From Actinorhabdospora filicis (GTDB lineage Bacteria; Actinomycetota; Actinomycetes; Mycobacteriales; Micromonosporaceae): DNA of 64,000 nucleotides. The position numbers and the translations under genes are program-made. Positions 1 through 64,000 of this stretch are shown here, piece after piece. Below the pieces are notes generated by a model, which searched no databases, was not told where the DNA came from, and worked only from the letters and a program-made list of their open reading frames with translations. The stretch covers positions 724,106 to 788,105 of the forward strand of contig NZ_BSTX01000001.1 in the NCBI RefSeq assembly GCF_030269765.1. The letters run 5' to 3'. Position 1 is the stretch's first letter. Each line of letters begins with the position of its first letter.

Positions 1-241
1 TGGCGTCTGAGGGCTTTTCGTGTGTGGCTCTGTTGGTGGGGGCCCAGAGCCCGCCCCGCTGGGGCGAACGTAACCGGGCCGCACGCGCGGTCCGCCAAAC
101 GGCCCATCGCGGAACCTGTGGATAACCCACCCAATGTGGATGACTCGTAATCCAGCCGAAACACTGCGGATGGCGCACGCGACGCGGATGACTTTGCCCG
201 TCGGCGCCACAGCGGGCCGGGCGAGCCGGGCCGATGCTCGC

Positions 242-280
242 TGGCGGCTTGGCGGCTTGGCGGCTTGGCGGCTTGGCGGC
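242..280. repeat. tandem octamer repeat (TGGCGGCT)n
   Basis: The unit TGGCGGCT is repeated almost five times head to tail and decays at the right end. It is followed by a 13-base direct repeat GCTCAGGGGCTCG at 295-307 and 310-322. An 8-base unit is not a multiple of three, so it is unlikely to be coding. Confidence 0.85.
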
Positions 281-360
281 ACGGAAGCATGGGAGCTCAG
301 GGGCTCGGGGCTCAGGGGCTCGTGGCTCGGAAGCACGGCGGCACTACGTGGGCGGAAACC

Positions 361-403
361 ACCCGTGGGCGATCCGGCCAGTTCAGCCGAATCGCCCACG
401 GGT
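361..403. repeat. 13-bp perfect inverted repeat (hairpin)
   Basis: ACCCGTGGGCGAT at 361-373 is perfectly complementary to 391-403, with a 17-nt loop. No T-run follows on either strand. It lies about 165 nt past the stop of the leftward ABC permease gene, so it may end that transcript, but this is a guess. Confidence 0.6.
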
Positions 404-566
404 TACGAGAGGTGTCGAGAAAGGTACGAGGTCCGGTTTGGCTCGACCGGCCCGGTCGGCCCGGGCGGTCTCGCCTGACGAGTCGGCTCTGTTCGATCAG
501 CTCCGTCAGGTCGGCCGGCTCATCCGACCCAGCCGGTCCAGCCTGCCAAGCCCCGCCGACCGAGCC

Positions 567-2465
567 TCACTCCTGCGGCGCCACCCCCACCACCGTCACG
601 CTTCGCAGCAGTGGCCGGCTCAGGCCGCTGGCCGCCGCCACGCCCAGGAAGCCGATCACCACGCAGATGCCGAGGGTCACCATCCCGGCCACCGAGAACA
701 TTCCCGCCACGGCGAAGGGCAGGCCGCAGATCACTCCGGCGATGATCGATCCGCCGCCCATGACGATGAGGGGCAGGCGTGTCTCCAGGGCTCGGGCGCG
801 GTCGAGGACCTTGAGGGGGGTCCCGGCGAGCCTGAGCAGTGAGTAGGTGCGGCGGCGGTCGAGGACGGAGGAGGCTCCGGCGATTCCGGCCGAGGCGATC
901 GCCACGAGGAACGACACGATCAGCACGATGCGGACGCCGACCTGGATGTCGCCGAGCATGATCGTGCCCTGGACGACGCTGTCGGAGTCGGCGGTGAGGG
1001 GCGCGCCGGGGTCGATGGTGGCGAGGGCGGTCTTGACCTTCTCGACCTCGTCGGGGGTGGCGAGGACGCGGACGACGCCGGGGTCGGCGGAGTCGACGCG
1101 GGCGGTGAGCCCGGCGGCGGTGAGGGCGGCGTCGGCGGATTCGGTGGTGACGATGGAGGACTCCACCGCGACCTGGGTCCGGCCGGTGTCGGCTTCGATG
1201 GCGCTGGGGCTGAGCAGGCCGATGAATCCGGCGATGAAGCCGGTGAGGGCGACGCCGGCGACGGTGCGCCAGGCGGAGCGGGGGTCGTCGACGAGGCGGC
1301 GGGCGGCCAGCAGGCGTGCGGGGGTGCGGGCGAAGGCGGCGGATATGCGGCCGATGACCGACACGATGAAGGGCCCGGCCAGGTTGAGCGCGAGGAAGAC
1401 CATGGCGAGCACGACCATGATCACCGTCGTGCTGGACTGGGCCGTCATCAGCGAGGCGGCGATGAGGGCGGCGACCACGGCGAGCAGGCGGACGAAGCGC
1501 AGCCCGGGCGGGGTCTGGCGGCGGGCCACGCCGAGGGGGCTGACGACGACCTGGCGGAGCCCGATGACGGCACTGGCGCCGGTCATGAGGGGCACGGCGA
1601 TGAGGACGCCGAGGAGCCAGGGGACGCCGACCCAGAGGTCGCCGGTGAACCAGTTGCTGCCCTGCATGGGGATCTGCGCGAGCCCGGCGAAGCCCATCAG
1701 GTAGATGAGGGCGCCCAGGACGGCGCCGACGGCGGCGGTGAGGACGGCCTCGGCGGCGGTCATCGCGACGACCTGGGCGGGCGTGGCGCCGACGAGGCGC
1801 AGCGCGGCCAAGCGGGTGTCGCGGCGGGCGACGGTGAGGCGGGCGGCGGCGGCGCCGAAGATGAGGAGGGGCGCGGCCACGAGCGCGGTGGCGATCTTGA
1901 GGAGGATGTCGTAGATCAGCGCCTCGACGGACTCCCCGTCGCCGAAGCCGTTGATCCAGGTCGGCGTCTGCTCCATGTTCTGGGCCTTCATGGAGACCGC
2001 GCCGGGGTCCATGCCGATGACCGCGACGAGCTGGTCGGGCCCGGCCAGTTCCGCCTCGGGGATGTCGCCGGTGAGGGGCGGGAAGCGGGCGGCGAGGTCG
2101 CCGGAGGAGAGGGCGTCGCGCAGGGCCGGGGACGCGTAGAACTGCCCGGGCGCGGGGAAGGCGTCCAGGCCGGGCGGGACGGGCGCGCCGGGCTTGAGGG
2201 CGGCGAGCCGGATGACGGTGATCGCGCGGTCGCCGAAGTACTCGTTGCGGCTGAACTGGATCGCGGTGGCCTCGGACTCCGAGACGCTCGCGGGGGTCTG
2301 CCAGGCGGTGCGTTCGGTGCGGGCGGCGAAGGCGGAGTTGGCCGCGATCGCGGCCAGCAGCAGGGCGGTGGACACGGTGACGGCCGCGAGGGTGAGGACC
2401 GTGCCGAGCAGGCCGTGGCGTCCGCCGCCGCGCAGGAGACGCGCGGCGAGCGCGAAGGACTTCAC
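567..2465 (-). CDS. FtsX/MacB-type ABC transporter permease
   Basis: Membrane component of a MacB/FtsX-like ABC exporter, about 632 residues. It has an N-terminal TM helix (about residues 20-40), an extracytoplasmic segment, a cluster of TM helices in the middle and a second FtsX-like half with TM helices at the C-terminus. This two-half layout is typical of long Gram-positive permeases linked to antimicrobial-peptide or lipid export. The GTG start overlaps the TGA of the upstream ATPase (GTGA), and another GTG lies one codon upstream. The reading frame stays open much further upstream, but that part overlaps the ATPase and is proline/arginine-rich shadow sequence. Substrate unknown. It is cotranscribed with the ATPase and a 45-residue membrane peptide, and divergent from a two-component system that probably controls it. 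Confidence 0.88.
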   Translation of the reverse strand: MKSFALAARLLRGGGRHGLLGTVLTLAAVTVSTALLLAAIAANSAFAARTERTAWQTPASVSESEATAIQFSRNEYFGDRAITVIRLAALKPGAPVPPGLDAFPAPGQFYASPALRDALSSGDLAARFPPLTGDIPEAELAGPDQLVAVIGMDPGAVSMKAQNMEQTPTWINGFGDGESVEALIYDILLKIATALVAAPLLIFGAAAARLTVARRDTRLAALRLVGATPAQVVAMTAAEAVLTAAVGAVLGALIYLMGFAGLAQIPMQGSNWFTGDLWVGVPWLLGVLIAVPLMTGASAVIGLRQVVVSPLGVARRQTPPGLRFVRLLAVVAALIAASLMTAQSSTTVIMVVLAMVFLALNLAGPFIVSVIGRISAAFARTPARLLAARRLVDDPRSAWRTVAGVALTGFIAGFIGLLSPSAIEADTGRTQVAVESSIVTTESADAALTAAGLTARVDSADPGVVRVLATPDEVEKVKTALATIDPGAPLTADSDSVVQGTIMLGDIQVGVRIVLIVSFLVAIASAGIAGASSVLDRRRTYSLLRLAGTPLKVLDRARALETRLPLIVMGGGSIIAGVICGLPFAVAGMFSVAGMVTLGICVVIGFLGVAAASGLSRPLLRSVTVVGVAPQE

Positions 2466-3472
2466 CACAGCCGGGCTCCGCTCTTCTGGTCGTGGGTGGG
2501 GCCGGAGGTGGAGACGCGGCCGGGGGCGAAAGTGGTGGGGGTGTCGGTGGCGGGCGCCTCCACAGGGGACGGGACCGGCACCGTCGGCTCGGCGGGCGGG
2601 GCGTGGACGGGAACCGTGGGCTCGGCGGGCCAGGCGTGGACGGGAACCGTCGGCTCGGCCACCCCGGGCCGGGCGGCCTCGGGCGCGGCGCTCACCGGAA
2701 CCACCGGCCCGGCGGACTTGGAACGCGAGGCCACCGGCGCCACCGGGACGCGCGTGGCGAAGGTGGAGACCTCGTGCGAGGCCACCGGCGCGGCCGCGGC
2801 CGGCTCGCCCACCGTGCGGATGCGCCCGTCGCGCACTTCCAGGACGCGGTCGCAAGCGGCGGCCACGTTCGGGTCGTGCGTGACGACGACCAGGGACGCC
2901 CCTTGGTGCCGGGTCGCCTCGGTCAGCAGCTTAAGCGTGTCGGCGCCGGTCGACTGGTCCAGCGCACCGGTCGGTTCGTCGGCGAAGACCACGGCGGGCT
3001 CGCCGATGAGCGCCCGGGCGATGGCCACGCGCTGCGCCTGGCCGCCGGAGAGCTCACCGGGGCGGCGCTTCTCCAGCCCGGTGAGGCCGAGGGGGCGAAA
3101 CCACGAGCGCGCCTTCTCGACGGCGATGCGGCGGGGGACGCCGTCCAGCATCAGCGGCAGGGCCACGTTCTCCTCGGCGGGCAGCTCCGGGAGGAGCTGC
3201 CCGAACTGGAAGACGAACCCGAATCGGGTGCGCCGCAGGACGCTGCGCGCGGACTCGCCGAGGGAGTCGATGCGTCTGCCGTCGAGGCTGACCTCGCCCT
3301 GGTCGGGTTTGAGGATGCCGGCCAGGCAGTGCAGCAATGTGGACTTGCCCGAGCCGGAGGGTCCCATGATGGCCACCGATTCGGCCTTGGCCACGGCCAC
3401 GTCGACCCCGGCGAGGGCGTGGGTGGTACCGAACCGCTTCACCAGTCCGGTACCGGTCAGGACCGCCGTCAT
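2462..3472 (-). CDS. ABC transporter ATP-binding protein with repetitive C-terminal tail
   Basis: LolD/MacB-type ATPase powering the permease encoded downstream. Walker A is GPSGSGKST, the signature is LSGGQ, and Walker B is VVFADEPTGALD, where the TGALD version is typical of the MacB/LolD class. The ATPase core takes about residues 1-225. The remaining roughly 110 residues are an Ala/Pro/Val-rich tail with three near-identical units AEPTVPV(H/P) spaced 11 residues apart, which is unusual for this family. The ATG start overlaps the stop of the preceding 45-residue gene (ATGA), and the stop overlaps the permease start (GTGA). This implies a tightly coupled three-gene operon. Confidence 0.92.
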   Translation of the reverse strand: MTAVLTGTGLVKRFGTTHALAGVDVAVAKAESVAIMGPSGSGKSTLLHCLAGILKPDQGEVSLDGRRIDSLGESARSVLRRTRFGFVFQFGQLLPELPAEENVALPLMLDGVPRRIAVEKARSWFRPLGLTGLEKRRPGELSGGQAQRVAIARALIGEPAVVFADEPTGALDQSTGADTLKLLTEATRHQGASLVVVTHDPNVAAACDRVLEVRDGRIRTVGEPAAAAPVASHEVSTFATRVPVAPVASRSKSAGPVVPVSAAPEAARPGVAEPTVPVHAWPAEPTVPVHAPPAEPTVPVPSPVEAPATDTPTTFAPGRVSTSGPTHDQKSGARLW

Positions 3473-3606
3473 CGCACGGCCTCCCGCTTGCGCTCGGCGC
3501 GCTCCTCGGAGATGTCGAACAGCGGGATGAGGAGTCCCCCGCCGATGAAGGCCACTAGGGCCAGGAGGCCCAGGACCGGGATGAGCACCTGGAAGATCGT
3601 CGTCAT
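3469..3606 (-). CDS. 45-residue single-pass membrane peptide
   Basis: A very short protein with one hydrophobic helix (about residues 4-26, ending in a Gly-Gly-Gly turn) and a charged C-terminal tail ending in Glu/Arg/Lys. The start is ATG at 3606 with a GGAAGAAG ribosome site about 8-9 nt upstream. Longer in-frame extensions lack such a site. Its stop overlaps the ABC ATPase start by four bases (ATGA), so it is the first gene of the ABC operon. It may be an accessory subunit of the exporter or simply a leader peptide. No family is recognised. Confidence 0.65.
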   Translation of the reverse strand: MTTIFQVLIPVLGLLALVAFIGGGLLIPLFDISEERAERKREAVR

Positions 3607-3678
3607 GGGAACAGCTTCTTCCGGAGCACCCGTCCCGCACATCGGTCCGCGGACTGGTCGGGAGCCTCCGGCATCGGT

Positions 3679-3701
3679 CGAAAGTCGGATGCCGAAAGTC
3701 G
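3679..3701. promoter_or_regulatory. direct repeat CGAAAGTCG x2, candidate response-regulator site
   Basis: CGAAAGTCG occurs at 3679-3687 and again at 3693-3701, a 14-bp period. The repeats lie in the 117-bp gap between the divergent ABC operon and sensor kinase gene. Direct repeats with a GACTTT-like core on the other strand are a common layout for LiaR/NarL-class regulators. The link to the regulator at 4899-5537 is inference. Confidence 0.5.
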
Positions 3702-3723
3702 CAGGCCACGTAGCCTCGGCTAG

Positions 3724-4902
3724 GTGATCGAACAACCCCGCCTGACCCCTCGCGTCCAATCCTGCGTGGGCCTCGTCCTGCGGCTGTCCGCGTTCGGGGC
3801 GGCGGGCCTGTTCCTCCTCGTCGACCTGACCACCGCCTACGGCTCGCTGCTGGACCTCCTGATCTCCCTCAGCGGCGCGGCGGTCGTGCTGGCGGTGTTC
3901 TGGCTGCGTCCGCTGGCGACGTGGGCGGCGGTGGCGTGCCTGGTGTCGATCGCCACGAGCCTCGGCTCCATCATCGTCGGGTTCGGGGACTCAACCCGCT
4001 CGATCACTGAGCTGTTCTGGCTGCCGGTCCTGATCGCCCTGGTGGTGCGCGAGATGCCCTGGGCGCAGGCCGCGGGCTACTCCGCGCTGGTCCTGGGCGC
4101 CTCGCTGCTGCTGCCGCTGCGCGGGCACATGTCGATCGGGCAGCTCGGCGTCATCTACTTCATGATCTTCGGCTGGGCCGCGCTGTGCGGGGCCGCCGGA
4201 CTGTACTTCCGGGGCCTGGACGCCGAGCGGCGCCGCCGCACCGAGTCCGTCAAGCGCGACGAGCGCGTCGGCCTGGCCCGCGACCTGCACGACTTCGTCG
4301 CCCACCACGTCACCGGCATCGTCGTGCAGGCGCAGGCCGCGCGGTACCTGGCACAGACCGGGCAGCCCGACGCCGCCGCCTACGAGCGGATGTTCGCCGA
4401 CATCGAGCAGAGCGGTCTGGAGGCGCTGACCTCGATGCGGCGCCTGGTGGGCGTCCTGCGCGACGGCGAGGAGGCCCAGACCGCGCCCGCCGAGAGCGTG
4501 GACGAGCTGATCCGGCTGGTCACCGAGTACGACAAGGTCGGCCCGCCGGTGAGCCTGGAGCTGGCGCCGGGCCTGCGCGACACGGGCCTGCCGTACGCGG
4601 TGGCGACGACGGTGAACCGGATCGTCACCGAGGCCCTGACCAACGTCCGCAAGCACGCCCACGGCGTGACGCGCGTGATCGTGCGCGTCCTGCCGGTGGA
4701 CGGCGCGGTGCGGGTGGAGATCGTGGACAACGGCGAGCCGGGCACCCGCTGGCGCGCCCGCACGCCCTCGGGCGGCTACGGTCTGACGGGTATGCGCGAG
4801 CGCGCCGCCGTGATCGGCGGGCACCTGGACGCCGGGTGGACGGGACAGGGGTGGCGCGTGGCCGCGATCCTGCCTCTCGACCCGAAGGACACACGTACAT
4901 GA
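3724..4902 (+). CDS. NarL/DegS-type sensor histidine kinase
   Basis: Two-component sensor of 392 residues. The first about 165 residues hold five or six TM helices with very short loops, so it probably senses a signal in or at the membrane. The HisKA_3 dimerisation box RDLHDFVAHH carries the phospho-acceptor His (residue 189). The HATPase domain follows, with N-box EALTNVRKHA, a DNGEP motif and GGYGLTGMRERA. The start is GTG at 3724. The gene overlaps its response regulator by four bases (ATGA) and runs divergently from the FtsX-type ABC operon. This is the usual arrangement for kinases that detect cell-envelope stress and control the adjacent exporter. Confidence 0.92.
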   Translation: MIEQPRLTPRVQSCVGLVLRLSAFGAAGLFLLVDLTTAYGSLLDLLISLSGAAVVLAVFWLRPLATWAAVACLVSIATSLGSIIVGFGDSTRSITELFWLPVLIALVVREMPWAQAAGYSALVLGASLLLPLRGHMSIGQLGVIYFMIFGWAALCGAAGLYFRGLDAERRRRTESVKRDERVGLARDLHDFVAHHVTGIVVQAQAARYLAQTGQPDAAAYERMFADIEQSGLEALTSMRRLVGVLRDGEEAQTAPAESVDELIRLVTEYDKVGPPVSLELAPGLRDTGLPYAVATTVNRIVTEALTNVRKHAHGVTRVIVRVLPVDGAVRVEIVDNGEPGTRWRARTPSGGYGLTGMRERAAVIGGHLDAGWTGQGWRVAAILPLDPKDTRT

Positions 4903-5537
4903 TCAAGGTGCTCATCGCCGACGACCAGCGGATGGTCCGCACCGGTTTCGCGATGATCCTGGGCGCGCAGCCCGACATCGAGGTCGTCGGCGAGGCCGAG
5001 GACGGCGTCGCGGCGGTGGAGATGGCGCGGCGGCTGCGGCCCGACGTGTGCCTGTTCGACATCCGCATGCCGCGCCTGGACGGCCTGGAGGCCACCCGCC
5101 TGATCGCCGGGCCCGACGTCCGCGATCCGCTGCCGGTGATCATCGTGACGACCTTCGACCACGACGAGTACGTCTACCGGGCGCTGCGGGACGGGGCGTG
5201 CGGGTTCCTGCTGAAGGACGGCGGCCCGGCGCTGCTGATCGAGGCGGTGCGCGCGGCCGCGGCCGGGGACGCGATGATCGCCCCCGCGATCACCGTGCGG
5301 CTGCTGAAGCAGCTGACGCGCCCCAAGAAGCGGGTGGGCGAGCTGCCGGTCACCGATCGGGAGCTGGAGCTGGTCCGGCTGATCGCGCGGGGGACGACCA
5401 ATGAGGAGATCGCCGAGCGCCTCCACATCACGCTCTCCACGGTGAAGACGCACGTGGGCAGCGTGATGCGCAAGATCGGCGCCCGCAACCGGGTGGAGAT
5501 CGCCGCGTGGGCGTGGGAACAGGGTTTGATGGAGTGA
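4899..5537 (+). CDS. NarL/FixJ-family response regulator
   Basis: DNA-binding partner of the preceding kinase, 212 residues. The receiver domain has the acidic pair ADD (residues 8-10), phospho-acceptor Asp54 in LFDIRMP, the switch Thr in VTTF, and Lys in LLKDG. A linker leads to a C-terminal LuxR-type helix-turn-helix with the hallmark pattern LTL-STVKTHVGSVMRKIG. The start ATG overlaps the kinase stop. A perfect 12-bp hairpin follows at 5555-5582. The likely target is the divergent promoter region containing the repeated CGAAAGTCG boxes. Confidence 0.95.
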   Translation: MIKVLIADDQRMVRTGFAMILGAQPDIEVVGEAEDGVAAVEMARRLRPDVCLFDIRMPRLDGLEATRLIAGPDVRDPLPVIIVTTFDHDEYVYRALRDGACGFLLKDGGPALLIEAVRAAAAGDAMIAPAITVRLLKQLTRPKKRVGELPVTDRELELVRLIARGTTNEEIAERLHITLSTVKTHVGSVMRKIGARNRVEIAAWAWEQGLME

Positions 5538-5554
5538 GTCACACCTGAAACGCG

Positions 5555-5582
5555 ATGAGGCCCCGGTCACCCGGGGCCTCAT
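5555..5582. terminator. perfect 12-bp hairpin, convergent terminator
   Basis: ATGAGGCCCCGG and its exact complement flank a TCAC loop between the convergent response regulator (stop 5537) and the DUF5130 gene (stop 5603). There is no strong T-run, as is usual in high-GC actinobacteria. It probably serves both strands. Confidence 0.8.
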
Positions 5583-5602
5583 GCGTTACGAGAATGCGCG
5601 CG

Positions 5603-6019
5603 TCACGCCGCCTGGTCGGCCAGCATCCGCAGGCCGGTGACGATGCCGCCGGCCAGGTCGCCGCCGCCGAAGGCCGCCGTCATGGACAGCGCGGCCAGGG
5701 CCGCGGCGCGGTCCGGGATCAGCTTGACGGCCTGCGTGCCGGTGACGATCTCCAGCTTGCGCTGCTCGGGCGACACCGCGACGAGCACGGAGTTGTCCGG
5801 GTCGGGCAGCTGGTCGTGCAGCTTGCGGGCCGCGCCGGTGGTGGGCTCGTGCAGGGAGCCGACGTAGACGCTGAAGGTGATGGTGCTCGCGGTGCGCTCC
5901 GCCAGCCGCAGCGCCTCGTCGATGCGGAGGAGCTGCTTGGTCGTGAAGGGGCCGTCCAAGACGTCCGGGCGCGGAACCGCCTGGGCCTCCTCGCGGACGG
6001 CGACGTCACCAGCTGCCAC
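5603..6019 (-). CDS. DUF5130-family protein (TPM-domain-like)
   Basis: 138 residues matching the actinobacterial DUF5130 pattern. An N-terminal segment FTTKQLLRIDEALRLAE leads into a TPM-like alpha/beta fold with FSVYVG, NSVLVAVSPEQRKLEIVTG and a C-terminal amphipathic helix. Biochemical role unknown; TPM relatives are membrane-proximal. The start is GTG at 6019 with AGGGAGG placed about 5 nt upstream. It overlaps the upstream small membrane-protein gene by 14 nt, so the two are cotranscribed and probably act together at the membrane. Confidence 0.82.
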   Translation of the reverse strand: MAAGDVAVREEAQAVPRPDVLDGPFTTKQLLRIDEALRLAERTASTITFSVYVGSLHEPTTGAARKLHDQLPDPDNSVLVAVSPEQRKLEIVTGTQAVKLIPDRAAALAALSMTAAFGGGDLAGGIVTGLRMLADQAA

Positions 6020-6302
6020 TTGCGCCTCCCTTGACGGTCGCGCTGACCAGGCCGGTCAGCTCCTCATCGGAGCCCGCCGGCAGCGCCTTCACGCTGGACG
6101 GGACCACATCGGTGCCCGCGCCGGTGAGCGACATCTCCTCCGGCCGGGCGAGGAACCACACCGGAGTGAAAGTGAACGGACGTCCCGGGCGGTAGCGGCG
6201 CGACTTCGGGCCGCCGCTGGGGCCGTACACGAGCCCGACGATGATCAAAACCACGACGAGCGGGATGCCGACGAACGTCAGCACTGCTTCCAGGACTGTC
6301 AT
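6006..6302 (-). CDS. 98-residue single-pass membrane protein
   Basis: One N-terminal TM helix (about residues 7-27) is followed by a basic segment with SRRYRPGRPF and then a hydrophilic tail of about 50 residues ending in a Gly/Ser-rich sequence. The topology is probably N-out with a cytoplasmic tail. It is the first gene of a pair with the DUF5130 protein. I do not recognise a characterised family. The downstream overlap of 14 nt with the DUF5130 start suggests translational coupling. Confidence 0.7.
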   Translation of the reverse strand: MTVLEAVLTFVGIPLVVVLIIVGLVYGPSGGPKSRRYRPGRPFTFTPVWFLARPEEMSLTGAGTDVVPSSVKALPAGSDEELTGLVSATVKGGASGSW

Positions 6303-6389
6303 GTGTGGGCCTTCGACTCTGTCCGAACGGTCGCACTAACCGTAATCGAAGCCGAGTGTCCGAGGCAGGCAGGGTGTCGATCTGGTCTG

Positions 6390-7658
6390 ATGATCCCCAT
6401 GGCGATCGATCATCCCCTCAGCGACGCGGCCGACCTCGACGCCGCCGATCCCCTCGCGTCCCACCGCGACCGTTTCGTCTTCGCCGACCCCGAGGTCGTC
6501 TACCTGGACGGCAACTCGCTGGGCCGGGCCCCCAAGTCCACCCGCGAGGCGATCCTGCGGGTCGTCGACGACGAGTGGAGCGGCGAGCTGATCGCCGCCT
6601 GGGACCACTGGATCGACCTCTCCCGCGAGACCGGCGACCTCATCGCCGGGCACGTCGTGGAGGCCCACCCCGGTGAGGTGATCGTCTCCGACTCCACCAG
6701 CGTCAACCTGTACAAGCTCGCCGCCGCCGCGCTCGACGCGCGCCCGGGCCGCAAGGTGCTGGTCACCGACGACGACAACTTCCCCACCGACCGCTACATC
6801 CTCCAGGGCCTGGCCGCCGCGCGCGGCATGGAGCTGCGGACCATCGCCACCGACCTGGACCGGGGCGTCGACCCCGCGCGCGTGGCCGAGGCCGTCGACG
6901 ACGACACCGCCCTGCTGTGCCTGTCGCACGTCTCCTACCGCTCGGGGGCGATCGCCGACATGGCCGCGATCACCGCCGACGCGCACGCCAAGGGCGCCCT
7001 GGTCCTCTGGGACCTCTGCCATTCGGCGGGCGCGGTGCCGGTGCCGCTCGCCTCGGCCGGGGTCGACCTGGCCGTCGGCTGCACCTACAAGTACCTGAAC
7101 GGCGGTCCGGGCGCGCCGGCGTTCCTCTACGTCCGCCGCGAGCTCCAGACCTCGCTGCGGCAGCCGATCTGGGGCTGGTTCGGGCAGCGCGACCAGTTCG
7201 CCATGGGCGAGACCTACGAGCCGGTGGACGGCGTCGAGCGCTTCCAGGTGGGCACGCCGCCGGTCATCGGGGTGACGGCCGTGCGCGAGGGCGTGCGCAT
7301 CATCGCCGAGGCGGGCATGAAGGCGATCCGGGAGAAGTCGCTGCGGCTCACCGAGTACGCCGACGCGCTGTGCCGGGCGTGGCTGGAGCCCATCGGCTTC
7401 ACCGTCGTCACGCCCGCCGAGGCCGAGCGGCGCGGCGGGCACGTGACCGTGCACCACCCCGAGGCGTGGCGGATCGCGCAGGCCATGCGGGACGCCAAGG
7501 TCGTCCCCGACTACCGCTCGCCCGACCGTATCCGGCTGGGCCTGGCGCCGCTGTACACGCGGTTCGCCGACGTGCACGAGGGCCTGACGCGCGTCCGCGA
7601 CCTGGTGACCGCCGGACGGCACCTGGAGTACGGCGCCGAGCGCGGCCGGGTCACGTAG
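6390..7658 (+). CDS. kynU: kynureninase
   Basis: PLP-dependent hydrolase cleaving L-kynurenine (or 3-hydroxykynurenine) to anthranilate (or 3-hydroxyanthranilate) and alanine, in tryptophan catabolism. It has 422 residues, close to the family norm. Diagnostic segments are YLDGNSLG near the N-terminus, DDDNFPTDRY, the cofactor-binding LWDLCHSAGA, the Schiff-base lysine in CTYKYLNGGPG (Lys234), IWGWFGQR and the C-terminal RIRLGLAPLYTRF. Two in-frame ATG codons compete as start (6390 and 6399), and neither has a strong ribosome site. No tryptophan 2,3-dioxygenase or formamidase gene lies beside it. It may therefore supply anthranilate or a secondary-metabolite precursor, or its partners may be elsewhere. 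Confidence 0.95.
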   Translation: MIPMAIDHPLSDAADLDAADPLASHRDRFVFADPEVVYLDGNSLGRAPKSTREAILRVVDDEWSGELIAAWDHWIDLSRETGDLIAGHVVEAHPGEVIVSDSTSVNLYKLAAAALDARPGRKVLVTDDDNFPTDRYILQGLAAARGMELRTIATDLDRGVDPARVAEAVDDDTALLCLSHVSYRSGAIADMAAITADAHAKGALVLWDLCHSAGAVPVPLASAGVDLAVGCTYKYLNGGPGAPAFLYVRRELQTSLRQPIWGWFGQRDQFAMGETYEPVDGVERFQVGTPPVIGVTAVREGVRIIAEAGMKAIREKSLRLTEYADALCRAWLEPIGFTVVTPAEAERRGGHVTVHHPEAWRIAQAMRDAKVVPDYRSPDRIRLGLAPLYTRFADVHEGLTRVRDLVTAGRHLEYGAERGRVT

Positions 7659-7674
7659 GGGCCCGGAACGAGAA

Positions 7675-7700
7675 AGAGGGCGGACACGCGTCCGCCCTCT
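7675..7700. terminator. 11-bp hairpin between kynU and the HNH gene
   Basis: AGAGGGCGGAC and its exact complement enclose a 4-nt loop, between two convergent stop codons (7658 and 7707). A bidirectional terminator is the simplest reading. Confidence 0.82.
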
Positions 7701-7706
7701 CACGCC

Positions 7707-8252
7707 TCAGTTGCGCGCGCCTAACCACAGCTCCCATCGCGGGTCGGGCGTACGGTGCCCAAGCACGCGCCAGGCCGCGCCTTTCGGCACGGCCGGGACG
7801 ATGGCGAGGCGCCAGCCCATTTCCCGTACGGTCTTGTCCCCCTTCTTGTGGTTGCAGCGCGCGCAGGCCGCCACCACGTTCTCCCAGATGTGGGCACCGC
7901 CCTTGGAGCGGGGAATGACATGGTCGATCGTCTCGGCCGGACCACCGCAGTAGACGCACTTCCACTTGTCCCGGGCGAAGATCGCGCGCCGGGACAGGCT
8001 CACCTTGCGGCGGTGGGGGACCTTGACGAACTTGTTCAGGCGCACCACCGACGGGATCGGGATCGTCTGCAGATGACTCTGCAGGTAGCCCTCGCCGTGG
8101 GTGATGGCCTCGGCCTTGTCGGAGAGCAGCAGCACCGCGGCTCGCCGGACGGAGACCACGCAGAGGGGCTCGTACGTGGCGTTCAACACCAGCGCGGCTG
8201 ACGCGTTGGCGGACCGTCCCGGACGTATACCACTGGTAGCTATACCGCTCAC
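7707..8252 (-). CDS. HNH endonuclease domain protein
   Basis: 181-residue protein of the conserved actinobacterial HNH family (a homologue sits next to glbO in mycobacteria). The N-terminal about 85 residues are a family-specific domain beginning LVLNATYEPL. The HNH core shows zinc Cys pairs CVYC and CARC, DHVIPRSKGG with the catalytic His, the Asn in WENVVAAC, and NHKKGDKT. Target and biological role are not established. Two consecutive GTG codons (8255 and 8252) could start it; AGGAGG is 6 nt from 8252, which I chose. It is divergent from the MscS gene. Confidence 0.85.
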   Translation of the reverse strand: MSGIATSGIRPGRSANASAALVLNATYEPLCVVSVRRAAVLLLSDKAEAITHGEGYLQSHLQTIPIPSVVRLNKFVKVPHRRKVSLSRRAIFARDKWKCVYCGGPAETIDHVIPRSKGGAHIWENVVAACARCNHKKGDKTVREMGWRLAIVPAVPKGAAWRVLGHRTPDPRWELWLGARN

Positions 8253-8377
8253 CACTCACCTCCTGTCACCGCTGCAAGTGTCGCTCAAGAACCCCGCGAT
8301 TGCATGTCCAATAAGCGAGTACCGGGAAATACCGGTTCGGGTGACGGGTCCCGGGCGGCCCGTCGGAGGCCCCGGGT

Positions 8378-8383
8378 TATAAG
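8378..8383 (+). promoter_or_regulatory. candidate -10 box (TATAAG), leaderless mscS promoter
   Basis: TATAAG sits 6 nt before the GTG start at 8390, so transcription would begin at or near the start codon. No ribosome-binding site is visible upstream of that GTG. I see no good -35 element. Confidence 0.4.
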
Positions 8384-8389
8384 TGACGC

Positions 8390-9385
8390 GTGTCGATAGC
8401 TCTCCTCGCCGAAGCGCCCCCCGCCTGCCTCGACTCCACCGAGACGGGCTCGGCCTGCGCCCTGATCTGGGACTGGACCTCGAACGCGTGCCTGGCCAAC
8501 GCCAGCGAATTCCTGGTCAAGCCCCTCCGGATCATCATCATCGTCTTGATCTGCCTGGTCGCCCGCAACCTCATCAGCCGGGCCATAACCCGGATGGCCA
8601 GGGCGACCGGGGAAGCCAAATCACCGGGAATTCTCCGCCCGTTCAAGGAGAAGGCACCCAACCTCCTCGGCGACCCCGGTGCCACCGGCGAGCGGCGCAG
8701 GCAGCGCTCGCAGGCCCTGGCCTCGGTGCTGCGGTCCATCGTCAGCGCGGTGGTGTTCACGATCATGGTGATGCTGGTGCTCGCCGAGTTCAACGTGAAC
8801 CTCGGCCCGCTGCTGGCCAGCGCCGGCATCGTCGGCCTGGCGATCGGTTTCGGCGCCCAGGCGCTGGTCAAGGACATCATCTCGGGCATGTTCATGCTGC
8901 TGGAGGACCAGTACGGCGTGGGCGACTCGGTCAACCTGGGCGAGGTCAGCGGCACCGTGGAGGGCGTGGGCCTGCGCGTCACCACGGTCCGGGACCCCAA
9001 GGGCGCGGTCTGGTACGTCCGCAACGGCGAGATCCTGCGCGTGGGGAACATGAGCCAGGGCTGGGCGGTCGTGCTCATCGACACCCCCATCAGCCCCGAA
9101 GCCGACATCGAGGCGGCCAGCGAGGCCATCCGCGGCGCGCTGGCCGAGATCGCCGAGGACGAGAAGTGGGGCCGCGTCCTGCTCAAGGAGCCCTCGCTGC
9201 TGGGCGTGGAGAGCGTCACCGCCTTCGCGATCACCCTGCGGGCCAGCGCCAAGACGGACCCGGACTCGCAGTGGGGCCTCGGGCGGGAGCTGCGGCTGCG
9301 CATCAACGAGGCCCTGCGGGTCGCCGAGATCGCGCCCGGCGCGCCCGATCCGGCGCGGCCCGGAGGTAACGCTCCGGTCAATTAA
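8390..9385 (+). CDS. MscS-family mechanosensitive ion channel
   Basis: Pressure-gated membrane channel that releases osmolytes on hypo-osmotic shock. It has 331 residues with TM helices at about 43-62 and 120-145. The pore-lining helix is Gly/Ala-rich (ASAGIVGLAIGFGAQALVKD), as in MscS TM3. The beta domain follows (DQYGVGDSV, GTVEGVGLRVTTVRD, WYVRNGEI, then RVGNMSQGW) and then the alpha/beta C-terminal domain. The N-terminus contains three cysteines before the first helix. The GTG start lacks a ribosome site and follows a TATAAG box, so it is probably leaderless. Monocistronic. Confidence 0.93.
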   Translation: MSIALLAEAPPACLDSTETGSACALIWDWTSNACLANASEFLVKPLRIIIIVLICLVARNLISRAITRMARATGEAKSPGILRPFKEKAPNLLGDPGATGERRRQRSQALASVLRSIVSAVVFTIMVMLVLAEFNVNLGPLLASAGIVGLAIGFGAQALVKDIISGMFMLLEDQYGVGDSVNLGEVSGTVEGVGLRVTTVRDPKGAVWYVRNGEILRVGNMSQGWAVVLIDTPISPEADIEAASEAIRGALAEIAEDEKWGRVLLKEPSLLGVESVTAFAITLRASAKTDPDSQWGLGRELRLRINEALRVAEIAPGAPDPARPGGNAPVN

Positions 9386-9559
9386 AGGACACGAAAATCT
9401 CCTCGATTCTGCGAATCGGCGACATTCCGGACGAATAAACGATCCCCGGGCTACCCAAGACATCATCCGATAGGGCAGACTCAGGTGACGAACGTACGTC
9501 GGCCAGAGGCGTAAGTCCGATGTGGCCGATTTCGGTGTGGGTCGGGGAGGCAAGTCGTC

Positions 9560-10906
9560 GTGTCGGACGGGCAACGGGAACGCACCGCGACCTTCGGCGA
9601 GGTTTTCGCCGTGGGCGAGTTCCGGGCGCTGTTCGTCGGGGACATCGTCTCCTCGGTCGGCGACATGCTCGCGCGTGTCGCCGTCACGTTCCTCGTGTGG
9701 CAGCAGACCGGGAACGTCCTGCTCACCGTGGCGACCTTCGCCATCAGCTACGCCCCCTACCTGATCGGCGCCCCCGTGCTGGCGGCGCTGGCCGAGCGGT
9801 ACCCGTACCGGCGCACGATGATCACCTGCGATCTGCTCCGGATGGGGCTGATCGGGCTGGTGGCGATACCCGGGACGCCGCTGTGGGCGATGCTGGTCCT
9901 GTTGTTCCTGGTCTCGGCGGTCACACCGGCCGAAAAGGCGGCACGCTCGGCGCTGCTGCCGCAAGTCCTGGAGGGCGAACGCTACGCGGTCGCCCTCTCG
10001 GCCGTCAGCATCGCGCGCCAGTCGGCGCAGCTCGCCGGTTACTTCGCCGGCGGTGTCCTGGCGGGTGTGAACGCGCACCTCGCGCTGGGCATCGACGCGG
10101 CGACCTTCGCGTTCTCGGCGCTGCTGCTGACGCTGTTCGTCCGCACCCGTGCGCCCGGCGCCCTCCGCAGCGACCGGTCGAACCTGTTCAAGGAGGCCGG
10201 GCAGGGCATCACCTTCGTCTTCGGCCACCCGGTGCTGCGGTCGATCGCGCTGCTGGTGTTCTGCATGGTCGGCTGCGCGATCGTGCCGGAGGCGGCGGCC
10301 CCCGCGTGGGCGGCGCACCTGCACGGCGGTTCGCTCGCGCAGGGCGCGATCATGGCGTCGGCGCCGGTCGGTTCGGCGATCGGCGTGCTGGTGATGGGCC
10401 GGTTCATGTCGGCCACGACCCGGCAGAAACTCATCCGGCCGCTGGCGATCATCGCGCCGATGCTGCTGATCCCGGCCCTGTTCGACCCGCCGGTGTGGCT
10501 GGTCCTGCCGATGGCGGCCGGGGTGAACATGATCGGCGGCGTGCTGCTGGCGCTGAACACGCTGTTCGTCCAGGCCCTGCCCGGCAACTTCCGGGCGCGC
10601 GCCTTCGGTGTGATGCAGAGCGGCCTGATGATCGCGCAGGGCACGGCGGTCATCGGGATGGGCCTGGTCGCCCAGGCGGTCCCGTCCATCGCGGAAGCGG
10701 TGGGGCTGTGGGGAATCGCGGGTGTGATCCTCGTCAGCATCCTGGTGCTCACGTGGCCTTCGGCGAGCACCATTGAAGAGGCGAAGTCCGCCGCGAAACC
10801 ACCCGTGGTGGAGCCGCCCGCCGAGGCTCCGGCCCCGCCCGCCGCTCCGGCGGCCGGTCCGGAACCCGTTCGCGGCCGCTCAGGCGCCGCGAAGGCCGAG
10901 GCGTGA
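9560..10906 (+). CDS. MFS transporter (exporter-like)
   Basis: 448-residue major facilitator with about 12 predicted TM helices. The N-terminal ALFVGDIVSSVGDMLARVAV is typical of the macrolide-efflux/enterobactin-exporter-like branch (MFS_3 type). The segment after TM4 contains TPAEKAARSALLPQV. A C-terminal tail of about 50 residues is Ala/Pro-rich and probably disordered. The GTG start has GGGGAGG 9 nt upstream. Substrate cannot be told from sequence; the branch mostly exports drugs or siderophores. It stands alone, 50 nt ahead of the globin gene on the same strand, and might be cotranscribed with it. Confidence 0.88.
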   Translation: MSDGQRERTATFGEVFAVGEFRALFVGDIVSSVGDMLARVAVTFLVWQQTGNVLLTVATFAISYAPYLIGAPVLAALAERYPYRRTMITCDLLRMGLIGLVAIPGTPLWAMLVLLFLVSAVTPAEKAARSALLPQVLEGERYAVALSAVSIARQSAQLAGYFAGGVLAGVNAHLALGIDAATFAFSALLLTLFVRTRAPGALRSDRSNLFKEAGQGITFVFGHPVLRSIALLVFCMVGCAIVPEAAAPAWAAHLHGGSLAQGAIMASAPVGSAIGVLVMGRFMSATTRQKLIRPLAIIAPMLLIPALFDPPVWLVLPMAAGVNMIGGVLLALNTLFVQALPGNFRARAFGVMQSGLMIAQGTAVIGMGLVAQAVPSIAEAVGLWGIAGVILVSILVLTWPSASTIEEAKSAAKPPVVEPPAEAPAPPAAPAAGPEPVRGRSGAAKAEA

Positions 10907-10955
10907 CGGTCCGCCTAGGATGCAATGACCACACCTTCACTGGCAGGAATTTGAC

Positions 10956-11372
10956 GTGCCCGAGCAGCCGAAGCTCACCATCACCGACACGCCGGTGCCG
11001 ACCAGCTTCTACGAGGCCGTCGGCGGTTCGGCGACCTTCGAGCGCCTCGTGAAGGTGTTCTACGAGGGCGTCGCGACCGATCCGCTGCTGCGGCCGATGT
11101 ACCCCGAGGAGGACCTGGGCCCGGCCGCGCGCCGCTTCCAGCTGTTCCTGGAGCAGTACTGGGGCGGTCCGCACACCTACTCCGACGAGCGCGGTCACCC
11201 CCGCCTTCGGATGCGGCACGCGCCGTTCCGGGTCGACTCCGCCGCGCGCGACGCGTGGCTGGGACACATGCGGACGGCGGTGGACTCCCTGGAGCTGGCG
11301 CCCGAGCACGAGCAGGTGCTGTGGGAGTACCTGGAGCGGGCGGCTCAGTTCCTGGTGAACACCCCGGACTAG
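10956..11372 (+). CDS. glbO: group II truncated haemoglobin (trHbO)
   Basis: 138-residue 2-on-2 globin. FYEAVGG starts the A/B helix region, followed by FYEGVATDPLLRPMYPEEDL, and the group II distal/E-helix signature QYWGGPHTYSDERGHPRLRMRHAPF, which includes the proximal-side His context and the Trp typical of trHbO. Known relatives bind O2 and associate with membranes, and are implicated in respiration or oxidative/nitrosative stress. The GTG start has GCAGGAA upstream. The end of this gene is partly duplicated 68 bp downstream (see the repeat at 11413-11451). Confidence 0.95.
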   Translation: MPEQPKLTITDTPVPTSFYEAVGGSATFERLVKVFYEGVATDPLLRPMYPEEDLGPAARRFQLFLEQYWGGPHTYSDERGHPRLRMRHAPFRVDSAARDAWLGHMRTAVDSLELAPEHEQVLWEYLERAAQFLVNTPD

Positions 11373-11412
11373 AGGGCGACCCCGGACAAGCGTGTTCACC
11401 GGGAACCGACGA

Positions 11413-11451
11413 ACAGAGCTTGGTCAATACCCCCGACTAGAGGACGACCCA
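11413..11451 (+). repeat. degenerate duplicate of the glbO 3' end
   Basis: The bases at 11413-11451 resemble 11345-11383, which cover the last codons and stop of glbO and the following 10 nt. Both copies translate to Gln-x-LVNTPD-stop and continue with AGGRCGACC. The offset is 68 bp, so the copy is out of frame with the parent gene. It looks like a short tandem duplication remnant. Confidence 0.75.
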
Positions 11452-11564
11452 CGTCCGGCTCGGCACCAGAGCATGCACGATCCTCGATCGCTTCGTGTTC
11501 TTCCCGTTGCCGCGCGCGATTAGACTCGCGCCCCATCGAGATCTCCGCATCCCTTGGGGCGTCA

Positions 11565-13007
11565 ATGATCCGGGGCGCTTCCGCGCGTGTCACAGTCGCC
11601 GTGCTGGCGGTCTTCGGCGTGCTCGCGGGCTGCGGTACGGCGGTGCTCCGGCCGCCGCTGGGGATCCCGGTCCCGGCAGATCTGGGCCCCGGGCGCAGCG
11701 ATCCGGTCGCCGATCCCCTGTACCCCGATTACGGCACGGCCGACGTCGACGTCCTGCACTACGGCCTGGCCCTCGACTACGACCCGGACACCACGGTCCT
11801 CTCCGGGCTGGCCACGATCACGCTGCGGCCCACCCGGGACCTGGCGGAACTGCGGCTGGACTTCGCCGCCACGCTGGCGGTGAGCCGCGCGACGGTGGAC
11901 GGCCGGGCGGCCGCCGTCCGGCAGGCCGACGGCGACATCGTCATCGCCACCCCGGCCGTCAAGGACGCCACGGTCACCCTCGCGGTGGCCTACTCCGGCG
12001 TCCCGAGGCCGGTGACCGCGCCCGCGAGCCGCGCCGACTCCCTCGGCGACGGGCTGGGCCTGCGCGCCGAGCCCGACGGGTCATTGTGGACGATGCAGGA
12101 GCCCTACGGCGCGTTCACCTGGTACCCGGTCAACGACCACCCTTCCGACGAGGCCCTCTACGACATCACCGTGTCCGTGCCGCGCGGCTACGCGGGTGTG
12201 GCCAGTGGGCGGTTCGCGGGCGAGCGCGAGGTCGGCGACTCCACGGTCTTCACCTGGCGCTCGGCCGATCCGGTCGCCTCGTACCTGACGACGCTGGCGG
12301 TGGACCGCTTCGAGCGGATGACGCTGACCGGCCCGCGCGGCCTGCCGGTCACGGTGTGGCTGCCGACCGGCACGGGGCGGGTGCTGCGGCGGGTGACGGC
12401 CCGGATCCCGGAGTACCTGGCGTTCCTGGAGGAGCGCTACGGCCCGTACCCGTTCGACTCGGCGGGCGTCGTGGTCACCGGCGGCGACTCGGCGATGGAG
12501 ACGCAGCAGATGATCACGTTCAGCGCAGACCTGGGGCGGGACGAGAAGTACGCGGCCGACACCCTCGTCCACGAGCTCGCCCACCAGTGGTTCGGGGACG
12601 CGGTGACGCCCACCGACTGGCGCGCGGTGTGGCTGAGCGAGGGCATGGCCACCTACGCCGACGGCATGTGGATCGTCGAGCAGGGCTGGAGCACCGAGGA
12701 CGAGCTGATCGGCCGCTGGCGCGGGCTGGATCAGGATCTGCGCGACGAGGCCGGTCCGCCCGGCGCCTACGACCCGGGCCAGTTCGCCTCGGGGAACGTG
12801 TACACGTGTGTGGCCCTGCTGCTGCACGAGATCCGCGAGCGCGTGGGCGAGGCGCCGTTCGCGGCGATGATGCGCGACTGGGTGCAGGCGCAGAAGAACA
12901 CCCATCAGGACCGGGCGTCGTTCACCGCCTGGGTCAACGCGCACGCGGGCGCCGATCTGACCGCGCTCATCGACGCCTGGCTGGACTCACCGGCGACACC
13001 GACCTAG
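11565..13007 (+). CDS. M1-family metallopeptidase lipoprotein (first of three)
   Basis: Zinc metallopeptidase of the M1 (aminopeptidase N / LTA4 hydrolase) clan, 480 residues, anchored outside the membrane by a lipobox LAGC at about residue 23. The N-terminal beta domain is followed by the catalytic domain. It contains HELAHQWFGD, with the third zinc ligand Glu in WLSEGMATY, and NVY-x-C-x-A-x-LLHEIR carrying the presumed catalytic Tyr. The C-terminal helical domain of classical PepN is missing. The exopeptidase GxMEN motif reads SAMET, so the usual Asn is Thr. Signal peptide and lipobox place it at the cell surface. First of a tandem trio, 21 nt ahead of the next. Confidence 0.9.
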   Translation: MIRGASARVTVAVLAVFGVLAGCGTAVLRPPLGIPVPADLGPGRSDPVADPLYPDYGTADVDVLHYGLALDYDPDTTVLSGLATITLRPTRDLAELRLDFAATLAVSRATVDGRAAAVRQADGDIVIATPAVKDATVTLAVAYSGVPRPVTAPASRADSLGDGLGLRAEPDGSLWTMQEPYGAFTWYPVNDHPSDEALYDITVSVPRGYAGVASGRFAGEREVGDSTVFTWRSADPVASYLTTLAVDRFERMTLTGPRGLPVTVWLPTGTGRVLRRVTARIPEYLAFLEERYGPYPFDSAGVVVTGGDSAMETQQMITFSADLGRDEKYAADTLVHELAHQWFGDAVTPTDWRAVWLSEGMATYADGMWIVEQGWSTEDELIGRWRGLDQDLRDEAGPPGAYDPGQFASGNVYTCVALLLHEIRERVGEAPFAAMMRDWVQAQKNTHQDRASFTAWVNAHAGADLTALIDAWLDSPATPT

Positions 13008-13028
13008 CCGCACTGGAAACGGGGACCC

Positions 13029-14465
13029 ATGAAGATCCGCGCGACCGCGATGGTGGTGGCGGCCTGCGGGCTGCTGGCCGCCTGCACCTCCACCCCCCCG
13101 GCGGCCGATCCGCGGCCGGCGCCCAGCGCGCCGGCCGATCTGGCCGCAGGCCTCAGCGAGCCGGTGGCCGACCCGGTGTACCCGGACCTGGGTAATCCCG
13201 GCACGGATGTGCTCCACTACGGGCTCTCGCTGTCCTACGAGCCCGACGCGCGGGTCCTCAAGGGACACGCGGTGATCACCGTCCGCGCCACCGGCGACGC
13301 GTCTTCGCTGCGGCTGGACCTGGCCGAGACGATGAAGGTCTCGGCGGTGACCGCCGACGGGCGCGCGGTGGAGCACCGGCACACCGGGAACGACCTGGAG
13401 ATCGTCGTCCCCGTCACCACCAACGCCGTGGTCGTGCTGGCCGTCGACTACGCGGGCGAGCCGACGCGCGCGCCCGCGCCGGCCTCGCGCGGCGACATGA
13501 CCGAGGGCGTCGGCATGAGCGTCGGCCCGAACGGCGCGGTGTGGACCTTCCAGGAGCCCTACGGCGCGTTCACCTGGTACCCGGTGAACGACCAGCCGTC
13601 CGACGAGGCCCTCTACGACATCACCGCCTCGGTCCCGGAGGGCTGGACGGGCGTGGCGACCGGCGTCCCCTCCGGTGAGGAGACCACCGGCGGACGGCAC
13701 GTCACCCAGTACCACTCGGCCGACCCCGTCGCGTCCTACGTGGTCACCTTCGCCGTCGACCGCTTCGTGCGCATCGACGGCGGTGAGACCGACGGTGGCG
13801 CGCCCATCGTGTCGTGGGTGCGGGAGAACAGCCGATCGGCGTGGGAGCCGATCCTGGCCACCATCGGCGACAAGGTCGCCTGGCTGGAGAAGCGCTACGG
13901 GCCCTACCCCTTCGCCCACACCGGCGTCGTCGCCGTCGGCGGCGAGTCGGGCATGGAGACACAGGGGACCATCACCCTCAGCGACGGCATCGCCAACGTG
14001 CCCAAGGAGGCCGAGGCGGTGCTGCTCCACGAACTCGCCCACCAGTGGTACGGGGACGCCGTCACCCCCTCCGACTGGCGCGGGGTGTGGCTGAACGAGG
14101 GCATGGCCACCTTCGTCCAGGCCCAGTGGGTGAGCGACATGGGCGGCGAGACCCTCGACGCCGCGATCGCCCGCTGGCGCGGCATGGACGCGCGCATGCG
14201 CACCAGCTACGGGCCGCCCGGGAGCTACCGGCCGGGTGACTTCGCGTCCGGGAACGTCTACTACTGCCCGGCCCTCATGCTCGCCGAGATCCGTGCCCGC
14301 ATGGGCGAGGCGCCCTTCGAGGCGATGATGCGCGACTGGGTCCAGCAGCAGCGGAACACCCACCAGGACCGGGCGTCGTTCACCGCCTGGGTCGTCGAAC
14401 GCGGCGGCACCGACATGCGCGTGCTCATCGACACCTGGCTGGACTCCCCCACGACCCCCGCGTGA
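13029..14465 (+). CDS. M1-family metallopeptidase lipoprotein (second of three)
   Basis: Paralogue of the preceding gene, 478 residues. It has a signal peptide with lipobox LAAC (Cys19), a short Pro/Ala-rich linker, then the same core beginning EPVADPVYPDLG. The zinc site is HELAHQWYGD with the downstream Glu in WLNEGMATF. The GxMEN-equivalent segment is GESGMETQGT, again with Thr in place of Asn. QEPYGAFTWYPVND is identical in all three copies and is the best-conserved non-catalytic block. It follows the first paralogue by 21 nt, so cotranscription is likely. Substrate unknown; secreted peptide or protein turnover is inferred from the export signal. Confidence 0.9.
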   Translation: MKIRATAMVVAACGLLAACTSTPPAADPRPAPSAPADLAAGLSEPVADPVYPDLGNPGTDVLHYGLSLSYEPDARVLKGHAVITVRATGDASSLRLDLAETMKVSAVTADGRAVEHRHTGNDLEIVVPVTTNAVVVLAVDYAGEPTRAPAPASRGDMTEGVGMSVGPNGAVWTFQEPYGAFTWYPVNDQPSDEALYDITASVPEGWTGVATGVPSGEETTGGRHVTQYHSADPVASYVVTFAVDRFVRIDGGETDGGAPIVSWVRENSRSAWEPILATIGDKVAWLEKRYGPYPFAHTGVVAVGGESGMETQGTITLSDGIANVPKEAEAVLLHELAHQWYGDAVTPSDWRGVWLNEGMATFVQAQWVSDMGGETLDAAIARWRGMDARMRTSYGPPGSYRPGDFASGNVYYCPALMLAEIRARMGEAPFEAMMRDWVQQQRNTHQDRASFTAWVVERGGTDMRVLIDTWLDSPTTPA

Positions 14466-14512
14466 GCACGGCGAGTACATTGCCCGAGCCCATCTCACTT
14501 TAGGAGCCCATC

Positions 14513-15961
14513 GTGCCCCGTGCCCTCCACCGGCGTGCGCTCGCCGCCGGACTGGCCCTGGCGATCGCCGTCCCGCTGGCCGCCTGCCAGCCCGACGCGA
14601 AGATCGCCGACCCCACCGCCTCGCAGTCGTCGGCGCCCCCGCCCGGGCCCGACTACTCCGCCGGCCGCTCGAACCCCGTGGCCGACCCGCTGTACCCCGA
14701 CTACGGCAGCGCCGACATCGACGTCCTGCACTACGGGCTGGACCTGGCCTGGGACCCCAAGGCCCGGCTCCTGTCGGGGACGGCGACCCTGGCCGTGCGG
14801 CCCGTGGTGGCCGCGTCCCAGATGACCTTCGACTTCGACTCGCGCCTGAAGGTCTCGGCGGTGACCGTGGACGGCGCCGCCGCCCAGGCGCGGCAGAAGG
14901 ACCACGACCTGGTCGTCCCCGCCGCGGTGACCGCCGACAAGACCGTCACCGTCGTCATCACCTACGCGGGCGAGCCCGGCCCCGCCGACGCGCCCATGAG
15001 CCGCCCCGACTTCAAGGAGGGCGTCGGCGCCACCGTCGAGAAGGACGGCGCGCTCTGGACGATGCAGGAGCCCTACGGCGCGTTCACCTGGTACCCCGTG
15101 AACGACCACCCGTCCGACGAGGCCCTCTACGACTTCGCCATCACCGCCCCCGAGGGCTGGACCGGCGTGGCCAGCGGCACCTACCTCGGCACCGAGGCCG
15201 GTGTGTCCAAGTGGCGCTCCACGGTGCCCGTCGCCAGCTACGTGACGACCATCGCCGTCGACGAGTTCGAGCTCATCGAGGAGAAGGGCCCACACGACCT
15301 GCCCCTCACCTACTGGGTCCCCGCCGAGTTCAAGAAGAAGTTCGAGAAGCACCTGCGCCGCAGCCCCGAGATCATCGAATGGCTGGAGGACCTGTACGGG
15401 CCCTACCCGTTCGAGTCGGCGGGCGTCGTCGTGGTCGGCGGCGAGTCGGCGATGGAGACCCAGCAGATGGTCACCTTCTCCGGCGATGGCGCCAAGGAGG
15501 ACATGATCGAGGAGGTCCTCGCCCACGAGTACGCCCACCAGTGGTTCGGCGACGCCATCAGCCCCCGCACCTGGAAGGACGTGTGGCTGAACGAGGGCTT
15601 CGCGATGTACACCGAGGGCCTGTGGGTGGACAAGGAGCGCAAGGACGTCACCGAGGCCGGCCTCTGGGGCTACTGGCGCGAACTGGACCAGCAGCTGCGC
15701 GACAAGTACGGCCCGCCCGGGGACTACAAGGCCCGCGACTTCGCGGCCAGCAACGTGTACATCTGCCCGGCGGTGATGCTGCACGAGCTGCGGAAGAAGA
15801 TGGGCGGCGGGAAGTTCGACGAGATGGCCCGGGACTGGGTGCAGACGCAGAAGAACAGCACGCAGGATCGGGAGAGTTTCACGAAGTTCGTCAGTGAACG
15901 GGCCGGGGAGGACATGTCCGGGTTCATTGACGAGTGGCTGGACTCGAAGAAGACGCCTTAG
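14513..15961 (+). CDS. M1-family metallopeptidase lipoprotein (third of three)
   Basis: Third paralogue, 482 residues, lipobox LAAC (Cys25). The zinc site is HEYAHQWFGD, with Tyr replacing the Leu of the other two, and the third ligand is in WLNEGFAMY. The GxMEN equivalent is GESAMETQQM. It is more lysine-rich than its neighbours (EFKKKFEKHLRR, WLDSKKTP), so it has diverged in surface charge. The GTG start has AGGAG 7-8 nt upstream. It ends at the edge of a 700-bp non-coding region with hairpins that probably terminate the three-gene transcript. Confidence 0.9.
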   Translation: MPRALHRRALAAGLALAIAVPLAACQPDAKIADPTASQSSAPPPGPDYSAGRSNPVADPLYPDYGSADIDVLHYGLDLAWDPKARLLSGTATLAVRPVVAASQMTFDFDSRLKVSAVTVDGAAAQARQKDHDLVVPAAVTADKTVTVVITYAGEPGPADAPMSRPDFKEGVGATVEKDGALWTMQEPYGAFTWYPVNDHPSDEALYDFAITAPEGWTGVASGTYLGTEAGVSKWRSTVPVASYVTTIAVDEFELIEEKGPHDLPLTYWVPAEFKKKFEKHLRRSPEIIEWLEDLYGPYPFESAGVVVVGGESAMETQQMVTFSGDGAKEDMIEEVLAHEYAHQWFGDAISPRTWKDVWLNEGFAMYTEGLWVDKERKDVTEAGLWGYWRELDQQLRDKYGPPGDYKARDFAASNVYICPAVMLHELRKKMGGGKFDEMARDWVQTQKNSTQDRESFTKFVSERAGEDMSGFIDEWLDSKKTP

Positions 15962-16010
15962 CTCGGGGCTGGACACCGAACCCGAGACGCAAGGGTGAGA
16001 ACCCACGCGA

Positions 16011-16137
16011 GGGGAAGTGTTTTGACCGTGTGGTGAAGAAGTACGCGCGCGTGCAGCGGCGCAACCAACCCGGTTGGCCACGAATCACCGTGTGCCGAGG
16101 AACAAAGAACGCCTCCGGCTCGGGGGAAGTGTTTTGA
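16011..16137 (+). repeat. direct repeat GGGGAAGTGTTTTGA (two copies)
   Basis: GGGGAAGTGTTTTGA occurs at 16011-16025 and 16123-16137. A near-exact inverse copy (TCAAAACATTTCCCC) lies at 16417-16431 in the right arm of the inverted repeat. The left copy lies just outside the arm. Confidence 0.8.
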
Positions 16138-16238
16138 TTTCCGGGGTCCAGGGGACGGAGTTCCCTGGTGGGTCCAGGGCAAGGCCCTGGTCTGGTGCAG
16201 GGCGAAGCGCCTGCTACCTCGACCAAGACGGCCGTGAG

Positions 16239-16266
16239 GCGAGGTGACACCGCAGGTGTCACTCGC
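16239..16266 (+). other. hairpin at the centre of the inverted repeat
   Basis: GCGAGGTGACACC pairs with GGTGTCACTCGC around a GCA loop, with one bulged G. It directly precedes the terminator-like hairpin at 16274-16300. Confidence 0.6.
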
Positions 16267-16273
16267 TCAAAGG

Positions 16274-16300
16274 GAGAGCCGGGGCGCCGCCCCGGCTCTC
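16274..16300 (+). terminator. 12-bp hairpin followed by TTTT
   Basis: GAGAGCCGGGGC and its exact complement enclose a 3-nt loop and are followed by TTTT, the best intrinsic-terminator shape in the window. It reads on the plus strand, after the third M1 peptidase gene or any transcript starting inside the inverted repeat. Confidence 0.75.
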
Positions 16301-16600
16301 TTTTCACGGGTGTGCGGGACTTGCGGCCGTGGTTTGCCTGCGGCTCTGCTTGGTGCCCAAGGGGCTTTGCCCCCTGGACCCCCACCAGGGAACTCCGTCC
16401 CCTGGACCCCGGGAACTCAAAACATTTCCCCCGAGCCGGAAGCGGCCTTAGCTTTTGGCACCCGGTGGTGTCGTGGCCGACCGGGTTGATTGCGCCGCCG
16501 CACGCGCGCGTAGAGCTTCACCACACGAATCAGCCCGGTGCCCCCGCATTCGCGGAGCCACCGGGCCTCTTCATTCGCGGTCAGCCGACCTTTATAAACG

Positions 16601-16638
16601 CCCCGGCCCGGCCAAGGGGGGATTCGGCCGAGCCGGGG
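16601..16638 (-). terminator. 13-bp GC hairpin after the YbjN-like gene
   Basis: CCCCGGCCCGGCC pairs with 16626-16638 apart from one G-T wobble. On the minus strand it is followed by CGTTTATAAA. It lies 22 nt past the stop of the leftward gene 16660-17271. Confidence 0.7.
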
Positions 16639-16659
16639 CCAGGGGGTGGGGGAAAGTCT

Positions 16660-17271
16660 CTAGAGAACCGCGCCCTCGTCGTACAGCCAGTCGACCCACG
16701 ACCCCGACACGGCGGCGGCGCAGTCGATGACCTCGTCCAGGAGGGCGTCGTGCAGGCCGGGCACCAGCGGGAGCTGGACCTCGCCGTAGAGCGGGAACTG
16801 GCCGCTCTCGGTCTCGATGCCGACGTAGGCCTTCAGGAAGCGGCGGGTGCGGTTCCACTCGTTGACGGCGGTGTAGGCGCGTTCGGCCCAGTCGGGGGCG
16901 ACGGTGGCGTAGGCGCGGGCGCGCAGGACGAGGATCTCGTTGGAGGGACCCTCGCAGGCGATCTGGAGGACGTGCCGCTCCCACATCGCCAGGACGGCGC
17001 CGTGCTCGTCGGTCAGGTAGCGGATCTTGAGGCGCTTGAGCGACTCGGTGATCCGCTCGGTGGTGATGCGGCGGACGGTGGTCGCGCGGACCGCGTTCTG
17101 GGTGAGCCGGTCGAGGTCGGCGGCCAGGTTCGGGTCCAGGCCGTCAGGAACGCGCACCTGCTGCATCAGCAGGTCCTCCGCGGAGGCGCGCTGGACGGGG
17201 ACCTTCGTGGTCTCGGCGTCCTGCCGCTTCTCGTTCTCCTGCCCCGTGCGGCGGCCTCGCCACCATGCCAT
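16660..17271 (-). CDS. YbjN-domain protein
   Basis: 203 residues from the ATG at 17271 (MAWWRGRR). A basic N-terminus and a charged linker of about 30 residues precede a helical segment. The C-terminal YbjN-like fold follows (type III secretion chaperone-like), with WNRTRRFLKAYV, PLYGEVQLPLVPG and a final helix DEVIDCAAAVSGSWVDWL. YbjN proteins are common in actinobacteria, often in pairs, and have been called putative sensory or chaperone proteins; the function is not established. A longer frame upstream exists but is basic shadow sequence. Transcribed alone. Confidence 0.78.
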   Translation of the reverse strand: MAWWRGRRTGQENEKRQDAETTKVPVQRASAEDLLMQQVRVPDGLDPNLAADLDRLTQNAVRATTVRRITTERITESLKRLKIRYLTDEHGAVLAMWERHVLQIACEGPSNEILVLRARAYATVAPDWAERAYTAVNEWNRTRRFLKAYVGIETESGQFPLYGEVQLPLVPGLHDALLDEVIDCAAAVSGSWVDWLYDEGAVL

Positions 17272-17399
17272 GTGAATCCCCTTGGTCTGCCGTCTCCCGT
17301 GTAGCCCATCGAAGGGCGCCTCTGCGAACGTACCGGCGGGTCGCTCGCGCGACCAGGGTCGGCGGGGTCGATCACGCCTGATACGCCCGAAAACCGGCC

Positions 17400-17441
17400 G
17401 AACGGCGGATCCCCGGCTCATGCGCCTGGAACCCGCCGTTC
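17400..17441 (-). terminator. 9-bp hairpin after the lipoprotein gene
   Basis: GAACGGCGG at 17400-17408 pairs with CCGCCGTTC at 17433-17441 around a 24-nt loop, just past the stop (17458) of the leftward lipoprotein gene. Confidence 0.5.
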
Positions 17442-17457
17442 ACCGCGAAACCCCCGG

Positions 17458-17925
17458 TCAGGGGATGGTGTACGAGCAGGACGCCACCGAACCGCTCGAC
17501 GTGTCGGCCTCTTTGCCGTCGACGAGGATCGCGCAGGTCACCGCGCCGGACGTGGTGGTCGCGCGCAGGGTGACGGTGTCGCCGGGGTTCGCCTTGAGCT
17601 GGTGGCCCCACGGCAGCTTCGCGGAGGTGACGGTCTCCTTGGCGGTCCCGACGGCGTACTCCACGCCGTAGGCGTCGCCCTTGCCGGTGAGCTTGAGGAC
17701 CACGTTGACCGCGCCGGCGGGCTTGCCGGGGTTGGCGGGACCGTCGCTCTTGTCGGAGCCGGGACGGGTGTGGTCACTGGGGTTCGTGCTCGGGTTCGCC
17801 GAGGTGCCGTGGCTCGACGAGCCGGAGACGGCCGGTGCCGGGGCGTCCACCGACGGGGCCCGGTTGCAGGCCGCCAGCACCAGGGCGACGACGGTGAGCC
17901 CGGTCACAATGAGGTATTTCTTCAC
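17458..17925 (-). CDS. MmpS-like lipoprotein
   Basis: 155 residues beginning at a GTG (VKKYLIVTG) with GAAGGAGG about 7 nt upstream. It has a signal peptide with lipobox VLAAC (Cys20) and a Ser/Pro/Asp-rich linker of about 45 residues. A C-terminal beta domain follows, with VEYAVGTAKETVT, LPWGH, GDTVTLRA and an internal disulphide candidate pair (TCAILVDGKE ... ASCSYTIP). The order of the LPW, tC and C-terminal motifs resembles the MmpS accessory proteins of actinobacterial RND lipid exporters. No mmpL gene lies nearby, so the role is uncertain. Exported and membrane-anchored. Confidence 0.72.
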   Translation of the reverse strand: MKKYLIVTGLTVVALVLAACNRAPSVDAPAPAVSGSSSHGTSANPSTNPSDHTRPGSDKSDGPANPGKPAGAVNVVLKLTGKGDAYGVEYAVGTAKETVTSAKLPWGHQLKANPGDTVTLRATTTSGAVTCAILVDGKEADTSSGSVASCSYTIP

Positions 17926-17995
17926 GATTGAGCCTCCTTCGCCGCACACGGTAGACAGTGCGCGCACGCGCACGCCGCGTGAGAAGAAGGTGACG

Positions 17996-18568
17996 CTAGA
18001 GCAGCCGCAGGCCGGGGTCCATGCCCCAGGCGATGCCGCGCGACCCGGCGAGGCCGATGCGGCGTCCGGCCAGGCGCACCGACACCGGCTCCTCGCCGGT
18101 GTGCAGGCCCATCCGGAACAGCGCGGTGACCAGGCGCAGGGGGACCTCGTGCTCGCCTTCGACGGTGAGCGCGACGTGGTCCAGCAGCGCGTCGCGCAGC
18201 CGCCGGTCGCCCACGCCCTGCCCGCGGCGGGCGCGCAGGGTCTCGGCCGCGGCGGCGTCGACGCGGCGCAGGTCGGCGGCCGGGACGGTCTCGATGACGC
18301 GCCCGTCGGTGGCCGGGAGGGTGGTGCGCCACTCCATCTCGTGCCGCCGGGACGGGGAGGCCCCGCCCGCCGCCAGGTCGGCGGCGCTCACCACGACATC
18401 GCCCTCGAAGGGCACCGGCAGGTCCAGGCACACCAGTGCCTTGAACGGCAGGACCGCCCACAGCCGGGCGGTGCCGGACGCGCTGGCGCGGGTGCGCACC
18501 AGCCCGTCCGGACTGAACCTCATGACCCGCCGCGCGAAGTCGGCGACGGGATCGATCGACACCGTCAT
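17996..18568 (-). CDS. conserved actinobacterial protein of unknown function
   Basis: 190 residues with no recognised domain. The N-terminal segment contains MRFSPDGLVRTRASASGTARLWAVLPF, followed by an acidic/Ala-rich middle. The C-terminal part (VALTVEGEHEVPLRLVTALFRMG) ends with basic, Gly-rich strands. No signal or TM segment, so probably cytoplasmic. The start ATG overlaps the stop of the thioesterase gene by four bases (ATGA). EttA, the thioesterase and this gene therefore form one operon. From memory, mycobacteria keep a similar hypothetical gene next to a thioesterase and EttA, which would suggest a conserved linkage. Confidence 0.65.
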   Translation of the reverse strand: MTVSIDPVADFARRVMRFSPDGLVRTRASASGTARLWAVLPFKALVCLDLPVPFEGDVVVSAADLAAGGASPSRRHEMEWRTTLPATDGRVIETVPAADLRRVDAAAAETLRARRGQGVGDRRLRDALLDHVALTVEGEHEVPLRLVTALFRMGLHTGEEPVSVRLAGRRIGLAGSRGIAWGMDPGLRLL

Positions 18569-18993
18569 TCCCGGAAGGCCTCAAGGAAGGCGCGCTCGGC
18601 GTCGTTGATGCGCCGGGGGCGCTTGGCCTCCAGGTCGAACGGGACGAGGACGGAGCGGGCGCGCGAGGCGACCCGCCCGTCGTCGAAGAGCTCGTAGTCC
18701 ACCACGAAGGCCGAGTTGCGGATCTCGTGGACCCACAGCTCGATGCGCACCTCCGGGCTCTTGTGCCCTTCGCCGGAGCCGATCCCGTAGTCCACCGGAC
18801 GCAGGTAGTCGATCTCGTGGCGGGCGATGACCACGCCCTCGGCGAAGGACGTGAGCCCGTGCTGCTTCGCCGCGTTGAACATGAGCGCGACGCGCGCCTC
18901 TTCGTAGAGGGTGAGGAAGCGCGCGTTGTTCACGTGCTGGAACGCGTCCATGTCGCTCCAGCGCAGCGGGCAGTGGTAGACGTACCGGGCCAT
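18565..18993 (-). CDS. 4-hydroxybenzoyl-CoA-type (hot-dog) thioesterase
   Basis: 142-residue single hot-dog acyl-CoA thioesterase. The signature block WSDMDAFQHVNNARFLTLYEEAR includes the catalytic Asp (DMD) and the HVNN loop. EIDYLRPVDYG and a beta strand ending SARSVLVPFDLE follow. It hydrolyses acyl-CoA thioesters in the cytoplasm; the chain-length preference cannot be told from sequence. One nucleotide separates it from the EttA stop, and its own stop overlaps the next gene. The linkage to a translation factor is conserved in actinobacteria as far as I recall, but its meaning is unknown. Confidence 0.9.
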   Translation of the reverse strand: MARYVYHCPLRWSDMDAFQHVNNARFLTLYEEARVALMFNAAKQHGLTSFAEGVVIARHEIDYLRPVDYGIGSGEGHKSPEVRIELWVHEIRNSAFVVDYELFDDGRVASRARSVLVPFDLEAKRPRRINDAERAFLEAFRE

Positions 18994-18994
18994 G

Positions 18995-20686
<1,692 letters not shown>

Positions 20687-20799
20687 AGCGGCGTCTTACC
20701 TCACAGAAATCGTCGTCGGATGCCCGCGCGCCCCTTCGGCGGCGGCGAGGCGGCCTCAATACTGTCAAGCCGCCCGGCCGACCACCAAACCAGGGCGGT

Positions 20800-21537
20800 T
20801 CAGCTCTTGCGCTGACGCAGTGGAGTCCCGATCAGCAGGCCGCGCAGTATCAGGAACATCACGGCCAGGCCCCCCACCGCCGTCAACGCCACCGCCCACG
20901 CGGGCCATTCCCGGGAGAAGTCCAGCACGAACCCGTCGCCGAACCAGCCGCCGCGGCTGACCAGCATCTCGGTGAGCACGGCCGGGAGGACGCCCACGGG
21001 GATCAGCAGGATCCCCAGCCACGGCCCGAAGCGGTAGAAGAACGTGCCGATCGCCCAGCCGCCCATCACGTAGCCCAGCTGCATGAGCAGCGCCTCGGTG
21101 AACACCAGGTGGTACTGCCCGGGCCCGGAGTACAGGTGCGCGCTCTGGAAGACCTGCGGGATGTCGTTCAGCCGGTAGATGAGGGCCTCCCCGGCGTTGC
21201 CGAGCACGATCAGCAGCGATGAGACCACCGCCATCGAGACCACGCTGAGGATCGCGGCGAGCGCGAAGGTCCGCCGGGTGACGCCCTGCGCGACGACGAG
21301 GGGCATGATCACCGGTGTGAGCATCACCCCGACGGCGCCCATGGTGCCGCGCGCGGAGTTCAGCGAGGACTCCCACAGGCTGATGTCGATGGAGCCCCAC
21401 AGGCCGATGGCCGCGGCGATGAGGACGTAGACGAGGATCAGGACCGCCCATGCCCACCAGTACCAGGCGTTGCCGTAAATGATGGCGAGGTAGGTGCCGC
21501 GCAGCTGCCGCGGCCAAGGGGTGGCGAGGGAGCTCAC
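20800..21537 (-). CDS. ABC transporter permease (YtrC/D-like)
   Basis: 245-residue integral membrane protein with six predicted TM helices (clusters at about 26-50, 65-85, 95-125, 150-175, 180-200 and 220-240). It is encoded directly downstream of an ABC ATPase and a GntR repressor. No nucleotide-binding motif. The start is GTG, overlapping the ATPase stop (GTGA). Together the three genes correspond to a minimal Ytr-type exporter, a class induced by cell-wall-active antibiotics in Bacillus. The substrate here is unknown. Confidence 0.82.
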   Translation of the reverse strand: MSSLATPWPRQLRGTYLAIIYGNAWYWWAWAVLILVYVLIAAAIGLWGSIDISLWESSLNSARGTMGAVGVMLTPVIMPLVVAQGVTRRTFALAAILSVVSMAVVSSLLIVLGNAGEALIYRLNDIPQVFQSAHLYSGPGQYHLVFTEALLMQLGYVMGGWAIGTFFYRFGPWLGILLIPVGVLPAVLTEMLVSRGGWFGDGFVLDFSREWPAWAVALTAVGGLAVMFLILRGLLIGTPLRQRKS

Positions 21538-22412
21538 TGGGCGTCCTTCCCGGTGGTCAGGTGCACGAAGAGGTCCTGGAGGGGCAGGCTGCCCAGTTCG
21601 AGACCGGCGACGCGGGCCTGGCGCTCCAGGTCCTGGCCGGGGTGGCTGTAGAGGGTGATGCGCTTGGTGCCGCCGAGGATCTGCTCGCCCAGGACGTGCA
21701 GGCCGACGGCGAAGCGGTCGACGGTCTCGGCGGGCCCGGTGACCGACACGCCGCGCTCGCGCAGGCCGTCGGCGGTGTCGTGGACGATGAGGCGGCCGCG
21801 GTCCAGGATCAGCACCTCCTCGAAGAGGTCGCCGAACTCGGCGATGTGGTGCGTGGAGATCACGATGGTGCGGGGGTGCTCGACGTAGTCGGCGAGCAGT
21901 TCCTCCTGGAACAGGTAGCGGGCGGGGGCGTCCAGGCCGAGGGTGACCTCGTCGAGCATGGTCAGCGGGCAGCGGGTGGCCAGGCCGATGACGCAGGCCA
22001 GGGCGGCCTTCTGGCCCCGGGAGAGGCGCTGGGCGTGGCGGCGCATGGGCAGGCCGAAGCGTTCGGCGAGGTGGTGGGCGTAGTCGGTGTCCCAGGCCGG
22101 CCGCAGGGTGGCGAGGTAGCCAAGGACGCGGCGGACGCTGGCCTGGGGGATGTCGCCGGATTCGCGGATCAGCGCGATCTGGGAGGTGACGTCGCCGTTC
22201 TCGTAGGGGTCGTGCCCGCCGACGCGGACGGTGCCGGAGTCGGGCCGCTGGAAGGCGGCGAGGATGGACATGAGGGTGGACTTCCCGGAGCCGTTGCGGC
22301 CGAGGAGGCCGTAGATCTTGCCGGGTTCGAGGCTGAGGTCCACCCCGTCGAGGGCGGTGACGTCGCCGTAGGACTTGGTCAGCGCGCCGGTCTCGACGCC
22401 GAGGCCGCTCAC
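21534..22412 (-). CDS. ABC transporter ATP-binding protein (YtrB-like)
   Basis: 292 residues. Walker A is GRNGSGKST, the Q-loop region is IALIRESGD, and Walker B is LTMLDEVTLGLD. The signature motif reads LSRGQK in place of LSGGQ, a variation common in this branch. A C-terminal domain of about 90 residues (after ILDRGRLIVHD) is characteristic of Ytr/EcsA-like ATPases. The start GTG overlaps the repressor gene by four bases, and its stop overlaps the permease start. The three genes form a coupled operon controlled by the palindrome at 22799-22822. Confidence 0.9.
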   Translation of the reverse strand: MSGLGVETGALTKSYGDVTALDGVDLSLEPGKIYGLLGRNGSGKSTLMSILAAFQRPDSGTVRVGGHDPYENGDVTSQIALIRESGDIPQASVRRVLGYLATLRPAWDTDYAHHLAERFGLPMRRHAQRLSRGQKAALACVIGLATRCPLTMLDEVTLGLDAPARYLFQEELLADYVEHPRTIVISTHHIAEFGDLFEEVLILDRGRLIVHDTADGLRERGVSVTGPAETVDRFAVGLHVLGEQILGGTKRITLYSHPGQDLERQARVAGLELGSLPLQDLFVHLTTGKDAQ

Positions 22413-22780
22413 ATCCGGCTCCTTCGCTCTTCGATGCCTTCCAGGTGTGCGACGACGTCGGCCAGGGGGACGCCGATGAGGCCCGCCTCGGCGGCCATGG
22501 GGTCGACCATGTCGCTGAAGAAGCGCTCGCGGCGTTCGGCGAGGAGTTTGGCGCGGGCGCCGTCGGTGACGTACATGCCCAGGCCGCGCTTCTTGTAGAG
22601 GACGCCTTCGTCGACGAGCTGGTGGAAGCCCTTGGCGGCGGTGGCGGGGTTGATCCGGTAGTAGGTGGCGAACTGGTTGGTGGACATCACCTGGTCGCCC
22701 TCGGCGAGGGTGCCGTCGAGGATGTCCTGTTTGAGCCGTGCCGCGATCTGCTGGTAGATCGGCGTGCGGTCGTCGAACAC
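22409..22780 (-). CDS. GntR-family repressor, YtrA subfamily
   Basis: 123-residue transcriptional regulator with a winged helix-turn-helix (PIYQQIAARLKQDILDGTL, then NPATAAKGFHQLVDEGVLYKKRGLGMYV). It has only the short C-terminal dimerisation helices typical of the YtrA subfamily and no effector-binding domain. It is first in the operon with an ABC ATPase and permease. GTG start at 22780 with an AGAAGGGA-type ribosome site. A near-perfect palindrome just upstream is the likely autoregulatory operator. Expected to repress its own operon until an envelope stress signal; this last point is from family knowledge. Confidence 0.92.
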   Translation of the reverse strand: MFDDRTPIYQQIAARLKQDILDGTLAEGDQVMSTNQFATYYRINPATAAKGFHQLVDEGVLYKKRGLGMYVTDGARAKLLAERRERFFSDMVDPMAAEAGLIGVPLADVVAHLEGIEERRSRM

Positions 22781-22798
22781 CAGGACCGTCCCTTCTGG

Positions 22799-22822
22799 GG
22801 TTCGTTACTCATGTAATGAACC
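22799..22822. promoter_or_regulatory. YtrA operator palindrome
   Basis: GGTTCGTTAC and GTAATGAACC form arms of 10 bp with a single mismatch around TCAT. The site sits about 19-42 bp upstream of the repressor start, in the right place to block the ytr-like promoter. Confidence 0.75.
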
Positions 22823-23067
22823 ATAGCTGTGACGAACCCGACCCGCAACACGAGGCATGGATTCCGGCCGCCGGGGTAGAGAAGTCGATCAAGGACGTCC
22901 CGCGAGGTGGGATCAAGGGCCACCCGAGCCGGTGAAAAACGGAGTGGCGCCCGCGCCGCCCGTAGACTCGATGCCGAGTCGCCGGTGACGCCGTGTCGCC
23001 GCTCGCGGCCCAGGCGCCCGTCCCGGCACGTCCCGCTGCACGCGAACGAACGAGGAGGAACCGCCAG

Positions 23068-24513
23068 GTGTCGTCTTACGCGGGTGAGGGCAGCTCCTTC
23101 GTCGTGGTGGCCAACCGGCTGCCGGTCGACGAGGTGATCACCGACGAGGGCAGGGAGTGGCGGCAGAGCCCGGGCGGCCTGGTCACGGCCCTGCAACCGG
23201 TGCTCCAGGCCGAGAAGGGCACGTGGATCGGCTGGGCCGGCGGCACCGGCGAGGCGCCCGATCCCTTCGAGCTGGACGGGATGCGGCTGAGCCCGGTGGC
23301 GCTGACCGCCGATGAGCTCACCTCCTACTACGAGGGCTTCTCCAACGCCACGCTGTGGCCGCTCTACCACGACGCGGTCGAGCCGCCGGTCTTCCACCGG
23401 CCCTGGTGGGACGCCTACGTCCGGGTCAACGAGCGCTTCGCCGAGCGCGCCGCCGAGGTGGCCGCGCCGGGCGCGGTGGTGTGGGTGCAGGACTACCAGC
23501 TCCAGCTCGTCCCGGCGATGCTGCGGCGACGGCGGCCGGACGTGCGCATCGGCTTCTTCCTGCACATCCCGTTCCCGCCGGTGGAGCTGTTCATGCAGCT
23601 GCCCAAGCGCCTGGAGCTGCTGGACGGGCTGCTCGGCGCCGACCTGGTCGGCTTCCAGCGGCCCCTGGCCGCGCAGAACTTCCTGCGCCTGACCCGGCAC
23701 CTGTTCGCCCTCCAGCCCCGCGGGAAGACCGTGGAGTTCGGCGAGCGCGTGGTCCGCGCCGACGCCTTCCCGATCTCCATCGACGTGGCCGCCATGGAGT
23801 CGGTGGCGGTGAGCACGCCGGTGCAGCAGCGGGCGCGGGAGCTGCGGGAGAACCTCGGCGATCCCGAGACGGTCATCCTCGGGGTGGACCGGCTGGACTA
23901 CACCAAGGGCATCGAGCAACGATTGAAGGCGTTCCGGGAGCTGCTGGCCGAAGGCCGGCTGCGGGTCCCGGACGCGGTGATGGTGCAGGTGGCCACGCCG
24001 AGCCGGGAGCGGGTGGAGCACTACAAGGCGCTGCGCTCGAACGTGGAACGCGAGGTGGGCCGGATCAACGGCGATTTCGGCCGGGTCGGGCGTCCGGCGG
24101 TGCATTACCTGCACCAGTCGTATCGCCGTGACGAGCTGGCCGCGCTGTACCTGGCGGCCGACGTGATGATGGTGACGCCGTTGCGGGACGGCATGAATCT
24201 CGTGGCGAAGGAGTACGTGGCCTCCCGCACCGATCTGGGCGGCACGCTGCTGCTGTCGGAGTTCGCCGGCGCGGCCGGTGAGCTGCGGCAGGCCTATCAG
24301 GTCAATCCGCACGACCTCGACGGGCTCAAGGCGACCCTGATGACGGCGGTGGAGGCCGATCCGATGGATCGGGTGCGCAGGATGCGGGGGATGCGCCGGT
24401 ATCTTCGCGGGCACGACGTCCGCCACTGGGCCAACGGATTCCTGACGGCGCTCGGCGTCCCCTCTCCGGCCACCGCGTACAATCCCGGCCATATTGAAAC
24501 AAAACCGCAATAA
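23068..24513 (+). CDS. otsA: trehalose-6-phosphate synthase
   Basis: GT20 glycosyltransferase making trehalose-6-phosphate from a nucleotide-glucose donor and glucose-6-phosphate; 481 residues, normal length. Motifs in order are [70 protein letters not shown] (Arg/Lys donor phosphate contacts) and [13 protein letters not shown] (nucleotide-binding Asp/Glu). The GTG start has AGGAGG 9 nt upstream; longer in-frame extensions lack this. The phosphatase gene follows after 82 nt and the two are probably one operon. Trehalose serves as osmoprotectant and reserve sugar. Confidence 0.96.
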
Positions 24514-24595
24514 CACTTGAACATGTCCGAAACGATCTTCGCCCGCGGAGTGCCTGCTCTCGGGTGACTCGACGCGCCCGCAGGAGCCTTCAGGC

Positions 24596-27154
24596 ATGAC
24601 CGAGCCAATTATGTCCCCTTCCATGGACCCCGAACTTCGCGCGTGTCTGGCCAACCTGGCCAGAACCCCGCAGTTGCTGATCGCCTGCGACTACGACGGG
24701 ACCCTCGCGCCGATCGTCACCGACCCGGCCAAGGCCGCGCCGCTGCCGGAGACGGTGGCCGCGCTGCGCGCGCTGGCCACGCTCCCGCAGACGAAGGTCG
24801 CGGTGATCTCCGGCCGCGCGCTGCGCGACCTGGCCGCCCTCAGCCGGCTGCCCAGCGAGATCCACCTCGTCGGCAGTCACGGCTCGGAGTTCGACGTCTC
24901 CTTCACCCATGCGCTGACCCCGGAGCAGGTCACCCTGCGCGACAAGATCTACGCGGCGGTGGCCGACCTGGTCCGGGACAAGGAGGGCGTGCGACTGGAG
25001 CCCAAGCCCGCCGGCATCGCCGTCCACACCCGCACCGCCCCCCGCGACGTGGCCGCCGAGGTCCTCGCCGCGATCCAGGCCGGGCCGGGTTCGTGGGACG
25101 ACGTGCAGTCGACCGAGGGCAAGGAGGTCGTCGACCTGTCGGTGATGACCACCCACAAGGGCACCGCGCTGGACGCCCTGCGCTCGCAGCTGGGCGCCTC
25201 GGCGGTGCTGTTCATCGGCGATGACGTCACCGACGAGAACGCCTTCGCGCACCTGCACGGGCCTGACATGGGCATCCGCGTCGGCGAGGGCGAGACGCTG
25301 GCCCGCCACCGCGTCGACGACACCGAGGACGTCGCCCACGTCCTGGCCGATCTGCTGCAGATCCGCCGGGGCTGGCTCTACGGCGAGCAGTCGGTGCTGA
25401 TCGAGCGGCACTCGATGCTGGCCGACGGGGCGGCCAACGCGCTGGTGACCCCCGACGCCCGGATCACCTGGATGTGCCACCCCAAGCCCGACTCCGGCGC
25501 GCTGTTCGCCGACCTGCTGGGCGGGACGACCGCCGGGCACTTCACGGTGGAACCCGTCGGCGGCGGCCTGCCGCTGGGGCAGCGCTACCGGCACGAGACG
25601 ATGAGCGTGGAGACCCGCTGGTCGGGCCTGACGGTCACCGACTGGCTCGACCGGACGCACCTTGAGGCCGGTGACGCGCACTCCACGACGCTGGTCCGGG
25701 AACTGTCGGGCAACGGCACCGCTCGGGTGACCTTCGCGCCGCGCCCGGAGTTCGGTTCGCTGCCGGTGCGGCTCCAGCCGCTCGGCGACGGCCTGCTGAT
25801 GCTGGGCTACAACGAGCCGCTGGTGCTGCGTGCCCCGGGCGTGGAGTGGGAGGTGACCTCCGACGGCCAGAACGACACCGCGACGGCCACCGTGGACCTC
25901 ACCGCGTTCGGCGGGCACGTGGCCCTGGAGATGCGCTGCGGGTCCAATGACCTGAGCGACTCGGCGCTGCCGGTGGGCGAGCGCCGCGAGGGCAGCGAGG
26001 CGCACTGGCGGGACTGGGCGGCGAAGCTGAACCTGCCGCGCCTGAAGCGGGACATGGTGATGCGCAGCGCGCTGGCCCTGCGCGCGCTCTGCTACGAGCC
26101 GACGGGGGCGATCCTGGCGGCGGCGACCACGTCGCTGCCGGAGGACCTGGGCGGCGTCCGCAACTGGGACTACCGCTACTGCTGGTTCCGCGACGGGGCG
26201 ATGAGCGCGCGGGCGCTGGTGGAGCTGGGCTCGCTGCCGGAGGCCGAGCGGTTCCTGAAGTGGTGCGCGGGCGTCCTGGAGTCCACCGGGGGCCACCCGG
26301 AGTGGCTGTCGCCGCTGTACACGATCGACGGCGGTTCGCTGCCGCCCGAGGGCATCATCGACACCCTGCCGGGTTACGCGGGTTCGCGTCCGGTGCGGGT
26401 CAACAACAACGCGAACAAGCAGGTCCAGCTCGACGTGTTCGGGCCGGTGGCCGACCTGGTGGCGGCGGTGGCCGACCTGCGCGGGCGGCTGACCGACTTC
26501 GAGGCCGAGGTCATCCTGGCGATGGCCGACGCCGTCGAGCGCCGCTGGCACGAGCCCGACCACGGCATCTGGGAGGCCCCGCAGCCCCCGCGTCATCACG
26601 TGTACTCCAAGGTCATGTGCTGGTTCACCATCGACAAGGCGATCCAGCTCGCCGACCGGCACGGCCTGCCCCGCAAGGAGAGCTGGGCGGGGCTGCGGGC
26701 GGCGATCGCGGAGAACGTGCTGGAGCACGGCTGGGACGAGAACTTGCGGACCTACACCGCGGCTTACGGCGAGCCGGACTTGGACGCGGCGACCCTGTGG
26801 ATCGGGCTGACGGGGCTGCTGGACCCGGCCGACCAGCGCTTCATCGACACCGTGGAGGCCACCGAGGCGGCCCTGCGCAGCGGTTCGGCGGTGTACCGGT
26901 ACAAGCGCGACGACGGCCTGCCCGGTGTGGAGGGCGGCTTCCTGATCTGCGCGGCCTGGCTGATCGAGTCCTACCTGAAGATCGGGCGGCGCGCCGACGC
27001 CGAGGAGCTGTTCACGCAGCTCATCGACCAGGCCGGGCCGACGGGCCTGTTCCCCGAGCAGTGGGACCCGCTGGCCGAGCGCGGGCTGGGCAACCACCCG
27101 CAGGCCTACTCGCACCTGGGCTTCGTGCACTGCGCCCTGCTGCTGGACGCCTGA
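24596..27154 (+). CDS. otsB: trehalose-6-phosphate phosphatase fused to GH15 glucosidase
   Basis: Bifunctional fusion of 852 residues. Residues about 1-255 are a HAD-type trehalose phosphatase with nucleophile motif CDYDGT (Asp32/Asp34), ISGRALRDL, and the acidic motif GDDVTDENAF. Residues about 265-850 are a GH15 glucoamylase/trehalase-like module: an N-terminal beta-sandwich, then an (alpha/alpha)6 barrel with NWDYRYCWFRDG, a conserved NNNANKQVQLD segment and a C-terminal HPQAYSHLGF block. Actinobacterial GH15 enzymes include trehalases. The fusion would couple dephosphorylation of T6P to hydrolysis or remodelling of trehalose; whether the GH15 domain acts on trehalose is inference. The ATG has CAGGAG 9 nt upstream. 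It lies 82 nt behind otsA. Confidence 0.9.
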   Translation: MTEPIMSPSMDPELRACLANLARTPQLLIACDYDGTLAPIVTDPAKAAPLPETVAALRALATLPQTKVAVISGRALRDLAALSRLPSEIHLVGSHGSEFDVSFTHALTPEQVTLRDKIYAAVADLVRDKEGVRLEPKPAGIAVHTRTAPRDVAAEVLAAIQAGPGSWDDVQSTEGKEVVDLSVMTTHKGTALDALRSQLGASAVLFIGDDVTDENAFAHLHGPDMGIRVGEGETLARHRVDDTEDVAHVLADLLQIRRGWLYGEQSVLIERHSMLADGAANALVTPDARITWMCHPKPDSGALFADLLGGTTAGHFTVEPVGGGLPLGQRYRHETMSVETRWSGLTVTDWLDRTHLEAGDAHSTTLVRELSGNGTARVTFAPRPEFGSLPVRLQPLGDGLLMLGYNEPLVLRAPGVEWEVTSDGQNDTATATVDLTAFGGHVALEMRCGSNDLSDSALPVGERREGSEAHWRDWAAKLNLPRLKRDMVMRSALALRALCYEPTGAILAAATTSLPEDLGGVRNWDYRYCWFRDGAMSARALVELGSLPEAERFLKWCAGVLESTGGHPEWLSPLYTIDGGSLPPEGIIDTLPGYAGSRPVRVNNNANKQVQLDVFGPVADLVAAVADLRGRLTDFEAEVILAMADAVERRWHEPDHGIWEAPQPPRHHVYSKVMCWFTIDKAIQLADRHGLPRKESWAGLRAAIAENVLEHGWDENLRTYTAAYGEPDLDAATLWIGLTGLLDPADQRFIDTVEATEAALRSGSAVYRYKRDDGLPGVEGGFLICAAWLIESYLKIGRRADAEELFTQLIDQAGPTGLFPEQWDPLAERGLGNHPQAYSHLGFVHCALLLDA

Positions 27155-27634
27155 CCCCGTTTCCTCTCGCGCGGCCCCGTCGTCCCCGGCGGGGCCGCAC
27201 GCGCGTCACCCGGACGGGTGCGCCCCGATCGGGTGACCTCGCGCGTCCCGGTCCGGCACCGCCACCTGGGTGTTCTCCGCCACGCTCACCGGCGACCCGC
27301 GCGGCGGGGTCCCACGCGGGCGGGCGGTGTGGCATACGATCGCCGTGGACAGTGCTTATTCACAATCGCGTGGAAGCGGCTTGTCACGAGGCCACGTAGC
27401 GTCAACGTCCGTGTGACGCCACAGCGAGGCTGTGACAATTTTTCCCTTCATTCACCATGCGGTTCCGCCCGTCACTTTTACCGGCCTGAATCGTTACACC
27501 GGCCCGCAAATAAGACATTAAGTACAAATGGCGCAGTCGGGCACCGTCCACATAGGGTCCAGATCGAAATTCGCCCCGGCCGATACCCCGACGGGGGTTG
27601 CGCACCCCCACTCCCTGTCTGCAACGATGTGGCA
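27155..27634. other. 480-bp intergenic region, partly AT-rich
   Basis: Begins with the hairpin at 27171-27198. A less GC-rich section (about 27350-27540) probably holds promoter elements for the coiled-coil gene at 27635, including a TACGAT-type -10 candidate near 27333. An inverted pair TTGTCAC ... GTGACAA flanks about 27378-27437. No protein-like frame is seen. Confidence 0.6.
27171..27198 (+). terminator. 9-bp GC hairpin after otsB
   Basis: GCGGCCCCG and CGGGGCCGC flank a 10-nt loop, 17 nt past the stop of the otsB-GH15 gene. Confidence 0.65.
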
Positions 27635-28867
27635 ATGCCCCAGCAGCCCTCTAAGTCATTCTTCGATAACGCCAACAACAAGCCTGACTTCACTGTTGGG
27701 CTACGTGGATACGACCGGGCGCAGGTCGACGACTTCATCCAGCGGCTGAACGCCGCGCTCACGCAGACCGAGAGCGCGCGCAGCGAGGCCGAGCAGCGGA
27801 TGACCGACGCGCAGCGCCGGCTCCGTCAGGCCGAGCAGCGGGTGAACGGCCTTGAGCAGCGGCTCGCCGACCAGGCCAAGCAGCTGGAAGAGAACAGCCG
27901 TCCCACCTTGTCGGGTCTCGGCACCCGGGTTGAGCAGATCCTCCGCCTCGCCGAGGAACAGGCCAACGAGCACCGGGCCGAGGCGAAGCGCGAGACCGAG
28001 GGCATCCTGTCCGCGGCCCGCCTCGAAGCGCGCGAGATCACCGACAAGGCGCGCGGCGAGGCCTCCGGAGTCAAGCAGGGCGCCGAGCGTGAGGCCGGCA
28101 ACCTGCGGACCGCCGCCGAGCGCGAGGCCGCCGAACTGCGCGTCCAGGCGCGCCGCGAGGCCGAGACCCTGCGCGCCGACGCCGAGCGTGAGACCAAGCA
28201 GCTGCGTTCGTCCACCGGGCATGAGGTCGCCGAGCTGAAGGCCACGGTCGAGCGCGAGGTCGCCACCATGCGCGCCACCTCCGAGCGCGAGATCACCCAG
28301 CTGCGGGCCAAGGCCGCGCGCGAGGCCGAGGAGAAGCGCGCCGAGGCCGCCAAGCTCTACGCCGAGGCCAAGGAGAAGCGCGACAAGGAGCTCCAGGCCC
28401 TGGCCCTCGAACTGGCCGAGCGCCGCGAGAAGGCCGAGCGCGAGGAGTCCGAGCGCCACACCTCCGCCGTCTCCGCCACGCAGAAGCTGGTCAGCGAGGC
28501 CGAGGCCCGCGCCCGCAACGCCGAGGAGCGCGCCAAGGAGACCGAGCAGAAGTCCGAGCAGCGCCGTCTGGAGGCCGAGCGGTACGCCACCGAGACGGTC
28601 GACAAGGCCAAGTCCAGCTCGGAGAAGACGCTCTCGGAGTCCAAGGCCGAGGCCGAGCGCCTCGTCGCCGACGCCAAGGCCGAGGCCGACGCGAAGACGA
28701 CCGCGGCCCGCAACGAGGTCGAAGAGCTGTCCCGCAAGCGCGACTCGGTGCAGGCGCAGCTGCGGAACATGATCTCCAACCTGGGCGGCATCATCCCGAC
28801 CGACACTCCCGCCGCGGCTCCCGAGCCGGCCAAGGAGGACGAGAAGGTCGCCGCCGAGACGTCCTGA
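27635..28867 (+). CDS. DivIVA-domain coiled-coil cytoskeletal protein
   Basis: 410 residues. After a short N-terminus comes a DivIVA-type motif (VGLRGYDRAQVDDFIQRL, about residues 22-39), then an almost continuous coiled coil (about 40-380) rich in Glu, Ala, Arg and Lys. A short flexible Pro/Ala tail ends the protein. No TM segment. In Streptomyces, FilP and Scy are coiled-coil partners of DivIVA at the hyphal tip and are encoded side by side. The tandem arrangement here, with a second DivIVA-like gene 191 bp downstream, recalls that pair. The chosen ATG at 27635 lacks an obvious ribosome site; GTG at 27629 is an alternative. Confidence 0.82.
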   Translation: MPQQPSKSFFDNANNKPDFTVGLRGYDRAQVDDFIQRLNAALTQTESARSEAEQRMTDAQRRLRQAEQRVNGLEQRLADQAKQLEENSRPTLSGLGTRVEQILRLAEEQANEHRAEAKRETEGILSAARLEAREITDKARGEASGVKQGAEREAGNLRTAAEREAAELRVQARREAETLRADAERETKQLRSSTGHEVAELKATVEREVATMRATSEREITQLRAKAAREAEEKRAEAAKLYAEAKEKRDKELQALALELAERREKAEREESERHTSAVSATQKLVSEAEARARNAEERAKETEQKSEQRRLEAERYATETVDKAKSSSEKTLSESKAEAERLVADAKAEADAKTTAARNEVEELSRKRDSVQAQLRNMISNLGGIIPTDTPAAAPEPAKEDEKVAAETS

Positions 28868-28999
28868 GCGAGCTCACAGTCGGACGCGCTACGGTCTTTG
28901 TCAACCACTTGGCCACCTTCGGGCGTTTAAGTGGTGAGGACCGAAGAGGGTTCGGCAAGGTTCTAAGACGACCTACCCGGGCCCCGCCCGCCGGAACAA

Positions 29000-29016
29000 T
29001 CGCCATTATCTGGCGA
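29000..29016. promoter_or_regulatory. inverted repeat TCGCCA-N5-TGGCGA
   Basis: A 6-5-6 inverted repeat lies in the 191-bp gap between the two coiled-coil genes, about 43 bp before the second start. It has operator-like size and position, but no regulator is linked to it. Confidence 0.35.
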
Positions 29017-29058
29017 TAGCGTCCGACGAGGCGGGGTTCGGCATGTGAGGATGTGGCT

Positions 29059-30765
29059 ATGTCTCAAGGCGCGGGTGGCGATTTCTTCTCGACCTTCAAC
29101 GGTCCGGAGGTCGGCGGTGGTTTCGACCTCCAGATGCGCGGCTACGACAAAAAACAGGTAGACGCCTACATCCAGCGGATGGACGCGCAGCTGACCAGCC
29201 TGGCCGCCGAGCGGGCCGAGGCGCAGGCGCAAGTGGACGGTCTGGTCGCGCAGGTGCAGCAGCTCCAGGCGCAGATCTACGACATCCGCCGCCGCGCCGC
29301 CGTCGGCGAGCAGGCCAGCTACGAGCACCTCGGGTCGCGCGTCGGGCACATCCTGACCGTGGCGGCCGAGGAGGCCGAGGACATCAAGAAGAAGGCGCAG
29401 GAGGCCGTCGCCGGTCAGCGCGCCGAGGTGGACCGCATCCTCGCGCAGGCCAATGAGGAGGCCGAGGCCGCCCGCCGCGACTTCGAGACGACCCTGGCCG
29501 CGCGCCGCAACGCCGCCGAGAAGGCCGAGGCCGAGCGCCGCGCCGCGGTGGACGCCGAGCTGCAGCGCCAGAGCCAGCGCGCCAAGACCCTCGTCGCGCA
29601 GGCCCAGGAGCAGGCCGCGCAGATCGCCCAGCAGGCCCAGGAGGCCGCGCAGCAGACCCGCGCCGCCGCCGACGAGCAGGCCCGCCAGCTGGTCGCGCAC
29701 ATCGAGAAGCTGCGCGGCGAGGCGCAGCAGACCAAGCAGACCGCCGAGGTCGAGGCCGAGCAGGTCAAGCAGGCCGCCGGCGCCGAGGCGCAGCAGGTCA
29801 CCCAGGCCGCGCGCGAGGCCGCCGAGAAGGCCGTCGCCGAGGCGCAGGCCGTGGCCCAGCAGACCCGCGACGCCGCCCTGGGCGAGGCCAAGAAGCTGCG
29901 CGACGAGACCATCGGCGAGACCAACCGCATCCGCAGCGAGACGACCACGCAGATGCGCACCTTCCGCACCGAGACCGAGCAGGCCGCGCAGAAGATCACC
30001 GCCGACGCCGCCGCCGAGGCCGAGCGCGTCCGCAAGGAGGCCGACGCCCACGTCGCCGAGGCCGAGCAGCACAAGCGCGCCGCCGGTGAGCAGGCCGCCG
30101 CGCTGACCGCAGAGTCGGAGAAGAAGGCCGCCGAGACCATCCGGACCGCAGACGAGTACGCCGACGGCAAGCGCCGCGACGCCGACGAGTACGCCGCGAA
30201 GGTCACCGGCGAGGCCGCCGAGCGCGCCAAGAACGTCACCGCCGAGACCGACGCCAAGGTCGCCGAGCTCACCGCGGGCGCGGCCAAGAAGGCCGAGGAG
30301 ACCCTCGCCGGAGCCGACCGCACCGCCGCCGAGACCGTCGCCAAGGCCGAGAAGCGCGCCGAGGACCTCAAGGCCCGCGCCGAGGAGGGCGCCAAGCGCG
30401 CCGCCGAGGCCGCCCGCCGCGACTCCGAGGCCATGCTCGACACCGCCCGCGCGCAGGCCGAGGCGATCCTCGCCGACGCCGCCGAGGGTAAGGCGCCGGA
30501 AGCGAAGGCCGCCGAGAAGCCGCAGGCCGCGCAGCAGCCCAAGGCGCCCGCGCCCCAGAAGGCCGAGCAGCAGAAGGCCGAGGCCCCCAAGCAGGAGGCG
30601 AAGCCCGAGGCGGCCAAGCCGGAGGCGAAGGCCGCGCCGAAGTCCGACGTCAAGCCCGTGCCCGCCGGTGAGGAGCCGACCGAGCCGATGCCGAAGGCCA
30701 CCGCGGCCAAGGACGAGGCCACCCAGGTCCTGCCGAAGACCACGGCGAGCGCCGGTAAGAAGTAA
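29059..30765 (+). CDS. second DivIVA-domain coiled-coil protein, Ala/Glu-rich
   Basis: 568 residues. The N-terminal DivIVA motif reads LQMRGYDKKQVDAYIQRM (about residues 25-42). A long alanine-rich coiled coil (about 45-480) follows, with many heptad-like EAERVRKEADAHV-type units. The C-terminal tail of about 90 residues is low-complexity Lys/Pro/Ala/Gln. It is probably a filament-forming polarity or cell-envelope-growth protein acting with its neighbour; this is inference from Scy/FilP-type architecture. The ATG at 29059 is preferred because GAGG lies 8 nt upstream. A perfect 12-bp hairpin follows the gene. Confidence 0.82.
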   Translation: MSQGAGGDFFSTFNGPEVGGGFDLQMRGYDKKQVDAYIQRMDAQLTSLAAERAEAQAQVDGLVAQVQQLQAQIYDIRRRAAVGEQASYEHLGSRVGHILTVAAEEAEDIKKKAQEAVAGQRAEVDRILAQANEEAEAARRDFETTLAARRNAAEKAEAERRAAVDAELQRQSQRAKTLVAQAQEQAAQIAQQAQEAAQQTRAAADEQARQLVAHIEKLRGEAQQTKQTAEVEAEQVKQAAGAEAQQVTQAAREAAEKAVAEAQAVAQQTRDAALGEAKKLRDETIGETNRIRSETTTQMRTFRTETEQAAQKITADAAAEAERVRKEADAHVAEAEQHKRAAGEQAAALTAESEKKAAETIRTADEYADGKRRDADEYAAKVTGEAAERAKNVTAETDAKVAELTAGAAKKAEETLAGADRTAAETVAKAEKRAEDLKARAEEGAKRAAEAARRDSEAMLDTARAQAEAILADAAEGKAPEAKAAEKPQAAQQPKAPAPQKAEQQKAEAPKQEAKPEAAKPEAKAAPKSDVKPVPAGEEPTEPMPKATAAKDEATQVLPKTTASAGKK

Positions 30766-30782
30766 CAACGCGTGACCGCGAC

Positions 30783-30810
30783 GGGCCGCCGGGGTGTTCC
30801 CCGGCGGCCC
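30783..30810 (+). terminator. perfect 12-bp hairpin
   Basis: GGGCCGCCGGGG and its complement flank a TGTT loop, 17 nt after the stop of the coiled-coil gene. Confidence 0.75.
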
Positions 30811-30913
30811 TCGCCGTCGCTGCTGGTGAGCGCGGCGGCACGCGCCGAGGCCGTCCGTGCCCACATCTCCGCGCGTCCCGCCGGTCGGGGCGAAACGCCG
30901 ATACAGTGGCCGC

Positions 30914-32071
30914 ATGTCCACGCAGGCCCCACGACCGCCCGAGAATCCGGCGGAGCACGCCGAAGAGTCCGATGGGGACCTCGCCGCTCCCGCGGAACCG
31001 GTCGCCGAGACTCCCGCCGTCCCGAACCCGTACGGCGAACCCGGGCGCCCGTTCACCCGCAACCCGTTCACCTTCGGGCTGCTGGCCGGGCTCGGCCTCA
31101 CCGTGGCCTACCTGCTGTTCCTGGGCCTCCAGGCCGCCGGTGGCGTCCTGATCTCGATCCTGGTCGCCGGTTTCCTGGCCATCGGCATCAACCCGATCGT
31201 GGTGCGCGTGCAGCGCCTGGTCAAAAGGCGCGGCCTCGCGGTGGCCATCGTCGCCTTCGGCATGGCCGTCGTCTTCTGCGGTGGGCTGGCGCTGCTGCTG
31301 CCTGCGGTGATCGAGCAGGTCACCGCGTTCATCAACGCGCTGCCCGGCTACATCGAGGGCCTCAAGGGCAACCGCTGGATCAACGACCTGAACAACGAGT
31401 ACCAGCTCATCGAGCGCCTCAAGAGCGCCGCCAGCGCCGAGAACATCACCAGCGCCGCCGGTGGGCTGTTCTCGGTGCTCGGGCAGGTCTTCGGGACCGC
31501 GTTCAACGCGATCATGGTGGTCATCCTGACCCTCTACTTCCTGGTCTCCTTCGACAAGCTGAAGGCCGGGGCCTACGCCCTCCTGCCGGCTTCTCGGCGT
31601 CCGCGCGCGCAGGTGCTCGGGGACGAGATCCTCGTCAAGGTCGGCAACTACACCATCGGCGCCCTCGGCATCGGCGCGATCGCGGGCGTCACCTCGCTGA
31701 TCTTCATGATCATCGCGGGTATCCCCTACGCGTACGCGCTGGCGCTCATCGTGGCCGTTTTCGATCTCATCCCACAGATCGGGGCCACGCTCGGCGCCGT
31801 TATCGTGTCCCTCGTGGGCTTCTCCCAGTCGATAGCGGTGGGAATCGCCTGCGTCATCTTCTTCGTCCTGTACCAGCAAGTGGAGAACTGGCTGATCTAC
31901 CCACGGATGATGAGCCGCTCGGTGAAGGTGAGCGACCTCGGCGCGATCCTCGGCCTGCTGATCGGAGCGGCCCTGTTCGGGATCGTGGGCGCCCTCGTCG
32001 CCGTCCCGGCCGTGGCGGCGATCCAGCTGCTGGTGCGCGAGGTGCACATCCGCCGCCAGGACCTCGCATAG
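30914..32071 (+). CDS. AI-2E family (PerM-like) transporter
   Basis: 385-residue membrane protein of the AI-2E/PerM family. A disordered N-terminal stretch of about 55 residues rich in Pro/Ala/Glu precedes eight predicted TM helices. The family features are GFLAIGINPIVVRVQRLVKRRGLAV, a periplasmic-type helical segment after TM3, LYFLVSFDKL and the re-entrant VFDLIPQIGATLG, followed by YQQVENWLIYPRMM. Members have been described as exporters of autoinducer-2 or as Na+/H+ antiporters; the substrate is unknown here. A TACAGT box 6 nt before the ATG suggests leaderless transcription. Confidence 0.9.
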   Translation: MSTQAPRPPENPAEHAEESDGDLAAPAEPVAETPAVPNPYGEPGRPFTRNPFTFGLLAGLGLTVAYLLFLGLQAAGGVLISILVAGFLAIGINPIVVRVQRLVKRRGLAVAIVAFGMAVVFCGGLALLLPAVIEQVTAFINALPGYIEGLKGNRWINDLNNEYQLIERLKSAASAENITSAAGGLFSVLGQVFGTAFNAIMVVILTLYFLVSFDKLKAGAYALLPASRRPRAQVLGDEILVKVGNYTIGALGIGAIAGVTSLIFMIIAGIPYAYALALIVAVFDLIPQIGATLGAVIVSLVGFSQSIAVGIACVIFFVLYQQVENWLIYPRMMSRSVKVSDLGAILGLLIGAALFGIVGALVAVPAVAAIQLLVREVHIRRQDLA

Positions 32072-32125
32072 GAGCCGCGCAGTGCCGACGACGACCCGAC
32101 CTGCATGGAAGGGGGTGAACCGCGC

Positions 32126-33460
32126 ATGACCACCAAGTCCCACATGGACATCTCCGCCGCCGGAGCCGTCCGGCTGGCGAGATTACTGCACCGCGACGAG
32201 GTCGCCGCGGTCTTCACCGGGACCCTCCCGGAGGAGCCCGCGCCGCTGGTGGTGACCCTCGGCAACGAACGCGCCGTGGGCGCCCGCCGCACTCTCTTCC
32301 TGGACTGGGCCGCCCGCGTGACGCGCCTGTCGGCGCACCCGCACATCGCCACCGTCCACGCCGTGGGCCTCACCGGCACCGCCCGGCCCTACCTGGCGGT
32401 GCAGACCACCCGCACGAGCCTCGGCGACCGCCTGCGCGCTGCCGGTCCGCTCACCCCGGGTTTCTGCCGCGCCATCGGCGTCGCGCTGGCCGACGCCCTG
32501 GCCACCGTGCACTCCATCGACCTCATCCACGGCGCGGTGCACCCCGCGACGACCCTCATCGGGCCCGGCGACCAGCTGCTGCTGGCCGGGCTCGACGCGA
32601 CCGCTCCACTACTGGCGCAGCGGCCCACGCGCGTGTCGGCCTACACCGCGCCCGAGCACATCGACGCCGCCATCGCCGGTGAGATCGGGGCCAGTCCCGC
32701 CGCCGACGTCTACGACCTCGCCACGCTGCTCTACGGCGCGCTGGGCGGGCGGCTCCAGTGGCTGGGCACCGAGGGCGGGCGCGTCACCGACCCGCTGCTG
32801 CGGGCCGCGCCGATCGCCGACATCCCGGGCGTCTCGCGCGTCCTCACCGACATCATCGCGGTGTGCCTGAGCGCCGACCCGCGCGAGCGGCCCACCGCCG
32901 CGCAGCTGCGCGACGCGCTCTCCACCGTGGACATCTCCGCCGCGCCCTCCCCCGGGCGCCGTCCGGCCGCCGTGGCCGCCGAGCTGGCGCCCACCGGCGG
33001 GCCGCGGCCGGCGACCGCGCCGACGGTGACCGACCTGGCCGTCCCCGAGCGTCCCGCGCCCGAACCGCCCCGGCAGGGGCGCCTGGGCCGCACCGCCAAG
33101 GCCATCGCGGTGGCCGCGCTGGCGGTGGCGTTCCTGGGCGGCGCGAGCCTGGCGACCTACGCCGCCACGCGCGGCAACGACACCACCATGGGCTGCCCGA
33201 CCGAGGACGAGCTGTCCAGCGTCGCGGTGAGCTGGTACGGGGACGGCACCACCGTCACCGAGAAGGTGTGCGCCGCCGACGGCTACGTGGCGATGACGGT
33301 GCGCAGGCCCGTCCCGCTGAACGGCGGCACGGGCGCCTCGGCTCCGGCGACGGGCGTCGTGCGGATCGCGATGCATCGCGTGGACGGCAACCTCCAGCGC
33401 GTCGACGCCTGCGGCACCGGCGTCCCGGCGGAGATCCGCAACTACGTCGCCGGGTGCTGA
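32126..33460 (+). CDS. membrane-anchored pseudokinase (degenerate Ser/Thr kinase fold)
   Basis: 444 residues. Residues about 15-270 align with a bacterial Hanks-type kinase fold, but the catalytic residues are lost. The HRDLKP-x-N loop reads HGAVHPATT (about 135-143), so the catalytic Asp, Lys and Asn are all replaced. No VAIK-type lysine is visible in the N-lobe, and the DFG equivalent is AGLD. YTAPEH (the APE motif) and the C-lobe ending DPRERPTAAQLRDAL are retained. One TM helix follows (about 328-350), then an extracytoplasmic domain of about 90 residues with four cysteines. A scaffold or ligand-sensing role is inferred. The ATG has GGGGGTGA 7 nt upstream. Its 3' end overlaps the convergent hydrolase gene by 19 bp. 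Confidence 0.8.
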   Translation: MTTKSHMDISAAGAVRLARLLHRDEVAAVFTGTLPEEPAPLVVTLGNERAVGARRTLFLDWAARVTRLSAHPHIATVHAVGLTGTARPYLAVQTTRTSLGDRLRAAGPLTPGFCRAIGVALADALATVHSIDLIHGAVHPATTLIGPGDQLLLAGLDATAPLLAQRPTRVSAYTAPEHIDAAIAGEIGASPAADVYDLATLLYGALGGRLQWLGTEGGRVTDPLLRAAPIADIPGVSRVLTDIIAVCLSADPRERPTAAQLRDALSTVDISAAPSPGRRPAAVAAELAPTGGPRPATAPTVTDLAVPERPAPEPPRQGRLGRTAKAIAVAALAVAFLGGASLATYAATRGNDTTMGCPTEDELSSVAVSWYGDGTTVTEKVCAADGYVAMTVRRPVPLNGGTGASAPATGVVRIAMHRVDGNLQRVDACGTGVPAEIRNYVAGC

Positions 33461-34191
33461 CCCAGCGCCCGCGCGAACTCCACCGGTGTCTCCAGGGGCG
33501 GCAGGTGACCGGCGCCCGGGATCGTGACCACGCGCGCTTTGAGAGCCCCGGCCATCACCCGCGCGTCGGCGCCGGAGGCGATGGCGTCCTCGGCGCCGCG
33601 CACGACCAGCGCCGGGACGTCCAGTCCCGCCAGCACCGCCGTGGAGTCTTCCCGCGCGGCCATCGCGCGCTGCCCCCACGACACCGACGCGGGTGCGAGC
33701 CCGGCGACCAGCGCCTCGGCGCGCGCCACCGCGTCCGGGCGCTCCCGCAGCGTGGTCGCGCCCAGCAGCGAGGGCAGCGGGACGCTCACCTCGCCCGCCT
33801 CGGCGGCCTCGGCCACGCCCAGCCGGGCCGCGCGGGCCTCCGGGGTGTCGGCGGTGGACTTCGTGTCGCACAGGATCAGCCCGGCCAGGCGGCGCCGGTG
33901 GCGGCGGGCGAAGGCCATCGCCACGTACCCGCCCATCGACACCCCGCACACCGTCGCGGCCTCCAGGCCCAGCTCGTCCAGGACGGCCGCCACGTCATCG
34001 GCGGCCACCGCCAGGTCCGGCGCGGGCAGTGGCACACCGGCCGACTCGCCGAAGCCGCGCTGGTCGATCGCGATGGTCTGCACGCCCGCGAAGGGCACCC
34101 GCCACCACATCCCCGCGTGGAACGGGAAGGCGTGCAGGAGGACCAGCGGCGGGCCCTCGCCGCCGGTCCGGTAGACCACCTCGGCGGTCAC
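33442..34191 (-). CDS. alpha/beta hydrolase
   Basis: 249 residues of the alpha/beta-hydrolase superfamily. The oxyanion-hole HAF near LVLLHAFPFH, the DQRGFGES loop, nucleophile elbow GVSMGG with the catalytic Ser, an acid in RGAEDAI, and the catalytic His in GAGHLPPLE form a complete triad. Substrate not predictable; the fold resembles esterases and 3-oxoadipate enol-lactonase-like hydrolases. GTG start overlaps the stop of the upstream hydrolase (GTGA). Its 3' end overlaps the convergent pseudokinase gene by 19 bp. Confidence 0.9.
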   Translation of the reverse strand: MTAEVVYRTGGEGPPLVLLHAFPFHAGMWWRVPFAGVQTIAIDQRGFGESAGVPLPAPDLAVAADDVAAVLDELGLEAATVCGVSMGGYVAMAFARRHRRRLAGLILCDTKSTADTPEARAARLGVAEAAEAGEVSVPLPSLLGATTLRERPDAVARAEALVAGLAPASVSWGQRAMAAREDSTAVLAGLDVPALVVRGAEDAIASGADARVMAGALKARVVTIPGAGHLPPLETPVEFARALGQHPAT

Positions 34192-34970
34192 GTCACCGGC
34201 ACGTCCGCGAAGGCCGCCACGGTCCGGTCGGCGTAGGCGGAGGCGTCCCCGTAGGTCATCTCCCCGTCCCACTCCTTCGGCAGCGGCAGCGGGACACCGG
34301 GCGCGACCCGGCGCACGATCTCGTCCAGCGCGCGCTCGGCGTGCCCGACCCACAGGTGCTTGGCGCCGTCCACGCCCACGACCTCGGCCTGCGGGATCGC
34401 CGCGAAGCGCTCGCGCGCCTCGGCCGGGCGCAGGTAGTCGTCGAACTCGGGCACCAGCGCGGTGACCGGCTTCTTCGACTCCGCCCACACCGCCAGGTCG
34501 GCCTCCTCGGCCTTCTTCAGCGGCGGGGACAGCAGGATCGCGCCCTCCACGGCCGGTTCGCAGCCGAACTTGAGGGTCAGCTCGGTGCCGAAGGACCAGC
34601 CCAGCAGCCAGATGTTCGGCAGGTCGTGGAACTCGGCGTACTCCACCGCCGCCGCCACGTCGAAGCGCTCGCCCACGCCGTGGTCGTAGGCGCCGTCGCT
34701 GGTGCCCTGCACGCTGGACGTGCCGCGCGTGTTGAAGCGCAGGACGGCGATGCCCGCCAGCGCGGGCAGGCGCCAGGCGGCCTTGCGGTAGATGTGGCTG
34801 TCCATCATGCCGCCGTGCGTGGGCAGCGGGTGCAGGCACACCAGGGTCGCGACCGGATCGCGGTCGGCGGGGACGGCCAGCTCGCCGACCAGGCCGAGGC
34901 CGTCGGCGGTCTCCAGCCGCAGCGCCTCGCGCTTCGCGGGGAGAATCGAGTTCGCGCGGATCAAGCTCAC
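34188..34970 (-). CDS. alpha/beta hydrolase (dienelactone-hydrolase/serine-aminopeptidase-like)
   Basis: 260 residues of a different alpha/beta-hydrolase branch from its neighbour. TLVCLHPLPTHGG marks the oxyanion strand, FNTRGTSSVQG follows, the nucleophile elbow is GWSFGT, and the C-terminal GAKHLWVG carries the His. LKKAEEAD and PEFDDYLRP lie in the cap region. It is probably cytoplasmic, with no signal peptide. GTG start (VSLIRANS) at 34970. It overlaps the second hydrolase by four bases, so the two are translated together and may act in one pathway. Confidence 0.87.
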   Translation of the reverse strand: MSLIRANSILPAKREALRLETADGLGLVGELAVPADRDPVATLVCLHPLPTHGGMMDSHIYRKAAWRLPALAGIAVLRFNTRGTSSVQGTSDGAYDHGVGERFDVAAAVEYAEFHDLPNIWLLGWSFGTELTLKFGCEPAVEGAILLSPPLKKAEEADLAVWAESKKPVTALVPEFDDYLRPAEARERFAAIPQAEVVGVDGAKHLWVGHAERALDEIVRRVAPGVPLPLPKEWDGEMTYGDASAYADRTVAAFADVPVT

Positions 34971-35010
34971 GCTTCGAGTCTCCCACCGCGGGCGCGGGCG
35001 TGGGCCCGGG

Positions 35011-35313
35011 TCAGCGGTGACGTCCGACTCTCGGCGCGCGCCGGCCACGCGCGCGCCAGCAGCCGGTGTGCCAGTGGCGGCGCTCGTCGACGGGCCCGTC
35101 GACCTGCCAGGCGACCACGTGCGGGACGCCGACGCCGATCTCGTGATCGCAGCCCGGGCAGCGGTAGACCTTCGTGGCCGCCTGACCGGGGATGTGCCGG
35201 ACGTACCAGTCGGCGCCGTCGGGTCCTTCCTCGACCGCCTCCACCTTCCGGCGGGCGCGGTCGAGGTCGACGTCTCCATCCGGGACGTCGCGGCGATTGC
35301 GACGGGGACTCAC
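35011..35313 (-). CDS. small Cys/His zinc-ribbon-like protein
   Basis: 100 residues, basic at both ends. The core VYRCPGCDHEIGVGVPH followed by HWHTGC is a probable zinc site (Cys-x2-Cys with His/Cys downstream). WYVRHIPGQA precedes it. This matches a family widely conserved in actinobacteria and often labelled 'ATP/GTP-binding protein' without evidence. Function unknown. GTG start. It lies 28 nt downstream of the TrmB/LuxR regulator stop, on the same strand, so cotranscription is possible. Confidence 0.7.
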   Translation of the reverse strand: MSPRRNRRDVPDGDVDLDRARRKVEAVEEGPDGADWYVRHIPGQAATKVYRCPGCDHEIGVGVPHVVAWQVDGPVDERRHWHTGCWRARGRRAPRVGRHR

Positions 35314-35341
35314 GTCAACAGATTATTCAAGACTCGATCAA

Positions 35342-36301
35342 CTAGCCGGGGCGGAGTCGGCCCAGTGTCGACAACCGGTACCCCAGCTGCATGCGCGTGC
35401 TGACCTGCGCCTCGTCCATCAGGTAGCGGATGCGCCGCTGGACGGTGCGCGCGGAGATGTCGAGCTGCTTGGCCACCGCGTTGTCGGTGAAGCCCTGGAG
35501 GAGCAGCGCGATGATGCGCCGGTCGAGCTCGATGAGGTCGTCGGCGTAGGGCACGTCGTCGGGTTGCAGGGCCATCGCGCGGTCCCACGTCGACTCGAAG
35601 AGCGCGATCAGCGCGTCCAGCAGCCCGCTGGGGTGCACCACGATCGCGCCCGGCTCACCGGCGCTGGACAGCGGCACCAGGCCCAGCTCGCCGTCGGCGA
35701 TGATCATCCGCAGCGGCAGGTCCGGGACGATGCGGATCTCCTCGCCCGCCTCCAGCGACTCCTCGGCACGCGCCAGCAGGCCCGGCTCGGCCAGCACGGC
35801 CTTCTCCACCACGATCCGGTAGCGGACGCCGCGCTGCACCGCCTCGCCCTCGGCGGTGTTCTGCGCGGCCGAGACCGCCATGGGGTTGCTGCGGACGAAG
35901 GCGCGCAGGTCCTTGGCCGCGCCGCTCTGCAGCTGCGCGAAGCGCTGCCGGACGCCGTCCACGCCCGTGACGACCTCGACGAGGTCGCGCACCGAGCGCC
36001 CGCTCGACGAGGCGCGGAACAGCTCGGTCAGCTCCGCCATCGCCGTCTCGGCGCGGCCCAGCTCGTCGCGGCGGCGCACCAGCAGCGAGCGCAACGCGAT
36101 CTCCGGCGGGGCGGCCAGGTAGCGGTCGGCGTCGCGGGAGACGAGCCCGGCGGCGGTGAGGACGTCCAGGATCGCGGCGACCTCTCGCGTGTCGCGGCCC
36201 AGGGCGGCGGCCAGGACCGGGGCGTGGGCGGGCCCGGCGGAGACCAGGTGGCGGTAAATCCGCTCCTGCTCCTCGTCGATGCCCAGCGCGCGCAGCTCCA
36301 C
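35342..36301 (-). CDS. TrmB/LuxR-type hybrid transcriptional regulator
   Basis: 319 residues from the GTG at 36301 (VELRALGI). The N-terminus is a TrmB-like winged helix (DEEQERIYRHLV ... AAILDVLTAAGLV). A middle domain of unknown ligand specificity follows (about 70-240, with RYRIVVEKAVL). The C-terminus is a LuxR-type helix-turn-helix (LLLQGFTDNAVAKQLDISARTVQRRIRYLMDEAQV). This double-HTH layout is common in actinobacteria. It lies immediately upstream of a large secreted protease gene on the same strand but is separated from it by a hairpin, so it may regulate that gene. A longer frame upstream runs into the hairpin and is not favoured. Confidence 0.85.
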   Translation of the reverse strand: MELRALGIDEEQERIYRHLVSAGPAHAPVLAAALGRDTREVAAILDVLTAAGLVSRDADRYLAAPPEIALRSLLVRRRDELGRAETAMAELTELFRASSSGRSVRDLVEVVTGVDGVRQRFAQLQSGAAKDLRAFVRSNPMAVSAAQNTAEGEAVQRGVRYRIVVEKAVLAEPGLLARAEESLEAGEEIRIVPDLPLRMIIADGELGLVPLSSAGEPGAIVVHPSGLLDALIALFESTWDRAMALQPDDVPYADDLIELDRRIIALLLQGFTDNAVAKQLDISARTVQRRIRYLMDEAQVSTRMQLGYRLSTLGRLRPG

Positions 36302-36338
36302 AGCAAAGGAGTATGCGGGAAGCGGCGAGAAACGCACA

Positions 36339-36365
36339 GGGCGGCCGCCGCGACGGCGGCCGCCC
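36339..36365 (-). terminator. perfect 11-bp hairpin after the subtilisin gene
   Basis: GGGCGGCCGCC and its complement enclose a 5-nt loop, 13 nt past the stop (36378) of the leftward protease gene and just before the regulator start at 36301. Confidence 0.75.
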
Positions 36366-36377
36366 ATGATCGATTTG

Positions 36378-39300
36378 TCAGGCAATGCCGTACAGGTTCA
36401 GGCTGATCTGGCGGGTCTTCGTGCCGTGCGAGTCGACGGTGTCGATCCACAGGGACGGGGTGGTCCCGGCGCCCTTGGTGTTGTCCACCAGGGCGTACCA
36501 GACACCGCCGCGCTGGACGACCGGGACGGTGGTCCACGCGTAGTCCCCGATCGGCTTGTCGCCGTACGGGTCGATGGCCTCGTAGGTGACCTTGGCACTG
36601 AACGAGGTGATCGCGCCGGGGTCGTAGCCGTCCTGCCCGAGCATGGTCACCGCCACGGGGAACGCGGTGTCGGTGTTCGGGGCGAGGTTGTAGGCGTCGA
36701 CGGGGGCGTCGTAGTGCGGCAGCGCGATCGGCAGGGCCTGGACGGCGTCGCCCTTGGGCCGCTTGGAGGCGAACTCGAAGGACGTGATGGTGCCCAGCCC
36801 GAGCTCCCAGCCGCGCTTGGCGATGCGGTACTGGCCGACCTCGACGCGCAGGACGCAGTCGTCGGAGCCGACGTCGGTCTGCCGGGCCGGCCAGGCCGAC
36901 TCGTCGATCAGCTCGCCGTTCTTGTAGATCCGCATGCTGCCGATGTCGCCGAAGCCGCCGACGGCCTGGCGGCCGCTGGTGTCCTGCCAGGACTGGAAGG
37001 CGAAGCCCACCAGGGTGCCCTGGCGCTCGGCGACGCGCGAGGGCGTGCCGTCGGGGTTGCGGAACAGCGAGGTGGCGGTGGGCAGCTTGAACCAGTCGGT
37101 GGCGGTCTTCTCCCGGGCGCGGTAGGTGTGCGCGGCGTCGAACCACGTCTCGGAGAAGATCCGGGCCGTGGCTCCGATCGCCTGCCACGTCACGCCCGGG
37201 CTGTAGTAGGCCGTGCGGGTCAGCGGCGTGGTGACGGGGTTGCCGGAACCGGCGTAGATCGGGTCGAGGCCACCGGCGGGCAGCACCCGGGTCCACTCGT
37301 AGGCGCTGGACGCGGTGCGCTGCGCGTGGAAGTTCTCCGTCCGCGCGCCCAGGTCCCGGTCGCGGACGACGTGGGCCTGGTCGCGGCCCACGCGGCGGCT
37401 CTCGGTGAAGGCGAGGTTGTACACGTAGGAGCTGTCGGCCTCGGCAACCGCCGGGTCGGTGGCCCGGAAGTAGGTGCCGAAGTGGAACTCGCCCTCGCGG
37501 ACCTTGCCGGTGGGGCTGACGTAGAAGCGGCCGCCCTGCGCGAACAGCGAGCTCTGCACCGTCCAGCGGCCGAAGACGCGGTCCAGGGCGATGGAGCCGG
37601 TGCGGACCTGGAGCGGCTTGTCGCCGCCGGTGACGGTGACGGGCACGGCCTTGGCGGCGTCCAGGACGACGGTGGTGTCCTCGTCGTAGGTCGCCTCCGG
37701 GTCGCCGACGTAGGCGTAGTTGGCCGCGCCGGTGGCGTCGACGGTGCGGATGTAGGAGGTCACGAAGTACTTCCCGGCGCGCAGGCGCAGGGTGACGTCC
37801 TCGCCGGTCCAGTAGGCGACCGAGCGGGCGGGCTGGTGCATGTCGGTGATGTCGAGGTAGCCCGAGGTGGCCGCGGCGCCGTTGCGGTCGAGCGCCTTGA
37901 AGGTCACCGTGACGGTCTCCGGCTCCAGCCAGAAGCCGACGGAGGTGGTGACGCGGACGCCATGGCGGCCCTTGGCGACCAGCCGGGCGCCGATCTCGCC
38001 GTACTGCCCGTCCTTGAGGCCGCGCAGGTCGCCGCGGGCGGTGACGCCGACGGTGGCGGTGCCGTGCGCGGGGACGGTGACGTGGTTCCGGGTGAGGTCG
38101 AAGGCGCGCCCGTCGATGCGGCGGCCGTCGGCGCCGGTGGCGTCGGTGAGGTCCAGGTCGAGCTCCACCGCGCGGTCACCGGTGTTGGTGTAGGTGATCG
38201 TCTTGGTGGTCTTCTCGTCGCGCCCGTGCGGCCAGTCGTAGGTGGCGATCTGGACGGAGACGTCGCTGGTGACCGAGGCGTTCAGCGCGCCCGGCACCCA
38301 CATCTCACCGGCGCCCTGGTCGTAGATGGTGCCCTCGGTGTCCTTTTTGACCGAGGCCACCAGGGCGGCCTTGATCTGCTGCGCGGTCCAGTCCGGGTGG
38401 GCCTGGCGGATCAGCGCGGCGGCGCCCGCGACGTGCGGGGTGGCCATGGACGTGCCCGACATCGTCGTGTAGTTGACGCCCGCCGGGCTGCCGTTGGCCG
38501 CGCCGGCGATCGCCACGCCCGGCGCGGACAGGTCCGGCTTGAGGGCGTGCGAGCCGGGGACCGGGCCGCGGCTGGAGAAGTTCGCGGTGGCGCCCTCGGC
38601 GTCGACCGCGCCGACGGTCAGGACGCCCTCGACGCAGCCCGGCGAGGAGACGGTCTCGCGCATGCCGCTGTTGCCCGCGGCGATGACGAAGAGCGTCTTG
38701 CCCTGCGCGGTCAGCGCCCGGGTGGCCTCGGCCATCGGGTCGGTGCAGTCGGTGGGCTCGTTGGAGCCGAGGCTCATGTTGACCACGTCGGCGCCCTGCG
38801 CGACGGCCCACTCCATGCCCGCCACGATCCAGGAGGTCTGGCCGCCGCCGGGGCCGAGGACCTTCCCGATCAGCAGGCTGGTGTCGGGGGCCATGCCCTT
38901 CTTGGACGCGTCGGCCGCGCCGGTTCCGGCGATCGTGGAGGCGACGTGCGTGCCGTGCCCGGCGTCGTCGATCGCGCCCTCGCCGTCGCCGGTGAAGTCC
39001 TGGGCGGCCGCGACGCGCCCGGCCAGGTCGGGGTGGTTCGGGTCGTAGCCGGTGTCCAGGACGGCGACCTTCGTGCCAGCGCCGGTGTAACCGGAGCGCC
39101 ACAGCTCCGGCGCGCCGGTCTGCGCCACGCCGGTGGCGGGGTCGAGCCCGAAGCCGGTGACCTTGGCGTCCAGCCAGATCTTCGGGGTGGCCAGGGCCGA
39201 GCGGGAGGTGCCGCCGAAGAGCGTGCCGAGGGAGCCCTTGGCGACCGAGACGGCGGTGGCGTCGATGGACGACAGGTGCGCCCCGACGCTCACGCCGGTG

Positions 39301-39722
39301 AAGGCGCGGTTCTGCGGGAGCGAGCCCGACAGCAGCAGCGGGAGCGTCGCCGAGGAGGCGTCGTCGTAGCCCTGCCGGACCAGGCCGGTGACGTTGAACA
39401 GCGCCGGGTCGAGGCGGCCCTGGGCGAGCGCGGCCTCCGCGGCGACGGGGATGACGTAGAGGTCGGCGCCGTCGCGGCGGATGTAGTGGTCGGCGCCGGA
39501 TTCCAGCATCGCCGAGGCGGTGCCGTCGGCGGCGAAGGCGACCTGGACGCGGTCGCCGGTGATGAGGGTGACGGTGGCGGTGGACGTGGTGGCGGCGGAC
39601 TCGCCGAACAGCGCGGGGGCGTTGGCGCCGGCCGCTTGCGGCGTGGCCAGGAGGGTCGCGGCGGCGATCGCGGCGGCCGCCGCGGCCAGGCCGAGCCGGC
39701 GTCCTGGTGAGGCTGGGGGCAT
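36378..39722 (-). CDS. secreted S8 family (subtilisin-like) serine peptidase
   Basis: 1114 residues. The signal peptide (about 1-33, with a GRRLGLAAAA start that could use Sec or Tat) is followed by an inhibitor-like propeptide with TVTLITGDRVQVAF. The catalytic domain has the complete triad: Asp in VAVLDTGYD, His in GHGTHVASTIAG, oxyanion Asn in IAAGNSG, and Ser in GTSMATPHVAGAA. About 600 C-terminal residues form beta-rich modules of unknown role. DCVL-type cysteines are few, so structure is mainly beta-sandwich. Expected to degrade extracellular proteins. ATG start with GGAG 9 nt upstream. Monocistronic and ended by the hairpin at 36339-36365. Confidence 0.95.
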   Translation of the reverse strand: MPPASPGRRLGLAAAAAAIAAATLLATPQAAGANAPALFGESAATTSTATVTLITGDRVQVAFAADGTASAMLESGADHYIRRDGADLYVIPVAAEAALAQGRLDPALFNVTGLVRQGYDDASSATLPLLLSGSLPQNRAFTGVSVGAHLSSIDATAVSVAKGSLGTLFGGTSRSALATPKIWLDAKVTGFGLDPATGVAQTGAPELWRSGYTGAGTKVAVLDTGYDPNHPDLAGRVAAAQDFTGDGEGAIDDAGHGTHVASTIAGTGAADASKKGMAPDTSLLIGKVLGPGGGQTSWIVAGMEWAVAQGADVVNMSLGSNEPTDCTDPMAEATRALTAQGKTLFVIAAGNSGMRETVSSPGCVEGVLTVGAVDAEGATANFSSRGPVPGSHALKPDLSAPGVAIAGAANGSPAGVNYTTMSGTSMATPHVAGAAALIRQAHPDWTAQQIKAALVASVKKDTEGTIYDQGAGEMWVPGALNASVTSDVSVQIATYDWPHGRDEKTTKTITYTNTGDRAVELDLDLTDATGADGRRIDGRAFDLTRNHVTVPAHGTATVGVTARGDLRGLKDGQYGEIGARLVAKGRHGVRVTTSVGFWLEPETVTVTFKALDRNGAAATSGYLDITDMHQPARSVAYWTGEDVTLRLRAGKYFVTSYIRTVDATGAANYAYVGDPEATYDEDTTVVLDAAKAVPVTVTGGDKPLQVRTGSIALDRVFGRWTVQSSLFAQGGRFYVSPTGKVREGEFHFGTYFRATDPAVAEADSSYVYNLAFTESRRVGRDQAHVVRDRDLGARTENFHAQRTASSAYEWTRVLPAGGLDPIYAGSGNPVTTPLTRTAYYSPGVTWQAIGATARIFSETWFDAAHTYRAREKTATDWFKLPTATSLFRNPDGTPSRVAERQGTLVGFAFQSWQDTSGRQAVGGFGDIGSMRIYKNGELIDESAWPARQTDVGSDDCVLRVEVGQYRIAKRGWELGLGTITSFEFASKRPKGDAVQALPIALPHYDAPVDAYNLAPNTDTAFPVAVTMLGQDGYDPGAITSFSAKVTYEAIDPYGDKPIGDYAWTTVPVVQRGGVWYALVDNTKGAGTTPSLWIDTVDSHGTKTRQISLNLYGIA

Positions 39723-39848
39723 GGTGAGGGCTCCATGGTCGGACCCGTGGGGGTGGGTGTCGAATGATCACCCTGCCAGCCGTGAGGTTCGCCCAGAAGC
39801 GGTGTGGGCGGGCGGGAAACCGACGTGGCGAGTTCTCGACAGGGCGTG

Positions 39849-40238
39849 TCAGGAGCCCGCCCGGCGCGCCTCCACCTCGATCTCGATGCGCATCCGGGGG
39901 TCCGCCAGGCCGCACACCATCATGGTGGCGGCCGGGCGGACGTCCCCGAACGCTCGGCGGAGGGACGGCCAGCAGGGCTCGAAGTCCTCGCGGGCGGGCA
40001 GCAGGTAGCGGACGCGGACCACGTCGCGGAAGTCGCAGCCGGCCTGGGCGAGGGCGGCGGCGATGTTGTCCAGGCACTGCTCGGCCTGTTCGACCACGTC
40101 ATCGGCGATGGTCATGGTGGCGTAGTCGAAGCCGGTGGTGCCGGACACGTGGACGCGGGCGCCGTCCACGACCGCGCGGGCGTATCCGATCCGGTCCTCG
40201 AAGACCGATCCGCTGCTGATGGCACGTCTCTCCGTCAT
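39849..40238 (-). CDS. RidA family protein
   Basis: 129 residues of the RidA/YjgF/UK114 family, which deaminate reactive enamine/imine intermediates released by PLP enzymes. The core VHVSGTTGFDYATM, EQAEQCLDNIAAAL and the C-terminal PAATMMVCGLADPRMRIEIEVEA match the family. The active-site Arg of RidA proper cannot be identified with certainty (RVRYLL/MRIEIEV region). The ATG at 40238 (MTERRAIS) is chosen over an upstream extension. It is divergent from a LysR regulator that probably controls it. Confidence 0.88.
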   Translation of the reverse strand: MTERRAISSGSVFEDRIGYARAVVDGARVHVSGTTGFDYATMTIADDVVEQAEQCLDNIAAALAQAGCDFRDVVRVRYLLPAREDFEPCWPSLRRAFGDVRPAATMMVCGLADPRMRIEIEVEARRAGS

Positions 40239-40311
40239 GGACACGAATCTAGGTTCGACCCTGACCATATGTCCAATACTTCTCTTGCCATCGTCTGATA
40301 TCTATAGGCGT

Positions 40312-41205
40312 ATGGATCGTCCGGAGCTTCCGATCTCCCAGCTGCACGCCTTCACCGTGCTCGCCGAGGAACTGCACTTCGGCCGGGCGGCGGCGCGGCT
40401 GGGCATCGCGCAGCCGCCGCTGAGTCAGCAGATCCGGCGGCTGGAGACGACGGTGGGGCACCGGCTGCTCAGCCGCGACTCGGGGCGGGTGGCGCTGACT
40501 CCGGCCGGGCGGGAGTTGCTCCCGGTCGCGCGGCGCGTCCTGGGCGGGCTGGCCGACGGCCTGGCGGCGGCCCGGGCGGTGGGTGAGGGGCGGGCGGGAC
40601 GGCTGCGGATCGGCTTCGCCGCGTCGCTGGCGCTGACGGTGCTGCCGGGTCTGCTGCGGGAATTCCGCGACCGGTACCCCGGCGTGCTCCTGGACATCGC
40701 CGAGATGACCACCGGGCCGCAGCTGGACGCGCTGCGCGAGGGGAGCATCGACGTGGGCCTGCTGCGGGAACCGCCCGGCGGCCTGACGGACCTGCTGTTC
40801 GCCACCGTCGACGAGGAACGCTTCGTGGCGGTGCTGCCGTCGTCGCATCCGCTGGCCGCCCGGTCCTCGGTGCCGATGGAGGCGCTGGCCGCGGAGGGTT
40901 TCGTGCTGCTGCCCCGGGACCAGGGCCCGGGGCTCTTCGACCGGATCGCCGGGCTGTGCGCGGCGGCCGGTTTCACGATGCGGGTCTCGCAGCACGCGGT
41001 GGAGTGGCTGACGGTGTGCGCGCTGGTCGGGGCCGGGCTGGGGGTGTCGGTGGCCCCGGCGGGCATCGAGCGCGTCCGGCTGGACGGGGTGGCGTTCCGG
41101 GCGGTCGAGCCGACCGCCCGGACGCGCGTGGCCGTGGCCTGGCGCGCCGGGGACGAAAATCCGCTGGTGGCGCGCCTGCTGTCGGCGGTCGGTCCTACTC
41201 GGTGA
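40312..41205 (+). CDS. LysR-family transcriptional regulator
   Basis: 297 residues. N-terminal winged helix (LHAFTVLAEELHFGRAAARLGIAQPPLSQQIRRLE), then a periplasmic-binding-protein-like effector domain (LRIGFAASLALTVLPGLL). The ATG follows TCTATAGGCGT closely and has no clear ribosome site. LysR proteins typically bind a divergent promoter, so the target is likely the RidA gene. Its 3' end overlaps the convergent 3-hydroxyacyl-CoA dehydrogenase gene by 11 bp. Confidence 0.94.
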   Translation: MDRPELPISQLHAFTVLAEELHFGRAAARLGIAQPPLSQQIRRLETTVGHRLLSRDSGRVALTPAGRELLPVARRVLGGLADGLAAARAVGEGRAGRLRIGFAASLALTVLPGLLREFRDRYPGVLLDIAEMTTGPQLDALREGSIDVGLLREPPGGLTDLLFATVDEERFVAVLPSSHPLAARSSVPMEALAAEGFVLLPRDQGPGLFDRIAGLCAAAGFTMRVSQHAVEWLTVCALVGAGLGVSVAPAGIERVRLDGVAFRAVEPTARTRVAVAWRAGDENPLVARLLSAVGPTR

Positions 41206-42217
41206 GGATGCCGCGCGGGTAGCCGCAGCCGAGGTTCATCGCGGTGTCGATGTCCTCGGCGGAGGCGTAGCCGGAGGCGATCATCTCGCGCGCGTCGGCG
41301 CGGTGCGGGGCGAGCAACTGCGCGGCGAGGGAGGCGGCGCGGACCTCGTCCAGCTCGGCGGGCACGACGGGCGAGGAGTGGTCGTAGTAGCCGCGGCCGG
41401 TCTTGCGGCCGAGGTGCCCGGCGGCGGCCAGGTCGCGCAGCGACTTCGCGGCGGCGTAGCGGTCCAATTCGCCGTCGCGGTGGTAGATGGTGTCCAGGAT
41501 CTGCACCGAGGTGTCCAGGCCGATGACGTCGAGGAGCGTGATCGGGCCCATGGGCAGCCCGGCGAGGGTCATCGCGGCGTCGAGCTCGGGGCCGGTGGCC
41601 TCACCGGCGTCCACCATGGACACCGCCTGGTTGAGGTAGCCGAACAGCAGCCGGTTGACGATGAAGCCGGGCTTGTCGCCGCACACCACCGGCGTCTTGC
41701 CGAGCTCGGCGGCCAGCTCGCGGATGATCGCGGTGGTCTGGTTGGCGGTGTGAGGGGTCGTGACGATCTCGATGAGCCGCATGACCGGCGCCGGGTTGAA
41801 GAAGTGCAGGCCGAGGACCTGGAGGGGACGCCCGGTGCCCTCGGCGATCTCGGTGACCGAGAGCGAGCTGGTGTTGGTCGCCAGGATCGCCGACGGCTTG
41901 CAGATGCCGTCCAGGCGCGCGAACAGCTCGTGCTTGATGTCGATGCGCTCGGGGACGGCCTCGACGACGACGTCAGCCCCGGCCAGGGCGCCGAAGTCGG
42001 TGGTGAGGGTGATGCGGGCGTGCAGCGCCTCGGCGTCGGCCTCGGTCAGCTTGCCGCGCGCGACGGCCTTCCCGGTGGACTTGCGGAGGTGCTCCTCGCC
42101 CCGCGCGCGGGCCGGCTCGTCGATCTCGACGCCGATCACGTCCAGTCCGCTCTTGGCGAAGACCTCGACGATTCCCGCGCCCATCGTGCCGAGCCCGACG
42201 ACTCCTACCTGACGCAC
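41195..42217 (-). CDS. 3-hydroxyacyl-CoA dehydrogenase family protein
   Basis: NAD(H)-dependent 3-hydroxybutyryl/3-hydroxyacyl-CoA dehydrogenase, 340 residues. Rossmann GVVGLGTMGAGIVEVFAKSG binds the cofactor. ATNTSSLSVTEIA contains the conserved Ser, and GLHFFNPAPVMRLIEIV carries the catalytic His and Asn neighbourhood. DKPGFIVNRLLFGYLNQAV and MTLAGLPMGPITLLDVIGLD complete the signature. A C-terminal second helical repeat (CGYPRGIL) is present. It acts in fatty-acid beta-oxidation or in butyryl-/hydroxybutyryl-CoA metabolism. GTG start with GAGGAGG 7 nt upstream. Separated from the divergent aldehyde dehydrogenase by about 160 bp. Confidence 0.93.
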   Translation of the reverse strand: MRQVGVVGLGTMGAGIVEVFAKSGLDVIGVEIDEPARARGEEHLRKSTGKAVARGKLTEADAEALHARITLTTDFGALAGADVVVEAVPERIDIKHELFARLDGICKPSAILATNTSSLSVTEIAEGTGRPLQVLGLHFFNPAPVMRLIEIVTTPHTANQTTAIIRELAAELGKTPVVCGDKPGFIVNRLLFGYLNQAVSMVDAGEATGPELDAAMTLAGLPMGPITLLDVIGLDTSVQILDTIYHRDGELDRYAAAKSLRDLAAAGHLGRKTGRGYYDHSSPVVPAELDEVRAASLAAQLLAPHRADAREMIASGYASAEDIDTAMNLGCGYPRGILTE

Positions 42218-42342
42218 CGCAACCTCCTCGTTGACCGCTGCTCCTGGGATACCGCTGCGGCCGAGTCTGCCAGGTTCCCGCCCGCGCGCGGCGCGCGACG
42301 GCATCCTATGCCCCGGGTCACAACCGGCCGGTAACTTCCCCC

Positions 42343-42371
42343 TTGAGCGCGGCTCACCGCGGCCCTACGCT
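42343..42371 (+). promoter_or_regulatory. leaderless sigma-A-like promoter of the aldehyde dehydrogenase
   Basis: TTGAGC (42343-42348), a 17-bp spacer and TACGCT (42366-42371) match a housekeeping promoter. Expected initiation coincides with the ATG at 42379, which also lacks a ribosome-binding site, so the mRNA should be leaderless. Confidence 0.65.
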
Positions 42372-42378
42372 CAGTGTC

Positions 42379-43863
42379 ATGAGCAGTGACCCCGCCCCCC
42401 AGGTCATCGACGACCGGCTCGTCTCCCTCTCCCCCGCCGACGGCTCCCAGGTCGCCGTGTTCGACGTGGCCGGACCCGAGGAGGTCGCCGCCGCCGTCAA
42501 GGTGGCCCGCGAGACGCAGGCGTGGTGGTGGGAGCAGGGCATCGCCGGGCGCAGGCGGTACCTGCTGAAGGTGCGGTCCCTGGTCGCCGAGCGGATGCCG
42601 GAGCTGCTGGACCTGATGCGCGCCGAGACCGGCAAGACCCCCAGCGACGCGCGCACCGAGGTCGCCACCGCGCTGGAGCACCTGAACTGGGCCCCCAAGC
42701 ACGCCCGCCGCGTCCTGGGACCCCGGCGGGTGCGGACGAGCCTGGTGCTCATCGACCATTCCGCGCACCTGGAGTACCGCCCCTACGGCGTGGTCGGGGT
42801 GATCGGGCCGTGGAACTACCCGGTCCTGACGCCCATGGGGTCCATCGTGTACGCCCTGGCGGCGGGCAACACCGTGGTCTTCAAGCCCAGCGAGTACACC
42901 CCCGCCGTCGGGCAGTGGCTGGCCGACGCGGTCACCGAGGTCGTGGGGCGGCCCGTCCTCCAGGCCGTGCAGGGCTTCGGCGCGACCGGCGCGGCCCTGT
43001 GCGCCGCCGATGTCGACAAGCTCGCCTTCACCGGGTCCACCGCCACCGCGAAGAAGGTCTACGCGGCCTGCGCGGAGGCGATGACGCCGGTGGTGCTGGA
43101 GTGCGGCGGCAAGGACGCGCTCATCATCGACCGCGACGCCGACGTGGCCGCCGCCGCCGACTTCGCCCTCTGGGGCGGGCTGTTCAACGCCGGGCAGACC
43201 TGCATCGGCATCGAGCGCGTCTACGTCCACACCGAGGTCGCCGACCGGTTCCTGGCCCGCCTGGTGGAACGCGCGGGCGCGCTGCGCGTCGGCGCCGAAC
43301 CCGACTCCCAGGTCGGGCCGATCACCATGCCCCGCCAGCTGGACGTGATCGCCGCGCACCTCGCCGACGCCGCCGAGCGCGGCGCGACCTTCGCGCTGGG
43401 CGGGACCGACTCAGTCCGGCCGCCCTACGTCCACCCCACGATCATCGTGGACGCGCCGGAGGACTCCCGGGCGGTGCGCGAGGAGACCTTCGGGCCCGTG
43501 CTCGTCGTCAACCGGGTGGCCAGCGCCGACGAGGCCCTCACGCGCGCCAACGCGCTCCCCTACGGACTCGGCGGCGCGGTCTTCGCGCGCGCCGACGGGA
43601 TGCGCATCGCGCGCGGCATGCGCTCGGGCATGACCACCGTCAACTCCGCGCTGGCCTTCGCGGGCATGCCGCGGCTGCCCTTCGGCGGCGTCGGCGAGTC
43701 GGGCTTCGGGCGCATCCACGGCGATGACGGGCTCCGCGAGTTCGCCTACGCCAAGTCCATCGCGCGCCGGCGGCTGCGGCAGCTGTTCCCGCTGCTGTCC
43801 TTCGACCGCGCCGAGAAGCACAACCGGCTCATCGACCGGCTGATGCGCGTCCGGCACCGCTGA
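42379..43863 (+). CDS. aldehyde dehydrogenase
   Basis: NAD(P)-dependent aldehyde dehydrogenase, 494 residues. GPWNYPVLTPMGSIVYALAAGNTVVFKPSEYTP forms the cofactor site. FTGSTATAKKV follows, VLECGGKDALII carries the general-base Glu, and NAGQTCIGIERVYV contains the catalytic Cys. REETFGPVL and PFGGVGESGFGRIHG complete the pattern. The C-terminal extension (RRRLRQLFPLLSFDRAEKHNRLIDRL) resembles fatty-aldehyde or succinate-semialdehyde-like members; the exact substrate is not determined. A leaderless promoter precedes the ATG. Confidence 0.93.
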   Translation: MSSDPAPQVIDDRLVSLSPADGSQVAVFDVAGPEEVAAAVKVARETQAWWWEQGIAGRRRYLLKVRSLVAERMPELLDLMRAETGKTPSDARTEVATALEHLNWAPKHARRVLGPRRVRTSLVLIDHSAHLEYRPYGVVGVIGPWNYPVLTPMGSIVYALAAGNTVVFKPSEYTPAVGQWLADAVTEVVGRPVLQAVQGFGATGAALCAADVDKLAFTGSTATAKKVYAACAEAMTPVVLECGGKDALIIDRDADVAAAADFALWGGLFNAGQTCIGIERVYVHTEVADRFLARLVERAGALRVGAEPDSQVGPITMPRQLDVIAAHLADAAERGATFALGGTDSVRPPYVHPTIIVDAPEDSRAVREETFGPVLVVNRVASADEALTRANALPYGLGGAVFARADGMRIARGMRSGMTTVNSALAFAGMPRLPFGGVGESGFGRIHGDDGLREFAYAKSIARRRLRQLFPLLSFDRAEKHNRLIDRLMRVRHR

Positions 43864-43913
43864 CCGTCCGTCGTACACCTCTGAAGCCGTTTCGGCGGAA
43901 GGAGGCGTACTCG

Positions 43914-44392
43914 ATGCGTTCCAACCTGTCCCGCTCCCTCGCGGTCGCGGCCGCTGGGGCCTCGTCCCGGCGGCGTTCGTCGACTTCAGCCCCGGGTGGG
44001 CGCCCACCGACTACGCGCTCTTCGGGTTCACCGGGCGCGCGCCCGCCGGGAGCGCCCTGGCGTCCCTTGCCGCGCCACTGTTCCTGGCCGCGATCGCGGC
44101 CGGGCTGTCGGTGCTGCTGCGTTCGCGCCGCGCCGCCCGCTTCGGCGCCTACACCGCCGCCGGAGTCGTCGTCCACTGGTTCCTGCTGGCGCCCCTCCAC
44201 CACGGCGACTTCCCGTCGTCCCTGGGACCCGGCGCCTGGCTGACCCTGGCGTGCGCGGGCGCGCTCGGGCTGGCGTCCCTCTTCCACGACCCCGCCACCA
44301 CCATGGGGCCGATCGCGGCCGCCGAGCTGAGCGACGCGCGCCAGCGCGGCTCGGTCGCGTACATGATGTCGCAGACGCCCCCGCGCAAGTAG
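43914..44392 (+). pseudogene. frameshifted small membrane protein
   Basis: Starts at ATG 43914 with AAGGAGG 7 nt upstream and encodes MRSNLSRSLAVAAA, then loses the frame. The continuing protein-like sequence (WGLVPAAFVDFSPGW, then three more hydrophobic helices, ending YMMSQTPPRK) is in the +2 frame from about 43955 to the TAG at 44392. No usable start codon exists in that second frame before GTG 44111. Restoring one missing base near 43954-43955 would give a single protein of about 159 residues with four TM helices. Either a real inactivating deletion or a sequencing error; no family is recognised. A 10-bp hairpin follows at 44397-44428. Confidence 0.72.
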
Positions 44393-44396
44393 ACCT

Positions 44397-44428
44397 GGCG
44401 GTTTCCCGACTCACGTCCGGAAACCGCC
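44397..44428 (+). terminator. 10-bp hairpin
   Basis: GGCGGTTTCC and GGAAACCGCC flank a 12-nt loop, directly after the TAG of the frameshifted gene and before the secreted-protein cluster. Confidence 0.65.
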
Positions 44429-44481
44429 TCCCCCGCGCGGCTCCCCCGCCAAGATCAGGAGGAACCGCAAAGGGGGGACCC

Positions 44482-44922
44482 ATGCGCATGCGCACCGCCG
44501 CCGCGACCATCGCGGCCCTCGCCGCCGTCCTCGCTCCCGCGCAGGCCCACGCCGGGCAGCCGTGGGGGTGCTACGGCACGCCGATCGCGACCTACGCCGT
44601 CGCCGACGCGTCCGGCACCGTCCGGGGCGACCTCGGGATCTACGCCGCGCCCGACGGCACCAAATGCGCCGTCCTGGCCGCCGCCGATCCCGACACCGGC
44701 CACGGGGAGTACTTCGTGGCCATGGCGGTGTGCGCCGAAACGCGCCCGGGCACGGCCTGCACACAGGTCGAGTACACCCACCGGTGGACCTACGCCAACT
44801 ACGGCGACACCGCGCCGCTGCCCGCCGCGGGCCACTGCGTGCGCGTCTGGGGCTACCTCGCCCTCGGCGACGGCACCTACGCCGAAGGCATCGGCGATCC
44901 CCCCGTCAACGCGTGCGACTAG
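44482..44922 (+). CDS. small secreted Cys-containing protein
   Basis: 146 residues with a Sec signal peptide (about 1-24, ending AHAG). The mature part has six cysteines in a pattern similar to the next gene: WGC near the start, TKCAVLAAADPDTG, MAVCAETRPGTACT, GHCVRVWGY and a C-terminal NACD. The repeated spacing suggests three disulphides. No enzyme motif seen. AAGGGGGGA precedes the ATG. Two further secreted proteins follow within 10 and 2 nt, so the three form one operon. Function unknown. Confidence 0.72.
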   Translation: MRMRTAAATIAALAAVLAPAQAHAGQPWGCYGTPIATYAVADASGTVRGDLGIYAAPDGTKCAVLAAADPDTGHGEYFVAMAVCAETRPGTACTQVEYTHRWTYANYGDTAPLPAAGHCVRVWGYLALGDGTYAEGIGDPPVNACD

Positions 44923-44930
44923 GAGTCTCC

Positions 44931-45353
44931 ATGAGCTTTCGGATCCTGACCACCGCCGTCCTCGCCGGCGGTCTGCTCACCGTGGCCGCGCCCGCCTCGG
45001 CGGGACCCGGCCCGACGCCCTGCATCGGCACCGAGCTGCAGAGCGTCCCCGTCACCACCGCCAAAGGCGCGCGCCTCGGGTGGCTCACCGTCGTCCAGAC
45101 CGAGGACGGCAAATGCGCCGTCACCACCACCGAGGCCCGCGACGCCCACCTCAACGCCTTCATCGCCGTCTGCGCGACGCCCGCCGAGCCGTGCGAGGTC
45201 ATCGCACAGGACGACGCCTACGGCTCCGGCAACAGCGTGGAGACCGTCCCGCTGCCCGCCGCCGGGCTCTGTGTGGCCGCGACCGCGTCCATCACCATCG
45301 GCCACGGCCCGACCGTGGCCTTCGGCCACACCGACATCGGGAACTGTGAGTGA
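44931..45353 (+). CDS. small secreted protein, paralogue of the preceding gene
   Basis: 140 residues with a Sec signal peptide (about 1-24, ending APASAGP). The mature domain parallels the preceding protein: PCIGTELQSVPV, then GWLTVVQTEDGKCAVTTTEA, FIAVCATPAEPCE, PLPAAGLCVAATAS and NCE at the end. Cysteine positions correspond one to one. The pair probably arose by tandem duplication. It ends one base before the start of an I36-type inhibitor gene, which hints at a shared extracellular role. Confidence 0.72.
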   Translation: MSFRILTTAVLAGGLLTVAAPASAGPGPTPCIGTELQSVPVTTAKGARLGWLTVVQTEDGKCAVTTTEARDAHLNAFIAVCATPAEPCEVIAQDDAYGSGNSVETVPLPAAGLCVAATASITIGHGPTVAFGHTDIGNCE

Positions 45354-45354
45354 G

Positions 45355-45708
45355 ATGAAGATCCTTCTGGCGGCGGCCGCCGCGTCCGCCCTCGTCCTGA
45401 CCGCGACACCCGCGTCCGCCGCCGCCCCTGAGGGCTGGGACTGCGACCAGGCGCACCTGTGCCTCTACGCCGACACCGGCTACCGCGACAAGCGCCTCGA
45501 CACCGTCGAGCCCGGCTGCGTCGACCTCGCCGACTACGAGCTCAAGGACCACGTGTGGTCCTACTTCAACAACAACATGCTCTGGGTCGCCGGTCTCTAC
45601 ACCGCCAACAGCGACGCCGCCGTCGACTACCTCGAACCCGGCGAGATGAGCGACGACAGCACCGCCTACACGACCGTCGACTACATGTGCTTCGGCATGC
45701 CGGGTTAG
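45355..45708 (+). CDS. secreted peptidase-inhibitor I36-like protein
   Basis: 117 residues with a signal peptide (about 1-23, ending PASAAAP). The mature part has the pattern of the I36 metalloproteinase inhibitor family: [17 protein letters not shown] and then a beta-gamma-crystallin-like segment around VWSYFNNN, with a final Cys in YMCFG. Streptomyces SmI36 inhibits metalloproteases. Given the neighbouring secreted M1 and S8 proteases, protection against proteases is a plausible role. Last gene of a three-gene secreted-protein operon. Its TAG overlaps the convergent NucS stop by three bases. Confidence 0.75.
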
Positions 45709-46364
45709 AAGAGCGTCAGCTCGTCCTTCTCGATGCCGCGCAGGGCGTCATAGTCCACCGTCACGCACCGGATGCCCCGGTCCTCGGCCAGCACCCGCGC
45801 CTGCGGCTTGATGGCCTGCGCGGCGAAAACCCCCCGCACCGGCGCCAGCAGCGGATCCCGGTTCAGCAGCTCCAGGTAGCGCGTCAGCTGCTCCACCCCG
45901 TCGATCTCACCCCGCCGCTTCACCTCGACGGCGACACTCGCGCCATCCCCATCGCGCAGCATCAGATCCACCGGCCCGATCGCCGTCGGAAACTCCCGCC
46001 GCACCAGCGTGTACCCCTCACCGATGACCCCCGGCCGATCGGCGAGCAGCTCCTGCAGATGCGCCTCGACACCGTCCTTGCGCAACCCCGGGTCGACACC
46101 CAGCTCATGCGACGAGTCGTGGGTGATCTCCTCGATGGTGATGATCAGCTGCTCGCCCGCCTTGTTGGTGACCGTCCACCGCCCGTCCTCCTCCTTGAGC
46201 GAACACGGCGGCGTCATCCAGTTGAGCGGCTTGTACGACCCCCCATCGGCGTGCACCAGGATCGAACCGTCGGCCTTCAGCATGAGCAACCGCGGCGCCA
46301 GAGGCAGATGCGCGGTGAGACGGCCGACGTAGTCCACGGTGCAACGGGCGATGACGAGACGCAT
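45705..46364 (-). CDS. nucS: mismatch-specific endonuclease NucS
   Basis: 219 residues. NucS (EndoMS) cleaves both strands at mispaired bases and gives actinobacteria lacking MutS/MutL their mismatch repair. The N-terminal DNA-binding domain begins [27 protein letters not shown]. The C-terminal PD-(D/E)xK nuclease shows [11 protein letters not shown] and VAVEVKRRG, then [11 protein letters not shown]. The C-terminus ends DELTLF, a hydrophobic tail that in relatives contacts the sliding clamp. A TACCCT box precedes the ATG by 7 nt, suggesting leaderless expression. The stop overlaps the convergent inhibitor gene. Confidence 0.95.
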
Positions 46365-46481
46365 GTAGGGGAGGGTACAGAGTCGAGATGTCCGGTTTGC
46401 CGACGGACTTGTCCGACCTCCGGCCAACTCGGCGAATGCACCGGCCCTACGGCGGGCACTCGCGTCCGCAAGCACGGCCGG

Positions 46482-46496
46482 CACCGGAATCCGGTG
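46482..46496. promoter_or_regulatory. short palindrome CACCGGA-A-TCCGGTG
   Basis: A perfect 7-1-7 palindrome in the 269-bp gap between divergent nucS and the DUF4190 gene. The gap also contains AT-rich -10 candidates (TAATAC, TAATAT near 46540-46558). No regulator can be assigned. Confidence 0.35.
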
Positions 46497-46633
46497 ATCT
46501 GCACAACCCACAGGCAAAGGCCCCACGTGAGCCGTTTAATACCTACTCGCCGGTAATATCCGCTTCGGGACAGGATGGGCCCGGCCTCAACGGCGCGGCC
46601 GGCCCGAAGCAAGGAACGATCGAAGGAAATCCC

Positions 46634-47260
46634 ATGGCGTACACGCCCCCGACCCAGTCCGTCCCGCCGCCCGCGCCGCAGCCCGCCGCACCGTTCGTCC
46701 CGCCGAAGAACGGACTCGGTCTGACGGCGCTCATCCTGGGCATCATCGGCGTGCTGTTCGGGCTCATCCCGATCACGTTCTTCATCGCCGGGACTCTCGG
46801 CGTCATCGCGCTGATCTTCGGGATCGTCGGCATCCGCCGCGCCGTTCGCAAGACCGCCACCAACAAGGCCGTGGCCATCATCGGCACCGTCCTGGCGGTC
46901 GCCGCCCTGGGTTTGAGCGTCGTCGGTGTCGTCATCGTCAACAAGGTCGTCGACGACGTCAGCAACGTCCTCGACAACAACGACGGGGCGAAGGACGTGT
47001 CGATCGCGGCGATCGAGAAGGGCGAGTTCGGTTCCTTCGACGCCACGGTCACCGTCGAGAACTCCGCGGGCAACGCCCGCAACTACTGGATCGACGTCCA
47101 GTTCCTCGACGACAAGGGGACCGTCGTCGACTCCACCAGCGTGCTCATCAACCACATCGCGCCCGGCCAGACCGCCACCGACGTGGCCACCGTGTTCCCC
47201 AAGACCGGCACTCCGGTCACCGCCAAGGTCGTCAAGGCCCAGGTCACCGAACTCGGTTAG
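46634..47260 (+). CDS. DUF4190-type membrane protein with extracytoplasmic domain
   Basis: 208 residues. A Pro/Ala-rich N-terminus (about 1-25) is followed by a DUF4190-like pair of TM helices (LTALILGIIGVLFGLIPI, FFIAGTLGVIALIFGIVGI) and a third TM helix at about 77-98. An extracytoplasmic beta domain of about 100 residues follows, with FGSFDATVTVENSAGNARNYWIDVQF, resembling FxLYD-type adhesion-like folds. Function unknown; similar proteins are common in actinomycetes. A perfect 14-bp hairpin follows. Confidence 0.78.
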   Translation: MAYTPPTQSVPPPAPQPAAPFVPPKNGLGLTALILGIIGVLFGLIPITFFIAGTLGVIALIFGIVGIRRAVRKTATNKAVAIIGTVLAVAALGLSVVGVVIVNKVVDDVSNVLDNNDGAKDVSIAAIEKGEFGSFDATVTVENSAGNARNYWIDVQFLDDKGTVVDSTSVLINHIAPGQTATDVATVFPKTGTPVTAKVVKAQVTELG

Positions 47261-47280
47261 CCGACTCCCGGCGACACCGC

Positions 47281-47313
47281 CGAGCCCGCACCGGACCCAC
47301 CGGTGCGGGCTCG
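47281..47313. terminator. perfect 14-bp hairpin, convergent terminator
   Basis: CGAGCCCGCACCGG and its exact complement flank a 5-nt ACCCA loop, 7 nt before the stop of the convergent oxidoreductase gene (47320). Longest perfect stem in the window. Confidence 0.85.
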
Positions 47314-47319
47314 CGGTCG

Positions 47320-47976
47320 TCAGCCCACCGGTCCGGCCGCCGTCAGGGGCGGGAGGATCGCCTGGGCGTCGGCTCCGGCGCCGACCCACAGGCCGATGAC
47401 GAGGGCGGCGGTGGCCTCCAGGAGGGCGGCGCGGTTCAGGCCGCCGGCGTCGACGGGGGTGGCGCCGAGGTCGGTGGTGAGGCGGCGGGCGGTGGTGAGG
47501 GCGGTGGGGTCGTCGCCGCAGAGGGGGACGGCGAGGGGGCGGCCGTCGTAGACGGGCGGGGTCGCCCAGACGCTCTCGTGGCAGAGGTTGAAGGCCTTCA
47601 CGATGTGCGCGGACGGTGCGGCGGCGGCGATCGCGGTGGCGGTGGAGGTGCCGGGCGGGCCGGTCAGCAGGAAGCCGGGGCCGACGGGGTTGGCGCAGTC
47701 GATCACCGTGCGGCCGGTGAGTTCGGCGGCGAGGATAGCGGCGACTTTGGGGGCCGCGTCGGCGGGGACGGCCAGCAGGACGGCGCCGGTGCCGTGGGCG
47801 GCGGCTTCGGCGGGGGTGCCCGCGCGGGCGGGGGTTCCGGCGGTGGTGAGCCGGGCGGCGAGGGACGCCGCGCGGGCCGTGTCGCGTCCGCCGAACAGCA
47901 CGTCGTGCCCGGCGGCGGCCCATCTGCCGCCGAGTACGGCGGCCATCGATCCGTTGCCGATCACACCGATCTTCAT
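47320..47976 (-). CDS. NADPH/F420-type oxidoreductase (Rossmann fold)
   Basis: 218 residues. GVIGNGSMAAVLGGRWAAAGHDVLFGGRD is a dinucleotide-binding motif like that of NADPH:F420 oxidoreductase and related 'NAD(P)-binding' proteins. VLLAVPADAAP, VIDCANPVGPGF and HIVKAFNLCHESVW are also family features. Which cofactor pair it uses is not determined. ATG start with GAAAGGA. It is divergent from an HxlR-type regulator across 69 bp, the usual arrangement of HxlR with redox genes. Confidence 0.85.
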   Translation of the reverse strand: MKIGVIGNGSMAAVLGGRWAAAGHDVLFGGRDTARAASLAARLTTAGTPARAGTPAEAAAHGTGAVLLAVPADAAPKVAAILAAELTGRTVIDCANPVGPGFLLTGPPGTSTATAIAAAAPSAHIVKAFNLCHESVWATPPVYDGRPLAVPLCGDDPTALTTARRLTTDLGATPVDAGGLNRAALLEATAALVIGLWVGAGADAQAILPPLTAAGPVG

Positions 47977-48033
47977 GTGCCCGTTCCTTTCGTCGGTGAG
48001 CGGGACGGGGCGACGATAGGAGATCGCTCGGGC

Positions 48034-48043
48034 ACCATTCGGT
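48034..48043. promoter_or_regulatory. ACC-N4-GGT candidate HxlR operator
   Basis: A short inverted repeat just before the GTG start at 48046 in the divergent promoter. HxlR sites often have ACC...GGT arms, but the evidence is weak. Confidence 0.3.
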
Positions 48044-48045
48044 AA

Positions 48046-48423
48046 GTGAACTCCGACCGGGAACTCCTCGCCGACTGCCGGGCGCGGCTGGCCTTCGACC
48101 TGTTCGCCAATACCTGGAACGCGGTGGTGATCTGGGCGCTGCGGCACGGGCCGGAGCGGCCCGGGTTGTTGCGCGAGCGCATCGGCGGGATCAGCCCGAA
48201 GGTGCTCACCGAGACGCTGCGGCGGCTCTACGCCAACGGGCTCGTCGAGCGGCGGCGGCTGCCGGGTTCGCCGCCGCACGTGGAGTACTCGCTGACCGAA
48301 CTGGGCCGGACGCTGCTGGCGCCCATCGGCGCGTTCGGCGAGTGGGCCTTCGAGCACGGCGACGAGGTCATGGACGCCCAGGAGGCCGCGGAGGCCACGA
48401 GCGCCCGGCCGTCGTCCACATAG
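48046..48423 (+). CDS. HxlR-family transcriptional regulator
   Basis: 125 residues with a single winged helix: TWNAVVIWALRHGP, then RIGGISPKVLTETLRRLYANGLVERRR and a wing with VEYSLTELGRTLL. HxlR regulators often sense electrophiles or redox stress. The GTG start has no visible ribosome site, so it is probably leaderless. It is divergent from the oxidoreductase, its likely target. The C-terminus is a short Ala/Glu tail. Confidence 0.9.
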   Translation: MNSDRELLADCRARLAFDLFANTWNAVVIWALRHGPERPGLLRERIGGISPKVLTETLRRLYANGLVERRRLPGSPPHVEYSLTELGRTLLAPIGAFGEWAFEHGDEVMDAQEAAEATSARPSST

Positions 48424-48429
48424 CCCGAA

Positions 48430-48454
48430 GGCGCCGTCCACGATGGACGGCGCC
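48430..48454. terminator. perfect 11-bp hairpin, convergent terminator
   Basis: GGCGCCGTCCA and its complement enclose CGA, between the HxlR stop (48423) and the CPBP protease stop (48467). Confidence 0.85.
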
Positions 48455-48466
48455 GTCAGGTGCGTT

Positions 48467-49261
48467 CTAGCCCAGGAAGCCAAGCGCGACGGCGAGGGTG
48501 CCGAAGGCCGACATCAGGAGCGCCGAGCCGGGGTGCATGCCGATCGAGATGCGGATGTCCCGCTTCTTCCAGGCGAACCACACACCGGGGAAGAGGAAGA
48601 CCAGCTTCGACAGGACCGTCCAGGGCGCCCAGAAGTGGTAGACCGAGAACAGGACCGTGCTGAACACCGGCGCCCACTTGCCCAGCTGCGGCAGGCGCGG
48701 CAGCAGGAAGCCGCGGAAGTAGTACTCCTCGATGAGCGGCAGCGTCCAGCCCGTGAAGGGCAGGCAGACGAGGAGGGTGATGGCCAGCATCTGCCGGGAG
48801 AAGCCGTCGAGGTAGGTGGTGGCGCTGGGACCGGCGCCCTCGTACTGGATCCAGGTGAAGAAGGCGTCGTAGACGACGTTGTCGAGGGGCATCAGCGCCA
48901 GCGAGACGACCGTCATCCACACCAGGCAGAAGATGATCAGCCAGGTGACCTTGCCGCGTGGCACGGGTTTGTCCATGTAGTGCAGCGCGCCGCGCAGGGA
49001 GTACTTTCCGGTGCGCTGCTTGCCCAGCCACAGCAGCCCGAACTGGACGGGGAAGAGCACGATCGCCAGGGCGATGGCCCAGGCGAGGAAGGGCGGGTAG
49101 CCGATCGAGTCGACCAGCGGTGCGGCGATGAAGGCGTAGACCGCGACGATCAGCGCGCCGGGAACCAGGTGGAGCGCGATGGACAGCGGGACGGAGTGCC
49201 GGTCGGCGAGCAGTAGCCGCGCGAATCGGTTGGGGCGTCCGGTGGTGAGCGTGTTCTCCAT
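48467..49261 (-). CDS. CPBP-family intramembrane metalloprotease
   Basis: 264 residues with about seven TM helices. The CPBP (type II CAAX prenyl endopeptidase-like) signature EEYYFRGFLLPRL contains the catalytic Glu pair and Arg. A second motif has the His in FSVYHFWAP, and the third conserved site lies in the following helices. Members include CAAX-processing enzymes and bacteriocin-immunity proteins; the substrate is unknown. ATG start near a weak GTG/ATG cluster. Transcribed alone, toward the HxlR gene. Confidence 0.88.
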   Translation of the reverse strand: MENTLTTGRPNRFARLLLADRHSVPLSIALHLVPGALIVAVYAFIAAPLVDSIGYPPFLAWAIALAIVLFPVQFGLLWLGKQRTGKYSLRGALHYMDKPVPRGKVTWLIIFCLVWMTVVSLALMPLDNVVYDAFFTWIQYEGAGPSATTYLDGFSRQMLAITLLVCLPFTGWTLPLIEEYYFRGFLLPRLPQLGKWAPVFSTVLFSVYHFWAPWTVLSKLVFLFPGVWFAWKKRDIRISIGMHPGSALLMSAFGTLAVALGFLG

Positions 49262-49371
49262 GTCGCAGAGACTCGCCGGGGCGGCTGTTCTGGCCCTGTC
49301 ACGGCCCTGACGCGAAAGCGACGCGCGCTGACATCGTGGGCGAAACGGCAGGTGACGGACGCCCGTGTCGC

Positions 49372-50493
49372 TCAATCGACGGGGGTGCCCGGCATGTCGT
49401 GTGTCGCGCAGTGGATCCCGCCGCCGCCGGAGGCGATGGTGTCGATGGCGACGGGCACGATCTCGCGGCCCGGGAAGTGGTCGGCGAGGATGCCGCGGGC
49501 GGTGTCGTCGGCGGGTCCGTCGCCGAAGGCGGGCAGGAAGACCGCGCCGTTGGCGATGAAGAAGTTGGCGTAGGTGGAGACGAAGTCGTCGTCCTCGGCG
49601 GCGGTCTCGTCGGGGTCGGGCTGCGGCAGGTCGATGATCCGCAGTGGACGGCCGGCGGCGTCGGTGGCGGTGGACAGGACCTCGCGGGCCTGGTCGGCCG
49701 AGCGGGACCAGGAGTCGGGCGGGGAACCGGGGAAGGGCGTGTCGAGCAGGACGACGCCGGGCGCGGCGAAGCGCACGAGGCTGTCGACGTGCGCGTCGGT
49801 GATGTCCTGGCCCCGGACGCCGGCCAGCCAGATGACCTTGCGGACGCCGAGCGCCGACTTCAGGTCCGCCTCGATCTGCTCGCGGGTGCGGCCGGGGTTG
49901 CGGTTGTCGTTGACGATCGAGCTCTCCGTGACGAGGAGGGTGCCCTCGCCGTCGGTCTCGAAGCTGCCGCCCTCGGCGGTGAAGGGCGCGCGGACGCGGG
50001 GGACGCCGTAGCGCGGCAGCAGCGTCGCGCCGACCGCGCCGTCGTAGGTGTGCTCCTGCTTGTTCCCCCAGCCGTTGAAGCCGAGGTCGACGCCGAGGAC
50101 GCCGCCGTCCTCCTCCACGAACACCGGGACGGTGTCGCGGGCCCACAGGTCGTCCACGGGCAGGTCGATGACCTCGACCCCGGAGCCGCAGGCGCGCCGC
50201 GCGGCGGCGGCCTGGTCGGGGCGGGCGAGCATCACGACGGGCTCGAACTCGGCGACCGCGCGGGCCACCCGGGCGATGTCGTCGCGGACGTCGGGCAGGA
50301 ACTCCTCCCACACCGAGGTGAGCGCGGGCCAGGACATGAAGGTGCGGGCGTGGCGGTCCCACTCCGCGCCCAGGCGGCGGCCCTTCGGCGAAGGGTCCGG
50401 CGTGGGTTCCGGCGCGGACGGCGAGCAGCCCGCCAGCCCGGTCGCCGCGAGCCCGGCCCCCGCCATCGCCCCGAGTACGCCGCGTCGCGACAT
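49372..50493 (-). CDS. agmatine deiminase family lipoprotein (TAT signal)
   Basis: 373 residues. Agmatine deiminases convert agmatine to N-carbamoylputrescine; they share the pentein fold with peptidylarginine deiminase. Motifs include FMSWPA, DDLWARDTVPVF, GFNGWG, EGGSFETDG with the core catalytic Glu, NRNPGRT-type region, GQDITDAHVD with His, and the catalytic Cys in GGGGIHCATHD. A Tat-type signal (SRRGVLGAMAGAGLAATGLAGC) with lipobox Cys is fused in front, so the enzyme is probably on the outer face of the membrane, which is unusual for this family. I chose the ATG at 50493 because GGGGGA lies 6 nt before it. The gene is controlled by the palindrome with TetR. Confidence 0.87.
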   Translation of the reverse strand: MSRRGVLGAMAGAGLAATGLAGCSPSAPEPTPDPSPKGRRLGAEWDRHARTFMSWPALTSVWEEFLPDVRDDIARVARAVAEFEPVVMLARPDQAAAARRACGSGVEVIDLPVDDLWARDTVPVFVEEDGGVLGVDLGFNGWGNKQEHTYDGAVGATLLPRYGVPRVRAPFTAEGGSFETDGEGTLLVTESSIVNDNRNPGRTREQIEADLKSALGVRKVIWLAGVRGQDITDAHVDSLVRFAAPGVVLLDTPFPGSPPDSWSRSADQAREVLSTATDAAGRPLRIIDLPQPDPDETAAEDDDFVSTYANFFIANGAVFLPAFGDGPADDTARGILADHFPGREIVPVAIDTIASGGGGIHCATHDMPGTPVD

Positions 50494-50520
50494 GGCCGTC
50501 CCCCACATGATCCGCTCCAT

Positions 50521-50544
50521 TCCTGACTGAATTTTCAGTCAGGA
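50521..50544. promoter_or_regulatory. perfect 24-bp palindrome, TetR operator
   Basis: TCCTGACTGAA and its reverse complement flank a central TT. It lies between the divergent deiminase and TetR genes and next to the TATCAT -10 box. It is the best operator candidate in the window and should bind the neighbouring TetR protein. Confidence 0.85.
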
Positions 50545-50552
50545 ACCCACGG

Positions 50553-50558
50553 TATCAT
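50553..50558 (+). promoter_or_regulatory. -10 box TATCAT of the tetR gene
   Basis: TATCAT ends 7 nt before the ATG at 50566, consistent with leaderless transcription. The -35 region would fall inside the palindrome at 50521-50544, so TetR binding would block it. Confidence 0.55.
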
Positions 50559-50565
50559 CGTGGTC

Positions 50566-51135
50566 ATGTCCCGTCGCCGAACCATCCTGGAAGCCGCCGC
50601 GCGGGTCGTCGCGCTGCGGGGAGTGCGGGGGCTGCGGGTGGAGGAGATCGCCGCCGAGGCGGGGGTGTCCACGGCGCTGATCTACTACCACTTCAAGGAC
50701 CGCGCGGGCCTGCTCGGGGAGACCCTCGACTTCGTCAATGACCGCGCCGAGCGCTACACCGAACCGGCGACGGCCTTCGCCGAGGACCCGGTCGCGCACA
50801 TCGAGGAGACGCTCCTGCTGGAGCTGCGGGACACTCCGCTGGTGCGCGAGAACAGCACCGCCTGGGGCGAGTCGCGGGCCTCGGCGGTGTTCCAGCCGGA
50901 GCTGCGCGAGCGGCTGCGCGCGGCCACCGGTGAGTGGAACGCGCACCTGGCCGGGCTGATCCGCGCGGCGCAGGACGCGGGGGGCGTGCGGGCGTCGGTG
51001 GACGCCGAGGACGCCGCCGAGCGGCTGTCGGCGCTGGTGGAGGGGCTGAGCATGCGCTGGCTGAGCGGCGGGGTCTCGCCCGAGCGGGCCAGGCGGCTGC
51101 TGTCGGGCGCGGTCGCCGCCGAACTCCGGACGTGA
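50566..51135 (+). CDS. TetR-family transcriptional regulator
   Basis: 189 residues. N-terminal helix-turn-helix (SRRRTILEAAARVVALRG ... GVSTALIYYHFKDRAGLL) with a helical ligand domain behind it. Ligand unknown; a polyamine, guanidino compound or related metabolite is guessable from the divergent agmatine deiminase. The ATG at 50566 is favoured; GTG at 50560 is an alternative. A perfect palindrome immediately upstream should be its operator and autoregulatory site. Confidence 0.92.
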   Translation: MSRRRTILEAAARVVALRGVRGLRVEEIAAEAGVSTALIYYHFKDRAGLLGETLDFVNDRAERYTEPATAFAEDPVAHIEETLLLELRDTPLVRENSTAWGESRASAVFQPELRERLRAATGEWNAHLAGLIRAAQDAGGVRASVDAEDAAERLSALVEGLSMRWLSGGVSPERARRLLSGAVAAELRT

Positions 51136-51138
51136 CGA

Positions 51139-51164
51139 ACGGCCCCGGCGAGTACCGGGGCCGT
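51139..51164. terminator. 10-bp hairpin between tetR and the Cys-rich peptide gene
   Basis: ACGGCCCCGG and its complement flank a 6-nt loop, 3 nt past the TetR stop and 15 nt before the stop of the convergent peptide gene. Probably serves both. Confidence 0.75.
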
Positions 51165-51178
51165 CATGCCGGGGTCGA

Positions 51179-51358
51179 TCAGCAGCTGCCGATGCGGTAG
51201 CAGTCGAGGTAGAAGCCCTGGCACTCGTCGTACCAGCACTGGTAGCGGCTGCCGTTCCAGCAGGGCTGGCGCGGCTGCTCGCACGGGCGGGCATGCGCCG
51301 TGGCGGGCGGGACGAGCCGGGACACTAAACGGTCGGCGACCTTGGTGAGAGCCTTCAT
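51179..51358 (-). CDS. 59-residue cysteine-rich peptide
   Basis: Begins at ATG 51358 with GAGGAG 6 nt upstream, an excellent ribosome site. The N-terminus (MKALTKVADRLVSRLVPPATAHA) is short, basic and weakly hydrophobic, a poor but possible export signal. It is followed by a compact core with cysteines at 26, 33, 41, 46, 53 and 59, enough for three disulphides, and many aromatic residues (W, Y, F). It resembles small secreted or redox-active disulphide peptides. No family is recognised. It is upstream of, and on the same strand as nothing else, so it forms its own transcript. Confidence 0.6.
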   Translation of the reverse strand: MKALTKVADRLVSRLVPPATAHARPCEQPRQPCWNGSRYQCWYDECQGFYLDCYRIGSC

Positions 51359-51460
51359 GTCAACTCCTCGGTATGGGCGTTGAAGGGCGTCCACCAGGCT
51401 AAGGGGGTCGTGTACACCGGACCGCATAACGGAGAGTGGATCATCGGTAGCACAAGGTGA

Positions 51461-53962
51461 TCATGAGAGCGCGGGCGCCTCTCCCCCGGCGACCACGGCG
51501 GCCCGCACGCCGGCCAGCCCGCGCGCCCAGGACGTCAGGACGCGCTCCTCCACCCCGTCGCGGCCCAGCCCGACGGCGTAGCGGGTGACCCCGCCGTCCT
51601 CGGCGAAGGGACGCGGCCAGGCGTGCGCGTCGGGCGGCAGCTCGGCCAGGAGGGCGTTGACGCGCCCGCGCATGCGGCCCCGGTTCTCCTCGCCGGACAC
51701 CGTCAGCACCGCCCACGAGCGGTGGCGGCGGTGCATCGGGGGTGGCGCGAGCAGCGACGGCGACGCGGCCAGTTCCCAGGCGCGGTAGAGCTCCTCGGTG
51801 ATGAGGTCGGCCATGCCGGGCCGGACCTGAGCGGTGCAGGAGCGCACCGGCGGGGTGGGCGTCAGGATCGTCATGGCGTCACCGGTCGCCTCGGGGACGC
51901 CGTCGAGCGCGACGGGCGCGCTCCAGTCCCAGGCGGCCCAGTGGCCGAAGAAATCGGCGAGGGAACCCTCCGACACCGCCGCCAGCACGGTCCAGGCCAG
52001 CCCGGGCGGGGACCCGAAGGGCGCGCTGTCGATGCCGCGCGCCCGCGCCCACGCCTTGACCCGGCGGGTCAGCGCGGGATCGGCGCGCCCGGCGAGCGCG
52101 GCGGCGTCGGTGATGGCGCTGCGGGCGATGGTGTCGCCGGGCGCGGCGATCATGACGTCCACGGGCGTCTGGCCGAGGTGGAGGCGCAGGCCGGGCACGC
52201 GGGCGTCGGTGAGCTCGCGGAAGCCGGTGACGCCGGGCAGGACCGCGACGGCGGCGGGGTCGAGGGTTCCGGTGGCGACAAGGTCGACGTCGGCGTCGGG
52301 GAGTTCGCAGCCGATGGCGCGTGAGCCGACGAGGTGCAGTCCGGCTTCGGGCAGTGCCGCCGCGAGGCGTTCCCGGACGCCGGTGGCGTCGACGGCGGGG
52401 AACGCGCGCGGTGGCGGCTCGGTCCAGGTGATCTCGCCGGTGCCGAGGGCGATGGTGGCGCGGGGTTCCATGGGCCCGTCGCCGCGCCGGGACAGCAGGG
52501 TCAGCGCGCCGACGGGGACGTCCACCGTGGGCACGCGGGGCGCGAAGTCGCCTTTGCCGAGGGTCAGGTGCGGGACGAACGCGCGCCCGGCGAGGCGCGG
52601 GAAGGGCCGCTCCAGCGCCTCGCGCAGGGCGGTCCAGCCGTCGCCGCCGGGGTGCTGCCACACCGTGCCCTGCTCGAAGCGGCGGATCTCGCCGAGGCGG
52701 GCGGTGAAGGGCGCGGTCCGCGCCAGGACGGCCGAGACGAGCCCGGCGGCGCTTTCGAAGTCGGCCTCGGGCACGAAGCCGAAGAGCACGTTCACGTGCG
52801 GCGGCCAGCGCTCGAAGGACGGGTCGTGCGCCCGGCGGACCTCCTGGAGCGGCGCCCACGCCGACTGCGGCGGGAGCCACGCGAGGGCGGTGCGCGCGGT
52901 CGGCGGCGCGTCCAGGACCTCGCCGGTGGCGGACCGGCCGAGCTCGACGGACAGCCCGAAGTGGTCGGAGGGGAACAGCCCGCCGGTGGCGGTGTCGCCG
53001 TGCAGGGACGCCGAGGCCGCGCGCGGCCCGCGCAGAAAGACCCGGTCGATGCGCCCGGAGCGCCCGGTCAGCGAGGCGACCGCCGCCAGCGGGTTGACGG
53101 TGGGGTCGAAGGTGGGCGTCTCGTCACCGCGGGCCGACAGCCACGCGTCGGTCATGGCCAGCGCGGACGCGGGCCGCTCGCCGGTCTCGTTGAAGTCGCC
53201 CATGACCACCACGTCGCCGTCCACTCCGGACAGTCCCTCGGCGATGCGGGCGAGCTCGCCCTCGCGGCGGTCGTGCCCACCGGTGGTGTGGTCGCTGGTG
53301 AGGTGGGTGGTGACGACGGTGAGGGGCCCGGTGGCGGTCTCGACGACGACGGCGGCGACGGCCTTGTGGCCGGACAGGGCGTGCCAGCCGGCCTCGCGGA
53401 CGGGCAGGCGCGACAGCAGGACGAGCCCGGCGGCGTCCACGTCGGCGGGTTCGCCGAGCAGGGCCCAGCCCCGGCGGGTCCACGGTTCGAGCAGGTCCAG
53501 GAGGGGCCGTTCGGCCTCCTGGAGGGCGATGACGTCGGCGCCGGAATCGGCGAGGGCGGCCAGCAGCAGGGGCCGCCGCTCGGCGGTGAGGATCCGGTGG
53601 GATTCGTAGCGGTCCCACAGGGTGTTCCAGGTGAGCACGCGCACGGCGGCGGCCGTCCCGGACGCCTCGCCGCGCACCGGGCGGGGCGCGAAGAACGGCG
53701 GGCGCAGCAGGCGCTCGTGGCGGACGAGCCCGTGCCCGGCGGAGTCGAGGACGTCGAGGCCGGTGGCGCGGTCCCACACCGGCGTCCCGTCGGCCTCCAC
53801 GAACAGCACGCGGTGCCAGGGCACGTCGCCGCCGGGGGTGAACGCGGTGAACGGGACGCGTTTGGGCTCGCGGCCGCGCTGGGCGAGGCCGAGCACGAAG
53901 CGGGCGGGGTCGAAGCGGGCGTCCCAGCGGACGCGGTGGTAGATCTCGTCACTGGTGCGCAT
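51461..53962 (-). CDS. multidomain RNA repair protein (MJ1316 + EEP + 2H + nucleotidyltransferase)
   Basis: 833 residues with four domains fused. About 1-70: MJ1316/DUF504-like RNA-end recognition domain (SDEIYHRVRWD ... WHRVLFVEADG). About 105-345: endonuclease/exonuclease/phosphatase (EEP) fold with WNT (Asn113), Glu149 in LQEAE, His220, MGDFNE (Asp256) and PSDH (334). About 385-500: 2H phosphoesterase with H389-x-N391 and H465-L-T467. About 530-830: polymerase-beta-type nucleotidyltransferase with GSR (546-548) and DADVD (Asp558/560) plus a poly(A)-polymerase-like C-terminal half. Proposed to process damaged RNA ends. The start overlaps the RNA ligase stop by 14 nt. The domain series matches RNA repair systems described from comparative genomics; no activity has been shown here. 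Confidence 0.82.
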   Translation of the reverse strand: MRTSDEIYHRVRWDARFDPARFVLGLAQRGREPKRVPFTAFTPGGDVPWHRVLFVEADGTPVWDRATGLDVLDSAGHGLVRHERLLRPPFFAPRPVRGEASGTAAAVRVLTWNTLWDRYESHRILTAERRPLLLAALADSGADVIALQEAERPLLDLLEPWTRRGWALLGEPADVDAAGLVLLSRLPVREAGWHALSGHKAVAAVVVETATGPLTVVTTHLTSDHTTGGHDRREGELARIAEGLSGVDGDVVVMGDFNETGERPASALAMTDAWLSARGDETPTFDPTVNPLAAVASLTGRSGRIDRVFLRGPRAASASLHGDTATGGLFPSDHFGLSVELGRSATGEVLDAPPTARTALAWLPPQSAWAPLQEVRRAHDPSFERWPPHVNVLFGFVPEADFESAAGLVSAVLARTAPFTARLGEIRRFEQGTVWQHPGGDGWTALREALERPFPRLAGRAFVPHLTLGKGDFAPRVPTVDVPVGALTLLSRRGDGPMEPRATIALGTGEITWTEPPPRAFPAVDATGVRERLAAALPEAGLHLVGSRAIGCELPDADVDLVATGTLDPAAVAVLPGVTGFRELTDARVPGLRLHLGQTPVDVMIAAPGDTIARSAITDAAALAGRADPALTRRVKAWARARGIDSAPFGSPPGLAWTVLAAVSEGSLADFFGHWAAWDWSAPVALDGVPEATGDAMTILTPTPPVRSCTAQVRPGMADLITEELYRAWELAASPSLLAPPPMHRRHRSWAVLTVSGEENRGRMRGRVNALLAELPPDAHAWPRPFAEDGGVTRYAVGLGRDGVEERVLTSWARGLAGVRAAVVAGGEAPALS

Positions 53963-55604
53963 CGGGTGCTCCGGCGGTGTCGGCGACCGTTCCGTCCGCG
54001 TCGATGTAGCGGGTGCGGTGGGCCTCGGCGGGGTACGGCGGCGTGTAGCGGGCGAGCTGGCCGGCCAGCACGTGCGGGGGGACGCGGTGCTCGCGGGTGT
54101 CGTTGCGGCGGGCGAGTTCGGTCTCGTCGGTGAGGAACACCGCGTGGGTGACCAGGGCGTCGTGGCGGGCGGCGACGGCGTGGACGGAGGCGCGCTGGTG
54201 CGGGTTGAGGCAGGTGGCGTCCCACACGACGGTGCGCCGGCCGGTGAGTTCTCCGGCGAGGCGGTGGAGGCCCTCGCGGTGGACGGCGGCGTTGTCGCGC
54301 TGGTCGGCGCGTGAGCCGCGCGCGGCGCGCAGGGCGTCCAGGGACACCAGCGCGTCAGCGCCGAGTGTGGCGGCGTAGGTGGACTTGCCGCTGCCGGCGG
54401 GCCCGGTGAGCATGATCAGGCGCGGGAAGGCGCCCTCGCGCCAGCGCCAGGTGAGCGCGCCGGCCTCCTCGGGGGTGTGGACGCGGCCTTCGGCGAAGGC
54501 CTCGCGCGTCTCGGCCCAGCGGCGTGCGCGCACATCATCGTCGCCGTCGAACCCGTCGTACACGGGACGCGCGCGCGGCAGCTCGGCGGCGTGCAGGGCC
54601 GACCACTCGACCTCTTCGCCGGGCTCGACGGCCATGGCGAGGGCGTGCAGGACGTCGAGGTCGGCCGAGAAGGACATGCGCAGCAGCCCGGCGCGGCGGC
54701 GCTCGTCCGGGAAGGGCTCCGACAGGCGCGGCCGCAGGCCGGCGAGGTCGGCGACGCGGCGGGCGAGCCCGGGTCCGACGCGGGCGGCGAGGCGCCCGGC
54801 GAGCCGGGTGCGGGGGACGTCGTGGGCGAGGGCGGCCAGGACGCCCGACAGGCGCGCGTCGCCGGTGCGCCCGCCGAGGCGCGCGGCGGCGTCGAGGGCC
54901 GCCTCGGCGTGGGTGGCGGGCAGGCCGGTGGCCGCGGCGAGCGCGGCGATGTCGGGGACGCCGCCCGAGCGCGTCTCCCACAGGGCGGCCCGCGGTCCCA
55001 GGCCGTTGGGGACGACCGCCACGTGCATCCAGTGCGTACCGGTCTTCACATGCCGGGGGCGGACCCATTTGGCGACCCGGGAGCCGAACTCGCCGAGGGT
55101 GAAGGCGCCCGCGTCGCGCACGACGTAGCCCTCGGCGCGGCCGGTGTCGACGGCGAGCCCGCGCACCGCCCGCTCGTCGTAGACGCCGCGCCACAGCACG
55201 CGCGGCACGGGCAGGCCGAGGGAGCGGGCGAAGGCGACGGTGTCGTCCCAGGACAGGCAGGTCTCGCCGGACCAGGCGGAGAAGGCGTAGAAGTGCGCGT
55301 CGAGGTCGTCGTAGGCGATGGAGTGGCGGGCGTAGAGGTTCTCGCCGCACACGCGCCACCCCGGCGGGATGAGCGGCCCGATGCGCCCGTGCAGGGCCTT
55401 GACCTTCGCCCGCGACGGGTGGTGCCCGGAGTCGAGAGACCGGGCGTGCAGGCCGTCGCGGTAGAGGGTGGTGTTCTCCCCGTCGAGCTTCTCGGTGACG
55501 ACTACCTCGCGGCCGCCGAGCGCGACGCTCCCGGCGCGCAGGTCGTCGGGTGTGTGGCCGGGCGACCAGGGGACGTGCGGTGTCCGTGGATACGAGACGC
55601 GCAT
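53949..55604 (-). CDS. RNA ligase fused to P-loop polynucleotide kinase
   Basis: 551 residues. The N-terminal about 195 residues are an Rnl2-like ATP-dependent RNA ligase: nucleotidylated Lys39 in EKLDGEN, RVCGENLYARHS (motif III), EGYVVRD (motif IV, Glu158) and AKWVRPRHVKTG (motif V lysines). A helical middle domain of about 180 residues follows; its identity is unclear, with HD-like features possible. The C-terminal kinase has Walker A GPAGSGKST (401-409) and Asp/Arg residues of a 5' polynucleotide kinase. Ligation plus 5'-phosphorylation is the sealing and healing half of RNA repair. It is first of a two-gene operon with the four-domain repair protein. The ATG has GGGGAGGAG upstream. Confidence 0.85.
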   Translation of the reverse strand: MRVSYPRTPHVPWSPGHTPDDLRAGSVALGGREVVVTEKLDGENTTLYRDGLHARSLDSGHHPSRAKVKALHGRIGPLIPPGWRVCGENLYARHSIAYDDLDAHFYAFSAWSGETCLSWDDTVAFARSLGLPVPRVLWRGVYDERAVRGLAVDTGRAEGYVVRDAGAFTLGEFGSRVAKWVRPRHVKTGTHWMHVAVVPNGLGPRAALWETRSGGVPDIAALAAATGLPATHAEAALDAAARLGGRTGDARLSGVLAALAHDVPRTRLAGRLAARVGPGLARRVADLAGLRPRLSEPFPDERRRAGLLRMSFSADLDVLHALAMAVEPGEEVEWSALHAAELPRARPVYDGFDGDDDVRARRWAETREAFAEGRVHTPEEAGALTWRWREGAFPRLIMLTGPAGSGKSTYAATLGADALVSLDALRAARGSRADQRDNAAVHREGLHRLAGELTGRRTVVWDATCLNPHQRASVHAVAARHDALVTHAVFLTDETELARRNDTREHRVPPHVLAGQLARYTPPYPAEAHRTRYIDADGTVADTAGAPDAHQ

Positions 55605-55667
55605 GGCTCCTCCCCGCCTCGGCTGCCCGGTCATCGTAGGAAGCGGGTCCGACAGCGGGCGAGCGGT

Positions 55668-56282
55668 TTAGTCCTCGTGGCTGCGTTTCCCCACGGTGAG
55701 CCCGGCGGAGGCGGCCAGGCGCGCGGCCACCGCGTCGGGCTCGGGGCAGGCGTCGGAGACGAAGACGTACAGCTCGTGCCCGGTGCCGTTCTCCTCGCGG
55801 TAGAGACCGGCGCCGTTGATGGTGAGCTGGACGCCGTTGCCGCCCGGCACCGCGCCGGGCCACTCGCACTCCCACAGCAGGTCGCCCGGATCGGCGCCGA
55901 TGCGGGCGCAGAAGGCGTCCTCGATGATGCCGGGGACGCCGCCCAGCTCGACGTCGACCAGGACGTCGGTGAGCCGGGTCAGGTTCGCCGCGACCTCCTC
56001 GTCGAGACGGGCGGCCATGGTGCGCGCGCGGCCCCTGTGGAGGGTCTCGACGGTGGCGCCCAGCAGCGACTCGGCGAGCGCGGCGCGGTCCTCGTCGACC
56101 ACGAAGCGGATCTCGGTGGGCGCGGGGAGGCCGGTGAAGCGGGCGACGGCGCCCGGGCCGATCCCGGCGTGGGCTTCGACGTGGGTGGCCCCCTCGGACG
56201 CGTCCAGGAGGCGCCGCGCGGCGGCGAGCGCTTCGGGAAGGGCGGTGAACGAGCCCAGAAGGTAGGCGTAGGAGCCGGACAT
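55668..56282 (-). CDS. conserved protein of unknown function
   Basis: 204 residues, predicted cytoplasmic alpha/beta. The first half contains ALAAARRLLDASEGATHVEAHAGIGPG and EIRFVVDEDRAALAESLLGA. The second half contains LTRLTDVLVDVELGGVPG, ECEWPGAVPG and a C-terminal VAARLAASAGLTVG helix. No family recognised. It starts at ATG 56282 (MSGSYAYLLG). The gap to the RNA ligase start is 63 bp, so it could be an upstream operon member, but nothing links it functionally. Divergent from an ArsR-like regulator whose operator lies in the shared gap. Confidence 0.55.
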   Translation of the reverse strand: MSGSYAYLLGSFTALPEALAAARRLLDASEGATHVEAHAGIGPGAVARFTGLPAPTEIRFVVDEDRAALAESLLGATVETLHRGRARTMAARLDEEVAANLTRLTDVLVDVELGGVPGIIEDAFCARIGADPGDLLWECEWPGAVPGGNGVQLTINGAGLYREENGTGHELYVFVSDACPEPDAVAARLAASAGLTVGKRSHED

Positions 56283-56348
56283 GTCCCGGATCTTAGGGTC
56301 CACTCAGGACCGACCCGTCACGTGGTGACGATCGCCACGATCCCGCCA

Positions 56349-56370
56349 TTCTCATTCTCGATAATGAGAA
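56349..56370. promoter_or_regulatory. operator palindrome TTCTCATT-N6-AATGAGAA
   Basis: Perfect 8-bp arms around CTCGAT, between the divergent hypothetical gene and the ArsR-like gene. It overlaps a GATAAT -10 candidate at 56360-56365, so binding would repress the rightward gene. Confidence 0.65.
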
Positions 56371-56379
56371 CATCGGATC

Positions 56380-56916
56380 ATGACCGACTGGGCCGATCTC
56401 GTCCTGCACCCCGTGCGCATCCGCGTCCTGCGCGCGCTCGCCCGGGGCGGGCGCACCACCCGCGAGCTCACCGCCGCGCTCGCCGACGTCCCCCAGGCCA
56501 GCCTCTACCGGCACCTGGCGGCCCTCACCAAGGGCGGGATCATCGCCATCGCCGAGGAGCGCAAGGTGCGCGGGACCGCCGAACGCGTCTACGCGCTCGC
56601 CCCAGGGGGCACCACCATCCCGGCCGCGCAGCTGGCCGGGGCGACCGCCGAGGACCACGGGCGCTACTTCACCGCCTTCGTCTCCACCCTGCTGGCCGAC
56701 TTCTCCCGCTACCTCGGCCGCGGCGAGCCCGACCTGGCCGCCGACGGCGCCGGCTACCGCTCGGTGGTCCTCCACCTCGACGACGCCGAGCTCGCCGCGT
56801 TCGCCGCCTCTCTCGCCGGGGTCATCGCGCCCCTGCTCGGCAATCCCCCGGGCGGCGGCCGCGTCGCCCGCCAGTTTTCGACGGTGCTCATGCCCGTCGA
56901 TGAAGAAGGGAACTGA
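56380..56916 (+). CDS. ArsR-like winged-helix regulator
   Basis: 178 residues. N-terminal winged helix (HPVRIRVLRALARGGRTTRELTAAL ... QASLYRHLAALTKGGII) with a longer C-terminal helical domain (about 90-178) of unknown ligand specificity. The ArsR fold is clear but the zinc/arsenic Cys motif is absent. Upstream lies a palindrome with matching arms, probably its own operator. It is followed after 3 nt by a small protein of unknown function, likely in the same operon. Confidence 0.83.
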   Translation: MTDWADLVLHPVRIRVLRALARGGRTTRELTAALADVPQASLYRHLAALTKGGIIAIAEERKVRGTAERVYALAPGGTTIPAAQLAGATAEDHGRYFTAFVSTLLADFSRYLGRGEPDLAADGAGYRSVVLHLDDAELAAFAASLAGVIAPLLGNPPGGGRVARQFSTVLMPVDEEGN

Positions 56917-56919
56917 CCC

Positions 56920-57285
56920 ATGCCGACCGTCACCGTCACCGACACCGCCGTGGACATCCGCTTCACCGGGTTCGAGCGGCCGTTCACCGGCCGCGGCGAG
57001 GTCGTCGTGCCGCTCACCGGGATCACCGAGGCGACCGCCGTGGACGATGCGCTGCGGGCGGCCCGGGGCACCCGCAAGGGACTGGGCTTCACCGGCGTCG
57101 CCAAGATCGGCACCTGGGGCCTGATCCGGGGCCCGCGCATGCTCGTCGCCGCCCATCGCGGGACGCCCGGGCTGCTGCTGCGCCTCGCCCCGGGCACCCT
57201 GCCGGACCACGACGCGATCCTGGTGTCCCACCCCGACGCGCCCGGGCTCGCCGAGCGGATCCGCAGCGCGGCCGTCACCGCCTGA
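56920..57285 (+). CDS. small conserved protein, PH-like fold possible
   Basis: 121 residues, no signal peptide. Beta-rich sequence with VDIRFTGFERPFTGRGEVVVPL, a helix around DDALRAARG, then IGTWGLIRGPRMLVAAHRG and LLLRLAPGTLPDHDAILVSHPDAP, ending in an Ala-rich helix. This pattern suggests a bacterial PH-like fold. No characterised family recognised. It directly follows an ArsR-like regulator (GAAGAAGGG ribosome site), so cotranscribed. A perfect 13-bp hairpin ends the operon. Confidence 0.6.
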   Translation: MPTVTVTDTAVDIRFTGFERPFTGRGEVVVPLTGITEATAVDDALRAARGTRKGLGFTGVAKIGTWGLIRGPRMLVAAHRGTPGLLLRLAPGTLPDHDAILVSHPDAPGLAERIRSAAVTA

Positions 57286-57290
57286 CCATG

Positions 57291-57320
57291 ATGGAGGGCC
57301 GTGCCGCCACGGCCCTCCAT
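57291..57320 (+). terminator. perfect 13-bp hairpin
   Basis: ATGGAGGGCCGTG and its complement flank CCGC, 5 nt after the stop of the PH-like gene. Confidence 0.85.
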
Positions 57321-57541
57321 TCAGGACGCCTCCCCGAGCACACGACCCCTCGTCGGCGAGTGAGATCACGAGTACTGTGGGAAACCCCACAACCACACCC
57401 GTACCGCCTCGACAGTCCACAATGGACAGTCCCGTCCGGCCGGTGACACGTGTCCACAAGTACCCTGTCGGGGATGTGACAGACACGCGCGCTGTCGGAA
57501 TGAATACACGGATCTTCCGCTTGATCAGAGAGAATGTGGCC

Positions 57542-57808
57542 GTGACCAGTATCAGCGTGGCCGAACTCAAGGCGGCCATCGCCGCCGCGATGCAGCAGGT
57601 GTCCGAGGGACAGGAGGCGATCAAGGTGGCCTCCGAGAAGCTCCAGGCCGCGCAGCAGGTCCTCGGCGCCCTCCTCCAGGGCAGCCAGCACCAGTCGGTG
57701 GAGTCCGCGCAGGCCGCCCTCGCGCAGGCCGGTCAGGAACTGGAGCAGTGCATGGCGGCCACCCTCGCCGCCGCCGAGCAGGCGACCAGCTACGCCGCGA
57801 CACTGTAG
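57542..57808 (+). CDS. 88-residue helical-hairpin protein (WXG100-like size)
   Basis: From the GTG at 57542, 88 residues, almost entirely helical: helix 1 about 5-48 (ELKAAIAAAMQQVSEG...), a short LLQGSQHQS turn, and helix 2 about 52-88. This is the size and fold of WXG100/ESX substrates, but the W-x-G motif is not present. It lies just ahead of a FtsK/SpoIIIE ATPase locus, as ESX substrates often do. An upstream ATG at 57500 is in frame, but no better ribosome site supports it. The relation to type VII systems is inference. Confidence 0.62.
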   Translation: MTSISVAELKAAIAAAMQQVSEGQEAIKVASEKLQAAQQVLGALLQGSQHQSVESAQAALAQAGQELEQCMAATLAAAEQATSYAATL

Positions 57809-57817
57809 GGGCGCCCC

Positions 57818-58600
57818 ATGGCGACCATGATGGAACTCGGGCAGGCCGTCCGCACCGCCGCCGCGGAACTGCCCCTCGCGGGTACGACGCAGGCCATGAC
57901 GCGCTTCGACGAGGCGCGCGCGACCCTCACCCAGGCGCTCACCGACTCGGTCGAGCCCGCCGGGCTCCCGCACCTCAACCGCGCCCAGACCCACCTCGAC
58001 AAGGCCGTCACGCAGCTCATGGCCGCCGCCGAGCACCTCGACGAGTACCTGGTCTCCATCGGACTGTCCCCCACCGCGCCCAAAGGGGACACCGGGCCGG
58101 TCCCGTCGGCCGCGCCGCCCGCGCCCGTCGCCGACGGCACCCGCGCCTGGTGGCTGGCCCGCGTCGACGAGATCACCCAGGCCGACGATGACAACAAGGC
58201 CAAGGCCGACACCGAGATCCGCCACAAGGAGCTCACCCCGCTCTTCGACGCCCTCGTCAAGGCCGCCGCCGGGTCCGACCGCAACCTCTACCGCCGCGAG
58301 CTGCACGCCACCGACCCCGCCGTCGGCGTCCGCCTGCCCGCGCTGACCTGGCCGCGCGTGCGCATCCTCGCCGCCGAACTCGCCGGCGGCGCCCCCACCG
58401 CCAAGAACCTCGACGCCGTCGGCGCCAAGACCCGCGACGCCGTCCGGCGCTTCCTGCCGGGTCTGGAGGACAAGGCCGACCAGGTCGAACTCGCCGCCGC
58501 CTGCCACGTGGCCGCCGCCCCCGAACGGCACCCGGTCGACATCGCCGCGATGGGCCCCGTGCTCGTCGCCGCGCTCACCAAAGCCCTCGGGAGGACATGA
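57818..58600 (+). CDS. helical protein of unknown function in the FtsK locus
   Basis: 260 residues. The N-terminal about 85 residues are helical (ELGQAVRTAAAELPLAG ... LTDSVEPAGLPHLNRAQTHLD), followed by a Pro/Ala linker (about 85-105) and a helical C-terminal domain with WLARVDEI, TEIRHKELTPLFDALVKAAAG and LTWPRVRILAAELAGG. No family recognised. The ATG is 9 nt after the small helical gene and its stop overlaps the FtsK start (ATGA). Translationally coupled within one operon. Confidence 0.65.
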   Translation: MATMMELGQAVRTAAAELPLAGTTQAMTRFDEARATLTQALTDSVEPAGLPHLNRAQTHLDKAVTQLMAAAEHLDEYLVSIGLSPTAPKGDTGPVPSAAPPAPVADGTRAWWLARVDEITQADDDNKAKADTEIRHKELTPLFDALVKAAAGSDRNLYRRELHATDPAVGVRLPALTWPRVRILAAELAGGAPTAKNLDAVGAKTRDAVRRFLPGLEDKADQVELAAACHVAAAPERHPVDIAAMGPVLVAALTKALGRT

Positions 58601-61233
58601 TGGCGGGGTGGCGCACCGTACTCGCCGACACGGTCAGCCGCGACCTGGCCACCGCCAGGGACGCCGCCAGGGCCCTGCGCGAGCACGCGCAGGCCACCGC
58701 GGCCTACGCCACCGAGACCGCACGGCGCACCCTCGAAGCCGGACGCGACGAGCAGGCGCGCCTGGCCGCCGAGCACCGCGACAGGACCACCGCGCTGGAG
58801 GACCAGACCGCGCAGGCCACCGCGTCCACGCTGGCGCGCCTGGCCGCCCTGGCCAAGGAGTACGCGCCCGGCGCCGCCGGTGACGCCTGGGCCGACTGGC
58901 ATCCGACCACGCACGGGCGCGGGGTGGCACCCGGGCTGCTGCGCATCGGCGTCCTGGACGCCCCCGGCGAACCGCCCGCGCTGGCGCCGCTGCTGGACCG
59001 CGCGCACCTGGTGTGCGCCACCGACCCCGGCGCGCTGCTGCCGGGCATCCTGCTGCGCGCCCTGGGCACCACTCCGCCGGGCAGCGTGCAGCTGACCGTC
59101 TACGACCCCGAGCGCCTCGGCGGCTCCCTGGCCGGGCTCGCGCCACTGGCCCCGGCGGGGCTGCTCAGCTTCGTCGGCCCCAATGGGCTCTCCGACATGC
59201 TCGACGAGCTCGTCGAGCAGATCCGCCGCATCAACGAGACCGTGCTGGCCGGCGAGTACCACTCGCTGCTGGAGCTTGCCGAGAAGACCGGCCGCCGCCC
59301 CGAGCCGTGGCGGGTGGCGGTGCTGCTGGACGACAATGGCCAGGACGACTGGACCGCCAAGCAGCGCGCGCAGCTGGCGCGGATCCTGCGCACCGGCGTC
59401 GCCTGCGGCGTCCACGTCATCGTCCAGGGCGACCCGGGCGAGCTCACCGGCCCCGACGTGGAGTCGGTCACCGCGACCGGCACGTCCATGACCGCCGACT
59501 TCGCCGTCCGGCTCGACCCGCCGCCACCGGCCACGCTGGTCACCGGGACGTGCCGGACGATCGCCGAGCGCTTCGCCGCCGGACCCGACCCGGCCGTCTT
59601 CGGCGATCTGCTGCCCGCCGACGACGGTGAACTGTGGACGCACTCCTCGGCCGCCGGGCTCACCGCGCCCATCGGCGAGGGCGCCGAGGGCCGCCTCATC
59701 GAAGTCACCCTCGGCGACAACCCGCCGCACGCGCTCATCGGCGGCCCGTCGGGCGCGGGCAAGACGAACCTGCTGTACGCGTGGATCGGCGCGCTGACCG
59801 CCCGCTACGGGCCCGACGAGCTGGCCCTGTACCTCCTGGACTTCAAGGAGGGCGTGTCCTTCGCGCGGTTCGCGCGCGGCCGCCGCGACCCCAGCTGGCT
59901 GCCGCACGTCCGGCTGGTCGGCGTCAACATCAACGACGACCGCGAGTTCGGGCTGGCGCTGCTGCGGCACCTGCGCGACGAGCTGCGCCGCCGCGCCGAG
60001 GCCGCCAAGCGGCACGAGGCCACCAAGCTCGAAGAGCTGCGGCACCAGGACCCCGGCGGGCGCTGGCCGCGGATCGTGGCCATCATCGACGAGTTCCAGG
60101 TCCTGCTCGACGGCCGCGACCAGGTCAGCAACGAGGCCGTCGGCCTCCTGGAGGACCTCGCGCGGCGCGGCCGCTCGCAGGGCATCCACCTGGTCCTGGC
60201 CAGCCAGGACGTCGCCGGGATCGAGGCCCTGTGGGGCCGCCCGGCGCTGGTCGCGCAATTCACGCTGCGGGTGGCGCTGCCCAAGGCGCGGCGGATCCTC
60301 GCCGAGACCAACACCGCCGCCGACGAGATCCCCCGCTACCACGCGGTGGTCAACTCCGACTCCGGCGTGACCTCCGCCAACCGCGTCGTGCGCGTCCCGG
60401 ACGCCTCCAACCGCAGCGCGTGGGACCCGCTCCAGCAGCGCCTGTGGCGGCAGCGCCCGGCCGACAATGACGAGCCGCGCCTGTTCGACGGCGACCACGT
60501 GCCCTCGCTGACCGACGCCGTCGACGTGGGCGGCACCGTCCCCACCGCGCTGCTCGGGCAGACCATCGACGTCAGCACCGGCTCGGCGCGGCTGCGGCTG
60601 ACCCGCACCGTCGGGCGCAACCTCGCCATCCTCGGCACCCGCACCCAGGAGGCCTGCGACATCCTCGCCTCGGCGGCGATCTCGGTGGCCCGGCAGGGCG
60701 AGGCGCGCTTCACCATCTTCTGCCCCGACCCCGACGCGCGCCCGGCCGCCGACCGGCTCGCGCTGACCCTGGGCGCGGAGATGCGCGAGAGCCTCGCCGA
60801 GGTCCTCGGCGACCTCTCCGGCGCCGAGTCCGGCGTCCCGCACCTGGTGCTGCTGTACGCGGTGGACGCCGCCAGCGGCGGCCTGGACGCCCTCGCCAAG
60901 GAACGCTTCCGGCAGCTGCTGCTCACCGGGCCCGAGCGGCGCATCCACACCCTCGGCTGGTGGCGGTCGGTGCCGCGCCTGCGCGAGGACCTCGGCGGCT
61001 TCGCCGCGCGCTTCGACTCCATCGACGCCTGGCTCGCCCTCGACGTCCACGGACCCGAGCTGGCGCCGCTGTCGCCGATCCCCGGCGGGCCCCCGTGGTA
61101 CCCCCGGCCCCGGCGCGGGCTGTTCTTCGACCGGGCCGTGCACCGCCACCCCGAGGTCGTCATCCCCTACGACACCGCCGCTGCCACCAGCCCGCACGGC
61201 TCGATGCTGCTGGGAGAGCCGCATGCCGGGTGA
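58597..61233 (+). CDS. FtsK/SpoIIIE-type ATPase
   Basis: 878 residues. The N-terminal about 90 residues are coiled coil (RDAARALREHAQATAAYA ...). The FtsK/SpoIIIE motor has Walker A GGPSGAGKT at about 382-391, ALYLLDFKEGVSF, Walker B VAIIDEFQVLL at about 496-502, and LVLASQDV. A second motor-like half around 670-690 has a degenerate Walker A (ILGTRTQEAC), so it is probably inactive. This resembles the multi-domain EccC coupling ATPases of type VII secretion, with one active and one silent motor. No TM segment is apparent in this polypeptide. Locus function is unassigned. Confidence 0.82.
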   Translation: MMAGWRTVLADTVSRDLATARDAARALREHAQATAAYATETARRTLEAGRDEQARLAAEHRDRTTALEDQTAQATASTLARLAALAKEYAPGAAGDAWADWHPTTHGRGVAPGLLRIGVLDAPGEPPALAPLLDRAHLVCATDPGALLPGILLRALGTTPPGSVQLTVYDPERLGGSLAGLAPLAPAGLLSFVGPNGLSDMLDELVEQIRRINETVLAGEYHSLLELAEKTGRRPEPWRVAVLLDDNGQDDWTAKQRAQLARILRTGVACGVHVIVQGDPGELTGPDVESVTATGTSMTADFAVRLDPPPPATLVTGTCRTIAERFAAGPDPAVFGDLLPADDGELWTHSSAAGLTAPIGEGAEGRLIEVTLGDNPPHALIGGPSGAGKTNLLYAWIGALTARYGPDELALYLLDFKEGVSFARFARGRRDPSWLPHVRLVGVNINDDREFGLALLRHLRDELRRRAEAAKRHEATKLEELRHQDPGGRWPRIVAIIDEFQVLLDGRDQVSNEAVGLLEDLARRGRSQGIHLVLASQDVAGIEALWGRPALVAQFTLRVALPKARRILAETNTAADEIPRYHAVVNSDSGVTSANRVVRVPDASNRSAWDPLQQRLWRQRPADNDEPRLFDGDHVPSLTDAVDVGGTVPTALLGQTIDVSTGSARLRLTRTVGRNLAILGTRTQEACDILASAAISVARQGEARFTIFCPDPDARPAADRLALTLGAEMRESLAEVLGDLSGAESGVPHLVLLYAVDAASGGLDALAKERFRQLLLTGPERRIHTLGWWRSVPRLREDLGGFAARFDSIDAWLALDVHGPELAPLSPIPGGPPWYPRPRRGLFFDRAVHRHPEVVIPYDTAAATSPHGSMLLGEPHAG

Positions 61234-61948
61234 GAACCCACGCGACGCCTACAAGTCGGCGACACAGACGCTCTCGCGCACCTTCTCCGGCCGCCGCGAG
61301 CAGCAGGAGCGGCTGCAGAAGAAGCACCGCGAGGACGTGGCCGCCATCCGCGCCCGCGTCGGGGAGACCCTCGCCGCCCGCGACGCCGCCGCGAAGTCGG
61401 CCGCCGAGGCCAGCGCGAAGGTCGACGACATCGACGAGCGCGCCGGGGCGCTGTGGCGCGACCTGCTCGGCTACGTCGGCTCCGGGCGGATCCCGCCGCG
61501 GCTGCGCGACATCGGTGAGGCGCCGCGCGCGATCGAGGCGCGGGGCGTGGTCCGCAAACCGAAGGCCCCCCGCGTCCCGGACCCCATGGCACTGCTGGAA
61601 CGCGCGCGCAAGACCCTCGCGCTGGCCCGACGCGGGCAGCTGGAGTTCCCGCCGCCGCGGTACCTGGTCGCGCTGATGGCGCTGATCGGGGCGGTCTGCG
61701 GGCTCGCGGCGGTCATCGGCGCGCAGGCGATCCTGGACGCCGCCGGGGGCGGTGACGGGAACAAGGCGCTCGTGCTGCGCCCGCTGGCGCTGGTGTGCGT
61801 GTTCCTGGGGCCGTTCATCGGCCTGCCATTGGCGAGCATCTATCTGGGCTGGCGGCACCGGCAGCGGCCGCGCCAGCACCACATCTGGCTGCTCATCGGC
61901 TCGGGCGTGGTCGCGCTGGTCATCGCCGTTCCACTGCTGATGCTGTAA
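61223..61948 (+). CDS. coiled-coil membrane protein of the FtsK locus
   Basis: 241 residues. The N-terminal half is charged and helical (about 25-75, REQQERLQKKHREDV ...), followed by a Pro-containing linker and three TM helices at about 150-170, 180-208 and 218-240. The topology places the coiled coil in the cytoplasm, where it could meet the ATPase. It overlaps the ATPase stop by 11 nt, so it is the last gene of the four-gene operon. No family recognised. Confidence 0.7.
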   Translation: MPGENPRDAYKSATQTLSRTFSGRREQQERLQKKHREDVAAIRARVGETLAARDAAAKSAAEASAKVDDIDERAGALWRDLLGYVGSGRIPPRLRDIGEAPRAIEARGVVRKPKAPRVPDPMALLERARKTLALARRGQLEFPPPRYLVALMALIGAVCGLAAVIGAQAILDAAGGGDGNKALVLRPLALVCVFLGPFIGLPLASIYLGWRHRQRPRQHHIWLLIGSGVVALVIAVPLLML

Positions 61949-62073
61949 GCGGCCCCAAACGTCCGTCCGCCGTTCCCGCACCCGCACAGACCCGGTTACC
62001 GAACAGTACTTGCGAGGTCACCTTCCGGTCGCGTTCGGAACAGAGCATGAAGTCGCCCAAAAAGGAGGCGGCC

Positions 62074-62844
62074 ATGCTCCCCGACCACGCCATCGTGGCG
62101 AACCCCCACCGGACCGACCTGGCTACCGACAACTCCCGTTACTCCATCCGCGTCGCCGACGCCGACGAGCTGCGCGCCGCGCAGCGGCTGCGGCACCGCG
62201 TCTTCGCCGGCGAGCTCGGCGCCCGCCTGCACTCCCCCCTGGCGGGACTCGACGTGGACACCTGGGACGCCCTCTGCGACCACCTCGTGGTCGTCGACGA
62301 CCCCACCGGCGAGGTCGTCGGCACCTACCGCATGCTGCCTCCCGGCCGCAGCCCCCGGCTCTACTCCGACACCGAGTTCGACCTGCGCGAACTCGACCCC
62401 TACCGGGCCGGTTTCGTGGAGACCGGACGCTCCTGCGTCGACCCGCAGCACCGCGGCGGCGCCGTCATCAACCTCATGTGGGCCGGCATCGCCCGCTACC
62501 TGCTGCTGACCGGCCACCGCCTCCTCGGCGGATGCGCGTCGGTTCCGGCCGCCGACGCCGACGAGGTGTGGGCCTACGTGAAGGACCGCCACCTGTCCGC
62601 CGACGTCCACGTCACCCCTCACAACCCGTGGCCGGTGAGCGAGGCGCGCGGCGACGTCAAGGCCGTCCCGCCGCTGCTGCGCGGCTACCTGCGGCTGGGC
62701 GCGAAGATCTGCGGCCCGCCGGCGCACGACCCCGACTTCGGGGTGGCCGACTTCTACGTCCTGCTCGACCTGGACAAGACCAACCCGCGCTACCTGAGGC
62801 ACTTCCTCGGTGAGCACGGCCTGGGCGAACTGGCCGCGGCATGA
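62074..62844 (+). CDS. OlsB-like ornithine N-acyltransferase (GNAT)
   Basis: 256 residues. GNAT-fold acyltransferase of the OlsB/hemolysin family, which transfers a 3-hydroxyacyl group from ACP to ornithine's alpha-amino group. RYSIRVADADELRAAQRLRHRVFAGELGARL, then FVETGRSCVDPQHRGGAVINLMWAGIARYL and ADFYVLLDL are family features. ATG 62074 is chosen because AAAGGAGG lies 5 nt upstream; an in-frame ATG at 62047 lacks this. The stop overlaps the acyltransferase start (ATGA). Together they form a probable ornithine-lipid synthesis pair. Confidence 0.86.
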   Translation: MLPDHAIVANPHRTDLATDNSRYSIRVADADELRAAQRLRHRVFAGELGARLHSPLAGLDVDTWDALCDHLVVVDDPTGEVVGTYRMLPPGRSPRLYSDTEFDLRELDPYRAGFVETGRSCVDPQHRGGAVINLMWAGIARYLLLTGHRLLGGCASVPAADADEVWAYVKDRHLSADVHVTPHNPWPVSEARGDVKAVPPLLRGYLRLGAKICGPPAHDPDFGVADFYVLLDLDKTNPRYLRHFLGEHGLGELAAA

Positions 62845-63818
62845 CCGGAGTCCGGGCGTGGGAGGAGACCGACCTGAACCGTGTGGGCGGGCCCGCCCGG
62901 GTGGAGACCGGCGGAACGAGCCCCGGCCCCTGGTTCCCCGTCTCCGACTGCTCCCCCGCCTGCCTGCCCGGGCCCGCCGCGCTGCCCACCGTCGGGCCGC
63001 TGCGACGGGTCCTGCGGCTGGCGGCGCTGCTGGCCGTCCTCCTCGCGGGACTCCTGGCCGTACCAGCCGCCCCCGCCCTCGCACCGCGCTTGGCACGGGC
63101 CGCGATGCGGGCGGTGGGGGTCCGGGTCCCGCTCCGCCCCAGGGACGAAGTCGAACCCGGCTCCCTCGTCGTCGCCAACCACTCCTCCTGGCTCGACGTG
63201 GTGGCCCTGGTGTCCCTGGGGCGCGGCCGGTCCCCGGTGCGGATGCTCGCCAAGCGCGAGGTCGGGTCCTGGCCGCTGGTCGGCGGGCTCGCCCGCCGCA
63301 CCGGCGCGCTGTTCGTGGACCGGGCCGCGCTGCGGAACCTGCCGTCCACCGTGGACGCCGTCGCGGCCCGCCTGCGCGGCGGGGAGAGCGTCGGGGTGTT
63401 CCCCGAGGCGACCACGTGGTGCCTCCCGGCGCGCGGGCGGTTCCGGCCCGCGCCCTTCCAGGCCGCCATCGACGCCGGGGCGCCGGTGGCGCCGGTGACC
63501 CTCTGGTTCACCCTCGCCGACGGCGCGCCGACCACCGCCGCCGGGTTCCTCGGCGAGGAGAGCTTCCTGGCCTCCCTCAAGCGCGTCATCGCCGTCAAGG
63601 GCCTCCTGCTGCACATCATCCCGTCGCCGCCGTTCCAGGCCGTCGGCGACCGCCGCGCGCTGGCCAGGCGCGCCGAGACCTCGGTGGTGCACGACGCGCT
63701 GGCCGGATTCGTCACCTACGCGCACCCCACGCCACGGGCCGTGAACACGGCGTGCCCGGCTCCCGCGTTTCAGGACGCGGTGGGCGGGCATCTGGCCGCC
63801 GTCACCGTCCCGGCGTAG
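62841..63818 (+). CDS. OlsA/PlsC-like 1-acylglycerol-3-phosphate acyltransferase
   Basis: 325 residues. The N-terminal part is hydrophilic then has a TM helix (about 53-80). The acyltransferase domain has NHSSWLD (the HxxxxD motif with catalytic His/Asp) and FPEATT, with VANHSSWLDVVALV as the landmark. In ornithine-lipid synthesis, OlsA adds the second acyl chain to lyso-ornithine lipid. PlsC function (phosphatidic-acid synthesis) is the alternative. It overlaps the OlsB-like gene by four bases. A hairpin at 63835-63866 ends the operon. Confidence 0.85.
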   Translation: MTGVRAWEETDLNRVGGPARVETGGTSPGPWFPVSDCSPACLPGPAALPTVGPLRRVLRLAALLAVLLAGLLAVPAAPALAPRLARAAMRAVGVRVPLRPRDEVEPGSLVVANHSSWLDVVALVSLGRGRSPVRMLAKREVGSWPLVGGLARRTGALFVDRAALRNLPSTVDAVAARLRGGESVGVFPEATTWCLPARGRFRPAPFQAAIDAGAPVAPVTLWFTLADGAPTTAAGFLGEESFLASLKRVIAVKGLLLHIIPSPPFQAVGDRRALARRAETSVVHDALAGFVTYAHPTPRAVNTACPAPAFQDAVGGHLAAVTVPA

Positions 63819-63834
63819 CGTTCTAGTCGTCCCG

Positions 63835-63866
63835 CCCGCCGTTCGGTCCTCCACCCGGACGGCGGG
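63835..63866 (+). terminator. 12-bp GC hairpin
   Basis: CCCGCCGTTCGG pairs with CCGGACGGCGGG (one G-T wobble) around an 8-nt loop, 17 nt after the stop of the PlsC-like gene. Confidence 0.7.
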
Positions 63867-63971
63867 ACGGGCGTCTTCCGCGATAGGTTTCGCCAAGCCG
63901 CGCGAAGCGGCGCCGCAGGCCTGGACGAAGCACCCCGCGCAAGGGATACCGGCCGGTTGTGGGAGTCCCCC

Positions 63972-64000
63972 ATGAAACCGCGACCGGAAGTGTGCGCATC
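63972..64000 (+). CDS. possible start of a gene cut by the window edge
   Basis: ATG at 63972 is preceded by GGGAG at good spacing and opens nine codons (MKPRPEVCA) to the edge. Too short to identify; reported only as a possible truncated gene. Confidence 0.25.

What the first reader, a model, noticed from the sequence alone, without database searches (positions are those of the whole stretch)
57542..61948. Four-gene FtsK/SpoIIIE locus with a small helical-hairpin protein: reduced type VII-like system?
An 88-residue helical hairpin, a 260-residue helical protein, an 878-residue FtsK-type ATPase with one intact and one degenerate motor (ILGTRTQEAC in place of a P-loop), and a coiled-coil three-TM membrane protein are coupled by 1-11 nt overlaps or a 9-nt gap. 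EccC of ESX systems also pairs active and inactive motors and acts on WXG100-sized helical hairpins. Here the W-x-G motif and the EccB/D/E and mycosin genes are missing. It could be a stripped-down exporter, or a DNA- or peptide-moving machine of another kind.
Basis: partly seen in the sequence, partly recalled or inferred. Interest (0 to 1): 0.72.

Follow-up and report, generated by a model that had tools for sequence, protein, structure and literature searches.

The report
Minimal type VII-like motor locus
This four-gene locus encodes an ATP-driven motor related to bacterial type VII secretion together with small helical "tag" proteins; in related bacteria the same kind of tag sits at the front of DNA- and RNA-attacking toxins, which suggests a stripped-down machine for moving toxins.

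Summary
The four genes are real, overlapping and conserved. [quoted passage not shown] That architecture is in print for "mobile T7SS" and CoCoNuT-linked ATPases. In a motor-domain tree this family groups with soluble, WXG100-associated ATPases of other bacteria, apart from EccC.

The hairpin lies upstream of the ATPase in 65 of 80 named relatives (4 of the 15 misses are cut contigs). It lacks the W of WxG but keeps the turn G-S and ends Y-x-x-x-L-COOH. Gene 2 starts with a hairpin of the same family.

New here: hairpins of this family recur as the N-terminal domain of polymorphic toxins (DddA-like deaminase, CdiA_C, EndoU), some followed by Imm1 immunity genes, including a hairpin-DddA protein elsewhere in this genome. 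In 81 genomes of the family the hairpin was found only where the soluble ATPase was (65 of 65), whereas EccC is in all 81.

Best reading: a minimal T7SS-like machine whose clients are W-less hairpin proteins and hairpin-tagged toxins. Export is inferred, not shown. Verdict: new variant of a known kind.

The parts
57542..57808 (+). 88-aa W-less helical hairpin (hairpin inferred): turn LLQGSQH, C-terminus Y-A-A-T-L-COOH
   Evidence: family alignment A5: G47, L60 and Y84 invariant in 20 sequences; of 52 upstream genes of 60-100 aa in the named loci all end YxxxL, none has a W, 51 have GS
57818..58600 (+). 260-aa protein: hairpin of the same family (res 1-80), flexible linker (81-106), all-helical C-terminal domain (107-256) of unknown function
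   Evidence: AlphaFold model pLDDT 82; hairpin profile vs gene-2 N-terminus hhalign E 4.5e-6; reversed controls 0.07-0.14 between the two families, but the reversed hairpin profile against itself reaches 1.6e-4
58597..61233 (+). 878-aa EccC-like ATPase without transmembrane segment
58606..58863 (+). ATPase N-terminal long helix, probably coiled coil (res 4-89)
   Evidence: AlphaFold model
58939..59514 (+). ATPase D0: degenerate FtsK-like domain (about res 115-306), no P-loop
   Evidence: fold; weak D1-profile match (7e-4 in the window protein, 2.7e-6 in ortholog L047; 6 of 36 members); VIA alignment to EccC from residue 95
59743..59766 (+). Walker A of the one active motor (GPSGAGKT, res 383-390)
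   Evidence: G383, G386, G388 invariant and K389 nearly so in A3
60073..60096 (+). Walker B of D1 (IVAIIDEF, res 493-500)
   Evidence: D498, E499, F500 invariant in A3
60610..60654 (+). degenerate P-loop position of D2 (PGRNLAILGTRTQEA, res 672-686)
   Evidence: GRNLA(V/I)xG found in 75 of 80 named orthologs (regex)
61223..61948 (+). 241-aa membrane protein: N-terminal helical/coiled-coil part (by eye), TM at res 148-166, 188-206, 223-241
   Evidence: hydropathy: 3 segments in 65 of 71 downstream genes over 190 aa; homolog directly downstream in 78 of 80 named loci, the other two with a longer N-terminus or a cut contig

Best explanation
The locus is a minimal, actinobacterial, chromosomal type VII-like translocation machine. 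A coiled-coil, membrane-free EccC-type ATPase (degenerate-active-degenerate) is held at the membrane by its partner, the 3-TM protein. It recognises helical hairpin proteins of a W-less, WXG100-like family, probably through the hairpin turn (G-S) and the C-terminal Y-x-x-x-L or Y-x-x-x-(I/L)-G element, and moves them, alone or as the N-terminal tag of larger cargo. The 88-aa hairpin is the solo client or co-secretion partner; gene 2 is a resident hairpin-tagged client or adaptor; hairpin-tagged toxins (DddA-like, CdiA_C, EndoU) encoded elsewhere in the genomes are further clients, used against neighbouring bacteria, with immunity genes protecting the producer. Shown: gene order, conservation, ATPase architecture and relationships, hairpin fusions, co-occurrence. 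Inferred: physical interaction, membrane tethering, recognition signal, export.
For: ATPase: best PDB profile match is the EccC cytoplasmic domain 4nh0 (1.9e-41; FtsK 2e-10); Foldseek 4nh0 2.5e-28 across tandem domains against 3.5e-14 for FtsK. D1 tree: this family plus the soluble ATPases found beside WXG100-type or hairpin-like proteins in Rhodococcus, Caballeronia, Helicobacter and Deinococcus form one clade of 47 tips (support 95), apart from 14 EccC domains (84), rooted with one FtsK.

Conservation: hairpin upstream on the same strand in 65 of 80 named loci, gene 2 homolog in 65 of 80, TM homolog directly downstream in 78 of 80. The profiles were built partly from these loci.

Hairpin as client tag: fused to DddA-like deaminase in this genome (L235, 6.8e-18); of 26 chosen fused proteins 14 match DddA-like, 2 CdiA_C, 1 EndoU; Imm1 is the next gene in 6 of 15 tested.

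Co-occurrence, same 81 genomes: hairpin (E<=1e-5) in 65, all 65 with the ATPase (E<=1e-60, in 73); the 8 ATPase-less genomes all lack hairpins (hypergeometric 4e-7; by genus 4 of 4, 6e-4); EccC over cut-off in 81 of 81. In 16 genomes of other families of the order, hairpins at E<=1e-8 occur in the 3 with the ATPase and in none of the 13 without (one of the 3, G038, supplied a row of the profile).
Against: No export, binding or toxicity was measured. The link hairpin to WXG100 is weak by sequence: against this genome's WXG100 proteins hhalign scores 21.2, against their reversed form 20.1; in PDB searches coiled-coil decoys (SH3BP5) come close to ESAT-6 or above it; PF06013 hits 5 of 10 members forward (best 9e-5) and also 5 of 10 reversed (best 0.043). 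Taken alone, D1 superposes better on the FtsK motor (Z 29.8, 271 residues) than on the single EccCb1 domain 9jv8 (Z 25.6, 252) or, over two domains, 4n1a (Z 26.7); the difference exceeds the tie margin. 8 of 81 genomes have the ATPase but no hairpin hit. 11 of 76 uncut named loci, an Actinoplanes-type group, have neither hairpin nor gene 2 beside the ATPase. EccC is in all 81 genomes, so its channel cannot be excluded as the exit route. The C-terminal domain of gene 2 is one conserved family, unlike a polymorphic toxin. 9 of the 26 fused proteins have no recognised toxin domain.
Confidence: 0.58

Rival explanations
1. Adaptor for canonical ESX: the soluble ATPase and 3-TM protein collect hairpin clients and hand them to the EccC channel, so it is an accessory of T7SSa, not a separate exporter.
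For: EccC (TIGR03924 over cut-off) is in 81 of 81 family genomes and this genome has 7 matches at E<=1e-60; the locus has no candidate pore larger than a 3-TM protein.
Against: In two genomes of another actinobacterial family (G567, G630) the ATPase occurs beside small helical-looking proteins (by eye, not scored) with no EccCa match above 109 bits (cut-off 509); EssC-type ATPases were not searched there. Related loci on Caballeronia and Helicobacter plasmids are in Gram-negatives. The 8 ATPase-less family genomes have EccC yet no hairpin hit.
Confidence: 0.2
2. Intracellular conflict or stress machine: the ATPase handles or unfolds hairpin-tagged effectors inside the cell (abortive infection, phage defence), with no export. 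Related loci carry TerD, CARF, VWA, kinase, phosphatase and Hsp70 genes.
For: Neighbours in Rhodococcus and Caballeronia; Bell 2024 describes such ATPases within CoCoNuT defence islands.
Against: A shared N-terminal domain in front of different toxins with immunity genes is the layout that Zhang 2012 describes for secreted polymorphic toxins (passages); no such defence gene was recognised beside the window locus.
Confidence: 0.18
3. DNA translocase: an FtsK-like motor acting on chromosome or plasmid DNA.
For: FtsK_SpoIIIE domain; D1 alone superposes best on the FtsK motor.
Against: Tandem degenerate-active-degenerate architecture; D1 profile score 56 bits for this genome's FtsK against 83-110 for EccC and 137-339 for soluble relatives outside the training set; frequent pairing with hairpins.
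Confidence: 0.04

Closest known systems
"Mobile versions of T7SS": solo WXG domains with a YueA-like ATPase of 3 HerA/FtsK domains, only the middle one active (Zhang et al. 2012, PMC3482391; passages read)
   Same: Three FtsK domains, middle one active, small hairpin partners
   Different: Here in Actinomycetota (not in that footnote's list of lineages) and chromosomal; hairpin without W; 3-TM partner; hairpin-tagged gene 2 and toxins
CoCoNuT-associated EssC-like ATPase with two WXG100 proteins (Bell et al. 2024, PMC11090510; passages read)
   Same: N-terminal coiled coil in place of FHA/TM, only the central ATPase domain active, one of two hairpins without WxG
   Different: No CoCoNuT, VWA or REase-like gene recognised beside this locus; a conserved 3-TM neighbour here
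H. pylori WXG100/FtsK cluster (HP0062/HP0066; PMC4978471; passages read)
   Same: WXG100 plus FtsK-type ATPase called a minimal T7SS set, HNH/ENDO VII nuclease gene in the cluster
   Different: Gram-negative; W retained in the related Helicobacter plasmid locus (L185)
ESX/T7SSa EccC and WXG100 (4nh0, 4n1a; TIGR03924, PF06013)
   Same: EccC-like tandem motor; hairpin size; a Y-xxx-x element at the hairpin C-terminus
   Different: No TM in the ATPase, no ESX membrane gene found nearby, no W, L-COOH or (I/L)-G in place of D/E
T7SSc-T7SSj (Garrett 2024, PMC11217815; abstract and first third of Results read)
   Same: Clusters built around an EccC/EssC ATPase and a WXG100 protein
   Different: Those are said to have the canonical ATPase and (almost always) a WXG100 protein; this ATPase is far below the EccC model cut-off

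Membership tests
ESX / T7SSa | EccCa ATPase at curated cut-off | tested here: not met
   TIGR03924 87 bits, cut-off 509
ESX / T7SSa | membrane-anchored ATPase | tested here: not met
   no hydrophobic segment in the window ATPase; none in 77 of 80 orthologs, one in 3
ESX / T7SSa | WXG100 protein at PF06013 cut-off (27.3 bits) | tested here: not met
   window hairpin: no PF06013 row at E<=1; 8 of 20 family members match weakly, best 9e-5; forward 5 of 10, reversed 5 of 10 at 0.043-0.64
ESX / T7SSa | EccB, EccD, EccE and mycosin alongside | tested here: not met
   no such hit in the three flanking genes scanned (56380-56916, 56920-57285, 62841-63818); 62047-62844 and genes further out were not scanned
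Minimal/mobile T7SS with three-domain ATPase | three FtsK-type domains, only the middle one with P-loop | tested here: met
   exactly one GxxxxGK[ST] in 80 of 80 (at least one was required for selection)
Minimal/mobile T7SS with three-domain ATPase | N-terminal coiled coil, no TM | tested here: met
   helix 4-89; hydropathy
Minimal/mobile T7SS with three-domain ATPase | ATPase groups with soluble, WXG100-associated ATPases of other bacteria | tested here: met
   47-tip clade, support 95; the sequences of the cited papers themselves were not in the tree
Minimal/mobile T7SS with three-domain ATPase | WXG100 partner | tested here: inconclusive
   sister Caballeronia locus has PF06013 at 30.8 bits; this hairpin is not separable from reversed controls by hhalign
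Minimal/mobile T7SS with three-domain ATPase | mobility | tested here: inconclusive
   flanking gene lengths repeat within Micromonospora and within Glycomyces; no plasmid or phage record with 80% coverage
Polymorphic toxin trafficking domain (hairpin) | same N-terminal domain, different C-terminal toxins, immunity gene next door | tested here: met
   (relatives and this genome, not the window genes)
FtsK/SpoIIIE DNA translocase | groups with chromosomal FtsK | tested here: not met
   in the tree FtsK served as outgroup; D1 fold alone is nearer FtsK
Any secretion system | substrate found outside the cell, dependent on the ATPase | not testable with these tools
   needs a deletion strain and secretome

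The most novel reading that the evidence does not exclude
An autonomous, ESX-independent secretion machine of four genes whose signal is a W-less helical hairpin ending Y-x-x-x-L-COOH (solo) or Y-x-x-x-(I/L)-G (fused), and which delivers DddA-type deaminases and nucleases between Micromonosporaceae and other filamentous actinobacteria.
Probability: 0.35. Interest if true: 0.85.

Novelty: new variant of a known kind. Interest (0 to 1): 0.63.

Why it matters
If right, one conserved actinobacterial motor explains how a large set of hairpin-tagged polymorphic toxins is moved, and shows how little a type VII-like system can consist of. It gives a new trafficking domain by which toxins (including DddA-like deaminases, the enzymes used in DNA base editing; recalled) can be found by sequence alone. 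It also makes the question of which T7SS parts are essential testable in harmless soil and marine actinomycetes.

Tried and rejected
Hairpin as a clear WXG100 member: not proven. PDB profile hits to ESAT-6 and 4lws (E 0.001-0.005) are rivalled by coiled-coil decoys, and hhalign cannot beat reversed sequences. Kept as likely because sister loci carry PF06013 or near-PF06013 proteins.

Gene 2 fold: VIA gave only generic hairpins for residues 1-89; its C-terminal domain was barely tested; no convincing Pfam or PDB match. PADLOC gave only motor-domain matches (mad8, SspH, HerA, mad3). SffA/SmeA of Streptomyces was considered from memory; one paper search was made, sequences were not compared. Plasmid or phage origin: no record with 80% coverage. 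DUF6244: 11 of 20 members, best 0.0034; the window member is below cut-off.

Paper searches on prior print. Among the listings and passages that I saw, none described this W-less hairpin fused to toxins. Anantharaman 2012, cited by Bell 2024 for stand-alone WXG100/FtsK operons, was not read.

Recounts: an earlier count of "gene 2" and "TM gene" took any close same-strand gene; replace it with homology counts. Rows dropped: two weak or partial hits (L292:419-1258, L303:3746-4876) and two duplicates were left out of A9; L235, L245, L232 and L234 were added. The fused loci were chosen for long open frames, so their proportions are no census. Start codons of the L235 and L245 fused proteins are not settled, and L284 and L290 may be frame-shifted (by eye; not mended).
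Full report
WHAT IS THERE. The window lies in a 7.2 Mb genome whose ATPase is 85% identical to that of Phytomonospora endophytica. Gene calling finds the four genes as described: an 88-aa presumed hairpin, a 260-aa protein, an 878-aa FtsK-type ATPase and a 241-aa three-TM protein, with a 9-nt gap and overlaps of 4 and 11 nt. Just downstream are 62047-62844 (not scanned) and a PF01553 acyltransferase; upstream a HTH regulator and a small unmatched protein. No ESX component was found among the three neighbours scanned.

CONSERVATION. A hairpin of the family lies upstream on the same strand in 65 of 80; of the 15 misses, four contigs end there (L072, L083, L095, L112) and eleven are an Actinoplanes-type group with other genes upstream. 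At least two of those organisms carry a second copy with hairpin (A. nipponensis L103, P. deccanensis L113). A gene 2 homolog is present in 65 of 80, 64 in the expected position. A homolog of the TM protein is directly downstream in 78 of 80; the other two have a longer N-terminus (L056) or a cut contig (L090). These profiles contain rows from the same loci. From the window to ten orthologs outside its genus, hairpin and ATPase change slowly (50-65% and 58-64% identity), gene 2 and gene 4 fast (30-41% and 26-37%). The same genome holds two paralogous ATPases (39 and 38%); one has ATPase, TM protein and hairpin together (L010), the other (L009) a TM protein but no hairpin seen. Elsewhere the order ATPase, TM protein, 86-87-aa hairpin recurs (L129; Rhodococcus plasmid L181). 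Class-wide, 48 of 296 genomes have the ATPase at E<=1e-60; phylum-wide 7 of 396 in a broader draw.

THE MOTOR. AlphaFold gives a confident model (pLDDT 89.8): helix 4-89, then three alpha/beta domains. Only the middle one has Walker A and B. D0 has no P-loop but matches the D1 profile weakly in 6 of 36 members (7e-4 in the window's; best 2.7e-6). The D2 P-loop position reads PGRNLAILGTRTQEA. Sequence and tandem structure point to EccC: 4nh0 at 1.9e-41 by profile, 2.5e-28 by Foldseek, 705 residues aligned by VIA with rmsd 13.4, so the domain arrangement differs. Against this: D1 alone fits the FtsK motor better (Z 29.8, against 25.6 for a single EccC domain). D1 profile scores fall in the order: this family (346-472 bits, training set), other soluble ATPases (L034 339; the rest 137-287), EccC (83-110), FtsK (56). 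The tree (LG+G4, 62 domains, mafft alignment, rooted on one FtsK) puts all 47 soluble ATPases in one clade (95) beside the 14 EccC domains (84).

THE HAIRPIN. In 20 diverse members G47, L60 and Y84 are invariant and S48 and L88 nearly so. Of 52 upstream genes of 60-100 aa in the named loci, all end in Y-x-x-x-L and none has a W. WXG100 proteins carry W-x-G in the turn and a Y-x-x-x-D/E signal in the C-terminal helix (PMC3935865, passages). The correspondence with x-x-G-S and Y-x-x-x-L-COOH is a resemblance, not a proof. Sister loci with non-actinobacterial ATPases do have W in the small proteins: Caballeronia (PF06013 30.8 bits, above cut-off), Helicobacter (24.0) and Deinococcus (21.6), both below it. 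The N-terminal 80 residues of gene 2 match the hairpin family (E 4.5e-6; reversed controls between the two 0.07-0.14, though the reversed hairpin profile matches the hairpin profile itself at 1.6e-4), so gene 2 has the layout hairpin, linker, domain.

THE CARGO. A hairpin profile run on this genome finds further members away from the locus. Reading their frames shows hairpins at the front of other proteins. Pfam: this genome's L235 protein is hairpin plus DddA-like (6.8e-18); L245, from another genome, is the same (6.9e-19) with Imm1 next to it. Of 26 selected fused proteins 14 match DddA-like, 2 CdiA_C, 1 EndoU and 9 nothing at E<=0.001. In that set Y77 and G82, at the end of the hairpin, are the nearly invariant residues. 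Imm1 is the next gene in 6 of 15 tested. Several fused-hairpin genes have one or two solo hairpins in front (L232, L295, L297; also L298, L301, L308, L313, whose C-terminal parts match no toxin). The codon-based gene caller missed many of these genes, which may mean recent horizontal arrival (inference).

LINK BETWEEN MOTOR AND HAIRPIN. In the same 81 family genomes the hairpin (E<=1e-5) is in 65 and the ATPase (E<=1e-60) in 73; no genome has hairpins without ATPase; all 8 ATPase-less genomes, from four genera, lack hairpins; 8 genomes have ATPase without a hairpin hit (probabilities, corrected for relatedness only by the genus count). EccC is over cut-off in all 81, so hairpins follow the soluble ATPase and not EccC. 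In 16 genomes of other families of the order the same pattern holds, 3 of 3 against 0 of 13 at E<=1e-8. Two genomes of a further family have the ATPase beside small helical-looking proteins without an EccCa-sized match; EssC-type ATPases were not tested there.

MECHANISM AND LIMITS. The simplest account is an EccC-like motor, hexameric by family knowledge, tethered by the 3-TM protein, that moves hairpin proteins and hairpin-tagged toxins. What is shown are sequence and fold facts; binding, tethering, signal and export are inferred. An ESX adaptor and an intracellular conflict machine are live rivals.

KNOWN OR NEW. Zhang 2012 and Bell 2024 already describe ATPases with three FtsK domains, only the middle one active, with WXG100 partners, as mobile or stand-alone T7SS; PMC4978471 describes the Helicobacter form. 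What I did not find in print (nine searches, listed under Tried and rejected) is the actinobacterial chromosomal form with a W-less hairpin, a 3-TM partner, and that hairpin as the trafficking domain of polymorphic toxins. Hence: new variant of a known kind.

Noticed in passing
L235:5729-6502 (this genome, contig C2 about 469,728-470,501): Hairpin-DddA-like deaminase protein with a small overlapping next gene without Pfam match; a likely toxin/immunity pair of the window's own genome. Its start codon is not settled.
   Followed up: partly
L231:6125-6724, L233:6092-6706, L242:6642-7280, L009:10176-10775 and 13162-13752: A recurrent ~200-aa family beginning about xIIxPVGRSLGPxY (by eye) sits beside hairpins and beside an ATPase paralog; no Pfam match for the two tested. 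Possibly an adaptor or regulator.
   Followed up: partly
L009:10843-12288 and L231:13223-15358: Serine/threonine kinase-like genes (by eye) close to an ATPase paralog and to an orphan hairpin.
   Followed up: no
L181 (Rhodococcus plasmid), L183 (Caballeronia plasmid), L182 (Rhodococcus plasmid): Related ATPase loci carry Hsp70, GrpE and TPR genes; VWA, CARF, PP2C and kinase genes; or TerD genes (annotations).
   Followed up: partly
L298:3296-3724, L247:3439-3846, L234:4463-4879: Fused hairpin proteins without a recognised toxin domain are followed by ~140-aa proteins that look alike by eye; unknown pair.
   Followed up: no
window 51461-55604: Two adjacent minus-strand genes of 833 and 551 aa, the second looking like an RNA ligase joined to a kinase (by eye); a possible RNA-repair pair.
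   Followed up: no
window 11601-15961: Three tandem similar lipoprotein-like genes with a shared DPxYPDxG segment (by eye, peptidase-like).
   Followed up: no
window 27635-30765: Two neighbouring DivIVA-like coiled-coil genes (by eye) in a stretch with strong AT skew (0.245 at 28001-32000).
   Followed up: no
L236-L241 (genome G012): A 3.5 Mb relative has 11 to 13 hairpin matches, several at the C-terminus of proteins with a glycine-rich hydrophobic segment (by eye).
   Followed up: no
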